64,000 nt of DNA from Antedon bifida (Eukaryota; Echinodermata; Crinoidea; Comatulida; Antedonidae): the NCBI GenBank assembly GCA_963402885.1, contig OY727095.1, positions 6,763,001-6,827,000 on the forward strand. The letters run 5' to 3'. Below the pieces are notes generated by a model. It worked only from the letters and a program-made list of their open reading frames with translations, did not search any database and had not been told where the DNA came from. Positions 1-64,000 of this stretch are shown in pieces. Positions within the stretch are counted from its first letter, which is position 1, and each line of letters opens with the position of its first letter. The translations under genes and the position numbers were made by a program.

Positions 1-434
1 AGTTGAGGGCTCTGTAGTTGATGGCTCTGTAGTTGAGGGCTCTGTTGTTGATGGCTCTGTAGTTGAGGGCTCTGTTGTTGATAGTTCCGTAGTTGAGGGC
101 TCTGTAGTCGATGGTTCAGTAGTAGATGGTTCAGTAGTTGAGGGCTTTGTTGTTGATGGTTCAGTAGTAGAAGGTTCAGTAGTTGAGGGTTCAGTAGTTG
201 AGGGTTCTGTAGTAGATCGCTCAGTAGTAGATGGCTCAGTTGTTAAGGATTCTGTTGTCGGAGGCCTACATATACATTCAGTAGTTGACGGCTCTGTCAT
301 TGATGGTTCATGAGGTACAATTTGTTTAGTTACTGACACAACTATCAACAAAACTAAAACCAAATGATTGGTGTTAATGTTTTAAATTTAACACTGCTGA
401 TGTACAAAAACTCTAATTCACTTATTTTATCCAT
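1..434 (-). CDS. 5' end of a paralogous giant TTEPS-repeat mucin gene (partial)
   Basis: Seen: two minus-strand exons match the start of the complete mucin gene at 17895-59952. A 13-nt coding piece at 422-434 (ATG plus four codons' worth, ending in phase 1) is followed by a 68-bp GT-AG intron (354-421) and then an exon from 353 open to the left edge. The spliced N-terminus starts MDKIILLIVVSV, a plausible signal peptide, and continues into repeats of the TTEPS type through an ECIC cysteine dyad. Three more residue classes differ from the right copy (a TKQIVPHEPSM insert after the signal region). Known: serine/threonine/proline repeats behind a signal peptide are typical of secreted or membrane mucins. 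Inference: the gene lies head-to-tail with the right copy, and most of it is outside the window. The start is chosen because the ATG, donor and phase are conserved in both copies. Confidence 0.75.
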
Positions 435-854
435 TAAAAGATTTATCTCATATTACACACATTTTGCGTAACACATTGGATAAGCTACTAGTATGGATAG
501 AGAGAAACGGATGATCATGATAAAATGTTATCAATTATACAGGCTAACATCTAAATGCTATTTGGATATTTTAATTGTTTGTTTTATGCAATTTTAAATT
601 AACACCGAGCGCGTTGTTGTTGACGCGTTTCCACGAAGATGGTTTATAATATTTCAATATTAACTTAATTGTTTAATATACAGTATTATCATAATTCTAT
701 ATAACGACACATGTATAATATCTATTTAAATTAAGTCTTCTTTAGTCTGTATACATCCGCGCTCTTTTAAAGGTTATACAAATTTCCAATGCAAAATTTG
801 CGGATTGCTCATTTTTCTGATATATTATATTCTTTAATCAAGAAAAGCCGGCTT
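435..854 (-). promoter_or_regulatory. Putative promoter/5' UTR region of the left mucin gene
   Basis: This non-coding stretch lies directly upstream of the left mucin ATG and is largely conserved with 59953-60770. On the minus strand it includes a TATA-like CTTTAAAAG followed by GAGCGCGG (about 757-774), also present in the right copy. No start site can be proven from sequence. The transposon at 859 lies about 425 bp upstream of the ATG and separates this block from the rest of the duplicated upstream DNA. Confidence 0.35.
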
Positions 855-858
855 ATCT
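855..858. repeat. Target-site duplication ATCT, left
   Basis: ATCT immediately precedes the left inverted repeat and is matched by ATCT at 10078-10081. Confidence 0.7.
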
Positions 859-881
859 CAGTCGGAGAGCCGCGTTGGGAA
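859..881 (+). repeat. Left terminal inverted repeat of the 9.2-kb transposon
   Basis: Begins CAGTCGGAGAGCCGCGTTGG. The first 20 bases match the reverse complement of the right end except one G/A change, and AA at positions 22-23 also match. Confidence 0.85.
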
Positions 882-1203
882 ATATGACCGTTATCGTGAA
901 ATTTTCGACTTTGCATGACGTCATCAATTTTAGACGCCCTCTCTCGTCACAGAACCGTCAATGGTTCGCGCGAAAACATTTGCATATAGTGTACGTCATT
1001 TAATTGCTGTTAAATAAACATTAGAGGGCAAGAGACATACCATATATGGTGATATCGATTCCTTATATATCTAAGATGTACCAGGTAACCACCTTTTCAT
1101 GAATAATGCATTAGATTAGTTGTCAGGGAAAGTTTATTGAAATCTTCATGTGCGTCCACCGAAGCCAACATTTTTTGGATGGGTGTTTGTTTACAAAGTT
1201 TCC

Positions 1204-1224
1204 ATTAGTGGGATTTGCATCCCA
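1204..1224. repeat. Left subterminal repeat with internal dyad
   Basis: A 21-bp motif, ATTAGTGGG followed by ATTTGCATCCCA, containing the dyad TGGGA...TCCCA. It recurs at 9670-9690 with one mismatch. It lies 345 bp inside the left end. The shared segment continues weakly with gcttgaaaccttat downstream in both places. Confidence 0.6.
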
Positions 1225-1262
1225 GACAGTAATTTTGTTTAAAAACGGTATATATGGATAGA

Positions 1263-1887
1263 GTAAGTATTAATGGTCTGTTTTATGTTGAAATTGGCTT
1301 GAAACCTTATTCAAGCTTCCTTTACCGAACATTTGAAAAAAGGTCCTCATGTCACATGTTGTATGCATCTGCAGCGGCGTTGACAGTGTACCGCACGCAT
1401 GTGTCAACGACTGTTGAGTGTTAAACTTAGTGTTAGTGGGACCGGTGCATGATATATCAATCAAAATTACATACAATATCGAAACATTTACTTAATTGTT
1501 ATAATATGATATAATAATTATACTTACATTTTAACCTACTAGGCCTAATTGTAATACTATTGGCAACAAGCTCACCCAGCCAGGGCCTCTAGATAGAATA
1601 ACATAACAGGCCTGCTGGCAAGGCCTAGTTATGCAGTAGTCACAATATTAATCATGATGCCTATATTTTTAGTTCAGATGTCTTATATTTAATGTAGCCT
1701 AATGTATAGCCTTGTAGGACTAAATATTCTGCTCTGGAATTCTCTCTCAACTGTTCTATATAAATAAAACAGGATCAAAGATGTCTTTTTTTTAGTCATA
1801 AAATGTAGTTCATTTTGCCTATAGTTTTATATTTTTTGGGCAATTTGATAGAAATTTATTTATTTTGGTTTCTGTTGTTAATTACAG
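1263..1887 (+). other. Putative 5' UTR intron of the transposase gene
   Basis: A consensus donor GTAAGT (1263-1268) precedes a polypyrimidine-type acceptor, ttctgttgttaattacag, ending at 1887. Splicing would join a short non-coding leader to the ORF exon without touching the coding region. A second possible acceptor is at about 1948. Transcript evidence is lacking. Confidence 0.35.
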
Positions 1888-1986
1888 GCATACATTCATA
1901 GCTTTCATCTACTACTACTGTTACTGCAAGTGGTTATTTGTTCCTCAGTTTTAGGTAGGTATGCAGTAATTGGGAATCAGAATAGC

Positions 1987-4900
1987 ATGGCTCCACCTAA
2001 GCAATGTCAAATTATACATCCATTCAAAGAAAGTGGACCATGTAAGTTGTGTGGTAAATCTGATAGTAAGGAAAAATATTGGCATATTAAGGCAAAGCAA
2101 CCACAACATGAGGTTGCAGTTAAACATATAACAATGTATTGTAAAGATATTAGTGAGCTTGACTGTATATGTTGGAACTGTGTTCGAAAATGGAACTCAG
2201 ATGAGCCACCTCCATTAAAAAAGCCTAAGCTTAATGCTTGTTTGAAACAGTGTATTTTACCTAATTGTAATTCCAAAGATACAAGTATACATAGTACACA
2301 AAAAGGGGACGAATCTTCTGTTAGGAATTGTTTTGGAATAGATTTTGAAGAGGGAACAATAGTTACAATGTCTGATGGTAATTTTAATTTTTGCAAAATC
2401 CATTACAATGAATATCATAGATTTTTAAATCCGCTTGTTAATTGTGATGCATGCAGTCGAATTTGTGACCACAGATATCGTAGTAATATTAAGGATACCT
2501 CTGCCCTAGAAGAATTTTTTCAGTACAAATCTCTTTTAACAGCAGCATTTGACTTTCAGAAAACAATTCTCTGTTTGAAATGCTATCTTGCATTTGAAAA
2601 GTTCTGTAAAGCAGATGAATTTTCCAACAGAGAGTATGGAAAGAAAGAATACTTAAAGAGGTTACTATCTGGTGTTATAGAGGAGGCAGACAGTAGAGAT
2701 TGTATTAACAACTCTTTACAAAAAACTGTCGTCTTTTTAGGGGATGAACTTCTTTCCGATAAAGCTATTCTATTTGACACTGTTTATCGTTATTATTTAC
2801 AGGTTTACAGTCAATTTGATGTAACTAATTGTGTTAACCATAATAATGATCATTTGATTTCAGAGAAAAATATCAAGGCCTTACTCAAAAGGCGGATAAA
2901 TGCATTAATTGGCCAATGTATTATCACTTTTACTGGAAGTGATACTGGTAGAGAGCGCCTAGGAATGATTTATAGACGAAAGAACTCAAACATTGAACTT
3001 TGTCTTTTGGTTTCTTTGTTTGAATGTAGGAAAAGTATTAAGTCTCTAGAGGAACAATTAGAAAAGAGCAATAACAAATGTGAAGCTTTAGAAGAAAAGC
3101 TCAGAAAGAAGTCCTTAGATGCAATTGGTAACTTAAATGATTCTACTGTTGATAACTTGCGTGACAAATTATGGTTGATGGGAAAGTCTTTTACTAGTTG
3201 TTCAATAACCATTGACAAATTTAAGCCATTAGCATTAATTGAGATGTTTGATCCATTTATTTGGAATTTCCTTACTAGAATGACCCTAACTGATGTTGAA
3301 AAGACAGTGGTTTGTAAAGCAGGTATTAACTTCAACTGGGCAACACATTGTATGAAAACACATGAAAATGCTCAGATGAACCACACTAGACTGTTGAAAA
3401 GGATGAATATCATGTGTTGCCTTATGTTTTTAATGAATAATGAGGCTTACAAGCCATATCATCTTCTGATTTCTGATATCATTGACAGGTTCTCTCATTC
3501 TTCCACAGAATGTTTAACCGAATTGTCCCAATTTGGGATATGTACATCAAAGTCTACTACGCTCAGGTATCAAGTTGCTATTGCTGAAGCAGAGATAAGG
3601 TCTAAGGAGAAAATTGTTACAGAATCATTTCCAATTATTTCAATAGATAATGTAAATAAGCAAGCCAAGTATGCTGCTGTACGTGCTAATGATAAAGCCA
3701 GAGGTTTTAATGGAACATCTGTACAGGCTGTTGAGCCTCTTCCTTTCACAGCAAAGTTAACCAATGAAACAGTTTTGATTTCAGAATCTGAGAATGAAAT
3801 ACCCACAACCAGTACAGCTAAAGCGTCAAAAACCTACAGTAGGCATAGGAAACTTGAACCTGCATTAGTAGCAGACTATCATAGTTCAAATTACCAGCCA
3901 GGTGAGGTTCTCCCACAGCTTCCTAATAAATTGCCTCTTAACTTAGATGATTTTAAACCATCTATTACAGAAACTCAGGCACTTGAAAGGACAGGGGATT
4001 TCCTGTTTAGGTATGTTTTATCAAAGGTTATCAACAATAAATCACAGCCTGATATTTCTTTGCCAGGTATTAAGGGGACATCATATGCATCAAGTTCATC
4101 TAAATTAACAGAAATCTCAAAGTTTCACTTTGTCTCTGTCTCTGCTTTACCTGCAGACAATAAGGATACCATTTTTAATATTCTGTGGCAATTGTATGAT
4201 AGGTTTGGTGTTGGTGACTCGTGTAAGTACCTTGTTGTTGCTGGCGATTTCAAGACTTGGGACATTGTATGGAACCTAAAGTTAATATATGGTGATGAAC
4301 TGGCTTGGGTTCTCCCATACATTGGTGATTGGCATCTCCTCAAAAACTATCAGGCACCTCTGATGAAAGTTTACTTAGATGCTGGACTAAAAACTTTGTT
4401 AGAAAGGTGTGGCTATCAGGGAGCAAAGTTTGCATCGGTAGCTAATGCTACTGGTTTTGATGCAACCCACCAATTTCTGTTGCAAGTGTGGGAATGTTTT
4501 TATAGGTTTGAAGTTGCTCAATATCTGTTGACTTGTTCTGAAACCACCAGGCATACAATCGAAAGTTTTGTAACTAGTGTTACTTTTGATAATTTGCAGG
4601 ACAATGCTACTGATTGTATATCTAACCATGATATTCATTTACTTAATTCCCATACAGCTATAGCAGAATTTCAGGAACAGTTTAAAAAATACACTGACAG
4701 ACATTGTGCCAATAATGCTACTTATAGATTTTGGCACAATTTTATCCACAGGGACATGTTCCATTACATTTCTTTATATCTGTCACTACGTGGTCGTGAT
4801 TTTGACTTAAGAAATGCTTCAGTTTTGCAAATGGCTCCAATGTTCCATGCACTAGACCGGCAGAATTATTTGCGAATAATACCTTTTCACATTGCAGATT

Positions 4901-7287
4901 TAAAGAGATTTCCAGCAGAGGTAGTAGACTTTTTTGGTAAAGGTGCTTTTGTTGCCAGTATAACAGGTACCAATTGGTCATGTGTTGGAGTTGACGAAGC
5001 ACATGAGATGATCATTAACAAAAATATCAAGATGGCCATGACAAACTCTGATGAGGATTATTTATCAAAGCTTTTACACTATTTGCCTCATAGAACAAAA
5101 GCTATTGCTAATCTCAATTCTATTACAAACAGAAAGTCAACTTCTTCTAATGAACCGTTTTTATCATCATCAGTGATAAAATACCAAGAACAGAATGTCC
5201 AACTAATGCTATCTGAAATTAACAAAACATCTTCTCTAGTTTCAGGTAACAAAACAAACATTCAGCATTTATTTACAAACGAGTCAGCATCCTTGAAGGC
5301 AAACACAGATTTAACTTCCTTTTATGAGGTAGGAAAAGAAAGTTTTATTTCTTTTGTTAAATTTGTTGTTCTGTCACTGCCATCTTCAAAACGACCTGTC
5401 AGGAGAAGACATAACATCTGTACTTTTACTCCTCCAAAACAAACAGTGTCGAGGCAAAAAACAAAGCTAAAAGACACAGAACTTCAACTGAAAATAATGA
5501 AACTAAGGTTTGCCAATCTTTGTGCTTCAAATAATGAAGACAATGTACATAATCAGTGTGTTCCTCTCCCAAAGGCACTTTGCACAGAGGATGGTCTGCC
5601 GTTTAAATCTAACAAAGCCATGTCTTCTGCTGTATATCAGACTAAATATCCAGACTCATTTACTGATGTTTATCCTCAGAAAGATGACCAAACTGCATAC
5701 ATCGCAGAAGGAATGATTATCATCCATGAACACCGACCATTGCCAAATCATGATAAATTTATTGATTTCTACAACCATCTTTACAGACAATGGGTGCTCA
5801 AACCATTTAGAGATTATGGAGCTGCTGAAGTTCATATCATCTTTGATCATCCAGGAAGGCATGGGCTAAGCCCAAAAGATCTAGAAAGATCAAGAAGGGA
5901 TGAAAAACACTGTAATAACAAATCAGTTTCAATTTCAGTTGATGTGAATTCCAAGATTCCAAAGCAGTGGGCATTATTTTTAGGTGATAGGACCAATAAA
6001 CGCAAGTTAGTTAACACATTATCTTCATTTTTCCTTTCTAAAGCAAAGCAGGATTTGAAGATTGGACAATTACTTATCACAGCAGGTGGGTTTGATGATG
6101 ATGCTACCGACAAAGCATTTATATCGCGTTTAGGTTCCACAGAAGAGGCTCCAAATTACAGATCAAATCATGAGGAAGGAGATTCCCGTGTTTGGTTCCA
6201 TTGTCGTCAAACTTCTTGTGCTAATGTAATCATTTTTAGTCCTGACAGAGACATTATTCACATTGGGTTGCCTGTTATGAAACATATGCATGGGAAGAAC
6301 GTCAGCATCCAACTACGGGCTAAAAGAGGTGACAATTTGTTTATGAATATTAATTCATTTTTATCACACCTACAGGTTGATGCTCAGTTGGATAAACTGA
6401 ACAATTACAAAGACGAAATCCCTAATCTTTTACAGATGCTGTTTGTGTGCAGTGGTTGTGACTTTGTTTCCTTTTTCAGGTCTCATTCCAAAAAGACATT
6501 CATGAACGCCTTTTTTGAAAATTGTAAATTTATTACAGGTAGCTCTCTTACAGGTAAACTTAACCAGATAGCAACATGTGACAGGGATGAAGGTTATTTA
6601 GCTTTCTTAAGGCTGGTTGCTTGTGTGTATCACAAGAAACATCACAATGCATTTTATGGATGTACAGTAGAGCAGGTTTTTAATGAAGTCAAAGTTGAAG
6701 GATTAAAATCAGGTCTTTCTGATGTTAAAATTCATTCAGTGTTCATGAAGAGGTTACGTGATGCTATAGATTGTAGGGTCGGTCTGGAAGAGCTTATGAT
6801 TCCTTCAGATGATGCTTTAAAATTTCACTGGTACCGTTCATGTTATGTGGTTCAGATGTGGTCTCAAGCAAGTAATGGTTTTGTTGAGCTTCTCAACATG
6901 AATGATTATGGATGGAGTACAGTTGATAATAAAGTAAACATTGTTTGGGATAGTGAGGATAATTTGAGAAAAGTCAGAGAAGAAGCAAAATTTCTGAAAA
7001 AGGGTTGTTCTTGTAAGTCAGGATGTAAAAGGAAACAATGTTCATGTTTGAAAGCAGGTAGAAATTGTGGTGTAAGTTGCAAATGTGTAGGCTGTCTAAA
7101 TGTTCATGGTGCTAGTATCCAGGTAGATGAATGCTCTAAAGAGGTAGCAGATGTAGTAATTCAAAATAAGGATGAAAACAGTGATGTCGATTATGACATA
7201 GATGATGAATCTGATATAGAAATAGAGGAACTGGAAGAAATGTTCAGGATTGTAACAGAACGTTTTAGTCATGGTGACAATGATTGA
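1987..7287 (+). CDS. Transposase-like protein with GDW core, PIN/FEN-like acidic block and C-terminal CXC domain (1766 aa)
   Basis: Seen: an uninterrupted 1766-codon frame. Start chosen: the first ATG, MAPPKQC; the frame is open upstream but has no earlier ATG. N-terminal Cys pairs (about residues 19-65 and 150-170) look zinc-binding. A short coiled coil lies at about 343-385. The central block has VVAGDFKTWD (D754) and GDWHLLKNY (D781). A basic stretch, RPVRRRH, lies at about 1138-1145. Next come HEEGDSRVWFHC (D1399), SPDRD (D1420, D1422) and SGCDFVSFF (D1492). The C-terminus has a CXC cluster from C1674 to about 1704 and an acidic tail. Known: CXC domains bind DNA; the EE-D, SPDxD, GCD acidic series resembles PIN/FEN nucleases; GDWHLLKNY resembles DUF6589-type proteins (from memory). 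Inference: the element's transposase. No stop or frameshift is seen, so it may be active or recently so. Confidence 0.8.
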   Translation: MAPPKQCQIIHPFKESGPCKLCGKSDSKEKYWHIKAKQPQHEVAVKHITMYCKDISELDCICWNCVRKWNSDEPPPLKKPKLNACLKQCILPNCNSKDTSIHSTQKGDESSVRNCFGIDFEEGTIVTMSDGNFNFCKIHYNEYHRFLNPLVNCDACSRICDHRYRSNIKDTSALEEFFQYKSLLTAAFDFQKTILCLKCYLAFEKFCKADEFSNREYGKKEYLKRLLSGVIEEADSRDCINNSLQKTVVFLGDELLSDKAILFDTVYRYYLQVYSQFDVTNCVNHNNDHLISEKNIKALLKRRINALIGQCIITFTGSDTGRERLGMIYRRKNSNIELCLLVSLFECRKSIKSLEEQLEKSNNKCEALEEKLRKKSLDAIGNLNDSTVDNLRDKLWLMGKSFTSCSITIDKFKPLALIEMFDPFIWNFLTRMTLTDVEKTVVCKAGINFNWATHCMKTHENAQMNHTRLLKRMNIMCCLMFLMNNEAYKPYHLLISDIIDRFSHSSTECLTELSQFGICTSKSTTLRYQVAIAEAEIRSKEKIVTESFPIISIDNVNKQAKYAAVRANDKARGFNGTSVQAVEPLPFTAKLTNETVLISESENEIPTTSTAKASKTYSRHRKLEPALVADYHSSNYQPGEVLPQLPNKLPLNLDDFKPSITETQALERTGDFLFRYVLSKVINNKSQPDISLPGIKGTSYASSSSKLTEISKFHFVSVSALPADNKDTIFNILWQLYDRFGVGDSCKYLVVAGDFKTWDIVWNLKLIYGDELAWVLPYIGDWHLLKNYQAPLMKVYLDAGLKTLLERCGYQGAKFASVANATGFDATHQFLLQVWECFYRFEVAQYLLTCSETTRHTIESFVTSVTFDNLQDNATDCISNHDIHLLNSHTAIAEFQEQFKKYTDRHCANNATYRFWHNFIHRDMFHYISLYLSLRGRDFDLRNASVLQMAPMFHALDRQNYLRIIPFHIADLKRFPAEVVDFFGKGAFVASITGTNWSCVGVDEAHEMIINKNIKMAMTNSDEDYLSKLLHYLPHRTKAIANLNSITNRKSTSSNEPFLSSSVIKYQEQNVQLMLSEINKTSSLVSGNKTNIQHLFTNESASLKANTDLTSFYEVGKESFISFVKFVVLSLPSSKRPVRRRHNICTFTPPKQTVSRQKTKLKDTELQLKIMKLRFANLCASNNEDNVHNQCVPLPKALCTEDGLPFKSNKAMSSAVYQTKYPDSFTDVYPQKDDQTAYIAEGMIIIHEHRPLPNHDKFIDFYNHLYRQWVLKPFRDYGAAEVHIIFDHPGRHGLSPKDLERSRRDEKHCNNKSVSISVDVNSKIPKQWALFLGDRTNKRKLVNTLSSFFLSKAKQDLKIGQLLITAGGFDDDATDKAFISRLGSTEEAPNYRSNHEEGDSRVWFHCRQTSCANVIIFSPDRDIIHIGLPVMKHMHGKNVSIQLRAKRGDNLFMNINSFLSHLQVDAQLDKLNNYKDEIPNLLQMLFVCSGCDFVSFFRSHSKKTFMNAFFENCKFITGSSLTGKLNQIATCDRDEGYLAFLRLVACVYHKKHHNAFYGCTVEQVFNEVKVEGLKSGLSDVKIHSVFMKRLRDAIDCRVGLEELMIPSDDALKFHWYRSCYVVQMWSQASNGFVELLNMNDYGWSTVDNKVNIVWDSEDNLRKVREEAKFLKKGCSCKSGCKRKQCSCLKAGRNCGVSCKCVGCLNVHGASIQVDECSKEVADVVIQNKDENSDVDYDIDDESDIEIEELEEMFRIVTERFSHGDND

Positions 7288-7481
7288 AAATTGTTGTTCT
7301 TTTTCGTTTTCTTTGTATGTGATGGTTAGTTGTTTCTTGCACAGAAATTTTCTAGTCTTTCTTACATTTCCACAGATTGGAGCTTGTCTTTCTGGAGAGG
7401 AATACACATTTTTCTCGCAATTAATATATGTTGTAAATAATTGCTATTTATATCGGTTTACGGTGGTCTTTCAGTTTATGC

Positions 7482-7487
7482 AATAAA
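7482..7487 (+). promoter_or_regulatory. Polyadenylation signal AATAAA after the transposase ORF
   Basis: AATAAA lies 195 bp past the stop codon on the coding strand, in a T-rich 3' UTR-like stretch. Confidence 0.5.
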
Positions 7488-7499
7488 ACAGTTATTGTA

Positions 7500-9480
7500 A
7501 TTTGTATCTGCCGTTTCATTACTGCACTTCCTTTACACAAAACCCCTATATAATACAGGTATTCAGATTGAATCATTTCTTGAAGAGATAGGTTTTGTCA
7601 CAGTGACAATGATTTAAAATATTTAAATTACTAGTATTCGCTCAATTTTCATTATTTAGTTTTGCTCCTTCGTTGTCACCCAAAACCATCCTGCCCATGA
7701 CCGACCACAATGGTATCTTGCTAACATTCCTTCCCTAATATCATTGCTGTCAATTTTCCAAACCTTACTTTTTACATTCCACTTAAATTTCCATATTATG
7801 TCAAAATACTGTAAACATTTATATTTCTCAGCATACTATTTTATTTTAGGCAATAATACTGTAATTACAAAAATGTACAGTATATGTCTACAATATTGAA
7901 TTTGATATTGTTTTGTCATGAAGTGCATATGATCTGTAAATCTAGGTTAAAGGAAAGAGTATTATTTGCTCATTGTAATTAATACATACATACACAGTAT
8001 TTTGTGTTATAAGGTGTTTGTGTTTAATATTGATGCAGGTATTTTAATTGTTTTCTGAGGAGATATGTTTTGTTTTTGTTGACAATGATTTCAACTCTTT
8101 ACTTAGTTCTTTACATCTCAGTTATTCGGTTTACAGTAACAATTAAATATCAAATTCTTATTTTTCAAGGTATATATTTATAATTATATCAAAGGAAATC
8201 ATCTTGATGAAGGTTAAATAGATTGTATTATGATTTTTGCACTACACAGTACTTTGTGCAACATTTTTATATAGAAAATCATATTATGCAACTGGCATTT
8301 TTTATATAAGTAGTTGGTTAATTGTTTTTTTTTATGTTGGTTAATTCAGGTACATTTTGCTATTAAAAACAAATTATATAGTTATTTATGGAATTTTCTA
8401 GAGATATTATTTAATACTAAATAGTATTAATATTTATATTGACTCAGTGTTTTCACCTAACAAAGTACAAAAACAACTATTAATCCAGATGCATGGTGCT
8501 ATAACAAAAACAAGTTTAACATAAAGTATTTAATATTGATATTGGTTGAATGCAATGTATACAGTACTTGTATATTAAAAATAATTATTATTTCCGATGC
8601 CTGCTATAAGAACCAAGTTACAGTATTTTATATGTGTATTCGTCACTGAACTCAAAGGTATAAAAGGTGCTATATCAAAAAGAGTAATTTTAGTGTAGGA
8701 TAGTATTGGTTGAATGTACTCATTTAATACTTAGTAAAAATTGTTTTCCATTAACCATTTATAATTAATTTGTAAACATATTTACTTGCATTAAATGGTG
8801 GCATTTTTTATTAAGTAGTTTTTTTATGAAGTTGGTTAATTCAAGTACAAGAAGGTGTTATTAAAAACAAATTATTGTAGTTATAGTAGTTGTTTAATAG
8901 TTATTTATGGAATTTTCTAGAGATACTATTATTAGTAGGCCTAGTTGTTATAGTGTGTTAAAATAATATTTATATGGAAATGCAACTGGCTTTTTCACAT
9001 TCAATGAAAAGTGCAAAATGTGCTATAAAAAACTGGTAAGTTATGCTAGAGTAACAGTATTATTTATTATGTGTGTGTATTTGTTATTGTAATTTAACTG
9101 AAAGGTATATAAGGTGCAGTAAGCCTGGCATATCATTCATAAGGTGCATTATAAAAAAAAAGAGACTAATAAGTTTGTTAAATGTGCTAATCTAATTATA
9201 CTTAATTAAAATGTTTTCAAGTAATCATTTATAGTGATGATTAAGGTTACTGTAGTTATTTCAGATGGCCAAGGTGCTACAAAAAGAAATTTTGTATGTT
9301 ACAGAATTTAAAATTGTTTGAATTTGAACTTTAATGATTGAGTGCAATGATTATTAAGTGCAAAAATATCAATAAAAATCAGAAAATGGCTCAGTATTTG
9401 TGTGTCTATTGTTGTGAATTGCAAATTGTATCTGATTCATTTGGCTACCCTACTAATACTCAGAGACAAAATATATAAAT
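7500..9480. repeat. Non-coding 3' part of the transposon with degenerate internal repeats
   Basis: AT-rich and without a credible ORF. The motif aaggtgctataaaaa and variants recur at about 8490, 8665, 8853, 9018, 9110, 9150 and 9268. A longer segment ending gttatttatggaattttct occurs at about 8383-8400 and 8906-8923. This suggests an old tandem array. The repeats stay inside the transposon ends. Confidence 0.5.
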
Positions 9481-9669
9481 ATAATAATAAACCAACTTTT
9501 TTTATATAGGCCTAGGCCTACGTTTTCATCGACAACCGGATTGAACCGATTTAACAGGGAGACGGTTCGGTTCGGGACGATTCGTACCAGGTTCGTAAAA
9601 ACGTAAACAAAGATTCAAAATGGCGATTTTTCGATCGAAACAGAACAGAAATGTAGTAGGTTTGGTTTG

Positions 9670-9690
9670 ATTAGTGGGAGTTGCATCCCA
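9670..9690. repeat. Right subterminal repeat with internal dyad
   Basis: ATTAGTGGG followed by AGTTGCATCCCA, 20 of 21 bases identical to 1204-1224, lying 387 bp inside the right end. Together they form a roughly symmetric pair. Confidence 0.6.
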
Positions 9691-10054
9691 AGAAAGCTTA
9701 AAATTAGATATTTATTTTTATTGATAGTTTATTAGTTTATCTTGGAAAGATTTTAAATTCGCTTTGAAACCTTATCTAGAAAATATGAAATTTAATGATT
9801 TTTTACCATCATTTTAAAAAAAATATAAGTAAAAAAGTTTATACATAAAATAATGATATTTCTCGAAACAAAAAAAATGTGGAATTTAAATGACAGTTTT
9901 TATCATTATTTACGCTTGTAGTTCAACTATTGAAATACGTTTATTGATTTCATCTAATATCAAAATTATACCTTTTTTGAAGTGTACTAAAATGGCAAAA
10001 ATTCCAACATTTTCCACGAAGCGCGCCCTCACAATGAATGAAATCAGTGATGCG

Positions 10055-10077
10055 TTACCAACGCGGCTTTCCGACTG
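10055..10077 (-). repeat. Right terminal inverted repeat of the 9.2-kb transposon
   Basis: Reads ccaacgcggctttccgactg at its outer end, the reverse complement of the left terminus with one mismatch in 20. Confidence 0.85.
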
Positions 10078-10081
10078 ATCT
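10078..10081. repeat. Target-site duplication ATCT, right
   Basis: ATCT directly follows the right inverted repeat and pairs with 855-858. Confidence 0.7.
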
Positions 10082-10360
10082 GTCTGTGGTCTCTGTTTGT
10101 TGTTTATTTGCGCCCTCAATGTACAGTGTCCACTAAAAACAAGCTAACATGAAAAGAATATAAACGCATTTGTTTTGCGATATAATTAGCGCTGATTAAT
10201 GACTTCGAGATCAACTTCGCGGGCACCAAGCAAGAGCGAGTTAGCATAGTCAAGGTGGGACAGGATCAGTCCCGTGACGGCATTGTGGCATGTATCCTTA
10301 GTTAGTAATGTATTTCGGTCGGTAATTCAATTACTTGCATAAAACATTTACTTGAGAAAT

Positions 10361-10433
10361 CTATTGAATAAAATTGTGGCCAACTTTATTCAAAATGCAC
10401 TGAACAAAATAGCAAGAGTAAAAGAAAAATATA
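10361..10433 (+). repeat. Dispersed repeat, copy 1 (pair with 13088-13168)
   Basis: The segment ctattgaataaaattgtgg through agtaaaagaaaaatataa is repeated nearly unchanged at 13088-13168. Confidence 0.6.
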
Positions 10434-11254
10434 AATAATAATATCTATATAATAATGCTACTAAATTGTTGGCGTATTTTACTGAACGGTACGTGCTCAT
10501 ATTTGGCACACTGATGTTTATTGATGGGCAGCACACGATAGGCTATGTCACTTTCCTGAATAAAATGAGTAAAACGCCGTGGCCATTGAAATTAATGCTT
10601 AGTAGGTTCGAGTTCGAATTCGCGATAGGGCCTATGTGTAAATAAAAAATATTCCGCTTAACGCAAAAAATCTAAACCACAATTACAAAACTAGCAAAAA
10701 ATATACCAAACCTCACGCAAAAAATTGCAAAATATTAAAACCATTGAAATAAAAAAAAATGTAAATGAAAAAAAAACACACACAAACAAAACGATTACAA
10801 ATGGTTTAATACATTGTTGAACATGAAAACAACTTAACAATTCGTGTTGCCACAGCAATGCGTTTTTCATTTGATTTATGTCCACTTTTTTTATTGTATC
10901 TATATATATCAAATAATGAATACACCACGAAAAATACCAAAAATAATATAGTTTGGTGTTTTATACTTTCGTTAGTGTTTGCACGCATCATCTAACTAAT
11001 TCACACAGCATGCCAATTTTTGTTTAGCGTCTTTATTTTCGTAAAGTCTGAACAGTAAAAAGTAAAGTCTAAAGTTTTGCTTTTACAGATATTTTAAAGT
11101 GAAGGGATAGTGTATAACAAAATTAATGGCCATAAAATAGTTCCGAATTCTATTCTTGATACAATTTTTTTTATTTTGATAATTTGTCAAATTACTTTTA
11201 TCAGAGTGCGCTTTTGTTATACATGCAAAGTATATAACCACATATTAAGGCAGA

Positions 11255-11275
11255 AAAGACCGTGCGGAGCACGGG
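11255..11275. repeat. Short GC-rich palindrome
   Basis: CCGTGCGGAGCACGG, a 6-bp-arm dyad, stands out in very AT-rich DNA. It may be the terminus or internal hairpin of a decayed element. Confidence 0.35.
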
Positions 11276-11526
11276 TTATTGTTAGTATAATAATTATGAT
11301 AATATAAATAATATATATAAATTTAATTTAAACTAAGTCAAAACAATAATATTACATTTCGTCAAAATATTTAGATTTGTAATGTATTTATCTTCTTCTA
11401 TTAACGTATATTCTGCTTTTAGCAGATTCATTATAATATTTGTACATTTAACATCAGGTAAATTATGCGGTTGGAGTAGGCATACCTTAACCTTTCCGTC
11501 AAAAGGCAATACAAATCGCTGGATAA

Positions 11527-11821
11527 TAGAGATACAAATAAAATAAACAATGAAAAATGACAATGCTGTGGTTATCAGTGGTTGGATCTCAATGGGGATA
11601 CAAAATAAAATAAACAATGAAAAATGACAATGCTGTGGTTATCAGTGGCTGGATCTCAATGGGGATACAAATAAAATAAGCACTGAAAAGATGACAATGC
11701 TGTGGTTATCAGTGGCTGGATCTCAATGGGGATACAAAATAAAATAAACACTGAAAAAGTGATACAATGAATGTTTTCAGTGGCTGGTACTCAATTGCAT
11801 AGATACAAATAATATAAGCAA
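11527..11821 (+). repeat. Tandem repeat, unit about 68 bp, about 4 copies
   Basis: Units begin gatacaaataaaataaac and contain gacaatgctgtggttatcag and ggctggatctcaatggg. Starts fall at about 11529, 11597, 11662, 11731 and 11801 (the last degenerate). Single reverse-orientation fragments of the same sequence occur at 31908-31945 and 33188-33235, so the unit belongs to a dispersed family. Confidence 0.75.
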
Positions 11822-12337
11822 AGGGTAAATCAAAACGATGAAGTAAATTGCATCGCTTTCTGACGATAAATATACATTTTCTATACATAAAAAAAAAAGT
11901 TTTCATTCTAGAACTCTAAAATAACCATTTATGCTGTCTTTGGCAAAAATAAATCCAATTAAATGAAATTTTACTCTTTTGAATAATTTGATTGAATGTG
12001 TGAAAATATTATGTTTACCACGACAGCACAAATTCTTTCTACCACCAGGTCTGCAATGAAACCTTGTCTAGTTTTTTTTGTTTGTTTTATGTAATAAACA
12101 AGTAATCATTGATCGTTAACGTCCTAGAACGGGCTTTAAGACAACCCTAGTGTAACTGAGTGTAACGAACGCTAACCGTTATAATACAGATAACGTACGT
12201 GTTGTACATATGTGACACTGTATTACACAATTCGCCTATGATACTGTCAACATACTGGACATAAGTGTCATAATGTGAAGATAAGATTAAAGTACGTACA
12301 TAGAATTGGGGTTCGCTGATTCTGATTACGACTTTAA

Positions 12338-12442
12338 GCCCTGTCTACACTATCAAACTTTAGGGTGGTGTGCCCATATATAGACATGATGATATCATAT
12401 CACTGTCATATTTGGGCATATCGCTACCATATTTGGGTACAA
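12338..12442 (+). mobile_element. TTAA-flanked MITE, internally deleted copy
   Basis: Starts after TTAA (12334-12337) with the family terminus ctgtctacactatcaaactt and keeps the atatttgggc motif. It is followed by TTAA at 12443-12446 but lacks the expected inverted right arm. The paralogous site at about 63070-63105 lacks it. Confidence 0.6.
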
Positions 12443-13087
12443 TTAAGTAAGGATATAGAAGCATGAACATCTATTGATATGTTTAATTGTGATGTTATAT
12501 GATGAATACAACAAAAGTGGTAGTTTATACACAACCACACTTAAGAGAAAAGTGGCAGTGTCCTCACTCTGAAACCACTTTACATAATCAAAATTTTAGA
12601 TTTAGCGTCATGCTCGGCAGCTAACATTAATTTAAGCTATACCGTAAGTCTGAATTGCTCCGTCTAATAAGTCGGAAATTTAATCCTAAAAAACGACTAA
12701 AATGTTACTTCTCAAAAGCTAATTTAATAATAAATAATAATAATAAACGTTTGATGTTCCGAATATAAAATTAAATTGTTCACGTAAATGAAACGTAAAA
12801 CTCAGAATTGCTACTGCTACTTACGGAAATAAAAACGGTCCTAAAACATTTGCTGCTCGCAAATAAAATCTCATACATTTTCACTGAATTTCTACGTCTT
12901 TGGAAATTAAGTCATAAAAACGATTATGCTTATGAATTGTTTCTCAACACTAATTTAAACTAACTGGAAATATTAACTACATTACTACGTCTAAGCAGCG
13001 CGAGAACGATTCGTAACTGTTTCTGCTCGGCAGCTAACATTAATTTAGGCTAAAACGGAAAATAAATCGTGTGTATTAAATATCTGA

Positions 13088-13168
13088 AATCTATTGAAAG
13101 TAAAATTGTGGCCAACTTTATTGAAAATGCACTGAACTAAATAGCAAGAGTAAAAGAAAAATATAAAC
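13088..13168 (+). repeat. Dispersed repeat, copy 2 (pair with 10361-10433)
   Basis: Near-identical to 10361-10433; see that entry. Confidence 0.6.
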
Positions 13169-13420
13169 AATTCATTAAAAAACAATGTAAACATTTAATT
13201 TAAACTGTGGATCACTAATCACTTATATTAATAGTTTACCTTCGTCGAAATATTTTATTTTAAATTTGACCAACACAGATGAACGTTCATGTTTGAGTTT
13301 TGAAACAGTCATGTCTCTTGGCATTCATAATGTGCCAGGGGCGGATCCAGGATTTTTCAAACGGGATAGCGATAACAAACACTAACAGTCAAAATCTGAT
13401 ACCAAACAACATAAATATAA

Positions 13421-13743
13421 CAATGCATTTTATTAGAATCCAAGCAGTCTTTAATGTTTCGAGAACCATTTTCTCATAATCAGTACAATAAACAGCTCAG
13501 CCGAAGGTTTTACTTATACCATCTTAACAACTGATATAAAAGTGGCACGCTATTTGATTGTTAGGCCTATGCTGTTTGTCTGCTTTCGTTATAAGCTATT
13601 TAATTACCACATGTATATACAGTTGTTTAAGATGGTATATTATAACTATCGGCTGCTGAGTATTGTGCTGATTATGAGAAATGGTTCTCGAAACATGTCT
13701 GAGCTCAAATTAAAGACAGTTTGGATTGTAATAAAATGCTTTA
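13421..13743. repeat. Long imperfect inverted repeat (arms about 110-120 bp, spacer about 90 bp)
   Basis: The left arm, 13421-13532, reads through tttcgagaaccattttctca and ends at ataccatcttaacaact. The right arm, 13621-13743, is its imperfect reverse complement, containing agttgtttaagatggtata and atgagaaatggttctcgaaa. Transcribed from either strand it would fold into a long hairpin. A 75-codon ORF crossing it has no protein-like composition and is not annotated. Confidence 0.7.
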
Positions 13744-16154
13744 CTTGTTATAGTTACGCTTATTCGTAATTTTGGTGGTAAAAAAGTATATATATTTCAT
13801 TTTAGCTGTCAAAAAGGGGGAGCGCGGCCACAAATAGGCCTACTCTCACTCACTATTAAGTCAATTTATTTGCTGAAAATTATGCTTGATAATCTTACAA
13901 TGTAATTAATAAATAATCCTTACCGAAAAGTGTTTCGTATTTAAACCCCATCACGATAAAAACGTAATCAGTATCGTTCTTGTCAAAACAGCATTCGCTA
14001 ATCTTGAATTTCGTTCATCGCAACATCCAGACAATTTGAAAGTTTCAAAGAAAACAGGGGCGGTCGCAGGACTATTTTAAGAGGCTTGTCCAAAGACTGC
14101 AAAGCAAATTGTTAAATGACACCCCTAGACGGCCGCAAATGGTACTCTCGCACGTAACATTCATAATAAATTGCCAATGTCACTCACTCTATAGTGATTG
14201 TAGCCTATATTATTCTGCCGGTAATAAAACATACGCGACTAACAATACAGAATAACTTTTGTTTTCGTTCAATGCGAACGTCACGGGGAAGTCCCCGATG
14301 AAGGTACTTTTGGTACGGTAATACATTCTAATAACTGTACTCAATTAATGTAAATTAATTATCAATTAATAATTTTAAAAAGCTATACAAAAAATATGAA
14401 ACTGTTGCTATAAATATATTGAGCAAAACGTTAGATTGTATTATTTTGAAAATGCTAAATAAAGTCAGATGTTAAAACCACAATTTCCAAAAATTCATTT
14501 TTATTTATCCACTATAAACTTTACAAAAGTGTTGTTTTAAACCACACTCCAAAATAAAACAAAGAAAATAATGATAGGACATTTGCAGAAAGAAGCAAAA
14601 TTTGCTCTGCTACCGGTATAACACGGTTCAAATTTCGGAACGTCCATAAATTACTACGGAAATTCGGCCTAATATTTACAGACGTACGGAAGTGAAGATA
14701 AATAGGGTACTACATGCATCGGAAATACAAAACTATACAATTATGATTTGGCCTAAAAATTGGCCTTAGATTATGGAAAAACCCCGGCAAAACGCAATAA
14801 TTATGGACAAATCGATTATTAGCCTTGGCTCTATGCATAATATTTAAAAGGAATGAATATAGGCTATATTTCGTTTGTGTGAATGCTTGATCTATTAGAG
14901 GTAATCTGTGATGGCGCTAGTAAAACTGCTATGCGTGGGTAATTTGTGAATGACGTAGTAGGCTACATACACGAGCCTAGATAGGGAAGATCTGTACTGC
15001 CGTTCATTGCGAGAAAAGGGTAATGTGTCATGATAATGTAACAAGCCAGAGATGAAATAAAATCAAGAATACATTTAGCTGATTGTCATTGTTTTAGTCG
15101 TAAGAAGTTTATCAACCGACATCTATTTCTTATGTGTAGTAGATAATTTTGTTTGTATTAATAGGCCTACACAAGTTCATTTTGGATTTTCAGTAAGCCT
15201 ACCAATGGTTTATTCAAAGTCAACACTGTAACGAATCCCTCACTATTCAATAAAAATGTTATTATACTACTATATTGTTGAAATAGAGATTGCGTGATAT
15301 GAAAATGGATTGATAGTAAAACTAAACAAAGATACGTTCTTATCTGGTTATTACGTATTGATGCAGTGATGAAACGGAGGATTATTTTTGTAGCGTTTCC
15401 ATTTAAAATAAAGGTCGTTAAATTCGTTGGCGCTAGCATTACTTCTTTTACCAATTTTAACAATTAGGCCAACATCAAAACATTCAACAATGATGAAATG
15501 CCCTGCAACTCTGTAATTACTTTATACTTATATACTATTGTAACGCTCTTTGTCTTAATAGTCACAACGCCCAAATAATAAATAATGTCAGGTATTTCCC
15601 GTTTTCATAGCCTAATACATATTGACCAATTTTAGGCCTACAGGTGTGAAGGATTTTGTAAAATCATTATATATTATTGTTATTACTATACTGTATAGGA
15701 AACCATTTCAATATTAACTATCATGATAATTTTAATAGCATCATCAACAATTATTTTTGTAACTACTTCCTCTTTATTGAAGCGTGTTTTATTTCTGCGT
15801 GAATGAACAAGAAATGTCAACAATACATCTTTTGAATGTATTATTTGGCATTATCTTCATCTCAAAAGAATAAACGCTTCACTAAATAATAGCATATTTG
15901 TGTAAAATTGGTTATAGAAATATTTCAAATTCAACTGTTAATTAACTTGAACCATAAAGTACGGATATTATAACAATAATAATAACGACGCGATGAATCA
16001 TCTGAACTGTCGATTGTGATTGGTCAACTCACCTTCATTGCACGTACGCCCGTTCAGATGGGAACCAATCTTGAAAGAAAACATAGTATTTTGTGTGGTT
16101 TTTGGAAACCCAGTTAAAACCTAGGATAATAACATTAAATATTTAAAGGCATAC
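13744..16154. other. Gene-free stretch
   Basis: No ORF, splice-supported exon or RNA gene could be supported here. Fragments with ends of the type caggggcgg... (about 13336 and 14053) look like remnants of DNA transposons. A CGGGGAAGTCCCCG palindrome lies at about 14283-14296. Confidence 0.5.
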
Positions 16155-16274
16155 CTCCAGTGTACTAGCTTCCATTCCTGTGGCGACATATAAACGCATG
16201 AATTGATTGGTTGACACCTCAGATTCATCAGATTTTGTTGACGATCGTACTTGATTATGTACGATATGCACACA
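16155..16274 (-). pseudogene. Duplicated mucin cytoplasmic-tail exon, downstream of the gene's stop
   Basis: Seen: a 120-bp open exon in phase 0 at both ends, bounded by a tag acceptor and a GTATGCC donor. Its end reads STNQFMRLYVATGMEASTLE, close to [20 protein letters not shown] in the tail exon at 18643-18744, with the donor at the same place. No matching transmembrane or terminal exon was found around it. Inference: either a relic of exon duplication or an alternative 3' exon reached by skipping the terminal exon at 17895-17978. Open frame and intact splice sites keep the second option alive. Confidence 0.5.
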
Positions 16275-16385
16275 CTACATCCAACACCTGCACAAAAGAT
16301 AAGTTTACCATTCGATATAAAATAAATTCACTCAGTTTGAAGCTATGTTTAAAACGAGAAAACAATTAACGTAGGCTGTACACAC

Positions 16386-16540
16386 CGAAAAACAAACATT
16401 CGTGTTGGTGTTGTCACCGCCTGGAAATAGAGGAATTAAAACGAATATCTCAGTAAATAGGCCTACATATCACACCTAATAACAAACATTCGTGTTGGTG
16501 TCGTCACCGCTTGGAAATAAAAGAATTAAAACATACATGC
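16386..16540 (+). repeat. Tandem duplication, unit about 95 bp, two copies
   Basis: The segment aacaaacattcgtgttggtg then tcaccgc.tggaaata occurs at about 16393 and 16481. Confidence 0.65.
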
Positions 16541-17894
16541 CACCCCTGGAACACGTGAAATTCCATGCAAATATGGTCACCTGTTACGTAATGAATATGT
16601 TGAATGTGTTGCGTTGTTTGTAGGATCAACGTACGTGGATTTAAAAAGAAACGAAGCAAATAAATGAGTTACGATATTTATGGTTTGTATCTAACTAATA
16701 ATATTGGAATAATGGGATTTCTTAATGCGTACCGTTTAGTATTATCTTTAAACGTTCCTCACATTTGTTCCTTTAAGATACTCTGACCGCTACTAAGGAT
16801 CACGCACACAGTCTCGATGTACAGTAAGTAAAATAGGTTACAAATGGTACGTAACATTCGATTTTTTTTTCGTTTCACGAGTATTTTATACAGTACAATC
16901 CTTCCTTCGTAACATTCCTATTCAGGGGACACCCTTATTGAACACTTTCCGTGGATTGAATGAGGGGATATTTAACTGTACAGACAATCCTTATACTTAA
17001 GGGGATATCAAGGGGGTACTGTGATGGGTCCTAATAGGGGTTCTACTGTATGTTCCAGCATGGAGGTATAATAATACCTCCATGATGAAACACGCATTAA
17101 AAATACTCACTTTTAGATACTTCGTGTTTTCGAATCATGAAAAGCACGTCTCTCTATGTAAATCCACATTTTGTGCAAGAATTACTTGTGTAACAATTAT
17201 AAGGTGTCTAATACACCAATACAGGTCCTACTTGCAATTAATGTTATTGTATTTTTAAAAAAACAACCATTTATTCATTAGGTATATATTTGTTTATTAA
17301 AAAAGGTTTATTAAATATTTGAAAAAGTTTACATATTTCAATTCACTATTTAATATTATATAAATACTGAGTATGATTACATTTTATACATGAATACACA
17401 TCTATTGTATAGTTTTATTAAATAAATATAGTTTTATTATTAGTTTTACAATGTACACAACTATCATATAGAATTGACTGCAGTTCGATTATATTTTATT
17501 TAATAAAACATTTTATGATTTATTAAAATAATAATAATAGTAGAATAACAATGTTTTGTCTATTTACATATGACTAATTAAAATACAAAAATATATTTTA
17601 TATAGATACAAAATAAATGATATAATACTTTTATTGTTAAAATAATGTTTATAAAATAGGCCCTATAATAATGTATGCATACTATAAGTACTACGTACTG
17701 CAATGAAGATCTAAAAAAAGGACTCATTTCAAGTCTCAAGCCTGGCAAGAATACAAACATCTTGACATTTAAAATCACCCCTAAATAGACTGCCCTCTAT
17801 CGCGTAAATGTCACAAAAGACTTTACAATAATTATTCTTTTCGTATTACTGTTCATATCAATAGTGGATGTGTTGTCCATGTAAAAGTGTCTAT
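16541..17894. other. Mucin 3' flank and probable 3' UTR
   Basis: No coding region is supported. The part next to the stop at 17895 is AT-rich, with many minus-strand AATAAA-type signals (for example in the tttatttaataaa stretch near 17495), so the 3' UTR probably ends within it. Confidence 0.4.
17059..17084. repeat. Perfect 11-bp hairpin
   Basis: CATGGAGGTAT and ATACCTCCATG are separated by a 4-base loop, aata. It lies in gene-free DNA about 0.8 kb downstream of the mucin stop. Function unknown. Confidence 0.5.
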
Positions 17895-20800
17895 CTAAAA
17901 GTAACCATTACGATTGTTCTGGGAAAATCTACCACGTTGTTGTCGGTAATCGTCACTGCTTGTATCTGAGGCATACTCCTGAAAATCACAAAAACATTAT
18001 TATATTCATATGAGAAAACACAGTTAAGTTATGAAAGAGAAGCCTTGCATCGTCATATTAGGCTTGGTTCCTGCTAGGACGTACAGCAAGCGAGTTGACC
18101 AATGACGACCGACAGTTAGAATAGTCCATCGCTTATGATTGGTCAAATTACTTATGTTGCGCTTGCATCGTAACAGACGGTTTAAAAATCGCTGTCATGC
18201 ATTGTAACCACTATTTAAGCTTGGTTGCAGCTAGGACGCACAAGCGAGGAGTTGACCAACGACAGCCGAATAATCCATCGCTTGTGATTGGTTCAATTAC
18301 TTGCGTTGTGCTTAAATCATTGTGCTGCGTCCTAGTTGGAACCAACTTTTCTACTCGACAGTAATAAGAAAAATGAAAAGAAGGTGGAGAGATAACATCA
18401 AGAGATATCTGATTACTGCGAACTGTTTGATAGCTACAGACAAGAGAAATGGAAAATGATGATTGAGAAGGGTTACATCAACAGTGGGTGACGTAACCCA
18501 TGATGATGATTATGATGATGATAATGATGACTCACTCTGTAGCAGACTGTAAACGGATTGATGAAAGATCATGAATACTCAAAGGTTTCCTATTATACAA
18601 TTCAATATTAAAATGGGTTGTTAAAAAAGAACCCAGGCCTACCTCATAAGAGCTGGCTTCATTCCCTGTTACAACATATGGCCGCATGAATTGGTCAGAT
18701 GAGACAGAATCATATTCCCTTGGCCGATTGGGTTTATTCGAAGTCTTCAATATAAATGGAAAAAATAATAGTTATAATCTTGCTAATAGGCCTACTTCAT
18801 TTGTTTGAAATCACATGTTAAAACAAACTGGATGGACAACCCATGTAAGGGTTACGCATTGACTGCTGGTGTCAAATAAATAAATAAAAATATTAAGAGG
18901 ACAATTTCCTCATAAACGACCGAGAGCTAAAAACTATGGGCAATCACCATTCAGTCAGGACACACCACTATTGATGGATACTTTGGTGTCCAAGTCCACT
19001 TAATGGGGGTTCTATTCTACTGTATCTCAAAACTTACATTAAAATACGTCGAATTCCTGATAACATTTGCTAGATGAGCCATTCTATCTGTATCACTTCT
19101 ATAACCCTCGGCGTAAGAAGACATCGAGAGTCTGTCATCATCTCTCTCGGGTAAACGAAGACCGGCTGCCGGATTTGAAACAAACCGACCTTTGACATGG
19201 TGTTTGAATATCTCCTGTCTTCGTTTACGAATGATGAAAACAAAACAGGTGAGTAAGGAAAGGACGAGGAGAAGGAAGAAAACTATGACGACGATGACGA
19301 TAATTGCTACCTGTAGTTCCTCGGCTATGAAAAGAAAATGAAAAAAAAATCATTTATTCCGTATGTAGACCAGTGGCCTTAAAACATAAACATTTCTTAG
19401 TGTGCCAAATAACATTTTCGTTTCTTAACAGCACATACAATAACATTTGCTAATAACTTAATCGTATTTGGTTTTCTAGATTTAAATAATAAAACAAATT
19501 AGAAATATAATTTAGAATGAAACGATTTCTTTTTTGATTATATAATGGACAGTTAAAAATAAGATGAAAGACGTCCTCTACTTCTCCTCTGATACCAGTC
19601 TACAAATACGTTCCGTTATACGTTACCAAGTATAAGCAATCATTGATAGATTCATATTTTGTGGTATAAACATAAAAATGGGATCTGGGTTTCTGGGTAG
19701 TCTAAAAATAAAATTCACTTACTCTCTTTTTCACATTGATCTCCGCTATAACCTTTCATACACCTGTATTTAAAAGACATTTTTGCAAATTTACTTAAGA
19801 ATTGTTGAATAATTAAATTGCATCAAGTCGTCAATTGATGACGACTATGAAACATTACTTAACACTGGGTCCTGGGTTCACACAAATCTTAAGATCTCTA
19901 AGTAAATCCAGTAACGTTTCATTTTGCAATGAAGATACTTACAGGCATTCTCTTGTACCTTCAACAACTGAACAATTTCCGCGATTGTTACAGTAGGAGT
20001 TATCACAATTTTCACATGCATCACCATTAAATCCATCAAAACAACTAAATAAATAACAATATGTATGTGAATAATCTGTCACTCATAATTGAAACAATAG
20101 ATTGTTTTCAGGTACAGTTATTTTGGAGTAATTTACTATCCTTTCATTTATTTCGTCATCAACAAATAGGCCGTACAAACAATAAAAGAGAACAGGGTCC
20201 TGGAGGTAAGGCGTAAATCAGTGTGGCAGGATCACCTAAAACAACAGTCGATTGGCTCTCCATAAAGAAACAGCAGTACTTACAAATTGTTAAATATACA
20301 ATATTTAAAAACGTTACATGCATTTTTGGAATAAAGTTAAAATTGCATGTCAAATAAAGCAGTACAACACAAACCTGCATACAATTTCTTCTAATGTACT
20401 AACAGAGCAGTTTCCATTTTCGTTGCAGCTTGAACTTGTACAGTCAATTGGAAGGTCTGAAATACAGAATAGTAGTAAGTATATCTGATTCTCGGCGGTT
20501 CTAATACTAATCCAATACCAAAACAGAGGTATCAAACATACTTTCAAAACAATCATCTTAACGATTTTCTAAAAATAACCCAAGCAACTATGTTTACATA
20601 ACTTTTGTCGTAAAAGTCTATTCCAGAGATAAAAATAACAGTTTCGGAATTAATAGCCAAAGACTCACATTTTAAGAACATCACATCTTTACTATCTTAA
20701 CTTACTGTACAATTACCTCAACATTCATACATTTCTATCAATGATACAATGGTAAAACATATGAGGCCTCTGATTTAGGAACTGTGGCCTTCCAACGCTG

Positions 20801-23800
20801 GAGGCATTGGGCGTTTTTAGCCTTTTTCGGCATATTATTTTAATGTCTGTTTTTTCCTCCGGGCACTGCTCATGGGCCCCCATAAGCTCTGGGGCCCCTG
20901 GGTTTAGCCAGTGAGCGCTCATAGCCGTTACACTTCCAAAACTATCAGTACTTACTATACACAACCGCTTCATAGTTCATATCTACTCCTATACTGAATC
21001 CATCAGGTGTCGAAAGAACACTGTGAACTGTACTGTTCAACAGCATTGTCAGAAGTTCGTCTGCCTCATGCTGAGTAATATCAAAGAAATCTAACTGGTA
21101 TACAACAATTATACTACCACTCTTGTACCCAATTATCGAACTTCCGAAAAACGTATCCCCAAGAAGTTGTTGGTAAAAGTAGTCGATCTAGAACGAATAC
21201 CAATGTATGTTTGTTACAATGTGCAAATATGTACTGTTATGTTACAGCAATGTTTCTGATATTATTGTTGTTATACAACATCAATGTTAACGATTCTTTG
21301 CAGTATCATTAATAGTGGTAAACTGAAATTTAATTCAATTCCGTTTAAAATTACTCAAAGATTGAGAAGAATGTACATACAGAACTACATCAAAATGACA
21401 AAACACAACAATGAAAACATGTGCATAAACATAAAAAGTTAAAATGCCTTGTTAAATTAATTATAGTATTAATTACATTGTTATACACACATATTCAATG
21501 GTTCATGCATTTAATCTTTAGTCTTATACCACATGGCATTGTATTGTTAAATATTAGAGACTATTTAGAAACATTTGTTTTTTGGGGTAGTCATTGAAAT
21601 TCAACTATAATATCCCATATAAATTCCTCGTATCCCCACAGGGGAGTGCCCCACCGGAGGTGCTGACCGGTCGTGGGCGACCAATGTCTTTTTTTGTACA
21701 TCATTTTTGTTGAATGTTGTATGTACCATACATTTAAATGCATTTAAATAATGGTTACCAAACTGACAAGCACTCGCTTCTTTTGGTATACTATTAAATA
21801 TTGTAAATGTAATTGTGAATAAATGTGTAATATAGATGAAGTATTCTATTTCTTGAATAGAGTATCCCTCTAAGGTATGCATACTTACAATTGTAGTAAA
21901 AGTATTGGAATACTCTATATACAATGCTGATGTAGGATCTTCAAGATCTGGTGTAAACTCTACTTCAGATCCATTCAATGTAACGGCAAGAATTTCACCA
22001 CGGTAGGATAAAGCAACTATATGCAAGACAATATGATGTTATCTAACATTTAATTCAACATTTGTTTCAACATTTATTTCAAGATATTCAAGATTCAAGT
22101 AATTGTATTGGTCCACTTAAAAATGGAAATCATTTCAACCAAAATCAACATATGTACATTTACTAAACAAATAAAACAACAAATTGTATTAAGAGAAATC
22201 AAAAGCTTGGGAATCGTCATAGACAGCAAAAGTTTGTTCTTTTTGCATTAGGATTCAATGAAAAAATATTGAGGGTCACTAATAATCAGATTCGGCTGGT
22301 TGGACCACCCTCGTAAAATATTTTTGAAATGAATAAAATAAAATTGGGAGCTGAACAAATAGTTTGTGAAATTACCGCAATTATATTTTTTAAAACAACA
22401 AACTTATTAAAATGTCACATGTCTGGAGTGTACGTTAAAAAGTAATACATACCTGAACATTGAGTGTTTACTGGTACATATCCCGCTACACAATCACAGC
22501 TGTAGGCCCCATCTGTGTTTACACACACTCCGTTAGTGCCACATATATCAGGGTCTGTACATTCGTCATTATCTATCAAATAGAAATATGTTATAGGCTA
22601 ACTTTTAAACATAGAAACATACTTATAGGATTGGTCACTCCTGCTAGACAAGAGTTTCCCATTTCTAATCAGATAAAGCAAAGTGATTTTATCTATATTG
22701 GTAACATTTAGTTTTAATTGCATTATAACTTACCTGAGCAAACGTCATCTACAAGGCTATAACCAACTGCGCATGTACAGGTGTAATTACCCTCTGTATT
22801 GTTACACACTGTGTTGACGCCACACACCTCAGGCATAGTGGTACATTCGTCAATATCTTAAAAAAAGACAAATGCACAGTAATGCTTGGAAATTAATTAT
22901 GTAAAAGTAGTTACATTATTTATTATTGTAATAATGCACGAAGAGAAGTTTATGTAATCACTAGGAATTAGGACGAAATAAAAAATTGAATAAAAAACAG
23001 CTGAACATACCTGAACATATATTATTTACTGGTACATATCCAGATACACAATCACAGCTGTAGGCCCCATCTGTGTTTACACACACTTCGTTAGTACCAC
23101 ATATATCAGGATCAGTGCATTCGTTATTATCTAAATCAGAGACATGCACAGTTATAGGCTATGGTCTGTTATACATAGAAACATGTAAGTTAACTGTAAA
23201 CAAAATATTATTATATTGATAATTAGGTTTATAAAAAAACTTGTACTCTAACAATTTGATATGTCAGGAACTTACCTGAGCAAACGTCATCTACAAGGCT
23301 ATAACCCACTGCGCATGTACAGGTGTAATTACCCTCTGTATTGTTACACACTGTGTTGACGCCACACACCTCAGGCATAGTGGTACATTCGTCAATATCT
23401 TTTTAAAAAAAAAGACAAATGCACTGTAATGCTTGGAAATTAATTATGTAAAAATAATTTATATTTATTATTGTAATAGTGCAATTACGAAGAGAAGTTT
23501 ATTACTATATGTAATCACTAGGAATTAGGACGAAATAAAAATTTGAATAAAAAACAGCTGAACATACCTGAACATATATTATTTACTGGTACATATCCAG
23601 ATACACAATCACAGCTGTAGGCCCCATCTGTGTTTACACACCCTTCGTTAATACCACATATATCAAGATCAGTGCATTCGTCATTATCTAAATCAGAGAC
23701 ATGTAAATATAGGCTACAGTAAACGTTACATAAAAAAACATGTAAGCTAACTGTAAACAAATTATTTTAATGTAATAATTGCTTTCTTATCCACATATTT

Positions 23801-26800
23801 TATAAAAAAAAAAATTAAAAATTCTTGTATAGTTATCCCAACAGTATTCTAACAATTTGATATGTCAAATCGACAAGTGAACTTACCTGAACAAACATCG
23901 TCTACAAGACTATAACCCACTGCGCATGTACAGGTGTAATTACCCTCTGTATTGTTACACACTGTGTTGACGCCACACACCTCAGGCATAGTGGTACATT
24001 CGTCAATATCTTAAAAAAGTGTTTTATCGTTATGCTATTATAGTACAGTAGTAGGCTAGAGAACAGTACTTTCACTATTAGCTATATGACTGGTTCATGA
24101 ACATAGGACACACAATTCTCCCAATCATATGTCAATTGTTATATACTACCGAGACTACTACTGAAACTGAATTTAAATAATACTTAATCACAATCAACTT
24201 TTTAGAAACAGATTCACACAGAAATTGATATTTTCCACAAGATCGTATTAGCTTACTTAAGATACAAAACAAAAAAAAGTTTCGACTAAAAATATAATTT
24301 CATGAAAACAGATGTTCTAGGTATATATTGTATCTTATATCTCATTTGGTTATAATCTTTATATGGTAATATTGAAATTAGTATTGTGATGGAGTCATGA
24401 AATTAAATGATTGAAAAAATAGTGTAGTATAATAAAGGCATGTACGAAACGAAACAAAATACTGCATCTTACCGGCACATTCTCCTCCTTCTACGTTCAT
24501 CATATAACCCGCTGTTTCACATAAGCAGATGTAACTACCCATCGTGTTCTGGCATGTGGTGACCTCTGGACACAGGCCATCGACCCGACATTCATTAATA
24601 TCTGAAAAACAACATTATAATTGTACAAAATGTAACAATAATAAGTAAAAATACATCATGATCTACCCTGTAAACGTGTTATATAATGAAATAATTTTCC
24701 ATTTTATAATATTTAAAAATAAACTGAATCTTGAATTTTCTTCACTTACCTTGACAGACGTCATCCATATCTAAGATAAAGCCAACATCACAACCACATG
24801 TATAACTACCCATTGTGTTGTTACATGGTCGTGAGTCTGGACATGGGTTATTCATACATTCATTAACATCTAAAAGAGATTAATCAATAAATCAATTTAA
24901 TATCAGAATCTGAAAATATAAAATTTATTGCAGAATTATTCATAGCAAATTGTGATTGGTTATCACTAAGATGAAATTCAAGAACGCACAACACATTGAC
25001 CAATCACAAGCTATGGATCTCGTGATTGGTTCAAGATGTCTTTGCATTGTATCCTGTTGGTCCCTAAAGGCCAATTCAGATAGCATCGTACGACGAGGCC
25101 CGACGAAACGTCTTGATTCGTTGGTGAGTTAAATTCCGACGCCGACGAGTCGTCTTGAGATAGCGTCGGCCGTAGGTCGTCGAGAACTATAATCATGTTT
25201 ATTTTTCTCCCGACGAGAAAGTTGGGTCTCGTCGTACGACGCTGTCTGAGTTGGCCGTTAGTTGCGTCTCACATAATGGGTGAAAAGAAATGATAAATGA
25301 TACACTTTACCATCACATGTGTTGTCATTTTCGCTGAACAAATATCCATCGTTACACTGACAGACGTAACTGCCAATTGTGTTGTTACACATAGCATTGT
25401 CAGGACATGGGTTGTTAGTCATACATTCATTGACATCTAAAAACAAGTAGAATATCAATATGGTATTAAAAGAAAAATAGAAGTAAAACAAATAAATAGG
25501 AATCATTCAGTAATTTACTTTGTCCATAGAAAGTAAATATTTATTCTTATAATCAACAGCCTCATATTTCGATGGGCAATTTTAAAAAGGAAGTGCTCAG
25601 ATTATAGTCACGGCATAGAGCAGTTATAACGCACATTGCAGATTGGAATATAAACGTGTACCATTCAACAACCTAGAACGTCTCACAAATTGATATTTAA
25701 AATCTCTAATCGTTAAATGGTAGAACACAATGCATGGTAGGCCAACATGATACAAAATCGACCAATCGAATGGCAATAATATACTTCAGGTGTGTAAAGC
25801 TCTGTCAAACTATGAAACTAGTTTGACAAAAATATTTGGGCACATTACATTTCGTTGTCACATAAAGTGTAGAAAGAGCTTTAGGTATGAAACATCACTT
25901 ACCGCTACATGCATCCTGTGCTTCGTTGATTTCAAATCCATTAAAACATGAACTACAAACAAACATGTCATTTCCTGTGAATTCACAAACTTCGAAAAAC
26001 CTTTCTCTGCAATCATCAGTACCATCAAAACAACGGTCGATTACTGGAAAAGAAAATGGATAATAGTATTAAAGTTACTATATGAGTATTTGTTTGGGTT
26101 TCCATATTGGGCAATACTCAGGCATTGCAACACAAGCACTATATAGGTAGGTTTCCCTATTGGGCAACACAAAATTCTCAAAATGGTTACAAAAGCTGGC
26201 TGTGCAATATAGAAAATAATGCACGACTTGTAATACAAAAGCAGTCAATCAAATTCCAATGATACACTTAGGATACACTACAACTTTCGCACCACTTCAG
26301 AATTTAAATACACCGAGGCGTAAAAATATATATTTTTTTACACCATAGTGTGTGGTTTTATAGGCTAAATAGTGTTATATTTACTTGGCTCGGAAACGTC
26401 TGTAACATTGGTGAATATTTTACTGTTTGGTGGTAGAATATCATTATCTCGTCCTGTTAGACCGTCAAGGAACGCTTGTAATAACTGGGAATCGGTAATG
26501 TTTAATGTTACGTTAAATGTTACAATAAATGTTGCCCGTATGCCATCAGGTGCACTTGAGAATCCAGTGGTTTCTGTGCCATAGTACTGATTTGCATATA
26601 CACTCATTCTAAACAAATCGTCCATCTATAGAAATGTAAAAGAACAGGTGTTTAAAGGATGAATATGCAGTGATATGATACACTATTTAAAGATGCACCA
26701 AAAACTGGATTGAAAAAAATCAATTATTTACCTGAAAACATGTAATTTAAAGCAAAAATACATAAATTGTCTGTAAGACAATGATTTTTGGTTTATATTA

Positions 26801-29800
26801 ACTGTTTCTTTTGTCATTTTATAAGTGAAATAATTATTTGTTACAGAAGTGAATAACTTTATTAAAACTGCAAAATTCAAATTCTGATTTTAGTAATCTT
26901 CATTTTTCATGTCTTTTGGGGACAACACACTGACCATACGACTTTCACCTCTTCTAAAGTGGCCCCTTCATATCGAGTGCTTCCACTAAAACGGCACTCA
27001 TTCATTCATTTGCCCTGTCCAGGGCCTAAGATAGACCCATACACCAGCTAACACACTACTCTTCCAAAAGATGCAGATAAACTGGACCTCAAGTTTGATG
27101 CCCTTATCCGAGACTTTAACCATATTGTTTATTATTCTTACAACAGAGACACATACTTGTTCAGGCCCTATCGTTAAGACTAAAAACATGTAGAACCATA
27201 CTTACATTCATGGAAATAGCTGAACCAACTTCATCAGCGTTCAATGAATCAAAGAACATGCTTGCTTGCAAGCCTTGAATGTATTCAAAATCAATAGCCA
27301 TATTCTTTGCGTTGGCCTCTGTGAATTCAAATATCCAATACAAATTCAACATTGAAAAGAGGGAGGGTTAGGCCTACTCGAAACCTTCTAGCCTAGACTA
27401 GTTTAGAGTGAACTACGTGTTTTGCAAGAAAGGTTTTCCAAAGTTTTGTAGACTATAGTTAAACTTCGGCAAACTATCTTGCAGAAGTTATCTATCATGC
27501 ACCTAGTCTAGTATCGTGCACTAGTTTAAAAACTAGTTTATTTAACTACTAGTAAATATAAAATTCGTTGGTCATGTGATCGTGCAGATAGACAAAAATG
27601 ACAACCGATTTAGTAACTAGTCTTAATGGGAATCACAAACATAACCAAACAGTGGAGAACTCAATTCAGAGACAAAAGTCCGGCAACATTAATTCTGAAT
27701 GAAAAACTGTCACGGCCAAAGTCAAGTCTGCCCCCACGTTAAGACTTGATATTGGCCGAGACGGTTCAGGACCGACTTGGATCGAAATTAAACAAACATA
27801 TAGGCCTATTGATATGTTATTTACAACTATTACCTGTACATTGTCCACTTATGTTGAAGAAGTTTGTTTGACACGTGCAGTAAAAAGCGCCCTCGTTGTT
27901 GACACATCGCTCGTTTTTGTCTGTATCACAAGGATTCACCATCTGTCTACATTCATCAATGTCTTGTAAAATAAGCAATACATATTATGTAAATACGCAC
28001 AAATACCAGCAAACAATAGCAATGCAATAACTAATAATGATAATAAACACTTTCGGATCCATCACAGTACACAAAATACATTCTCTCAGTCAGTGTGTAA
28101 ATGAGAATCTCTCAACATATATTGTGGTCATTTAGAAAAGACATTGCTACACACTCTGAAGTAGAATATGTGGAACATTTGCTAATATTATTCACTATAG
28201 GCGCAGAATTCAACACGTTCCAACTAGTCCCTGCATCTGGATAACCAGTGTATGTAGATACAGACGTCTTTAATAGTATTGTGGTGTATTCATATTTACT
28301 AAAGGGGACGCCTTCAGGATCCAAAACCAAGTGTCCGTTAATAGGTGTGTGATTTACCAAGGTGTTCTCTGAAGGAGTAGTGAAAACTGTAGTGTTAAAG
28401 TTCTGTCTACACTATCAAACTTTATGTGAAAAATATGTGATGTGTCCATATGAACATGCTGATGTCATATCACTACTATATTTGGACATATCACTACTAT
28501 ATTTGGGCACATCATACTTTTTTGTCAAACTAGTTTGATAGTGTAGACAGAGCTAAAACATATTTTCCCCCTCATTCGTTTTACGAAAAAGTGTCTCTTT
28601 TAGTGGTATCCCATATGTTCCAAAGGAGTGGTTACTCTATAAACACAGGACAATGATATTATTGAACGTTTACATTTATTATAGGTTGATGAACTCTCTT
28701 ACCTGAACAATTAAAGCCATTTCCTTCAAAGCCTTCAATACATGTACACGTATATGAACCATCAGTATTTGTACACACAGCGTCGTTAGAACACGAATCA
28801 GTGTTATACGCACACTCGTCGGAATCTTGTAGAAACATTGAATAAAAAAAATAATAATAACAATAGTTGTGTATATTCAATTACATTTTTTACTCTATAT
28901 ATATTTAAATATATTTCTTTATAAAGTTTACGGCAGTTTTGAGACTTGGACTAAAAAGAGATTCAATATGTACACTCTTAATTGTGCAATAACAAAGGTA
29001 GCTTGCTTCTTTAGCAACTTTAAGTAGACCCAAAGTCAAGTCATAAAACTGTCTACCAACAGTACACAGTGTCTTCATATGATGTATTTTCCAAAAGCTT
29101 ATTATTAGGAAGCTTTCGATTTGTGACCTACGCATTGATTGTCGCCTAGAAACCTAGAAACAACGACAATGTGTCGAGGATTGAGCGGCCGGGAAGCACG
29201 CCCCGACTTCTCCGCGTACGTACAATGAATTAACATGTTCGTAGGTGGCGAGTTGCCTTCGTAAAGCTCTCGCAGAATAAATTAATTACCTTGGCATTGT
29301 CCCATTCTCGCGTTTCCTCCTTCAGCACTGAAATAGCCATCATTACAAGAACACGTGTAAGATCCCTCAGTGTTTATACAGAGAGCATTTGTATCACAAT
29401 TATCAGTACCACCCGTACATTCATTGACATCTTAAAATAAAACAATGCAACATTTTTGATAAGAGAATAATTTAGAAATTCCTTACACTATGTTTTTATG
29501 GTTCTCAAAGTTTTGACTTTGACAGATAAATATTTTGGCACATATGGCGTTTCATACGTATACTACTTGAGCTAGAAGGGACCCGATTTCAGGTTCAGAC
29601 AAACACCGAAAAGCTTCGAAATAACTACAGACTTGGAGCAAGTCTAGGTTCTCCCATACAATTAAGCTCTTTCCAGCTGGGACACTGAATGTACAGAATT
29701 ATGTGACTTTATGTTTTTGTCGAAATTACTGCTGCACTGTTTTTTTAAATTTGTTTTTGTCGTCATTTTAACAGAAAATAAAGTATCGTTTTATTCTCAC

Positions 29801-32800
29801 CAGTACAATCACGACCAGATCCTTCAAAACCCATATTACAATCACATGTGTAAGATCCATTGTTATCTGTACAGCTGGCTAACTCATGACAATCGTCAAG
29901 TTGTTCAATGCATTCATCTATGTTTACACAACTTATAAATCCGTCACCACGGTAACCATCGTTGCAAGTACATATGTATGATCCATCTGTGTCTTGACAT
30001 GCAGCGTTTACATTACAAGGATATATCGAATCCATACATTCATCGATGTCTAGAATAAAAATAGTTATTTCAAAGACAATACATAAGTTCTTTTTTTCTC
30101 TTTTAAAATAGCAAATTGCTAAGGATAACCATAAGCGAATTCATTCACTATCCTTCTTAAAGGTGGCAATCCTGTCCACAAGACAAGCATACCAAAATGC
30201 TCCACTTAAACAAATTCATTTACAAGTCTTTATATTAGATGTATGTTATAATAGAAATCTGAGGGTCGGTAGTTAAATGATGTAAAGCTCCGTGTACACT
30301 ATCAAACTATTTTGGACAAAAAAAGTGTGAGGTGCCTAAATGGTAGTGATATGTCCAAATATGGTAGTGATGTGACATCATCATGTCCATTATGGGCACA
30401 TCATTTTTTTTGTATTTACTTACCGATACAATCGCCTGCACCATCAGTGGTGTAACCGCCAAGACATTCACATTCATAGGATCCTTCAGTATTGTTGCAC
30501 ACGGCCCGACTATTGCACGTATTCATTTCCAAACATTCATTCACATCTGTATGTGTAAAGTTAATAGTTTATTCTATTCAATGCACAATATATCTAAGAT
30601 ATTCTTATTATGCTCGAATAAGGTTTATCGCAAATAGCTTGAATTCAAGAGGAACTTCATTTTACAATGCATGATGGGAAGGGTTTGGGAGCAAACGTCA
30701 CGACGCTTACGTACAAACACCAAATCAAGTACGTATGCGTTGTTACGTTTGCTCCCGAACCCTTCCCATCGGAGCGTCGCGCACACTATTTGCGATAAAC
30801 ATTATTGAGTCATAGGCTTACTGGTGTTAGATCAACTGTGAACAATTTATGCCTTTCGTTTGTGCAATTTGATGTATTTTTCTTGTAGTTTTATTGTCTT
30901 TTATTGTCCTAATTATGCCAAGCAAAATGAATTTCCAATTTAAGTGGACCAATTAAATTTCTTAAATGTTGAATCTTTCTAATCCTGTCACTAATACGGG
31001 TTTAGAAGAGAGTATTTTTACTGTCCCTGTTTTCATTTCATTTCTTACCAACACACATGATTTCATTCCCAGAGAATCCTGATTTACAGACACATCTGTA
31101 ACCTCCCTCTTGATTCATACACTCGGCATTATCAGTGCAGTTATACAGTTCTGGTGACGCACATTCATTGATATCTGAAGAAGAAGAAGAAGAAGAAGAG
31201 TGAGCATATTGCATTCCAGTGATAATAATAATTGTCTTTTGTACAACGCCTATAGCCAAAATACATGTTTCTCTAAAGCGCTAGGACAACAAGGCACGAA
31301 CGAGATATAAATTACGTCATATCTTCATATGCTATTCGAAAGAGATGTGTTTTCTGCAACTGTTTGGAAGCTGTCAATAGAATTAGCATCTTCTTTATTC
31401 AAACTTCAGTCAAAAATAATAAGAAACATGTTTGTAAACAGGCTCTTCTTCTGTTCATAATCCTCATATTTCAATTTTAAAAATGTATCCGACGCTGGTT
31501 ACCTTTGCAGTTTTCTCCAGTAAATCCATCAAGGCAATTGCATCTGTACGTTCCTGGCTCATTGATGCATTCAGAGTTTGCGACACATATACTACTATCA
31601 AGACATTCATCAACATCTGTTTGAAATTAAAATATTATTTTATATGAAAATGAAACTGTTACATAAAATCATTATAGATATTTTTAACAATAATTTGTAA
31701 CATTGAACAAATATTGGAATGGTCGAACGTTTAAAATCTCTATTGCATAACCTGATAGCTGAATATACATGCATCTAAATATATTTTTTTAACGTGGGTA
31801 TGGAGTAATCTACCCGATATGTTAAGATAATATTAAGAAATTGAAACAATGGTTTAAAATCCCAATTATAACCGGATTGCTGAAAATTAATGTTTCTAAA
31901 TCTATTTAGAGATCCAGCCACTGATACCCACAGCATTGTCAGTAATTATTAGTTTAACCTGGGATAGAGTACCTGATATGATATGATTGTATTAAAATTA
32001 AAATTGAAACAATAACATGCCTTGACAAGATCGAAGGTCGGATGCCAGGTCATAACCAGTGCTACAAGAGCAAGTGTAACTACCATCAACATCAACACAA
32101 ACATCCTCACAAGCATTGGCTGTAGTATTACACTCATTTATATCTGAAAAACAAATTAATTAATTAATTAAACAAATTAACTAAATAAACACATTTAAAG
32201 CTGTTATTTATTATAGCAGTATAGCATTGTGTGCTCTGATTTGATCACTAATTTATTCTTAAGTACTGTCTACACAATCAAATTAGTTTTTGACAAAAAA
32301 AAGTGTGATGTGCCCAAATATGGTAGTGATATGTCCATGGTAGTATTTAAATCATAATTTCCATATATGGGCTCTTCACAATTTATTTTTTCACAGAAAG
32401 TTTATTCTTTTATTAATGTTTAATTATTTATTTCAAACAAATATATATACTGTACTCATAGCTGTGCATTTGGACCAGTACAGTTAAAAAGTTGTTAAAG
32501 TTATGAAAAAAACTTTATAATATAAATTAAATAATTATAATATTGTACCATCGTGGACAATTTTGAAACTATACTATTTATGTATTCATAAACTCTATTT
32601 TGAAGACATTGAACTTTGATAAAGATAATTGTATTGTGACTGATGTAAGCGTTGATTATTAAAGGTTGGAGTGTGTTGGATACAAAGTAGGCCTACGTAC
32701 ATCAACAGAATACAAACTAAATACATGTGTTAAGACTTGTCTACACTATCAAACTTTATGTGAAAAAAAATGTGATGTGCCAATATATGGACACGATAAT

Positions 32801-35800
32801 GTCATAACACTACCATATTTGGGCATACCAATACCATATTTAGGCAAACTTTGTTTGTCAAACTAGTTTGATAGTATAGACACAGCTTAACAATATCTTC
32901 CCGACAAACTAAACATACTTTGACAAGTTGTTCCATTAATAAGTTCATAGCCACTATCACAGAAACATGTAGCATTGCCGTTAACAAACACACAGGTAGC
33001 TGACGTGTCGCAGGAGTTGGTATGAGCACATGACATTCCGTCCACAACTGAAAAATAATGATAATTGTTAGCTTTTGACACTGTCGTTCGCGACAGATGC
33101 CTACCAATATAGGCTACACACATATATATATATATATATCTGGCTGTTTACTTTATCGTTTTGATTTAGCTTTTCGCTTTTTTTATTTGTATCTCCATTG
33201 AGATCCAGCCACTGATACCCACAGCATTGTCATTTTTTTCAGTAATTTGCCTTTGGATTTATATATATATATATATATATACAGATCCTGTCAAATGACA
33301 ATAACTTCAGCTAATTGATATGGTACATATTATTTAACATTGAGTATTTATGTAATATAAAACTGTCTACAATATCAAACGTTATGTGACAAAAAAAGTT
33401 ATGTGCCCATATATGATGATGATGATGTCACATAATACCATATTTAGGCATATCACACTTTTTTTGCCAGACTAGTTTGATAGTGTAGACAGAACTTAAG
33501 TTGCAGTCATAAAACAGATATTTGAAAAGCTATTCCAAACTGGTTCATGCAAAGCCGGGAAAACATGTGTTCTGAAAACCCAACAAAGTTAATCATCTGT
33601 CGGTATTGGAAACTACTTCCAGTGTATTAGATAGTAAAATAATACTTCAATTGTCTTGTTAAGGTAACTAACCTGTACATGAGTATTCATCATCTGCAAG
33701 CTCGAAGCCTGAAGAACAGGAGCAAGTATATGAGCCATCTGTGTTTTGACAATTTTGACTACATTCATCAATACCAATTTCACATTCATTCACATCTAAA
33801 TTAAAGATATAAAGGATATTTCAATTTTGGAAATCTTTGATTGTCTATGGTCCAATGGTTAGTTATAATACATTACTTTGTCAACCTTTTTACAAAAGAT
33901 GGGCTTATTAAAAAGCAGTTGTACTTGATAACAATATCGCAGCAAAACATAAATTGAATAGTGAATGTTTTTAGGTTCTACCGATGAAGGTATAATATAT
34001 TGGCTAGGCAGCGAATTCCAATGTTCTACCAGTACTTTCTGATCGTTATGGTAGGTCTAGTCAAAAGCTTAATATAAATGTACCTGTACATGTGACACCA
34101 TCTCCCATGTATCCACTATTGCAATCGCAGCTAAATGTTCCTGGTAGGTTTGTACAGTTCCCATTGGATGAACAAGGACTAACTACACTTGCAGTACATT
34201 CATTAATATCTAGAAAAAGAAATAAATACACAATTACACTTCACCAAAATAGCAGGTTTTAGTAATCGAACCAAGGACCTATGGTTTGGAAGATAAGCAT
34301 CAACGCCCACGAAGCTCGACTTAACCTTTATTATATAAAACTGCAAAATGAACATTATTGAACGGTATTGGGGACTGCATGCACTAGTAAATACACAAAA
34401 TATCTTTACAAGATTAAAGGGTCTTTCACACCTGTTCGGCACGGTTCCGGTCCGGCGAATCTAATGCCAATGTATCGTTTTCACGACGCTCCACCGGCTA
34501 TGCGCCAATTGATATGCGCGTAGCCGAATGAAAACGAAACATTGACGTTTGCTTTGCCAGCGCGGGGCCGAACCGTGCTGGAACAGGTATGAAAGACCCT
34601 TAAAGCCTGGAGTATTTCACAAGACAAATAGAAACACAGTCACAGTATATACCTGTACAAACAGCTCCTTCTCTCAGATAATTGTTGATGCATCGGCAGT
34701 TATAGAATGGGACAGCATTAATGCATTCCTCGAACTCAGGACAAATGTCAGGTGTCTCTACACATTCATCAGTATCTAGAATGAAGCAAAGTAAATAATG
34801 GAATACAACAACTTTTTAAAACCATGTTTTTTCAAATAATATTTCATATAACACTATGTACTCGATACCTGAAAGCAGTAGTTCAACTTACCAAAACAAG
34901 CCCGACCGTCGCCATCATACCCATCCATACATGTGCAAGTATAACTGCCAAATATATTGGTACAATTTGCATTCGGATGACAATCTGCGATTTCGTCCGT
35001 ACATTCATCAATGTCATTACAATGTGTGCCGTTACCAGTAAAACCGGATTTACATTGGCATCGGTAAGAACCAACCTGATTAATGCAATCTGCATTCGTG
35101 TCACAATCATCTAGATCCTGACGACACTCATCCGTATCTGAAATTGATGTTTAGTTTAACACACATTTTAGTCTAGGTTCTAGACCGAAATTAGTAAAAA
35201 GATCTATATTTTGGCACATATGGCGTTTCATTCGTGTAATACTGTGCTTATGTAGTATTCAGACAAAAATCGAAACGCTGACTGGTGGACTAACATAAAA
35301 AAGACAATAACTACCGTCGCTGAGGATGGAATTGCTGCTTCGCTCATTACAACTTAAGAAGTTTTATTGTACATATTTTGCTACTGAATCTGGTGTATCC
35401 TAATTTATGAATTATAGTTTCAATGTTACGTACCTTCACAAGTTATTCCTGTCCCTGAATAACCATCACTGCATTCACATACAAATTCACCAATAGTGTT
35501 TCGACAACTAGCGAACATGCTACATGGAAATATCCCGGTCTGACATTCATTAATATCTAACAATAACATTATAGATATTTGCTATTAACACAAAAACTAA
35601 TGAATTTTTGTATTGTATTACACAAAACTTGTTACAATTTTTAAAGAATGTAGATAACGCAAGAAACTTGCAAAAGTAGACGTCGATATCAATCTCTTAA
35701 AGTAATAAAGAATAAATGTAGCCGTTTCCTCTTCCTATAAGCACAATTATGAGCTGTTGAGTTTAAACGTCATTCGGTGTATGTTCGTAGCGTATCATAC

Positions 35801-38800
35801 AAAAGGAATTTCAATGAGATAATTACTGAATAATTGAAATGTAAATATCTAAATTTTTAATGATATCAATTGCTCAAAATAGCCACAATACCTTCACAAG
35901 TTACTCCATCGCCATCATAACCTTCATTACATGTACAATTAAAACCTCCACTGGTATTCTCACACGTGGCACTATCATTACAATTATCTGTTTGTCTATC
36001 ACACTCGTCTATGTCTGAAAAAGGTAAAATAATAATTATATTTTAAGCAATTCGTTTAAAGATACATTGTCTCCTATAGACTAAAAAATACATATTCGGA
36101 ACTAAAAGAAGAAGCATTAAATAGAGAAGTATGGAGAAAGAAGACTGCCACGGACGTACCTGCCAAATGGCAGATGACGCGGTATACAAGGTAGGTTATT
36201 ATATACCACTAGGGGTTATTTCACAGGAAAGGTTCTTCTTACGTTTGTAGAGTATAGTGTGTATAGTATAAAAGGAAAAATCAATCAATGCAGTAAACAC
36301 AAAATGTGTCATACTTTACCTAGGCAGTCTCTTTCATTTGGATGCAGCTCATATCCAGACCTACAACTACATGAGTAGCTTCCCAGCGTATTCGTACATA
36401 GTTGGTCACAGAATGGGGCACCTTCAACCTGATCTTGTCCAGCAGTGCATTCGTTGTAATCTAACATTTGAAATCAAATCATAGTATTCTAATGAATAGT
36501 CAAAATACGTATGTTATGATATATTAATTAAAAACATTTAGACAGGAATTAATCACTACTACACCAAGAAAAGCAACATGCGCAATAAACCTCGACCTCT
36601 TACCGTAGCAACTGAATCCATCGCCTATTAATCCACTTGGACAGCTCCCACATGTCGCATTCACTTCTGGAGCCATATTGTCTATACAGATAACACCGGT
36701 GTGGCAGGGACTTTCCATACAAGCGTCGAAATCTTCAGAACAGTCGAAACCATCCCAGGCCGCAGAGCAGACACACTGTACAACCTTTCAATGAATACAA
36801 AATAATCATCATGTTATTTGATTCACATAGACTTATTCATAATGGAAATGATGTGTAATTATATCATTTCATTTTTACTGATTTCACAAAAATACATCAC
36901 AGACTATACTATTGTAAGAGTCAAACCATTTTCAAGAAGATAACATATTCAATCTAGGAACTCGTCTTCAGCGAGAATTTCTTATATTTGACGTTTGAAG
37001 GTTTCAGGTAGTATGATAAACAGTTTGCAGTACACCACATACTGTATGTACTTTCTGGAAGTGGTTTCCTCTCTTGACGACGATAGGAGCACATTGGTAA
37101 AACGTCAAGAAGCTCAACAGTTCTTTTAAGAACCACACTTTATATCATATGATAACTTTAAATTGGACTATGGCTTTTACTATGACGATTTCATCCATTG
37201 TATTATTGTTGAGCCAATGCGCCATGAGCATACTCTTTTTTTAAATGGAAAACAGCGCAAGATTAGATATTACTATGTCATTTAATGTCATAATGTAGCC
37301 TAAATCATTACTTACTGCAAACTTGTCATCATTAATGTCATAATCGTCTAGAAGATCATCAAAGTCACACGTTCCGCCATTGATGCAGCTGCATATACGA
37401 ACTTCCATTGTGAAGCTTGTAGTCTGCGCGGTGTCACTCACATCAAAAGTAATGTTTACTCTTTCAACATTAGTTGGTGTCCACGTAAATAATCCGGCTA
37501 AAGTTAAACATAATGTATGATGAATATATAAAGAAACAGTGAAGAAGGGGGCTGAAAATGGGCCAGAACACTGGGCTAACCTCTTACTCTTACTGAAAGA
37601 TACCCCCGGGTTCTTTTAAGTGCACACGAGTCAGAGTACACTGAACCTCCAGCTGTATGTCCTATCTGAGAAGACTTGTTCTACCACAATAAGTTTGGTT
37701 GAGGAATGCCTTAAATCTGTAGCGATAATTTCTTCTGTGCCTTTACATTTATATTATATTTAATATAGATATATAATATTCCGAGCTTAATTCCTCCACG
37801 AGATCCATTTTGGTGGAATAAAGCGTGGTTCCCACTACGACGCAACGCGACGCAGCGACGTATTGACGCAAAGTGCTGTATTGCGTAATCACAGGTGGGA
37901 ACCGACGACGCAACAGTGCTGCAAACGTCGCAGGTTTGATTTCACGCAGGTGGGTACAAACACAATTATTAGAAGGGCATTTTCTTACGTTGTGTAGGTT
38001 GCGTTACGTTGCGTCGCTAGTAATAACCAACCTTCAAGTGGGAACCGACGACGCAACAGTGCTGCAAACATCGCAGGTTTGATTTCACTCAGGGCAAACA
38101 CAGTTATTGGAAAGGCTTTTCTTACGTTGCGTCGCTAGTGGGAAACAAGCTTAATAAATCATCATTGCATTACAATTGTAATATATTTACTTGAGCTATC
38201 CATGTTAAAATCTGGATATTCCATTTCAGTGGAGTATGTTAACACTTCGTTAGTGTTCTCGTCAGTGGCGTTTACTTGCAATATTACAGTTTCATTTACA
38301 CGAACATACAACTCATCCTCGCCTATCAATACGGGATCACTGCTTTGATCAATAATGTTAAAAATAACTGGTGGTATGTTCTCTGCAAAGATAATGAGAC
38401 GAATAAAAAGTTATCACTCAGGGGCAATTATTACTTAATACAAATCTTAACAAGGTATTGAGGATTTGTACAAATCCACGATTTCTACCGATGATCAGAT
38501 GTAAAGTCACTTTTTTCCAATAAGGGCAGCAATATGGTAGGCTTCGTGAAATAAACTCAATATACTATACTCTTTGATGAATAAAGCTCTGTCTACACTA
38601 TCAAACTTTATGTGACAAAAAATGTGATGTGCCCATATATGGACATAATGATGTCATATCACTACTATATTTGGGCATATCACTACCATATTTGTTTAGC
38701 ATCTCACTAATTTTTAGGGTTTAAATTATATTTGTTTATGTGGATTTACAATATTTATACATAAGCATTTATATTACAAAAACAGAAGAAAAAAAAAATA

Positions 38801-41800
38801 ACATACCTAATGTTTCTGCATCATTGATATTTGATTCTTCAGTAGCTTTGGTACTTTCACCAATAGCTAGGTTACCCGTTGCTAAAACATCAAACAAACA
38901 CTCTTTGTTGCCGGCACATAATGCTTCCCCATCTGATAACAAGTTTGTTCCTTTATTTTGTTCTATCAGTTCATCAAGGAACTTAGGCCTAAAAGCATTA
39001 TTGTTAAATTCGGCATAACTTTCATTCTCGGAATAGACAAACATTGCCTCTTCTTCTGTTAATCTCCCTGTAGAAAAAAAGATCGATTATACTGTGTTAA
39101 CTATGTTAAAATAACAAATAATTTTATGTGGTGAAAGATGGAATGTTCTGTTGAAAATATAACCTTTCATCTTTCACCTCATGAAATTATTTTAACTATT
39201 ACACTCATACACTATAATACTCCAAACTACACAAATAATATGAAGACCTAATACTAGAAAGTAACTACAAAACCAATGAAAAGCCTACTTGTTCTATTGC
39301 AAACTTCATATGCGATATTATTTCCTTAACATTATCTAAATAACAATAAAAAAAGATACTAAATGAAAAAACTTGGCTATCACCGCCCTCAATAAGCCAT
39401 TAATGACTTACAGGTATTAGCAAAATCAAATATTTCAGACTCTGATGACGTGTTTGTATCCAAACATAGACTACTTGTTCTATTGCATACTTCATCCGTA
39501 TTGTTTCCATTCCATACACCTAAATGACATTTTCAGACTTAGTTTATAAACACATATATCTATAGTATAGATTAATTAACGCAATCGAATACTTTATGTT
39601 ACTGGAAAGTTATATTATAGATAGAAATCAGATAGAATAACAAAAAAAACCATATTTTTTCTTATAGATAGTAGGCAGATTGCAATAACTACCAAAAAGG
39701 CCCGTATAGGTTTCCATAGTAGGCAGATACAATAACTTACCAAATAAGCCCATAGTTTTTCCCCATACAGTAGGCAGATACAATAACTTACCAAATAAGC
39801 CCATAGTTTTTCCCCATACAGTAGGCAGATACAATAACTTACCAAATAAGCCCATAGTTTTTCCCCATACAGTAGGCAGATACAATAACTTACCAAATAA
39901 GCCCATAGTTTTTCCCATGTACTTCTCATCATACTCTACCAATACATCCAGCATTTTCTCAATAATAGAGATTCCAAAGGCTATCCCAGTGCTCCATGAA
40001 GCGTAAACTCGTTCACTACTCATTGTCAAGTTGTTTTCCTCTTTTATAAACAAACTAAATGCTGGATCCGCATCCACTGCATAAGTTCCTTTTTTAAAAA
40101 AACACAAATTTTATTACAATAGAATACTTTCATTTAAACTCTGTCTACACTATCAAACTAGTCTAGACAAAAAAGTGGTAGGGATATGCCAAAATATTGT
40201 AGTGATACGACATCACCATGTACATAATGGCTACATCACATTTGTTGTCATATAGTGTTTGATAGTGTAGACTTTAATATGAAATACAAATGTACAATCA
40301 AAATGTATCATTTGGGAAACAAATATTTAAGGAATTGATCATTTATTAGAAGCTCTTGTGAAATATTTTATTAGGCTACCGGTTCTCAACAACAGTTGGA
40401 TTTATCTTCAGATCAGCCTCCTATAGAGCCTAGTGTCACAGGTGTGGTCCAAGAAGCATAAGGGGTTTTAAAGAAATATTATGATGTATTGTCCCCCTGA
40501 AAAAATTATTTTGGTTGAATATGCCATTTTAATGTCACATAATAATTATCTAAACTGGCTGCCAGCTAATGGATTTTCGGTTGCATTTAACCATTTATTT
40601 TGTCATTTTATTAGTGAAAACATTTCTTTTTTAGCGGAAGTAATTAATTTGGTTAAAACTACAAAATAACCTATTCAAATTTTCAATTAAATTCAATTAA
40701 TTCAATTAATCTTCTTTTTTCATGTTTTTGAGGACAATACATCTTTAACATTTTATATATATTTTTAAGTATTAGCTTTTCACGGACCATATAAAATGTA
40801 CTCAATGGCCGTCTTTGACCCACAGGTCAACAGTAAGACATTTTTTTTATTTAATTAAGTACGATAGTAGGCCTAATTGCAGAATACTTTACCATTTCTT
40901 AATGTGTCGACGGTGATCTCAATGGTTTGATTAATCAGGATGCTAATTTCAGTGCCATTGTTGCTCAGTGTGAATTGAACCTATAGAATTTGTCATGAAG
41001 GAATACATTTTAGTACATTTGTCACATTTAATCTCGTCAATGGTTAAAAATCTAATGGAATAGTCCAAGCAGGTTGACATTGATATGGTAATCCCGTGTC
41101 CAGAAATGTCTAGCAAAGAGAGCAGTGATGAACCGACATAGAAAAGCAAACGTTTATTATTTATACACTGGGTTGGTATCCGGCGAGGCTTATTTTTCCT
41201 TTCTCATTTCTTTATTTTTTCCATTACAACAAATGATCTTGATGAAAAACAACTTTTGGTGAGTTGAGGTGTTTAAATAAGACGTGAGAAAATAAAGTAT
41301 ATTAATATACTGTTTAGTATTAATCATTTCTAAATAATATCTTACATCGGTTTCACTTTCTCCTGTATGCTTTCCAACGAAAGAACTAAATATTGTAGCT
41401 TCTGTAGATGGATCAGAGACTGGAGGCGTCATTCGGCATTGCAACTGGAACATTCCATTTTCAACATCGGAGCAAAGAAACTCACCGTTACCATTAAACG
41501 TGTATTGATATCCATCTTGTGTACTTATATGTGGATCACCAAACATCCAAGCTAGAAACAAGAGTACAGTAGGAATGTTACTAAGCTCATATAGACAACG
41601 CTACACATTCGGTATTTCAATAAAGAATTGCATGTTAACATGCTCAGTGGAAAACCGTATGTATCGGGTGCTGTATAGACCTTTCTTCGGAGCGTCATGT
41701 GGTATAATTATTATTATTCATTATTCACCAATGGCAAATTGGAGCAAATAAAAATCGACGGTTTACCCCCATACTAACAAATACATTGGATACAGTACGA

Positions 41801-44800
41801 AATAACAATGGCAATACATAGCAATGAAATTAACATAATGAGAAAGTAATACCTGTAAATACATTTAATACAAAATTAAAACAATGGATGTGTCGGACTT
41901 GAAGAGCGTAGAGGGTCTAATCCGAATTTATTAAAAGCTTGAGGTTATAATATGTCACAAAATTGAATATAATGAAACTTACAAATTCGAGGAGGTCTGT
42001 AAAACCAGCAGTTGGCTGGTGGTCTTCGCTCTATATACATTCTGCAAAACCTTGGATTTTTAGCCCAAAAGCAGCAATAGTACCGAGGCATGATGTCCGA
42101 GGCTAAACAAGTAGGAGAAAATAAGAATGCGTACAGAATTTATTTCCATACATTGCAAAGTGTGCTTGATCACATTTCTCCATAAAACCACCAGGGAATA
42201 AAATCTTTTATACATGTTATCATTAAATATACTTACTTATATGTTTAGTATACCGTTCACTATTAAATGTAAAGCCAAATCCAGAGTAAGCATAGCGAAT
42301 TTCAAAGCTGCTGAAACCAAGTCCTCTATAACCTCGAATCAATGAAAAGCTGTACCACCAGTAACAACACTCAGTTCCAGAAAATGCAAAGTTAAAAGTA
42401 GCGCTTTGGAAACAGATTGCGAAATATCGACCTGCAAACAATTGTTAACAAATTATTTTATAGTTTCTGACCAACTTTTTAAAAAGTATCTCTAATGGTT
42501 TTTGTAAACAAACACAACTTGATTGAATGTCATATTATACTGTACAAACACGATCACCGTAAAAAATGTCAATTTATTACATATTGTAGAGTGATTCTGA
42601 TGTTATTCAATGTGTAATTCTGCTTTATATTTCGTTTATATAATATTCTTTTGGTTAATCTTAAGAAATGCACATTCTGGTATAGATGCAGAGTAGATAT
42701 ATTCTTCGTTTTTTACGATAATTTAGTTTAGAACAATACAATACTAGGTATGTGCGCTTTCACCGTGGATAATGACACCTCATTAGCACATTATTACATG
42801 ATTTCTCGTGGTCAACTTATCATGAGAGATCATGATAATTAAGTCACACTATTTTGTAAAAAGGTGCATTATGATTTGAAACCTATGTATATAATATTTA
42901 ATCTTACCAAAATTAAGGTAATATACAACAAGTGAAAATAAACTTGATGAGATTCCATCTTCAGCTAAAATTGCATTAATACTCTCACTTCTCCCCGGAC
43001 CAAAGGCGTTGAGAGAAATGCGAGGAACATAGTTGTATCTGTTGTCTCTCAGTGCTTGTAATAGTCCACAAGGGCATGTTCCGAGACCAATAGTGCTGAA
43101 AAAGGTCCTTTTATCCTCGTTATACCAATCTAAACAACGCTTATTCCCATTGATTGTATAGGCTGTATTTGATTCAAAACGCACCGCATATTGCCCTTTT
43201 TTGTCAGTATTACCAACAAATTGATCTGGTCGATATTGGTTCAACTGGAAATTTTGACGTCCATATCCCCTAATATTGTAACCAATCAGAGAATTTGGTG
43301 TACTCTCTAAAGACGGATCCCACTTCATGCTTTGCTCTTCAAACAAGAATATCCCGAAGGTGTAGAGTCCATCAGTAATAAGAATTGCTTGAAACGTGTT
43401 TCGCTGTTAAAATAAAAAGGTGTAAGATATAAGTTGTCTAGATATAAGGAGTTTTGACTAACTTTGTATTTTGCAGATATACAGACCCGTACTAGTATTG
43501 AAGCAGTGGCGTAACGCAGAAGCCTGAGGCCTCTGGCTTTGGAACACCAAGTGGCCCTCCAACGCTTTAAGCCTTTTTCGACATATTTTAATGCCTGTTT
43601 TCCTCTGGACACTGCCCAGGGCCCCTATAAGATCCGGGGCCCCTGGGTTTAGCCAGTAGGCGTTCATAGCCGTTACGCCACTGTATTGAAGTTCATTGTA
43701 CAGTATGTCTGATAAAATAAAAGAGTTTGATTAACTGCAGTATGTAGGCCATACTCAATAGTGTTTTGGTGATTGATTGCACCGTGAAACTGTGGCAAGG
43801 AAGGAAGCCCATTCCAATGTCTCTGCATGCGGACAATAAATTAAACTTTACAGTTTTTGGTAAAAAGAGAGCTTATAATCTAATGTATAATGTAAATTTA
43901 GTTACTTCAATATAAAAGATAGATATACGTGATTTGCCAATTTGTTTCAAATTCTAAGGATGCGAGATGATAAGGATGATTAAGTATAATTGATAGCTCT
44001 TGATTTGAGATGTTTCAACTAGTACTATAAATTACAAAAAATTATTTCAAAATACTTACATATTCTAAATTTGGATCAGACGGAAACTGGGAAATTTGAT
44101 ACCATGTAACCTTTAAAGCCCATGAAGGTGCGAAGTCTGAAGGAATGGTTGAGGTGTAGATTTTGTTCAATGTCACAAGTGCATCAGCAAAAAAGGAATT
44201 TCCTTCATCTGTGTACTCCTATTGGTGATAGAAGAAATACTTTTTTATCTAACAGATATTGAAAAAACGTATAAAACATAGAAACATCACGACATAGCGG
44301 TTAAAATATAGATTTAAATTACTAATTTATGTAAATAAAGTTAATACATTCTGTTTGGAAAGTGCCTCCCTTCAGAATTGTAATTGTAAATTGTGATGAC
44401 ATCTTGGCTACTTGGTATATAATTGAATAGTACTATAGAGTGAGGAGAGAGAGAAAGCGTGTACAGTTGTTGCTATTGTATGCATCCATACAATATGAGG
44501 TATCAAAATGACCGGAATTGTACTGGGATGGTTGTAATGTAAAATATAAAGATACCTGATAAAAGACATCGTTAATATCATCACTAATCAAGTATCCTTT
44601 ACTCCAGAAAGGTGAAATGATGTTAAGTTGATCAGAACTAACAAAACCATTTAAGGGAGGTCTGGGATAAGTTACCACAACAGCATCGTTATCTTGCAAC
44701 ACAAAGTTTCCATTTTGAGTGAACTATTAAGAAAAGAAAGGCAATATTTGTTTTATTTACTGAGTATTTATTGCAGGTAAGGAACATACAACCATCCAAT

Positions 44801-47800
44801 AAAACAACAGCAGCAGCAGTAGGTTATACCATGGTTATACGTCATCAGATACCAGTGGAGGATACTAATATACATTTCGTAGGTAAGTGATGCAGAAATC
44901 ATGAATTATTCATTCGAATACGTATTAAGCTTACTACCATATTTGGGCACATCACACTTCTTTTTTTCCAACTAGTTATTGCCTTTTTTATGTTAATATT
45001 CCAGTTGGAATTTTCGATTTTTGCCTAAAAAACATGTATGGAACACCAAGTGTTTTTCATTACCTAGACTTTAATTAGTGGTAGAGAAAGAAAGTTGGTG
45101 CCCATGTCACTGCATGCTATTAGAAAAATGGTACGTGATTTAGATTCATATTGCCCTAATCAAACAAAGCTACACTATTAATGATATTTGTTTACTTACA
45201 TAGCAATTTGATAAAAATTGTCTTCCAAATGCAATTCCTGTTGCTGGTGAGAATGGTCTAGAAACATAGTCACCAATAGTCTTAAAGTTGTTTTCAGACG
45301 ATGCAAGCAGACTACTATCACCAGCGCTTTCACCATAGGCAAAATACAGTAGTTCTAAAATATTAAATAAAACAACGATAATGTTGAAGGTTCGCAAGTC
45401 GAAATTATATAAAGTGTGTGCTTTTTTTTCTCGTTTTTTGCTGAAAAGAACTGTTGAGCTACGTTATCATGATGATATGATGATGTGCTTTGATCGTCCT
45501 CATGAATGATGGTGCAGGATAGTCAAGAAAATTGGGAATAAAAGTGAGATGGGTAAAAGAGTTTCGGTTACCAGTATTTGTTTTGGTTTTGACAATCAAA
45601 GTAACCCAGCTGACTTTAAACCATTACTGATGCAAATTAATGCATGTCAGAAAACAGAGATGCGTCAGTCTACAGTTTACTGATAATTTATTGATTGAGC
45701 GAAATCGTGTTGATCTACCATTTAGAAAAAAAAACATTCTCACCATAACAGTACTTCCCATCACCGCCATAGTTTTCCCTACATTTGCAGTCATAAGATC
45801 CAATAGTATTTACACAATCAGCAAATTCAGAGCATTCAAAATCACCATTACATTCATTAATATCTGTTTACAATTAAAAATAAATACAATAAATGTTAGA
45901 AGCTTTGGTTTGTTTTAAAACAAATAAATCTGAAACTAAGAAAAACATGGTTCATCATCTCGTCAAATCATACTTTATTTTAAATCAAAAACATAAGAAT
46001 GTAACAAACATCCCAGGTTACAGCTTGGGGAGAACCAAGCATATGCAGGGCAAAACAAGACAACAAAAAAGGCATAACAATTCCGTTTGTTTTATGGTAT
46101 CTTGATATTTTCTTAAAAATGATTAAATGTGACAAAATCCAAAATATGACTATAAAAGACAAATAGAGTAATGTTTGAGAATAATATTTGGCAATTTTTT
46201 GGGGGGTAAAATTATGCAAAAATGTATTGTTCTTTTCAGAGTTATTTCCAGACAATTAAGTAAGAAACTGAATACTGAGTACAATTTGTATCTGAAGTCT
46301 AATGTTGTTTTACGCATACAGCTACTGTACTAGGCAATTAGGGTTTATTGTATGTTATATTTTCTTATACCATATTTAATGAAAGCAATTAATTCCGGTA
46401 AATCTTGGTGGTAAAACTGGCTTCGAGAGAACACTGTTTTAATAATTATGACTACTTTCAATTACTGAGAGTGAGATTATTAATTTGACGGCAGTACATT
46501 ACCTGAGCATGTCATACCATCACCAGAAAATCCTTCATTACAAGCACATGTGTAAGAACCAACATTATTTGTACATATAGCATTTACATCACAGTCATTC
46601 TCTCCATTTTCACATTCATTAATATCTAAAATACAAATATGTGTTTAATCGTTTAGTAGCCTTTTACATGACTATGTTTGGAACCACACTTCTATATATT
46701 ATGAATACATCAAATAGGGTTTAAAATGAGGAGAGAAATCGCTCGTAAAGTAAAGCTTCTTTAAAACATTCACATACTTACCTCTGCACTGTTTTCCAGA
46801 ATTTGTTGAGAAGCTCTCTCCATCACTCTCTGATGGATCAAAAATGCCATCGTTGCATGTATATTCTATTGGCGTCGGTGGCTGCAGTGTATACCCATCG
46901 TTGCAGGTAACAGAGACGCTATCACCGTGTTCAATAACAGCCTCTCCCGTCCATTCACCATTTTCTACAGCAATTGGCTTAGAACACTTCACTAAGTTGG
47001 CAAAATTAAAGTTAAATTAAAAATGCAATATTAAAAGCAGGTAGTGTTAACATAGTCAATGTTTATTATTTTGTCAAGGGTGCATATTTAGCTTAAAGAT
47101 CTGCGATTGTTCGTTTCATGCAGTTTAGTTTTACCGTAATTTTACCCAAATTTAATCATATATATGGGTGGTGTATGCGGAATTAAAGAATTGAATTTAA
47201 ATAATTATTTTAATTACTTCTTTATATCGTTTATTTTATATTTCTTATATAGATACATGTACAGTTGTAAAATAACAATACAGTTTTAATTGAAAGTTAC
47301 TCGAAACTTCAAAACTCAACTTTTTAATTGTTACAAACTTACGATAACAGTTTGGTTGATTGTTGACCAATTCACCATTTAAACATACAAGAGGTACAGG
47401 ATAAATCAAGGTATACCCATCATTACATTGAAATGTAAATTGGGTGCCATTTTCGTATCGTTTAACTGTGGGACTTGTTTGCCAACCATTAGACAGCGGC
47501 ACTGGTGGGTCACAATATTCTAGAATATAAACAAATATAAGATGAAATCATCTCAGAGATATAAATAAATAGTCAAACACTAGTTATACCTTGAACATGT
47601 CAATGTACTACAGGCTCGTCCCGGCTCCGGCTCCAGTTCGCGTCAGATTTTTGTACCGAGTGTATACTTGCAGGAGCCGAGTCGAACCCGAAGCAGGTGT
47701 TAAAGAACCTTTATAGTACCTTCACAAAGTGGACCAGTTTCATCGTAATTAAATGGAATTTTACAATCGAAAGGATATCCATCACAAAACTTTGCTTCAT

Positions 47801-50800
47801 CCATACAAATCGTAATTCCACAACGCAATTCATTTTCCAAACAATCTACAAAATGCAAAAAAACATTAAAAAAATACAATGTCATACATTGAAATTTAGC
47901 AGCGGGTATACATATTATTGTGCAACACAATGAAATTAATACTTAAATATATCCGGAGTATAACATAAAAAGGTAGCAGAAAGAAATGTCTCCATGGTTA
48001 TCCCAATGCATCGTCTGAACTGAACTAAGAATTACAAAATGTAAACTTGACTGAACTTTAATATAAAAACATCTATTATCATTTTAAATTATTTAAAGCA
48101 GTCGTTTTGGGTTAGGTGTTAAGGTTATTTTTTTAAATGTTATTTAGTATGATTATGAGTTTTTTTTTTTCAATGTTCTTGTAATTTTAAGGGTACACTA
48201 TCATCAAGCTCATTTCGATTTTATTTCGAGAGATATTTTGTATTTATGTGTTTCCTTTTCATCGACCTGTTTTTATAATTCTGATTTTTCTTTATATTTT
48301 GATGATAACGATGATGAATAAATGATATTTGATATGATTTGGTCATCCTTGGTTCTGCCTGCGTAGTGAACTATTGAACAGACAACAGTTTTACAGTGCA
48401 TAAAGGATATATCAAGAGGAGATTTCTCGAATGATCGAAATTAAAACGGTACTGGGTTTGGTCTATTAGCGTTCTTGTTAGTCATCCATTCATGATAAAA
48501 TTATTGTAGTATGTGATATAAAGAATGTAAATTAGTGGAAAAGGCACAATACTTTATGATGTACTTTATATAATTTACATAACATTGAATAGGTTCACTA
48601 TCGCTACAGAATAGAATGTGTGACTCGCCGGGTACAACAAAAAAATAGTCAACCAGAAGCCCATTTGCTGGTAACCGTTTATATTTTTTATAGTGAATTC
48701 ATAATTTTTTTTTTACAGAATTACAGCAGCAAAGTCTTATGTTAATAATCTTCATTATGCTTTTGGGGAACATAACTTTAATAAAGATTCTGTATATCTT
48801 GCAAATCCATGCATACAAGTAAGGAATATCATGGAGCTGGAAACACATTAGGACAACTTACAGAATAACTAAATATTTAAAATCCGATGTTTAGCAAAAA
48901 CTTACAACAACCAGCATCTTCAGTCTCGTCTTCACCGTCAGGACAATCATGCATTCCATCACAAAACCAAACGCCCGGCACGCAAATGTTTGTTGTTTTG
49001 GGACATAGACGATATCCACTCATGCATATGGAAACTAGAATTTAAATAAGAGTAAGAGAATTTGTTTAGTGCCAATAACTGTATTAACTGTAAATATATC
49101 TAAATTGACTGAATTGAAAATTAAAAAGGGCCAATAATCATAGCAATTTCAAGACTTACCTGCCATAGTTGACAGCTCTGTAGTTGATAATTCTGTCGTT
49201 AATGTCTTAGTAGTCAAGAGCACTGTTGTCGAAGGCTCAGTAGTCAAACGCTCTGTTGTGGATGGCACGGTAGTTAAAGGCTTTGTAGTAGATGGTTCAG
49301 TAGTCGAGAATTCAGTAGTAGAGGGCCTAGTAGTCAAAGGCTCTGTAGTTGAGGACATAGTTGTTGATCCTTCAGTAGTTGATGGTTCTGTAGTTGGTGG
49401 TTCAATAGTCGACGGTTCAGTAGTTAAGGGTTCAGTAGTTGAGGACTCAGTAGACGAGGACTCAGTAGTTGAAGGCTCTGTCGTCAAACGCTCTGTAGTG
49501 GATGGCTCAGTAGTTAAATGCTTTGTAGTAGATAGTTCAGTAGTCGAGAATTCAGTAGTAGAGGGCCCAGTAGTCAAAGGCTCTGTAGTTGAGTGCATAG
49601 TTGTTGATCCTTCAGTAGTTGAGGACTCAGTAGTTAAGGACTCAGTAGTTAATGGTTCAGTAGTCGAGGTCTTAGTAGTTGATGGTTCAGTAGTTGATGG
49701 TTCAGTAGTTGATGATTTAGTAGTCGAGGACTCAGTAGTTGATGGTTCTGTAGTCCACGACTCAGTAGTAGATGGTTCTGTTGTTGATGGCTCAGTAGAT
49801 GATGGTTCAGTAGTCGAGGACTCAGTAGTCGATGGTTCAGTAGTTGATGGTTCAGTCGTTGAGGACTCAGTAGTTAAGGACTCAGTAGTTGATGGTTCAG
49901 TGGTTGATGGTTCAGTAGTTGAGGAGTCAGTAGTTGAGGAGTCAGTAGTTGAGGATTGAGTAGTTGAAGGCTGTGTCGTTGATGGTTCTGTAGTCGACGA
50001 CTCAGTAGTAGATGGTTCTGTTGTTGATGGTTCAGTAGTTGATGGTTCAGTAGTTGATGGTTCAGTAGTCGAGGACTCAGTAGTTAATGATTCAGTAGTT
50101 GATGATTCAGTAGTCGAGGACTCAGTAGTTGATGGTTCTGTAGTCGACGACTCAGTAGTAGATGGTTCTGTTGTTGATGGTTCAGTAGTCGAGGACTCAG
50201 TAGTTGATGGTTCAGTAGTTGATGATTCAGTAGTTGATGATTCAGTAGTCGAGGACTCAGTAGTTGATGGTTCAGTAGTCGAGGACTCAGTAGTTGATGG
50301 TTCAGTAGTTGATGGTTCAGTAGTTGAGGAGTCAGTAGTTGAGGACTGAGTAGTTGAAGGCTGTGTCGTTGATGGTTCTGTAGTCGACGACTCAGTAGTA
50401 GATGGTTCTGTTGTTGATGGCTCAGTAGTTGATGGTTCAGTAGTTGAGGACTCAGTAGTTGATGGTTCAGCAGTCGAGGACTCAGTAGTTGATGGTTCAA
50501 TAGTTGAGGAGTCAGTAGTTAAGGAGTCAGTAGTTGATGGTTCAGTAGTTGAAGAGTCAGTAGTTGAGGAGTCAGTAGTTGATGGTTCAGTAGTTGATGG
50601 TTCAGTAGTCGATGACTCAGTAGTCGAGGACTCAGTAGTTGATGGTTCGGTAGTCGAGGACTCAGTAGTTGATGGTTCAGTAGTTGATGGTTCAGTAGTT
50701 GAGGAGTCAGTAGTTGAGGACTGAGTAGTTGAAGGCTGTGTCGTTGATGGTTCTGTAGTCGACGACTCAGTAGTAGATGGTTCTGTTGTTGATGGCTCAG

Positions 50801-53800
50801 TAGTTGATGGTTCAGTAGTTGAGGACTCAGTAGTTGATGGTTCAGTAGTCGAGGACTCAGTAGTTGATGGTTCAGTAGTTGAAAAGTCAGTAGTTGAGGA
50901 GTCAGTAGTTGATGGTTCAGTAGTTGAAGAGTCAGTAGTTGAGGAGTCAGTAGTTGATGGTTCAGTAGTTGATGGTTCAGTAGTCGATGACTCAGTAGTC
51001 GAGGACTCAGTAGTCGAGGACTCAGTAGTCGAGGACTCAGTAGTTGATGATTCAGTATTTGATGATTCAGTAGTTGATGATTCAGTAGTCGAGGACTCAG
51101 TAGTTGATGGTTCAGTAGTCGAGAACTCAGTAGTTGATGGTTCAGTAGTTGATGTTTCAGTAGCTGAGGCGTCAGTAGTTGAGGACTGAGTAGTTGAGGA
51201 GTCAGTAGTTGAGGACTGAGTAGTTGAAGGCTGTGTCGTTGATAGTTCTGTAGTCGACGACTCAGTAGTAGATGGTTCTGTTGTTGATGGCTCAGTGGTT
51301 GATGGTTCAGTAGTTGATGGTTCAGTCGTTGAGGACTCAGTAGTTGAGGACTCAGTAGTTGATGGTTCAGTAGTCGAGGACTCAGTAGTCGAGGACTCAG
51401 TAGTAGATGGTCCTGTTGTTGATGGCTCAGTAGTTGATGATTCAGTAGTTGATGATTCAGTAGTCGAGGACTCAGTAGTTGATGGTTCAGTAGTTGATGT
51501 TTCAGTAGTTGAGGCGTCAGTAGTTGAGGAATGAGTAGTTGAGGAGTCAGTAGTTGAGGACTGAGTAGTTGAATGCTGTGTCGTTGATGGTTCTGTAGTC
51601 GACGACTCAGTAGTAGATGGTTCTGTTGTTGATGGCTCAGTAGTTGATGGTTCAGTAGTTGAGGACTCAGTAGTTGATGGTTCAGTTGTTGAAGAATCAG
51701 TAGTTGATGGTTCAGTAGTCGAGGACTCAGTAGTTGATGGTTCAGTAGTTGATGGTTCAGTAGTTGAAGAGTCAGTAGTTGATGGTTCAGTAGTTGATGG
51801 TTCAGTAGTCGAGGACTCAGTAGTTGATGATTCAGTAGTTGATGATTCAGTAGTTAATGATTCAGTAGTTGATGATTCAGTAGTCGAGGACTCAGTAGTT
51901 GATGGTTCTGTAGTCGACGACTCAATAGTAGATGGTTCTGTTGTTGATGGCTCAGTAGTTGATGGTTCAGTAGTTGAGGACTCAGTAGTCGATGGTTCAG
52001 TAGTTGATAGTTCAGTAGTTGAGGACTCAGTAGTCGAGGACTCAGTAGTTAATGATTCAGTAGTTGATGATTCAGTAGTCGAGGACTCAGTAGTTGATGG
52101 TTCAGTAGTTGATGGTTCAGTCGTTGAGGACTCAGTAGTTGAGGACTCAGTAGTTGATGGTTCAGTAGTTGATGGTTCAGTAGTTGATGGTTCAGTAGTT
52201 GAGGAGTCAGTAGTCGAGGACTCAGTAGTTGATGGTTCAGTAGTCGAGGACTCAGTAGTTGATAGTTCAGTAGTTGATGTTTCAGTAGTTGAGGCGTCAG
52301 TAGTTGAGGACTGAGTAGTTGAGGAGTCAGTAGTTGAGGACTGAGTAGTTGAAGGCTGTGTCGTTGATGGTTCTGTAGTCGACGACTCAGTAGTAGATGG
52401 TTCTGTTGTTGATGGCTCAGTAGTTGATGGTTCAGTAGTTGAGGACTCAGTAGTCGATGGTTCAGTAGTTGATAGTTCAGTAGTTGAGGACTCAGTAGTT
52501 GAGGACTCAGTAGTTGATGGTTCAGTAGTTGATGGTTCAGTAGTTGATGGCTCAGTAGTCGAGGATTCAGTAGTTGATGATTCAGTAGTTGATGAGTCAG
52601 TAGTTGATGAGTCAGTAGTTGATGAGTCAGTAGTTGATGGTTCAGTAGTCGAGGATTCAGTAGTTGATGGTTCAGTAGTTGAAGAGTCAGTAGTTGATGA
52701 TTCAGTAGTCGAGGACTCAGTAGTCGATGGTTCTGTAGTCGACGACTCAGTAGTAGATGGTTCTGTTGTTGATGGCTCAGTAGTTGATGGTTCAGTAGTT
52801 GAGGACTCAGTAGTCGATAGTTCAGTAGTTGATAGTTCAGTAGTTGAGGGCTCTGTAGTTGATAGCTCAGTAGTTGAGGGCTCAGTGGTTGCTGGCTCAG
52901 TAGTTGAGGGCTCTGTTGTTGATGGCTCAGTAGTTGAGGGCTCGGTTGTTGATGGTTCAATAGTAGATGGTTCAGTAGTAGATGGCTCTGTGGTTGATGG
53001 TTCAGTAGTAGATGGCTCTGTGGTTGATGGCTCAGTAGTAGATGGCTCTGTAGTTGAGGTCTCTGTTGTTGATGGTTCAGTAGTTAAGGGCTCTGTCGTA
53101 GATGGTTCAGTAGTAGATGGTTCAGTAGTAGATGGCTCAGTAGTTGATGGCTCAGTAGTTGAGGGCTCTGTAGTTGATGGCTCAGTAGTTGAGGGCTCTG
53201 TTGTTGATGGTTCAGTAGTTGAGGGCTCTGTTGTTGATGGTTCTGTTGTTGATGGCTCCGTAGTTGATGGTTCAGTAGTTGAGGACTCAGTAGTCGATGG
53301 TTCAGTAGTTGATAGTTCAGTAGTTGAGAACTCAGTAGTTGATGGATCAGTAGTTGATGGTTCAGTAGTTGATGGTTCAGTAGTTGATGGCTCAGTAGTC
53401 GAGGACTCAGTAGCTGATGGTTCAGTAGTTGAAGAGTCAGTAGTTGATGCTTCAGTAGTTGATGGTTCAGTAGTCGAGGACTCAGTAGTTGATGGTTCAG
53501 TAGTTGAAGAGTCAGTAGTTGAAGAGTCAGTAGTTGAGGAGTCAGTAGTTGATGGTTCAGTAGGTGATGGTTCAGTAGTCGAGGACTCAGTAGTCGAGGA
53601 CTCAGTAGTAGATGGTTCTGTTGTTAATGGCTCAGTAGTTGATGATTCAGTAGTTAATGATTCAGTAGTCGAGGACTCAGTAGTTGATGGTTCAGTAGTC
53701 GAGGACTCAGTAGTTGATGGTTCAGTAGTTGATGTTTCAGTAGTTGAGGCGTCAGTAGTTGAGGACTGAGTAGTTGAGGAGTCAGTAGTTGAGGACTGAG

Positions 53801-56800
53801 TAGTTGAAGGCTGTGTCGTTGATGGTTCTGTAGTCGACGACTCAGTAGTAGATGGTTCTGTTGTTGATGGCTCAGTAGTTGATGGTTCAGTAGTTGAGGA
53901 CTCAGTAGTCGATGGTTCAGTAGTCGATGGTTCAGTAGTTGAGGACTCAGTAGTTGAGGACTCAGTAGTTGATGGTTCAGTTGTTGAAGAATCAGTAGTT
54001 GATGGTTCAGTAGTCGAGGATTCAGTAGTTGATGGTTCAGTAGTTGAAGAGTCAGTAGTTGATGGTTCAGTAGTCGAGGACTCAGTAGTCGAGGACTCAG
54101 TAGTTGATGGTTCAGTAGTCGAGGACTCAGTAGTTGATGGTTCAGTCGTTGAGGACTCAGTAGTTGAGGACTCAGTAGTTGATGGCTCAGTAGTTGATGG
54201 CTCAGTAGTTGAAGGCTCAGTAGTCGATGGCTCTGTAGTAGATGGCTCTGTTGTCGATGGTTCAGTAGTAGATGGTTCAGTAGTTGAGGGTTCAGTAGTC
54301 GATGGCTCTGTAGTAGATGGCTCTGTTGTCGATGGTTCAGTAGTAGATGGTTCTGTGGTTGATGGCTCTGTAGTTGAGGGCTCTGTAGTTGAGGGCTCAG
54401 TAGTTGAGGGCTCAGTGGTTGATGGCTCAGTAGTTGAGGGCTCTGTTGTTGATGGCTCAGTAGTTGAGGGCTCTGTTGTTGATGGTTCAGTAGTAGATGG
54501 TTCAGTAGTAGATGGATCTGTGGTTGATGGTTCAGTAGTAGATGGTTCAGTAGTAGATGGCTCTGTGGTTGATGGCTCAGTAGTAGATGGCTCTGTAGTT
54601 GATGGCTCAGTAGTTGAAGGCTCTGTTGTTGATGGTTCAGTAGTTGAGGGCTCTGTCGTTGATGGTTCAGTAGTAGATGGTTCTGTGGTTGATGGCTCAG
54701 TAGTTGAGGGCTCTGTTGTTGATAGTTCAGTAGTTGAGGGCTCTGTTGTTGATATTTCAGTAGTTGAGGGCTCAGTAGTCGATGGCTCTGTAGTAGATGG
54801 CTGCTCTGTTGTCGATGGTTCAGTAGTAGATGATTCAGTAGTTGAGGGTTCAGTAGTCGATGGCTCTGTAGTAGATGGCTCTGTTGTCGATGGTTCAGTA
54901 GTAGATGGTTCTGTGATTGATGGCTCTGTAGTTGAGGGCTCAGTAGTTGAGGGCTCAGTAGTTGAGGGCTCAGTGGTTGATGGCTCAGTAGTTGAGGGCT
55001 CTGTTGTTGATGGCTCAGTAGTTGAGGGCTCTGTTGTTGATGGTTCAGTAGTAGATGGATCTGTGGTTGATGGCTCTGTAGTTGATGGCTCAGTAGTTGA
55101 GGGTTCTGTTGTTGATGGTTCAGTAGTTGAGGGCTCTGTCGTTGATGGTTCAGTAGTAGATGGTTCTGTGGTTGATGGCTCAGTAGTTGAGGGCTCTGTT
55201 GTTGATAGTTCAGTAGTTGAGGGCTCTGTGGTTGATGGTTCTGTAGTAGATGGCTCTGTTGTCGATGGTTCAGTAGTAGATGGTTCAGTAGTTGAGGGTT
55301 CAGTAGTTGAGGGTTCAGTAGTCGATGGCTCTGTAGTAGATGGCTCTGTTGTCGATGGTTCAGTAGTAGATGGTTCTGTAGTTGAGGGCTCTGTGGTTGA
55401 GGGCTCTGTAGTTGATGGCTCAGTGGTTGATGGCTCAGTAGTTGAGGGCTCTGTTGTTGATGGCTCAGTAGTTGAGGGCTCTGTTGTTGATGGCTCAGTA
55501 GTAGATGGCTCTGTAGTTGATGGCTCAGTAGTTGAGGGCTCTGTTGTTGATGGTTCAGTAGTTGAGGGCTCTGTCGTTGATAGTTCAGTAGTAGATGGTT
55601 CTGTTGTTGATGGCTCAGTAGTTGATGGTTCAGTAGTTGAGGACTCAGTAGTCGATGGTTCAGTAGTCGATGGTTCAGTAGTTGAGGACTCAGTAGTTGA
55701 GGACTCAGTAGTTGATGGTTCAGTTGTTGAAGAATCAGTAGTTGATGGTTCAGTAGTCGAGGATTCAGTAGTTGATGGTTCAGTAGTTGAAGAGTCAGTA
55801 GTTGATGGTTCAGTAGTCGAGGACTCAGTAGTCGAGGACTCAGTAGTTGATGGTTCAGTAGTCGAGGACTCAGTAGTTGATGGTTCAGTCGTTGAGGACT
55901 CAGTAGTTGAGGACTCAGTAGTTGATGGCTCAGTAGTTGATGGCTCAGTAGTTGAAGGCTCAGTAGTAGATGGTTCAGTAGTAGATGGATCTGTGGTTGA
56001 TGGTTCAGTAGTAGATGGTTCAGTAGTAGATGGCTCTGTGGTTGATGGCTCAGTAGTAGATGGCTCTGTAGTTGATGGCTCAGTAGTTGAAGGCTCTGTT
56101 GTTGATGGTTCAGTAGTTGAGGGCTCTGTTGTTGATGGTTCAGTAGTAGATGGTTCTGTGGTTGATGGCTCAGTAGTTGAGGGCTCTGTTGTTGATAGTT
56201 CAGTAGTTGAGGGCTCTGTTGTTGATATTTCAGTAGTTGAGGGCTCAGTAGTCGATGGCTCTGTAGTAGATGGCTGCTCTGTTGTCGATGGTTCAGTAGT
56301 AGATGATTCAGTAGTTGAGGGTTCAGTAGTTGAGGGCTCAGTAGTTGAGGGCTCAGTGGTTGATGGCTCAGTAGTTGAGGGCTCTGTTGTTGATGGCTCA
56401 GTAGTTGAGGGCTCTGTTGTTGATATTTCAGTAGTTGAGGGCTCAGTAGTCGATGGCTCTGTAGTAGATGGCTGCTCTGTTGTCGATGGTTCAGTAGTAG
56501 ATGGTTCTGTGGTTGATGGCTCTGTAGTTGAGGGCTCAGTAGTTGAGGGCTCAGTAGTTGAGGGCTCAGTGGTTGATGGCTCAGTAGTTGAGGGCTCTGT
56601 TGTTGATGGCTCAGTAGTTGAGGGCTCTGTTGTTGATGGTTCAGTAGTAGATGGATCTGTGGTTGATGGCTCTGTAGTTGATGGCTCAGTAGTTGAGGGT
56701 TCTGTTGTTGATGGTTCAGTAGTAGATGGTTCTGTGGTTGATGGCTCAGTAGTTGAGGGCTCTGTTGTTGATAGTTCAGTAGTTGAGGGCTCTGTGGTTG

Positions 56801-59800
56801 ATGGTTCTGTAGTAGATGGCTCTGTTGTCGATGGTTCAGTAGTAGATGGTTCAGTAGTTGAGGGTTCAGTAGTTGAGGGTTCAGTAGTCGATGGCTCTGT
56901 AGTAGATGGCTCTGTTGTCGATGGTTCAGTAGTAGATGGTTCTGTAGTTGAGGGCTCTGTGGTTGAGGGCTCTGTAGTTGATGGCTCAGTGGTTGATGGC
57001 TCAGTAGTTGAGGGCTCTGTTGTTGATGGCTCAGTAGTTGAGGGCTCTTTTGTTGATGGCTCAGTAGTAGATTGCTCTGTAGTTGATGGCTCAGTAGTTG
57101 AGGGCTCTGTTGTTGATGGTTCAGTAGTTGAGGGCTCTGTCGTTGATAGTTCAGTAGTAGATGGTTCTGTGGTTGATGGCTCAGTAGTTGAGGGCTCTGT
57201 AGTTGATGGCTCAGTAGTTGAGGGCTCTGTTGTTGATGGTTCAGTAGTCGAGGACTCAGTAGTTGATGGTTCAGTAGTTGATGATTCAGTAGTTGATGAT
57301 TCAGTAGTTGATGATTCAGTAGTCGCGGACTCAGTAGTTGATGGTTCAGTAGTTGATGGTTCAGTAGTTGATGGTTCAGTAGTTGAGGACTGAGTAGTTG
57401 AAGGCTGTGTCGTTGATGGTTCTGTAGTCGACGACTCAGTAGTAGATGGTTCTGTTGTTGATGGCTCAGTAGTAGATGATTCAGTAGTTGATGATTCAGT
57501 AGTTGATGATTCAGTAGTTGATGATTCAGTAGTCGAGGACTCAGTAGTCGATGGTTCTGTAGTCGACGACTCAGTAGTAGATGGTTCTGTTGTTGATGGC
57601 TCAGTAGTCAATGGTTCAGTAGTTGATAGTTCAGTAGTTGAGGGCTCTGTAGTTGATAGCTCAGTAGTTGAGGGCTCAGTGGTTGATGGCTCAGTAGTTG
57701 AGGGCTCTGTTGTTGATGGCTCAGTAGTTGAGGGCTCTGTTGTTGATGGTTCAGTAGTAGATGGTTCAGTAGTAGATGGCTCTGTGGTTGATGGTTCAGT
57801 AGTAGATGGCTCTGTGGTTGATGGCTCAGTAGTAGATGGCTCTGTAGTTGATGGCTCTGTAGTTGATGGCTCAGTAGTTGAGGGCTCTGTTGTTGATGGT
57901 TCAGTAGTTGAGGGCTCTGTCGTAGATGGTTCAGTAGTAGATGGTTCTGTGGTTGATGGCTCAGTAGTTGAGGGCTCTGTAGTTGATGGCTCAGTAGTTG
58001 AGGGCTCTGTTGTTGATGGTTCAGTAGTTGAGGGCTCTGTTGTTGATGGTTCTGTTGTTGATGGCTCAGTAGTTGATGGTTCAGTAGTTGAGGACTCAGT
58101 AGTCGATGGTTCAGTAGTTGATGGTTCAGTAGTTGAGTAGTCAGTAGTTGAGGACTGAGTAGTTGAAGGCTGTGTCGTTGATGGTTCTGTAGTCGACGAC
58201 TCAGTAGTAGATGGTTCTGTTGTTGATGGCTCAGTAGTAGATGATTCAGTAGTTGAGGACTCAGTAGTTGATGATTCAGTAGTTGATGATTCAGTAGTTG
58301 ATGGTTCTGTAGTCGACGACTCAGTAGTAGATGGTTCTGTTGTTGATGGCTCAGTAGTTGATGGTTCAGTAGTTGAAGACTCAGTAGTCGATGGTTCAGT
58401 AGTTGATAGTTCAGTAGTTGAGGGCTCTGTAGTTGATAGCTCAGTAGTTGAGGGCTCAGTGGTTGATGGCTCAGTAGTTGAGGGCTCTGTTGTTGATGGC
58501 TCAGTAGTTGAGGGCTCTGTTGTTGATGGTTCAGTAGTAGATGATTCAGTAGTAGATGGCTCTGTGGTTGGTGGTTCAGTAGTAGATGACTTTGTGGTTG
58601 ATGGCTCAGTAGTAGATGGCTCTGTAGTTGATGGCTCAGTAGTTGAGGGCTCTGTTGTTGATGGTTCAGTAGTTGAGGGCTCTGTCGTAGATGGTTCAGT
58701 AGTAGATGGTTCTGTGGTTGATAGTTCAGTAGTTGAGGGCTCTGTAGTTGATGGCTCAGTAGTTGAGGGCTCTGTTGTTGATGGTTCAGTAGTTGAGGGC
58801 TCTGTTGTTGATGGTTCTGTTGTTGATGGCTCAGTAGTTGATGGTTCAGTAGTTGAGGACTCAGTAGTCGATGGTTCAGTAGTTGGTAGTTCAGTAGTTG
58901 AGGACTCAGTAGTTGAGGACTCAGTAGTTGATAGTTCAGTAGTTGATGGTTCAGTAGTTGATGGTTCAGTAGTTGATGGTTCAGTAGTTGAAGAGTCAGT
59001 AGTTAAGGAGTCAGTAGTTGATGGTTCAGTAGTTGAAGAGTCAGTAGTAGATGGTTCTGTTGTTGATGGCTCAGTAGTTGATGGTTCAGTAGTCGATGGT
59101 TCAGTAGTCGATGGTTCAGTAGTCGATGGTTCAGTAGTTGATGGTTCAGTAGTTGAAGAGTCAGTAGTTGATGGTTCAGTAGTTGATGGTTCAGTAGTCG
59201 AGGACTCAGTAGTTGATGGTTCAGTAGTTGAAGGGTCAGTAGTTGAAGGCTCAGTAGTTGATGGCTCAGTAGTCGAGGACTCAGTAGTTGATGGTTCAGT
59301 AGTTGAAGAGTCAGTAGTTGAGGAGTCAGTAGTTGAAGGTTCAGTAGTCGAGGACTCAGTAGTTGATGGTTCAGTAGTTGATGATTCAGTAGTTGATGAT
59401 TCAGTAGTTGATGATTCAGTAGTCGAAGAGTCAGTAGTTGATGGTTCAGTAGTCGAGGACTCAGTCGTTGATGGTTCTGTTGTTGATGGCTCAGTAGTTG
59501 ATGGTTCAGTAGTCGAGGACTCAGTAGTCGATGGTTCTGTTGTTGATGGCTCAGTAGTCGATGGTTCTGTAGTGGATTGCTCAGTAGTAGATGGTTCAGT
59601 AGTTGAGGGCTCTGAAGTTGATGGTTCAGTAGTAGATGGTTCAGTAGTTGAGGGCTCTGTAGTTGATGGCTCTGTCGTTAAGGGTTCTGTTGTCGTACAT
59701 ATACATTCAGTAGCTGATGGTTCAGTAGTTGACGGTTCTGTAGTCGAGGGTTCAGTCGTCGAAGGCTCAGTTGTGGAAGGCTCAGTTGTTGAGGGCTCTG

Positions 59801-59952
59801 TACATATACATTCAGTAGTTGACGCTTCAGTAGTTGTTGCTGACACAATTATCAACAAAACTAAACCAAATGATTGGTGTTAATGTTTTTAATTTAACAC
59901 TGCTGAAATTCACGACTATATACAAAAACTCTAATTTACTTATTTTATCCAT
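17895..59952 (-). CDS. Giant MUC4-like transmembrane mucin, 58 coding exons, about 6,407 aa
   Basis: Seen: 58 exons with consensus boundaries and compatible phases join into one open frame of 19,224 nt, from ATG at 59952 to TAG at 17895. Order of encoded parts: signal peptide, TTEPS repeats, 2 LDLa, 2 sushi, 2 EGF, NIDO, AMOP, VWD, linker, about 19 EGF, SEA, about 10 EGF, SEA, 2 EGF, transmembrane helix, 130-residue tail. Most single-domain exons are phase 1-1. Known: NIDO-AMOP-VWD followed by EGF and a membrane anchor is the MUC4 layout; LDLa, sushi and the two SEA domains are additions. Inference: a heavily O-glycosylated surface or gel-forming glycoprotein at an epithelium or adhesive surface. 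A head-to-tail paralogue starts at the left edge. One intron appears to be GC-AG. Exon coordinates are in the block entries. Alternative splicing cannot be judged. Confidence 0.85.
18062..18347. mobile_element. Foldback/MITE-like repeat in a mucin intron
   Basis: The left end, cttggttcctgctaggacg, and right end, cgtcctagttggaaccaa, are inverted. A second internal copy of the left end starts at about 18217, so two related elements are joined or nested. The core, attggtcaa...cgcttgtgattggt, also occurs near 16015 and 24950-25060. Confidence 0.6.
18496..18530 (+). repeat. Imperfect (GAT)n microsatellite
   Basis: gatgatgattatgatgatga and neighbours lie in an intron of the mucin gene. Confidence 0.6.
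19723..20456 (-). other. Mucin exons 53-55: two membrane-proximal EGF domains
   Basis: Exons 20375-20456, 19943-20044 and 19723-19763. Introns fall inside the EGF domains, unlike the one-exon EGFs elsewhere in the gene. Cys spacing gives CNENGNC...[12 protein letters not shown] and CNNRGNC...[12 protein letters not shown], non-calcium-binding EGFs just outside the membrane, like the EGF pair in MUC4. Confidence 0.8.
20747..20935 (+). mobile_element. Degenerate hAT-type MITE copy
   Basis: Aligns along its length with the intact 180-bp element at 43504-43683 (shared gaggcctctg, ggggcccctgggtttagcca, catagccgtta), with decayed termini. Confidence 0.65.
20956..22016 (-). other. Mucin exons 51-52: second SEA domain with GSIIV motif
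   Basis: Exons 21889-22016 and 20956-21187. The second exon carries [20 protein letters not shown] is encoded at 21101-21118. Known: SEA domains of MUC1 and relatives self-cleave at G-S(V/I)VV during folding. Inference: this domain probably cuts the protein near the membrane, leaving the two chains non-covalently bound. Confidence 0.75.
22453..24009 (-). other. Mucin exons 45-50: recent triplication of a two-EGF unit
   Basis: Six EGF exons alternate as type A (23887-24009, 23276-23398, 22734-22856) and type B (23568-23687, 23011-23130, 22453-22572). The A exons all encode [16 protein letters not shown]; the B exons share [13 protein letters not shown]. Flanking introns are also similar between copies. 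All exons are phase 1-1, so the copies stay in frame. Confidence 0.9.
24945..25066. mobile_element. MITE-like fragment related to 18062-18347
   Basis: Contains attgtgattggtt, ttgaccaatcacaagc and cgtgattggttcaa, core motifs of the family seen at 18062-18347. Confidence 0.4.
25067..25258. mobile_element. Foldback MITE with GGCCAA termini
   Basis: The left end, aggccaattcagatagc, and right end, gctgtctgagttggcc, are inverted; the inner parts contain tcgtacgacgag and ctcgtcgtacga. Much more GC-rich than its surroundings. Confidence 0.65.
25799..25891. mobile_element. Degenerate copy of the TTAA MITE
   Basis: Keeps the agctctgt and agagcttt ends, actagtttgacaaaa and atttgggcaca of the family. 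Confidence 0.5.
26385..27318 (-). other. Mucin exons 39-40: first SEA domain
   Basis: Exons 27206-27318 and 26385-26625, phases 1-0-1 as in the second SEA. The second exon encodes [17 protein letters not shown] at the position of the cleavage loop, without a GS(V/I)VV motif, so self-cleavage is unlikely here. Confidence 0.7.
26689..26932. mobile_element. Degenerate TA-type MITE (AAAGATG family)
   Basis: Starts aaagatgcacc and ends tttggggacaacaca. The internal ttattaaaactgcaaaattc and tcttcatttttcatgt match 63198-63398 and 40481-40746. Confidence 0.45.
28112..28368 (-). other. Open segment of unknown origin, possible orphan exon
   Basis: A good acceptor (tttcactactccttcag) opens an 80-codon frame starting ENTLVNH, in the phase 1 required by this gene, and then stops. 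It has a normal protein composition but no Cys pattern and no usable donor. It could be an abandoned exon, a terminal exon of a truncated isoform, or chance. Confidence 0.25.
28399..28554. mobile_element. TTAA MITE, nearly full copy
   Basis: About 155 bp with inverted ends (ctgtctacactatcaaactt and aaactagtttgatagtgtag). TTAA lies on the left; the right flank is TAAA. Confidence 0.75.
29522..29612 (+). repeat. Dispersed repeat (pair with 35203-35275)
   Basis: Shares atattttggcacatatggcg and neighbouring sequence with 35203-35275. Confidence 0.5.
30286..30412. mobile_element. TTAA MITE, right-truncated copy
   Basis: Starts agctccgtgtacactatcaa and keeps the atggtagtgatatg and gggcacatca motifs. 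The right arm is incomplete. Confidence 0.6.
30623..30800. mobile_element. Foldback element with 15-bp perfect ends
   Basis: gtttatcgcaaatag (30623-30637) and ctatttgcgataaac (30786-30800) are exact reverse complements. Inside, gggaagggtttgggagcaaa pairs with tttgctcccgaacccttccc. Confidence 0.75.
31179..31199 (+). repeat. (GAA)n microsatellite
   Basis: About seven GAA units lie beside the 31049-31174 exon, inside its upstream polypyrimidine tract when read on the minus strand. Confidence 0.8.
31908..31945 (-). repeat. Fragment of the 68-bp tandem-repeat family
   Basis: agatccagccactgataccc and cacagcattgtca are the reverse complement of the unit at 11527-11821. Confidence 0.6.
32263..32403. 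mobile_element. TTAA MITE, degenerate copy
   Basis: Follows TTAA at 32259-32262 and keeps ctgtctacacaatcaaatta and atggtagtgatatgtcc. Confidence 0.6.
32734..32886. mobile_element. TTAA MITE, full-length 153-bp copy
   Basis: Flanked on both sides by TTAA (32730-32733 and 32887-32890). The ends, cttgtctacactatcaaac and gtttgatagtatagacacag, are inverted. This is the clearest copy for the target duplication. Confidence 0.8.
33122..33142. repeat. (TA)n microsatellite
   Basis: An uninterrupted TA run next to the MITE-rich intron; a second run lies at about 33259-33281. Confidence 0.8.
33188..33235 (-). repeat. Fragment of the 68-bp tandem-repeat family
   Basis: tctccattgagatccagcca and cacagcattgtca are the reverse complement of the unit at 11527-11821. 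Confidence 0.6.
33361..33495. mobile_element. TTAA MITE copy
   Basis: Begins aactgtctacaatatcaaac and ends with agtttgatagtgtagacaga, followed by TTAA (33496-33499). Confidence 0.7.
34418..34600. mobile_element. 183-bp MITE with AGGGTCTTTCA termini and TAA duplication
   Basis: The ends are inverted (agggtctttcacacctgttc against agggtctttcatacctgttc on the other strand), flanked by TAA at 34415-34417 and 34601-34603. A 3-bp TAA duplication suggests a PIF/Harbinger-type origin. Confidence 0.7.
35203..35275 (+). repeat. Dispersed repeat (pair with 29522-29612)
   Basis: See 29522-29612. Confidence 0.5.
37316..38382 (-). other. Mucin exons 20-21: linker/Ig-like domain after VWD
   Basis: Exons 38191-38382 and 37316-37497. 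The encoded text runs PPVIFNI...[25 protein letters not shown]...GLFTWTPT...VNITFDVSD, a beta-sandwich-like module, then [11 protein letters not shown], which opens the first EGF. Modules like this often follow VWD in NIDO-AMOP-VWD proteins (from memory). Confidence 0.6.
37821..38152. mobile_element. Foldback element with internal direct repeats
   Basis: The ends aagcgtggttcccactacga and tagtgggaaacaagctt are inverted. Inside, gtgggaaccgacgacgcaac to aggtttgatttcac occurs twice (about 37903-37944 and 38038-38094). Much richer in GC than the surrounding intron. Confidence 0.7.
38584..38705. mobile_element. TTAA MITE, right-truncated copy
   Basis: Starts aagctctgtctacactatca and keeps gatgtgcccatatatgg; the right arm is missing. 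Confidence 0.6.
39690..39915 (-). repeat. 51-bp tandem repeat duplicating a splice donor
   Basis: Four near-identical units with donor sequences at 39737, 39788, 39839 and 39890, plus a degenerate unit at about 39690. Each unit contains the end of the VWD exon (ATGGGCTTATTTG) and its GTAAGTTATTG donor. Because 51 is divisible by 3, the frame is open through all units. Confidence 0.9.
40138..40273. mobile_element. TTAA MITE, 136-bp copy
   Basis: TTAA on both sides (40134-40137 and 40274-40277), with inverted ends actctgtctacactatcaaa and tttgatagtgtagact. Confidence 0.75.
40481..40746. mobile_element. TA-type MITE (AAAGATG family)
   Basis: The ends atgatgtattgtcccc and ggacaatacatcttta are inverted. 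The inside shares gttaaaactacaaaataacc with the reverse of 63198-63398. Confidence 0.65.
43504..43683 (+). mobile_element. 180-bp hAT-type MITE with 8-bp target duplication
   Basis: The ends CAGTGGCGTAACG and CGTTACGCCACTG are perfect inverted repeats. TATTGAAG flanks both sides (43496-43503 and 43684-43691), an 8-bp duplication as made by hAT transposases. It lies in an intron within the NIDO/AMOP part of the mucin gene. Confidence 0.85.
44932..44978. mobile_element. TTAA MITE fragment
   Basis: Only accatatttgggcacatcac and the following ttttttccaactagtt remain. Confidence 0.45.
45744..46625 (-). other. Mucin exons 6-7: two calcium-binding EGF domains
   Basis: Exons 46503-46625 and 45744-45863, phase 1-1. 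They start [12 protein letters not shown] and [11 protein letters not shown], with six cysteines each and the NxxGSY motif. Confidence 0.85.
46782..47519 (-). other. Mucin exons 4-5: two sushi (CCP) domains
   Basis: Exons 47343-47519 and 46782-46991. The first has [11 protein letters not shown]...[11 protein letters not shown]...[13 protein letters not shown]. The second has [12 protein letters not shown]...[11 protein letters not shown]...CNDGIFDP...QC. The four-cysteine pattern and the NG-W and C-x-GY-L motifs are those of complement control modules. Confidence 0.85.
47615..47705. mobile_element. Possible remnant of a foldback element
   Basis: GC-rich segment with tcccggctccggctcc and ggagccgagtcgaacccg, weakly related to the ends of 34418-34600. 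Confidence 0.25.
47720..49034 (-). other. Mucin exons 2b-3: two LDL-receptor class A domains
   Basis: Exons 48906-49034 and 47720-47845. The first encodes C...[21 protein letters not shown] then PDGEDE, a complete calcium cage. The second, [20 protein letters not shown], lacks the SDE acidic end (it has NYDETGPLC) and may not bind calcium. Confidence 0.8.
48640..48785. mobile_element. Degenerate TA-type MITE fragment
   Basis: Keeps the right side of the AAAGATG family (aatcttcattatgc, ttttggggaacataacttta). Confidence 0.35.
49160..59700. repeat. 15-bp minisatellite array with higher-order repeats
   Basis: On the plus strand the unit reads gatggttcagtagtt. Blocks containing gaggactgagtagttgaagg and ctgtgtcgttgatggttctg recur at about 49955, 50345, 50715, 51195, 51555, 52325, 53775, 57385 and 58150. 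A rare gatggctgctctgttgtcg variant occurs at about 54798, 56273 and 56468. Confidence 0.9.
49160..59860 (-). other. Mucin exon 2: single 10.7-kb exon of TTEPS-type repeats (about 3,567 codons)
   Basis: Seen: about 700 five-residue units of the form STTEP, with S/P, E/D and occasional L, Q, F or A variants, encoded by a 15-bp minisatellite. It is bounded by a TTTAG acceptor (59861-59865 side) and a GGCAG/GTAAGT donor at 49160. Near the start, two ECIC cysteine dyads interrupt the repeats. Units diverge near the C-terminal end (LTT, TKP, ERL variants). Higher-order blocks recur. Inference: a dense O-glycosylation domain, strongly acidic, with proline every fifth residue keeping it extended. Confidence 0.9.
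59940..59952 (-). other. Mucin exon 1 (13-nt coding part): start codon and signal-peptide start
   Basis: ATG GAT AAA ATA A, then donor GTAAAT. A 79-bp intron (59861-59939) separates it from exon 2, giving [18 protein letters not shown]. The same arrangement at 422-434 in the paralogue supports it. The exon-2 frame has an in-frame stop just upstream and no ATG, so a spliced start is required. Confidence 0.75.
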
Positions 59953-60780
59953 TAAAAGATTTATCTCATATTACATACATTTTACGTAACACATTGGATT
60001 CGTAAAATCAAGGTTGACCACTAACTACGTAGATTCTACTAACTACCCACAGATGTTTGTGCCGTGTTTGCCTACTACCTACTAGCCTACTAACTATTTT
60101 TAATAGGCCAAGCCTCTAATTTTAAATCCAGCGCCTACTTAGGCTTAAGCAGAGGGATGTATCACTGGCCTATCTAAGCTACTCGTATGAATAGAGAGAA
60201 ACGGATGATCATGATAAAAATGTTATCAACTATACAGGCTAACATCTAGATGCTATTTGGATATTTTAATTGTTCGTTTTGTTTGAAATTAACACCGTTC
60301 GCGTTCGCATTGTTGTTGACGCGTTTTCACGAAGATGGTTAATAATATTTCAGTATTAACTTGTTTCTTGTAGAAAAAATAAATATCAATTAAATTTAAC
60401 ATTTTAGCCAATCAAAACATGTATTTTATATTATTTTATATCATAAAAACATGACTTTATTTATCGGACGTAGATTCGTACGCGGCAATGGCAAAGAATA
60501 GGCCATGTTGGGTAACGCATGATTTGTGTTGTTGCTTTCTTTGTGAACTAGGTGATAAAACAATTTTCTGTAAAGTGAATGTACAATAGTTTGTTTAAAT
60601 ATTTTCTATGAAATGTTATATAGTTGCAAATATACAGTATTATCACAATTCTATATAACGAGACATGTATAATATCTATTTAATTCAAGTCTTCTTTAGT
60701 ATACATCCGCGCTCTTTTAAAGGTGATAGAACATTTCCAATGCAAAAATTGCGGATTGCTCATTCTGATATATGTTTTTT
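59953..60780 (-). promoter_or_regulatory. Putative promoter/5' UTR region of the mucin gene
   Basis: Non-coding, conserved with 435-858, with the same TATA-like CTTTAAAAGAGCGCGG (about 60708-60725). An insertion of about 170 bp (60003-60175) is specific to this copy. Confidence 0.35.
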
Positions 60781-61317
60781 GATTGTTGTTTATTTGCGCC
60801 CTCAATGTACAGTGTGCACTAAACGCAAGCTAAAATGAATATAAACGCATTTGTTTTGTGATATAATAGCGCAGATTAATGACTTTTAAAAAGGAATATC
60901 ATTTAATAAAATGGAAAATAAACAGAAAACAACACACTTAATATGTATTAAATTATGACGTCATCGGTCATTTTATGCACGTAAAAAAACATATAAGGAT
61001 ACGTAAAATCATGGACTAAATAATTATTTAATCCATGGCAAAATGAAGGTTTTACCACGAATTAAATAATTACATATAAACACAATACTGTTATGCATTC
61101 TAAAGGCCTCGTTATGCTAACTAGCGCCATCACATCGATAAGCTACAAACCGGTATAGCCTACACGGTGGAATGTTGTCTTCTAAAGCCATATCGTCTGC
61201 TATAAAAAAAGACGTTATGTTTTTAAAAAAAAGTAAAAAGTAAATTATAAATTATTCGCTCAAAAATCTTAGATAAACAAGAAAGTAACGAGATAGGCCT
61301 ATAGTTTGCAAACCGAT

Positions 61318-61662
61318 GTTTGTCTTCTTTTTTGTAAATTGGAATAATTTTGCAATTTTTAGGATATCGGAAAAGGTGCCACTGGTTAGGCCTAAAGAAA
61401 TAGTGAAAATATGGGACAATGGAGTAGAAATTAAAGACGAAACAGACTTAATAACCTTATTTGAATAGCCATCAATGCCAGAATGTTTGTTGATATCTAG
61501 ATTTGAAATAAGATTGGAAACCTCATACGACGTAACAGGTGTAAGAATTTTTTTTTTATGGTTGATTTAGGAATGATGAAAAGTTAAGATTACTGTTTTG
61601 TGGAGTTTCAATACTATTTGCAAGTTTAGGACCAATATTTGGAAAATAATCGTTAAAATGTC
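61318..61662 (-). pseudogene. Non-LTR retrotransposon reverse-transcriptase relic (N-terminal part)
   Basis: Reading the minus strand in several frames gives FNDYFPNIGPKLA, then TPVTSYEVSNLI, LDINKHSGIDGYSNKVIK and PLSHIFTISL followed by SGTFP. This order (YF.IG, then G-DG..N..IK, then SL..G.FP) is that of the first reverse-transcriptase motifs of jockey/CR1-like elements. Frameshifts and a poly-T run interrupt it; no catalytic region remains. Confidence 0.75.
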
Positions 61663-62479
61663 AAGCCATAGATAAGTTTTACTTGGCTCTGCCGGCTATG
61701 ATGGATTAATATACAAAAAGTAATTATAAACAGTTCCTTTATGGTTTCACAACAATACAACAATGCAGTCAAGTGTAACAACATAGGATAAACGGTTGAA
61801 TTACGTATTGTTATAAAATCAGCCCATTGGGTGCTAGTCTACATTTAACAAGGCATATCTTAAAGCATAGCTATCAATGAACTGTATTCCGTTATTTTAT
61901 TTGTTCACTTTATTGCTTAGAGCAGATTTTTATTTCATAATAGGACCTTTTGATTCTTTTTAACTCTTAATTGCATTTTATTAGTTTTAAGACTATTTTC
62001 TGGGTTGAATATATTAAATGATTTACTTCAATGTCGTATTTGTATTATTCTGAGTATATATTAGATTTTAATTTATTTATCTTCTTCTCTTAACGTATCT
62101 TCTGCCTCTCCAACAGGTTCATTATATAGTTGGTCCGACTAAACGGTCCTAACGGTGCTAAAATTTTCTGCTCGCAAATAAAATCAATCATTTATCTGTC
62201 ATTATACATTTTCACTGAATTGCTACATCTTCGGAAAGTAAGTCCTATAAAACGACTAAAAATGTTGCTTCTCAACAGCTAACACTAATTAACTGTAACG
62301 AGAACCATTCTTAACTGTTGCTGCAGCTCGGCAGCTAACATTAATTTAGGCTAAAACAAAAAATAAATTGTGTGCATTAAATATCTATTCTATTCTATAA
62401 AAGTTTTTATATGTCGCCCTACAAAGAACAGAGCGCCTAACAATACTAGTAATTAATTAAAAAGAAAAGTTTTAAGTAA

Positions 62480-62750
62480 AGTTAAGTTTAAGAGGTGCCG
62501 AATTCGCCCCTCTCAAATCGACAGGTAGCGCGTTCCATATCTGCGGAGCGGTGACAGAAAAAGAATTGTCACCAGCTTTTTGATTAGATCGTGGAACGAA
62601 AAGTCGGGTAGGATCATTAGAGGAGCGATGTCGCACCTGTAATTAAATGAAAGCTGGTCACGGTTAAACTTAATTAAATCAAAAATGTACAAAGGAACAA
62701 CAGAGTAAATACATTTATAAACAAAAACGATAATTTTGTACAAAATTCTT
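62480..62750 (-). pseudogene. Non-LTR retrotransposon relic (C-terminal part)
   Basis: The minus strand encodes, with a frame change, YRCDIAP then RLFVPRSNQKAGDNSFSVTA and PQIWNALPVDLRGANSAPLK. This is the usual end of jockey/CR1-type reverse transcriptases (VPRS, SFS..AP..WN.LP..LR). Probably the same decayed element as 61318-61662, with the middle lost. Confidence 0.75.
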
Positions 62751-63197
62751 CTTATAAAAATGACAATGCTGTCGTTATAGAATGAAAACTTGTCTAGTTT
62801 CTTTTGTAAAAAAAAAAAGCGTATTGTTTTAATCTAGTTATTGTCGATCGTTACTGTCCTAGAACGGGCTTTTAGACAATAACATTCCTAGTGCAACTGA
62901 GGGTAACACTAACTCGCAGTTATAATACAGATATCTTGCGTGTTATACATGTGTGACACTGTATTAGACAATTCGCCTATGATACTGTAAACATACTGGA
63001 CATAAGTGTCATAATGTGGAGATAAGATTAATGTACGTACATAGAATTGAGTTTCGCTGTTTCTGATTACGCCCTTACAGCTTACAATTTTCCCGAGTTA
63101 AAATAATAAAGTAAGGATATATAAGTATCTATTATTATGTTTAATTGATATTATGATGAATAAAATACAAGTGGTAGTTTATACACCACCACACTTA

Positions 63198-63398
63198 AAG
63201 ATGCATTGTCCCCCAAAAAAATAAAAAATGAAGATTAATTAAATCAGACTTTGAATAGGTTATTTTGTAGTTTTAATAAAGTTAATCACTTCCGTAGAAA
63301 AAAAAAGGAAAAAATAATGTTTTCATTTTTTTGGATCCAATTTTTGATCGAAGAAAAATTTTAAAATTTATTTTTTTTCAGAGGGACAATACATCTTT
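63198..63398. mobile_element. 201-bp TA-type MITE with an empty paralogous site
   Basis: The ends aagatgcattgtcccc and gggacaatacatcttt are inverted, flanked by TA (63196-63197 and 63399-63400). In the paralogous left block (about 12540-12555) the sequence reads cacacttaagagaaaag without the element. Confidence 0.8.
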
Positions 63399-63599
63399 TA
63401 GAGAAAAAGGTGAAAGTGTCGTCTGATTAACCACTTTACATAATCAAAATTATAGATTAAGCGTGTCATGCTCGGCAGCTGAAATTAATTTCTATACCGT
63501 AAATTTTAACTGAATTGCTACGTTATACGGAAATTAAGTCCGTAAGATTTAAAAAAAACGATTGCTTTTGAGCAGCTAACATAAATTAATTAATACTAG

Positions 63600-63637
63600 A
63601 TGGTACGCGAGCGAAGCGAGCGTACCATCTAGGTCGT
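63600..63637. repeat. Perfect palindrome with 13-bp arms
   Basis: ctagatggtacgc and gcgtaccatctag are separated by an 11-base gagcgaagcga loop. GC-rich and isolated in AT-rich DNA; possibly a terminal hairpin of a transposon. Confidence 0.7.
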
Positions 63638-63974
63638 GTCCACAGATGGTTCTCGAATACACAGTAATTTCAGCGTAAAAAAACTGGTGATTTCAAATGT
63701 ACGTACCGCAGGACTATAAATACATTGTCGTTTTCAGAAACGAATAAATAGACACGATGATTAATGTAGTCAACTAAAATTAGCACACTGGGAATTAGGC
63801 CTACTTCCAAAGGAGAAACTTGTCTTAAAATGAGTCCAAAAAACTAAAACTGTCCCTGTTATAGTCGATTGAAATAGTAAAGTACATGATACACCACTAC
63901 GACGTTTATATTTTTTATAATTACTAATTATTGCCCTTACGTAAATTTATATATAGTTAGTTAGTTAACAGATA

Positions 63975-64000
63975 AAGATGTATTGTCCCCTAAAAACATG
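63975..64000. mobile_element. TA-type MITE cut by the window end
   Basis: Begins aagatgtattgtcccc after TA and runs off the right edge. Confidence 0.55.

Follow-up and report, generated by a model that had tools for sequence, protein, structure and literature searches.

The DNA transposon that spans positions 859–10077 (9,219 bp) of the 64,000-nucleotide stretch of Antedon bifida DNA analysed here (the window; C8:6763001–6827000) is, with a probability of about 0.86, a complete, very recently active and autonomous DDE cut-and-paste element of the AcademX lineage, which would move by the steps proposed below. The following features delimit it:

855–858, no strand: left target-site duplication (TSD) ATCT, read from the flank
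859–878, plus strand: left terminal inverted repeat (TIR) CAGTCGGAGAGCCGCGTTGG, its boundary backed by 2 other full-length copies and 247 genome-wide matches
10058–10077, minus strand: right TIR (CAGTCGGAAAGCCGCGTTGG on the minus strand), from end comparison and genome-wide pattern matches
10078–10081, no strand: right TSD ATCT, read from the flank

The two TIRs agree at 19 of 20 positions, with a sole G/A mismatch at position 9. The assembly searched (315.6 Mb, 27 contigs) contains two other full-length copies, on C9 (L033 351–9569) and C12 (L034 299–9517), which show 0 differences from each other over 9,219 bp. The window copy differs from both by 2 substitutions (99.98% identity over the same 9,219 bases), located at 5520 (synonymous, codon 1178) and 9719. 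The alignment of the three copies breaks off at the same two boundaries, with 1 additional matching T beyond the boundary in the C12 copy, and the TSD differs from copy to copy (ATCT in the window, CTA on C9, and TATT on C12). A preliminary description of this DNA had reported an apparently intact DNA transposon with 19/20 matching inverted ends and an ATCT duplication; the same end count and duplication were obtained here, and its intactness is supported by the near-identical copies, their own TSDs, and matching ends genome-wide. That description had also considered that other copies might end elsewhere, but both the C9 and C12 copies end at the same boundaries.

With the leftmost 504 bp of the element as query, exactly 3 places match at 100%, and the next best reach 82–83% (40 of 120 candidates scored). 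The results from a genome-wide protein search (26 of 139 candidates scored) include at least 32 matches, which comprise the 3 full-length copies, 2 full-length relatives of 46% identity (L004/L035 and L005/L036), and other relatives that are partial, broken or more distant. Two broken relatives, L037 (492 onward) and L038, share 65–74% in nucleotide sequence with the element and map to C8 at around 19.74 and 20.0 Mb; L037 keeps the left end CAGTCGGAGAGCCGCG, and a lone matching end is located at C8:20001725–20001744. An origin by horizontal transfer was considered, given the near-identical copies and the distance to these next relatives.

Most of the matching ends listed belong to shorter derivatives. 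With up to 3 mismatches allowed, the 20-bp TIR matches 247 places in the 315.6 Mb (123 forward and 124 reverse), compared with 0 forward and 1 reverse for the reversed-pattern control. An end search of the same genome had been recommended in the preliminary description, and it returned both abundant ends and, as detailed below, short TSDs in 27 of 27 insertions. All of the first 100 matches listed are free of mismatches and, paired by hand, they form 47 pairs and 6 single ends. The pairs measure 2582–2726 bp (40), 3135–7328 bp (5), and 9219 bp (2), the third full-length copy falling outside the 100 matches listed. From the 247 ends, we estimate that the genome holds about 120 shorter derivatives. 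Fourteen of the 45 shorter pairs were readable, and 12 were assembled, those of 3135 and 4941 bp being dropped on account of a gap. The 12 are mutually 99.3–100% alike, gapped columns left out, and have in common with the autonomous element 505 bp at the left end (81.2–82.6%) and 535 bp at the right end (93.8–94.6%). No match to the element was found in the interior of the 12 assembled copies. At a threshold of 120 codons, 11 of them contain no frame and one contains a single frame, of 139 codons. A search with 500 bp of the shared interior gave 116 candidate places in the genome, and the 40 scored are 98–100% identical. The intact relatives L035 and L036 start with other ends, CAGTGGGAAAGCCACTTCGC; thus, among the sequences found here, an intact transposase is combined with matching ends only in the 3 full-length copies, and the derivatives were probably mobilised by the element's protein. 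Taken together, the copies support recent activity of the element and a large set of derivatives shorter than itself.

An exact TSD is present in all 27 insertions checked: its length is 4 bp in 17, 3 bp in 8, and 5 bp in 2. These insertions are the 3 full-length copies and, of the 45 shorter pairs obtained from the 100 listed ends, 24 taken in list order: every listed pair on C1 or C7, then the first one from C8. When right flanks were shuffled, about 3 of 27 matched, with a maximum of 11 in 2000 shuffles. Each site fits one length only within 3–11 bp, and a 2-bp fit is found too at 2 TATA and 2 TTT sites; the TSD lengths are therefore real alternatives. Single 3-bp cases, e.g., TTT, could be chance. 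The 4-bp duplication of the preliminary description is thus the commonest class, although 3 and 5 bp occur as well. Furthermore, the C9 and C12 copies are inserted at overlapping positions of a host repeat, their TSDs CTA and TATT both lying within AAACTATTG. The two repeat copies (L033 188–369 and L034 134–315, in empty-site coordinates) agree at 78% of 197 aligned columns, and the repeat is dispersed (653 first-look candidate places; 40 of 40 scored matching). This overlap, considered as a possible target hot spot, suggests a target preference, of which, being noticed post hoc, it is at most a hint.

The coding part of the element has the following features, all on the plus strand:

1987–7287: uninterrupted single ORF of 1766 amino acids (ATG at 1987, stop ending at 7287), for a predicted DDE transposase-nuclease-CXC protein
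2164–2583: Cys/His clusters, probable zinc fingers, whose Cys/His columns are invariant or conserved to 90% or more in 14 aligned proteins
3307–5214: predicted DDE transposase region, with RNase H-like strand/helix order and a long helical insertion (AlphaFold model)
3646–3648, 4246–4248 and 4996–4998: candidate catalytic acids Asp, Asp and Glu, invariant in 14/14 proteins
4168–5040: stretch equivalent to the Pfam DUF6589 of homologue P0003, mapped by alignment
5611–6903: predicted FEN1/EXO1/XPG/XRN-fold nuclease (AlphaFold, Foldseek and VIA)
codons starting at 5707, 5845, 6175, 6181, 6244, 6250 and 6460: candidate metal-binding acids, invariant in 14/14
6997–7101: C-terminal CXC (tesmin/TSO1-like) domain

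The ORF, which is listed as 1785 amino acids when started at an upstream GTG, has no internal stop, as the preliminary description had stated; the chance of 1766 codons without a stop at 35% GC is about 2e-57. Substitution rates for the element ORF and its relatives were computed by NG86. The window copy gives dN 0.31 and dS 2.58 with L037, and dN/dS values of 0.18/2.59 and 0.19/1.43 with two pieces of L038, while L035 and L036 give dN 0.23 and dS 3.85. Between the window copy and L035, dN is 0.49 and dS is beyond the NG86 range and not computable. With dS near saturation, only the direction of these values is safe: dN well below dS against the broken relatives points to constraint on the protein, the nuclease part included. 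The N-terminal Cys/His clusters are likely to bind DNA.

Among the homologues, the L036 protein is 96% identical over 1287 residues to an annotated protein of Antedon mediterranea (P0002), and a second search for proteins, run with the complete alignment, listed a single one, which is distant. The open frames L026 (C7:14752460–14754637; 1148 codons) and L027 (C10:17000293–17001933; 1524 codons) are 20–22% identical to the window protein from about residue 490–505 onward and 40% to each other, and by their sequences they form a second lineage, of deeper divergence, within this genome. The longer homologues P0009 and P0010 (2362–2390 amino acids) both have a precomputed PF13472 (GDSL-like lipase) domain, which on checking P0009 matches at 36–168 and may reflect either a fusion or a gene-model error.

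The AlphaFold model of the DDE region has a pTM of 0.76. Its best structural alignments are with chains of the P element, Hermes, RAG1 and ISCth4, and rows 1–11 of the VIA results are DDE transposases throughout; Foldseek alone returned nothing at E≤0.001. Together with the invariant D, D and E, the VIA matches argue for a DDE/D transposase, as in AcademX. The P element, Hermes (hAT) and RAG1 resemble this region also in a long helical stretch ahead of the last acid, whereas identity to them is only 8–11% and their TSDs are of 8, 8 and 5 bp, respectively, compared with 3–5 bp here. The DUF6589 of homologues P0005 and P0006 maps to residues 746–1007 and 747–1048. The Pfam scan of the window protein itself gave no DUF6589 match.

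Sequence comparison failed to identify the nuclease. Pfam gave three matches on the window protein, all under cut-off (TCR, FapA, and preSET_CXC) and none to a nuclease, while a PDB profile search with an alignment that holds full-length homologues (A2) found no nuclease up to E 10 and LIN-54 (CXC) at 0.0013. Alignment of the nuclease to FEN1 by hhalign gave a probability of 0.3, within the range of 20 shuffles. The identification is therefore supplied by predicted structures: the AlphaFold model (pLDDT 88, pTM 0.88) has the fold of the FEN1/EXO1/XPG superfamily by both Foldseek and VIA. The 7 invariant acids stand in FEN1 motif order, equated by that order and the FEN1 numbering rather than by residue-level superposition; the first is a Glu (E1240) where FEN1 has Asp. 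Although the predicted fold is common to FEN1/EXO1/XPG (Rad2) and XRN nucleases, identity to them is about 10% and, unlike them, the element nuclease is fused behind a transposase. The CXC domain is matched by Pfam TCR at 20.1 bits, slightly under the cut-off of 23.5; among the 14 aligned proteins, 9 give this match with an E of 5 or less. Thus, the CXC-tailed, nuclease-like protein of the preliminary description was recovered in both respects. The Academ nuclease is of XPG type.

Several superfamilies are potentially able to accommodate these features. KDZ/Zisupton, with a TSD of 8 bp, was set aside since all 27 duplications are of 3–5 bp. Academ is a Repbase superfamily, according to PMC4455052. 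In PMC10045372, which attributes AcademX to Kojima 2020, two lineages of this superfamily are related to a helicase and a nuclease, respectively: AcademH has a helicase and TSDs of 9–10 bp, while AcademX has a nuclease, as does the model presented here, and TSDs of 3 and 4 bp. AcademH is ruled out by the TSDs of 3–5 bp in 27/27 insertions and by Pfam scans in which no helicase core domain was found, the one related entry being Suv3_C_1 at E 0.12 in one aligned protein. In contrast, 25 of the 27 insertions have a TSD of 3 or 4 bp and the predicted FEN/EXO1/XPG fold would provide the encoded nuclease; the element differs from AcademX as described in making 5-bp TSDs too (2/27). At 9.2 kb, it is long compared with the 5,565-bp mean of the curated Academ elements of bivalves, of which 100 are reported in PMC10294476. 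We propose AcademX by architecture and TSD length, in comparison with a published description rather than by sequence alignment. The preliminary description, which had left the superfamily uncertain with Academ as the nearest match and Sola2 as an alternative, therefore goes too far in its uncertainty, since the AcademX description fits. Its preference for Academ over Sola2 is borne out by the combination of nuclease and 3–4 bp TSDs, as given in PMC10045372.

It is also conceivable, if unlikely, that the element represents a separate, undescribed superfamily which resembles AcademX only in its short TSDs and in a DDE transposase to which a FEN/XPG nuclease is fused. The presence of 5-bp TSDs and a comparison with Academ by description rather than by sequence are in keeping with this, as is the fact that part of the core of the homologues is known to Pfam merely as DUF6589, on which no paper was found in the literature searched. 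However, a nuclease and TSDs of 3–4 bp are jointly the description of one lineage, AcademX, in PMC10045372.

An assignment to Sola2, or to another superfamily with 4-bp TSDs (Chapaev, Ginger) that moves by cut-and-paste without a nuclease partner, would agree with the commonest TSD class (17/27), 4 bp being the TSD of Sola2. These three groups are not known to have an XPG-type nuclease, and they have other termini. The predicted FEN/XPG-fold domain and the occurrence of 3- and 5-bp TSDs within one family make such an assignment very improbable, and all three were set aside on TSD length and nuclease. Domestication of the protein as a host gene, with which the intact ORF and purifying selection would agree, and duplication of the three copies in assembly are scarcely credible in view of 3 copies on 3 contigs with different flanks and TSDs, 247 matching ends elsewhere, and 24 checked derivatives with TSDs.

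The AcademX reading leaves the noncoding parts of the element to be described:

935–941, plus strand: left CGCCCTC subterminal heptamer, short and weak, on the same strand as the right copy
1204–1224, plus strand: subterminal motif ATTAGTGGGATTTGCATCCCA, whose arms TGGGAT/ATCCCA are palindromic, roughly 350 bp in from the left end
7288–9400, no strand: AT-rich 3' region that lacks a long ORF and contains degenerate direct repeats at a spacing of about 450–520 bp
9670–9690, plus strand: subterminal motif ATTAGTGGGAGTTGCATCCCA, roughly 402 bp in from the right end and in the same orientation as the left motif
10024–10030, plus strand: right CGCCCTC heptamer, from sequence reading

The heptamer was found again near both ends of L035, an element at 1311–9543 with TIRs CAGTGGGAAAGCC/CAGTAGGAAAGCC and the TSD ATTA. 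L035 has AATAGTCGGAGGTGCGTCCCA at a similar distance from its left end as ATTAGTGGGATTTGCATCCCA in the element, and AATAGTCGGAGSTGCGTCCCA twice on one strand, about 346 bp inside one end and about 402 bp inside the other. In L036, the AATAGTCGGAGSTGCGTCCCA motif was seen once in the sequence examined, in which the right end was not found. The ATTAGTGGGATTTGCATCCCA motif is retained in a non-autonomous copy (L039/L040). We read the subterminal motifs as candidate protein-binding sites which may distinguish left from right.

Elsewhere in the window, positions 49149–59879 (minus strand) hold a 10.7-kb array of 15-bp units with strong GC skew, open for 3576 codons of mucin-like repeats (10 protein letters not shown), and a similar repeat frame lies at the left edge (1–363, minus strand), about 500 bp from the transposon. 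A 185-codon frame at 42849–43406 (minus strand) codes for a possible NIDO domain, and a 51-bp unit is repeated 3.9 times with a 100% match at 39718–39916, within the open frame 39628–40110 (minus strand).

Past mobility can be read directly from the copies, as can the ends, the TSD lengths and the conserved acids, and for the movement itself we propose the following steps. The single 1766-amino-acid protein would bind the CAGTCGG ends and the subterminal motifs, presumably through its Cys/His clusters and CXC tail. Its RNase H-like DDE core, a predicted fold, would excise the element and join it to a short staggered cut, and its own nuclease, likewise of predicted FEN/XPG-type fold, would most likely trim flapped or hairpinned intermediates of excision or integration. 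Gap filling would then leave the TSDs of 3, 4 or 5 bp that are observed. The same protein would also mobilise the approximately 120 shorter derivatives. A spread of TSD lengths within one family would be expected if trimming varies or if the two DDE active sites are flexibly spaced, and the data fit both. More tentatively, and rather doubtful as a whole, the nuclease might be an active partner in transposition that acts on flaps or hairpins and spreads the TSDs over 3, 4 and 5 bp by variable trimming, the element might be an AcademX transposon that is mobile to this day together with its many dependent derivatives, the subterminal motifs might form a same-strand recognition code at its two ends, and DUF6589 might be the DDE catalytic core.

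The element fits a known, little-studied group. Academ elements have been named, yet as far as literature searches could tell their mechanism has hardly been studied, and no paper on how the Academ nuclease is used was found in the literature searched. DUF6589 gains a suggested function, that of an RNase H-like transposase core. The finding opens the question of why a flap-type nuclease is part of a DDE transposon. The role of that nuclease becomes testable, since the ends are exact, 3 near-identical full-length copies and many natural substrates exist, the transposase-nuclease is unbroken, and both catalytic cores have been modelled.
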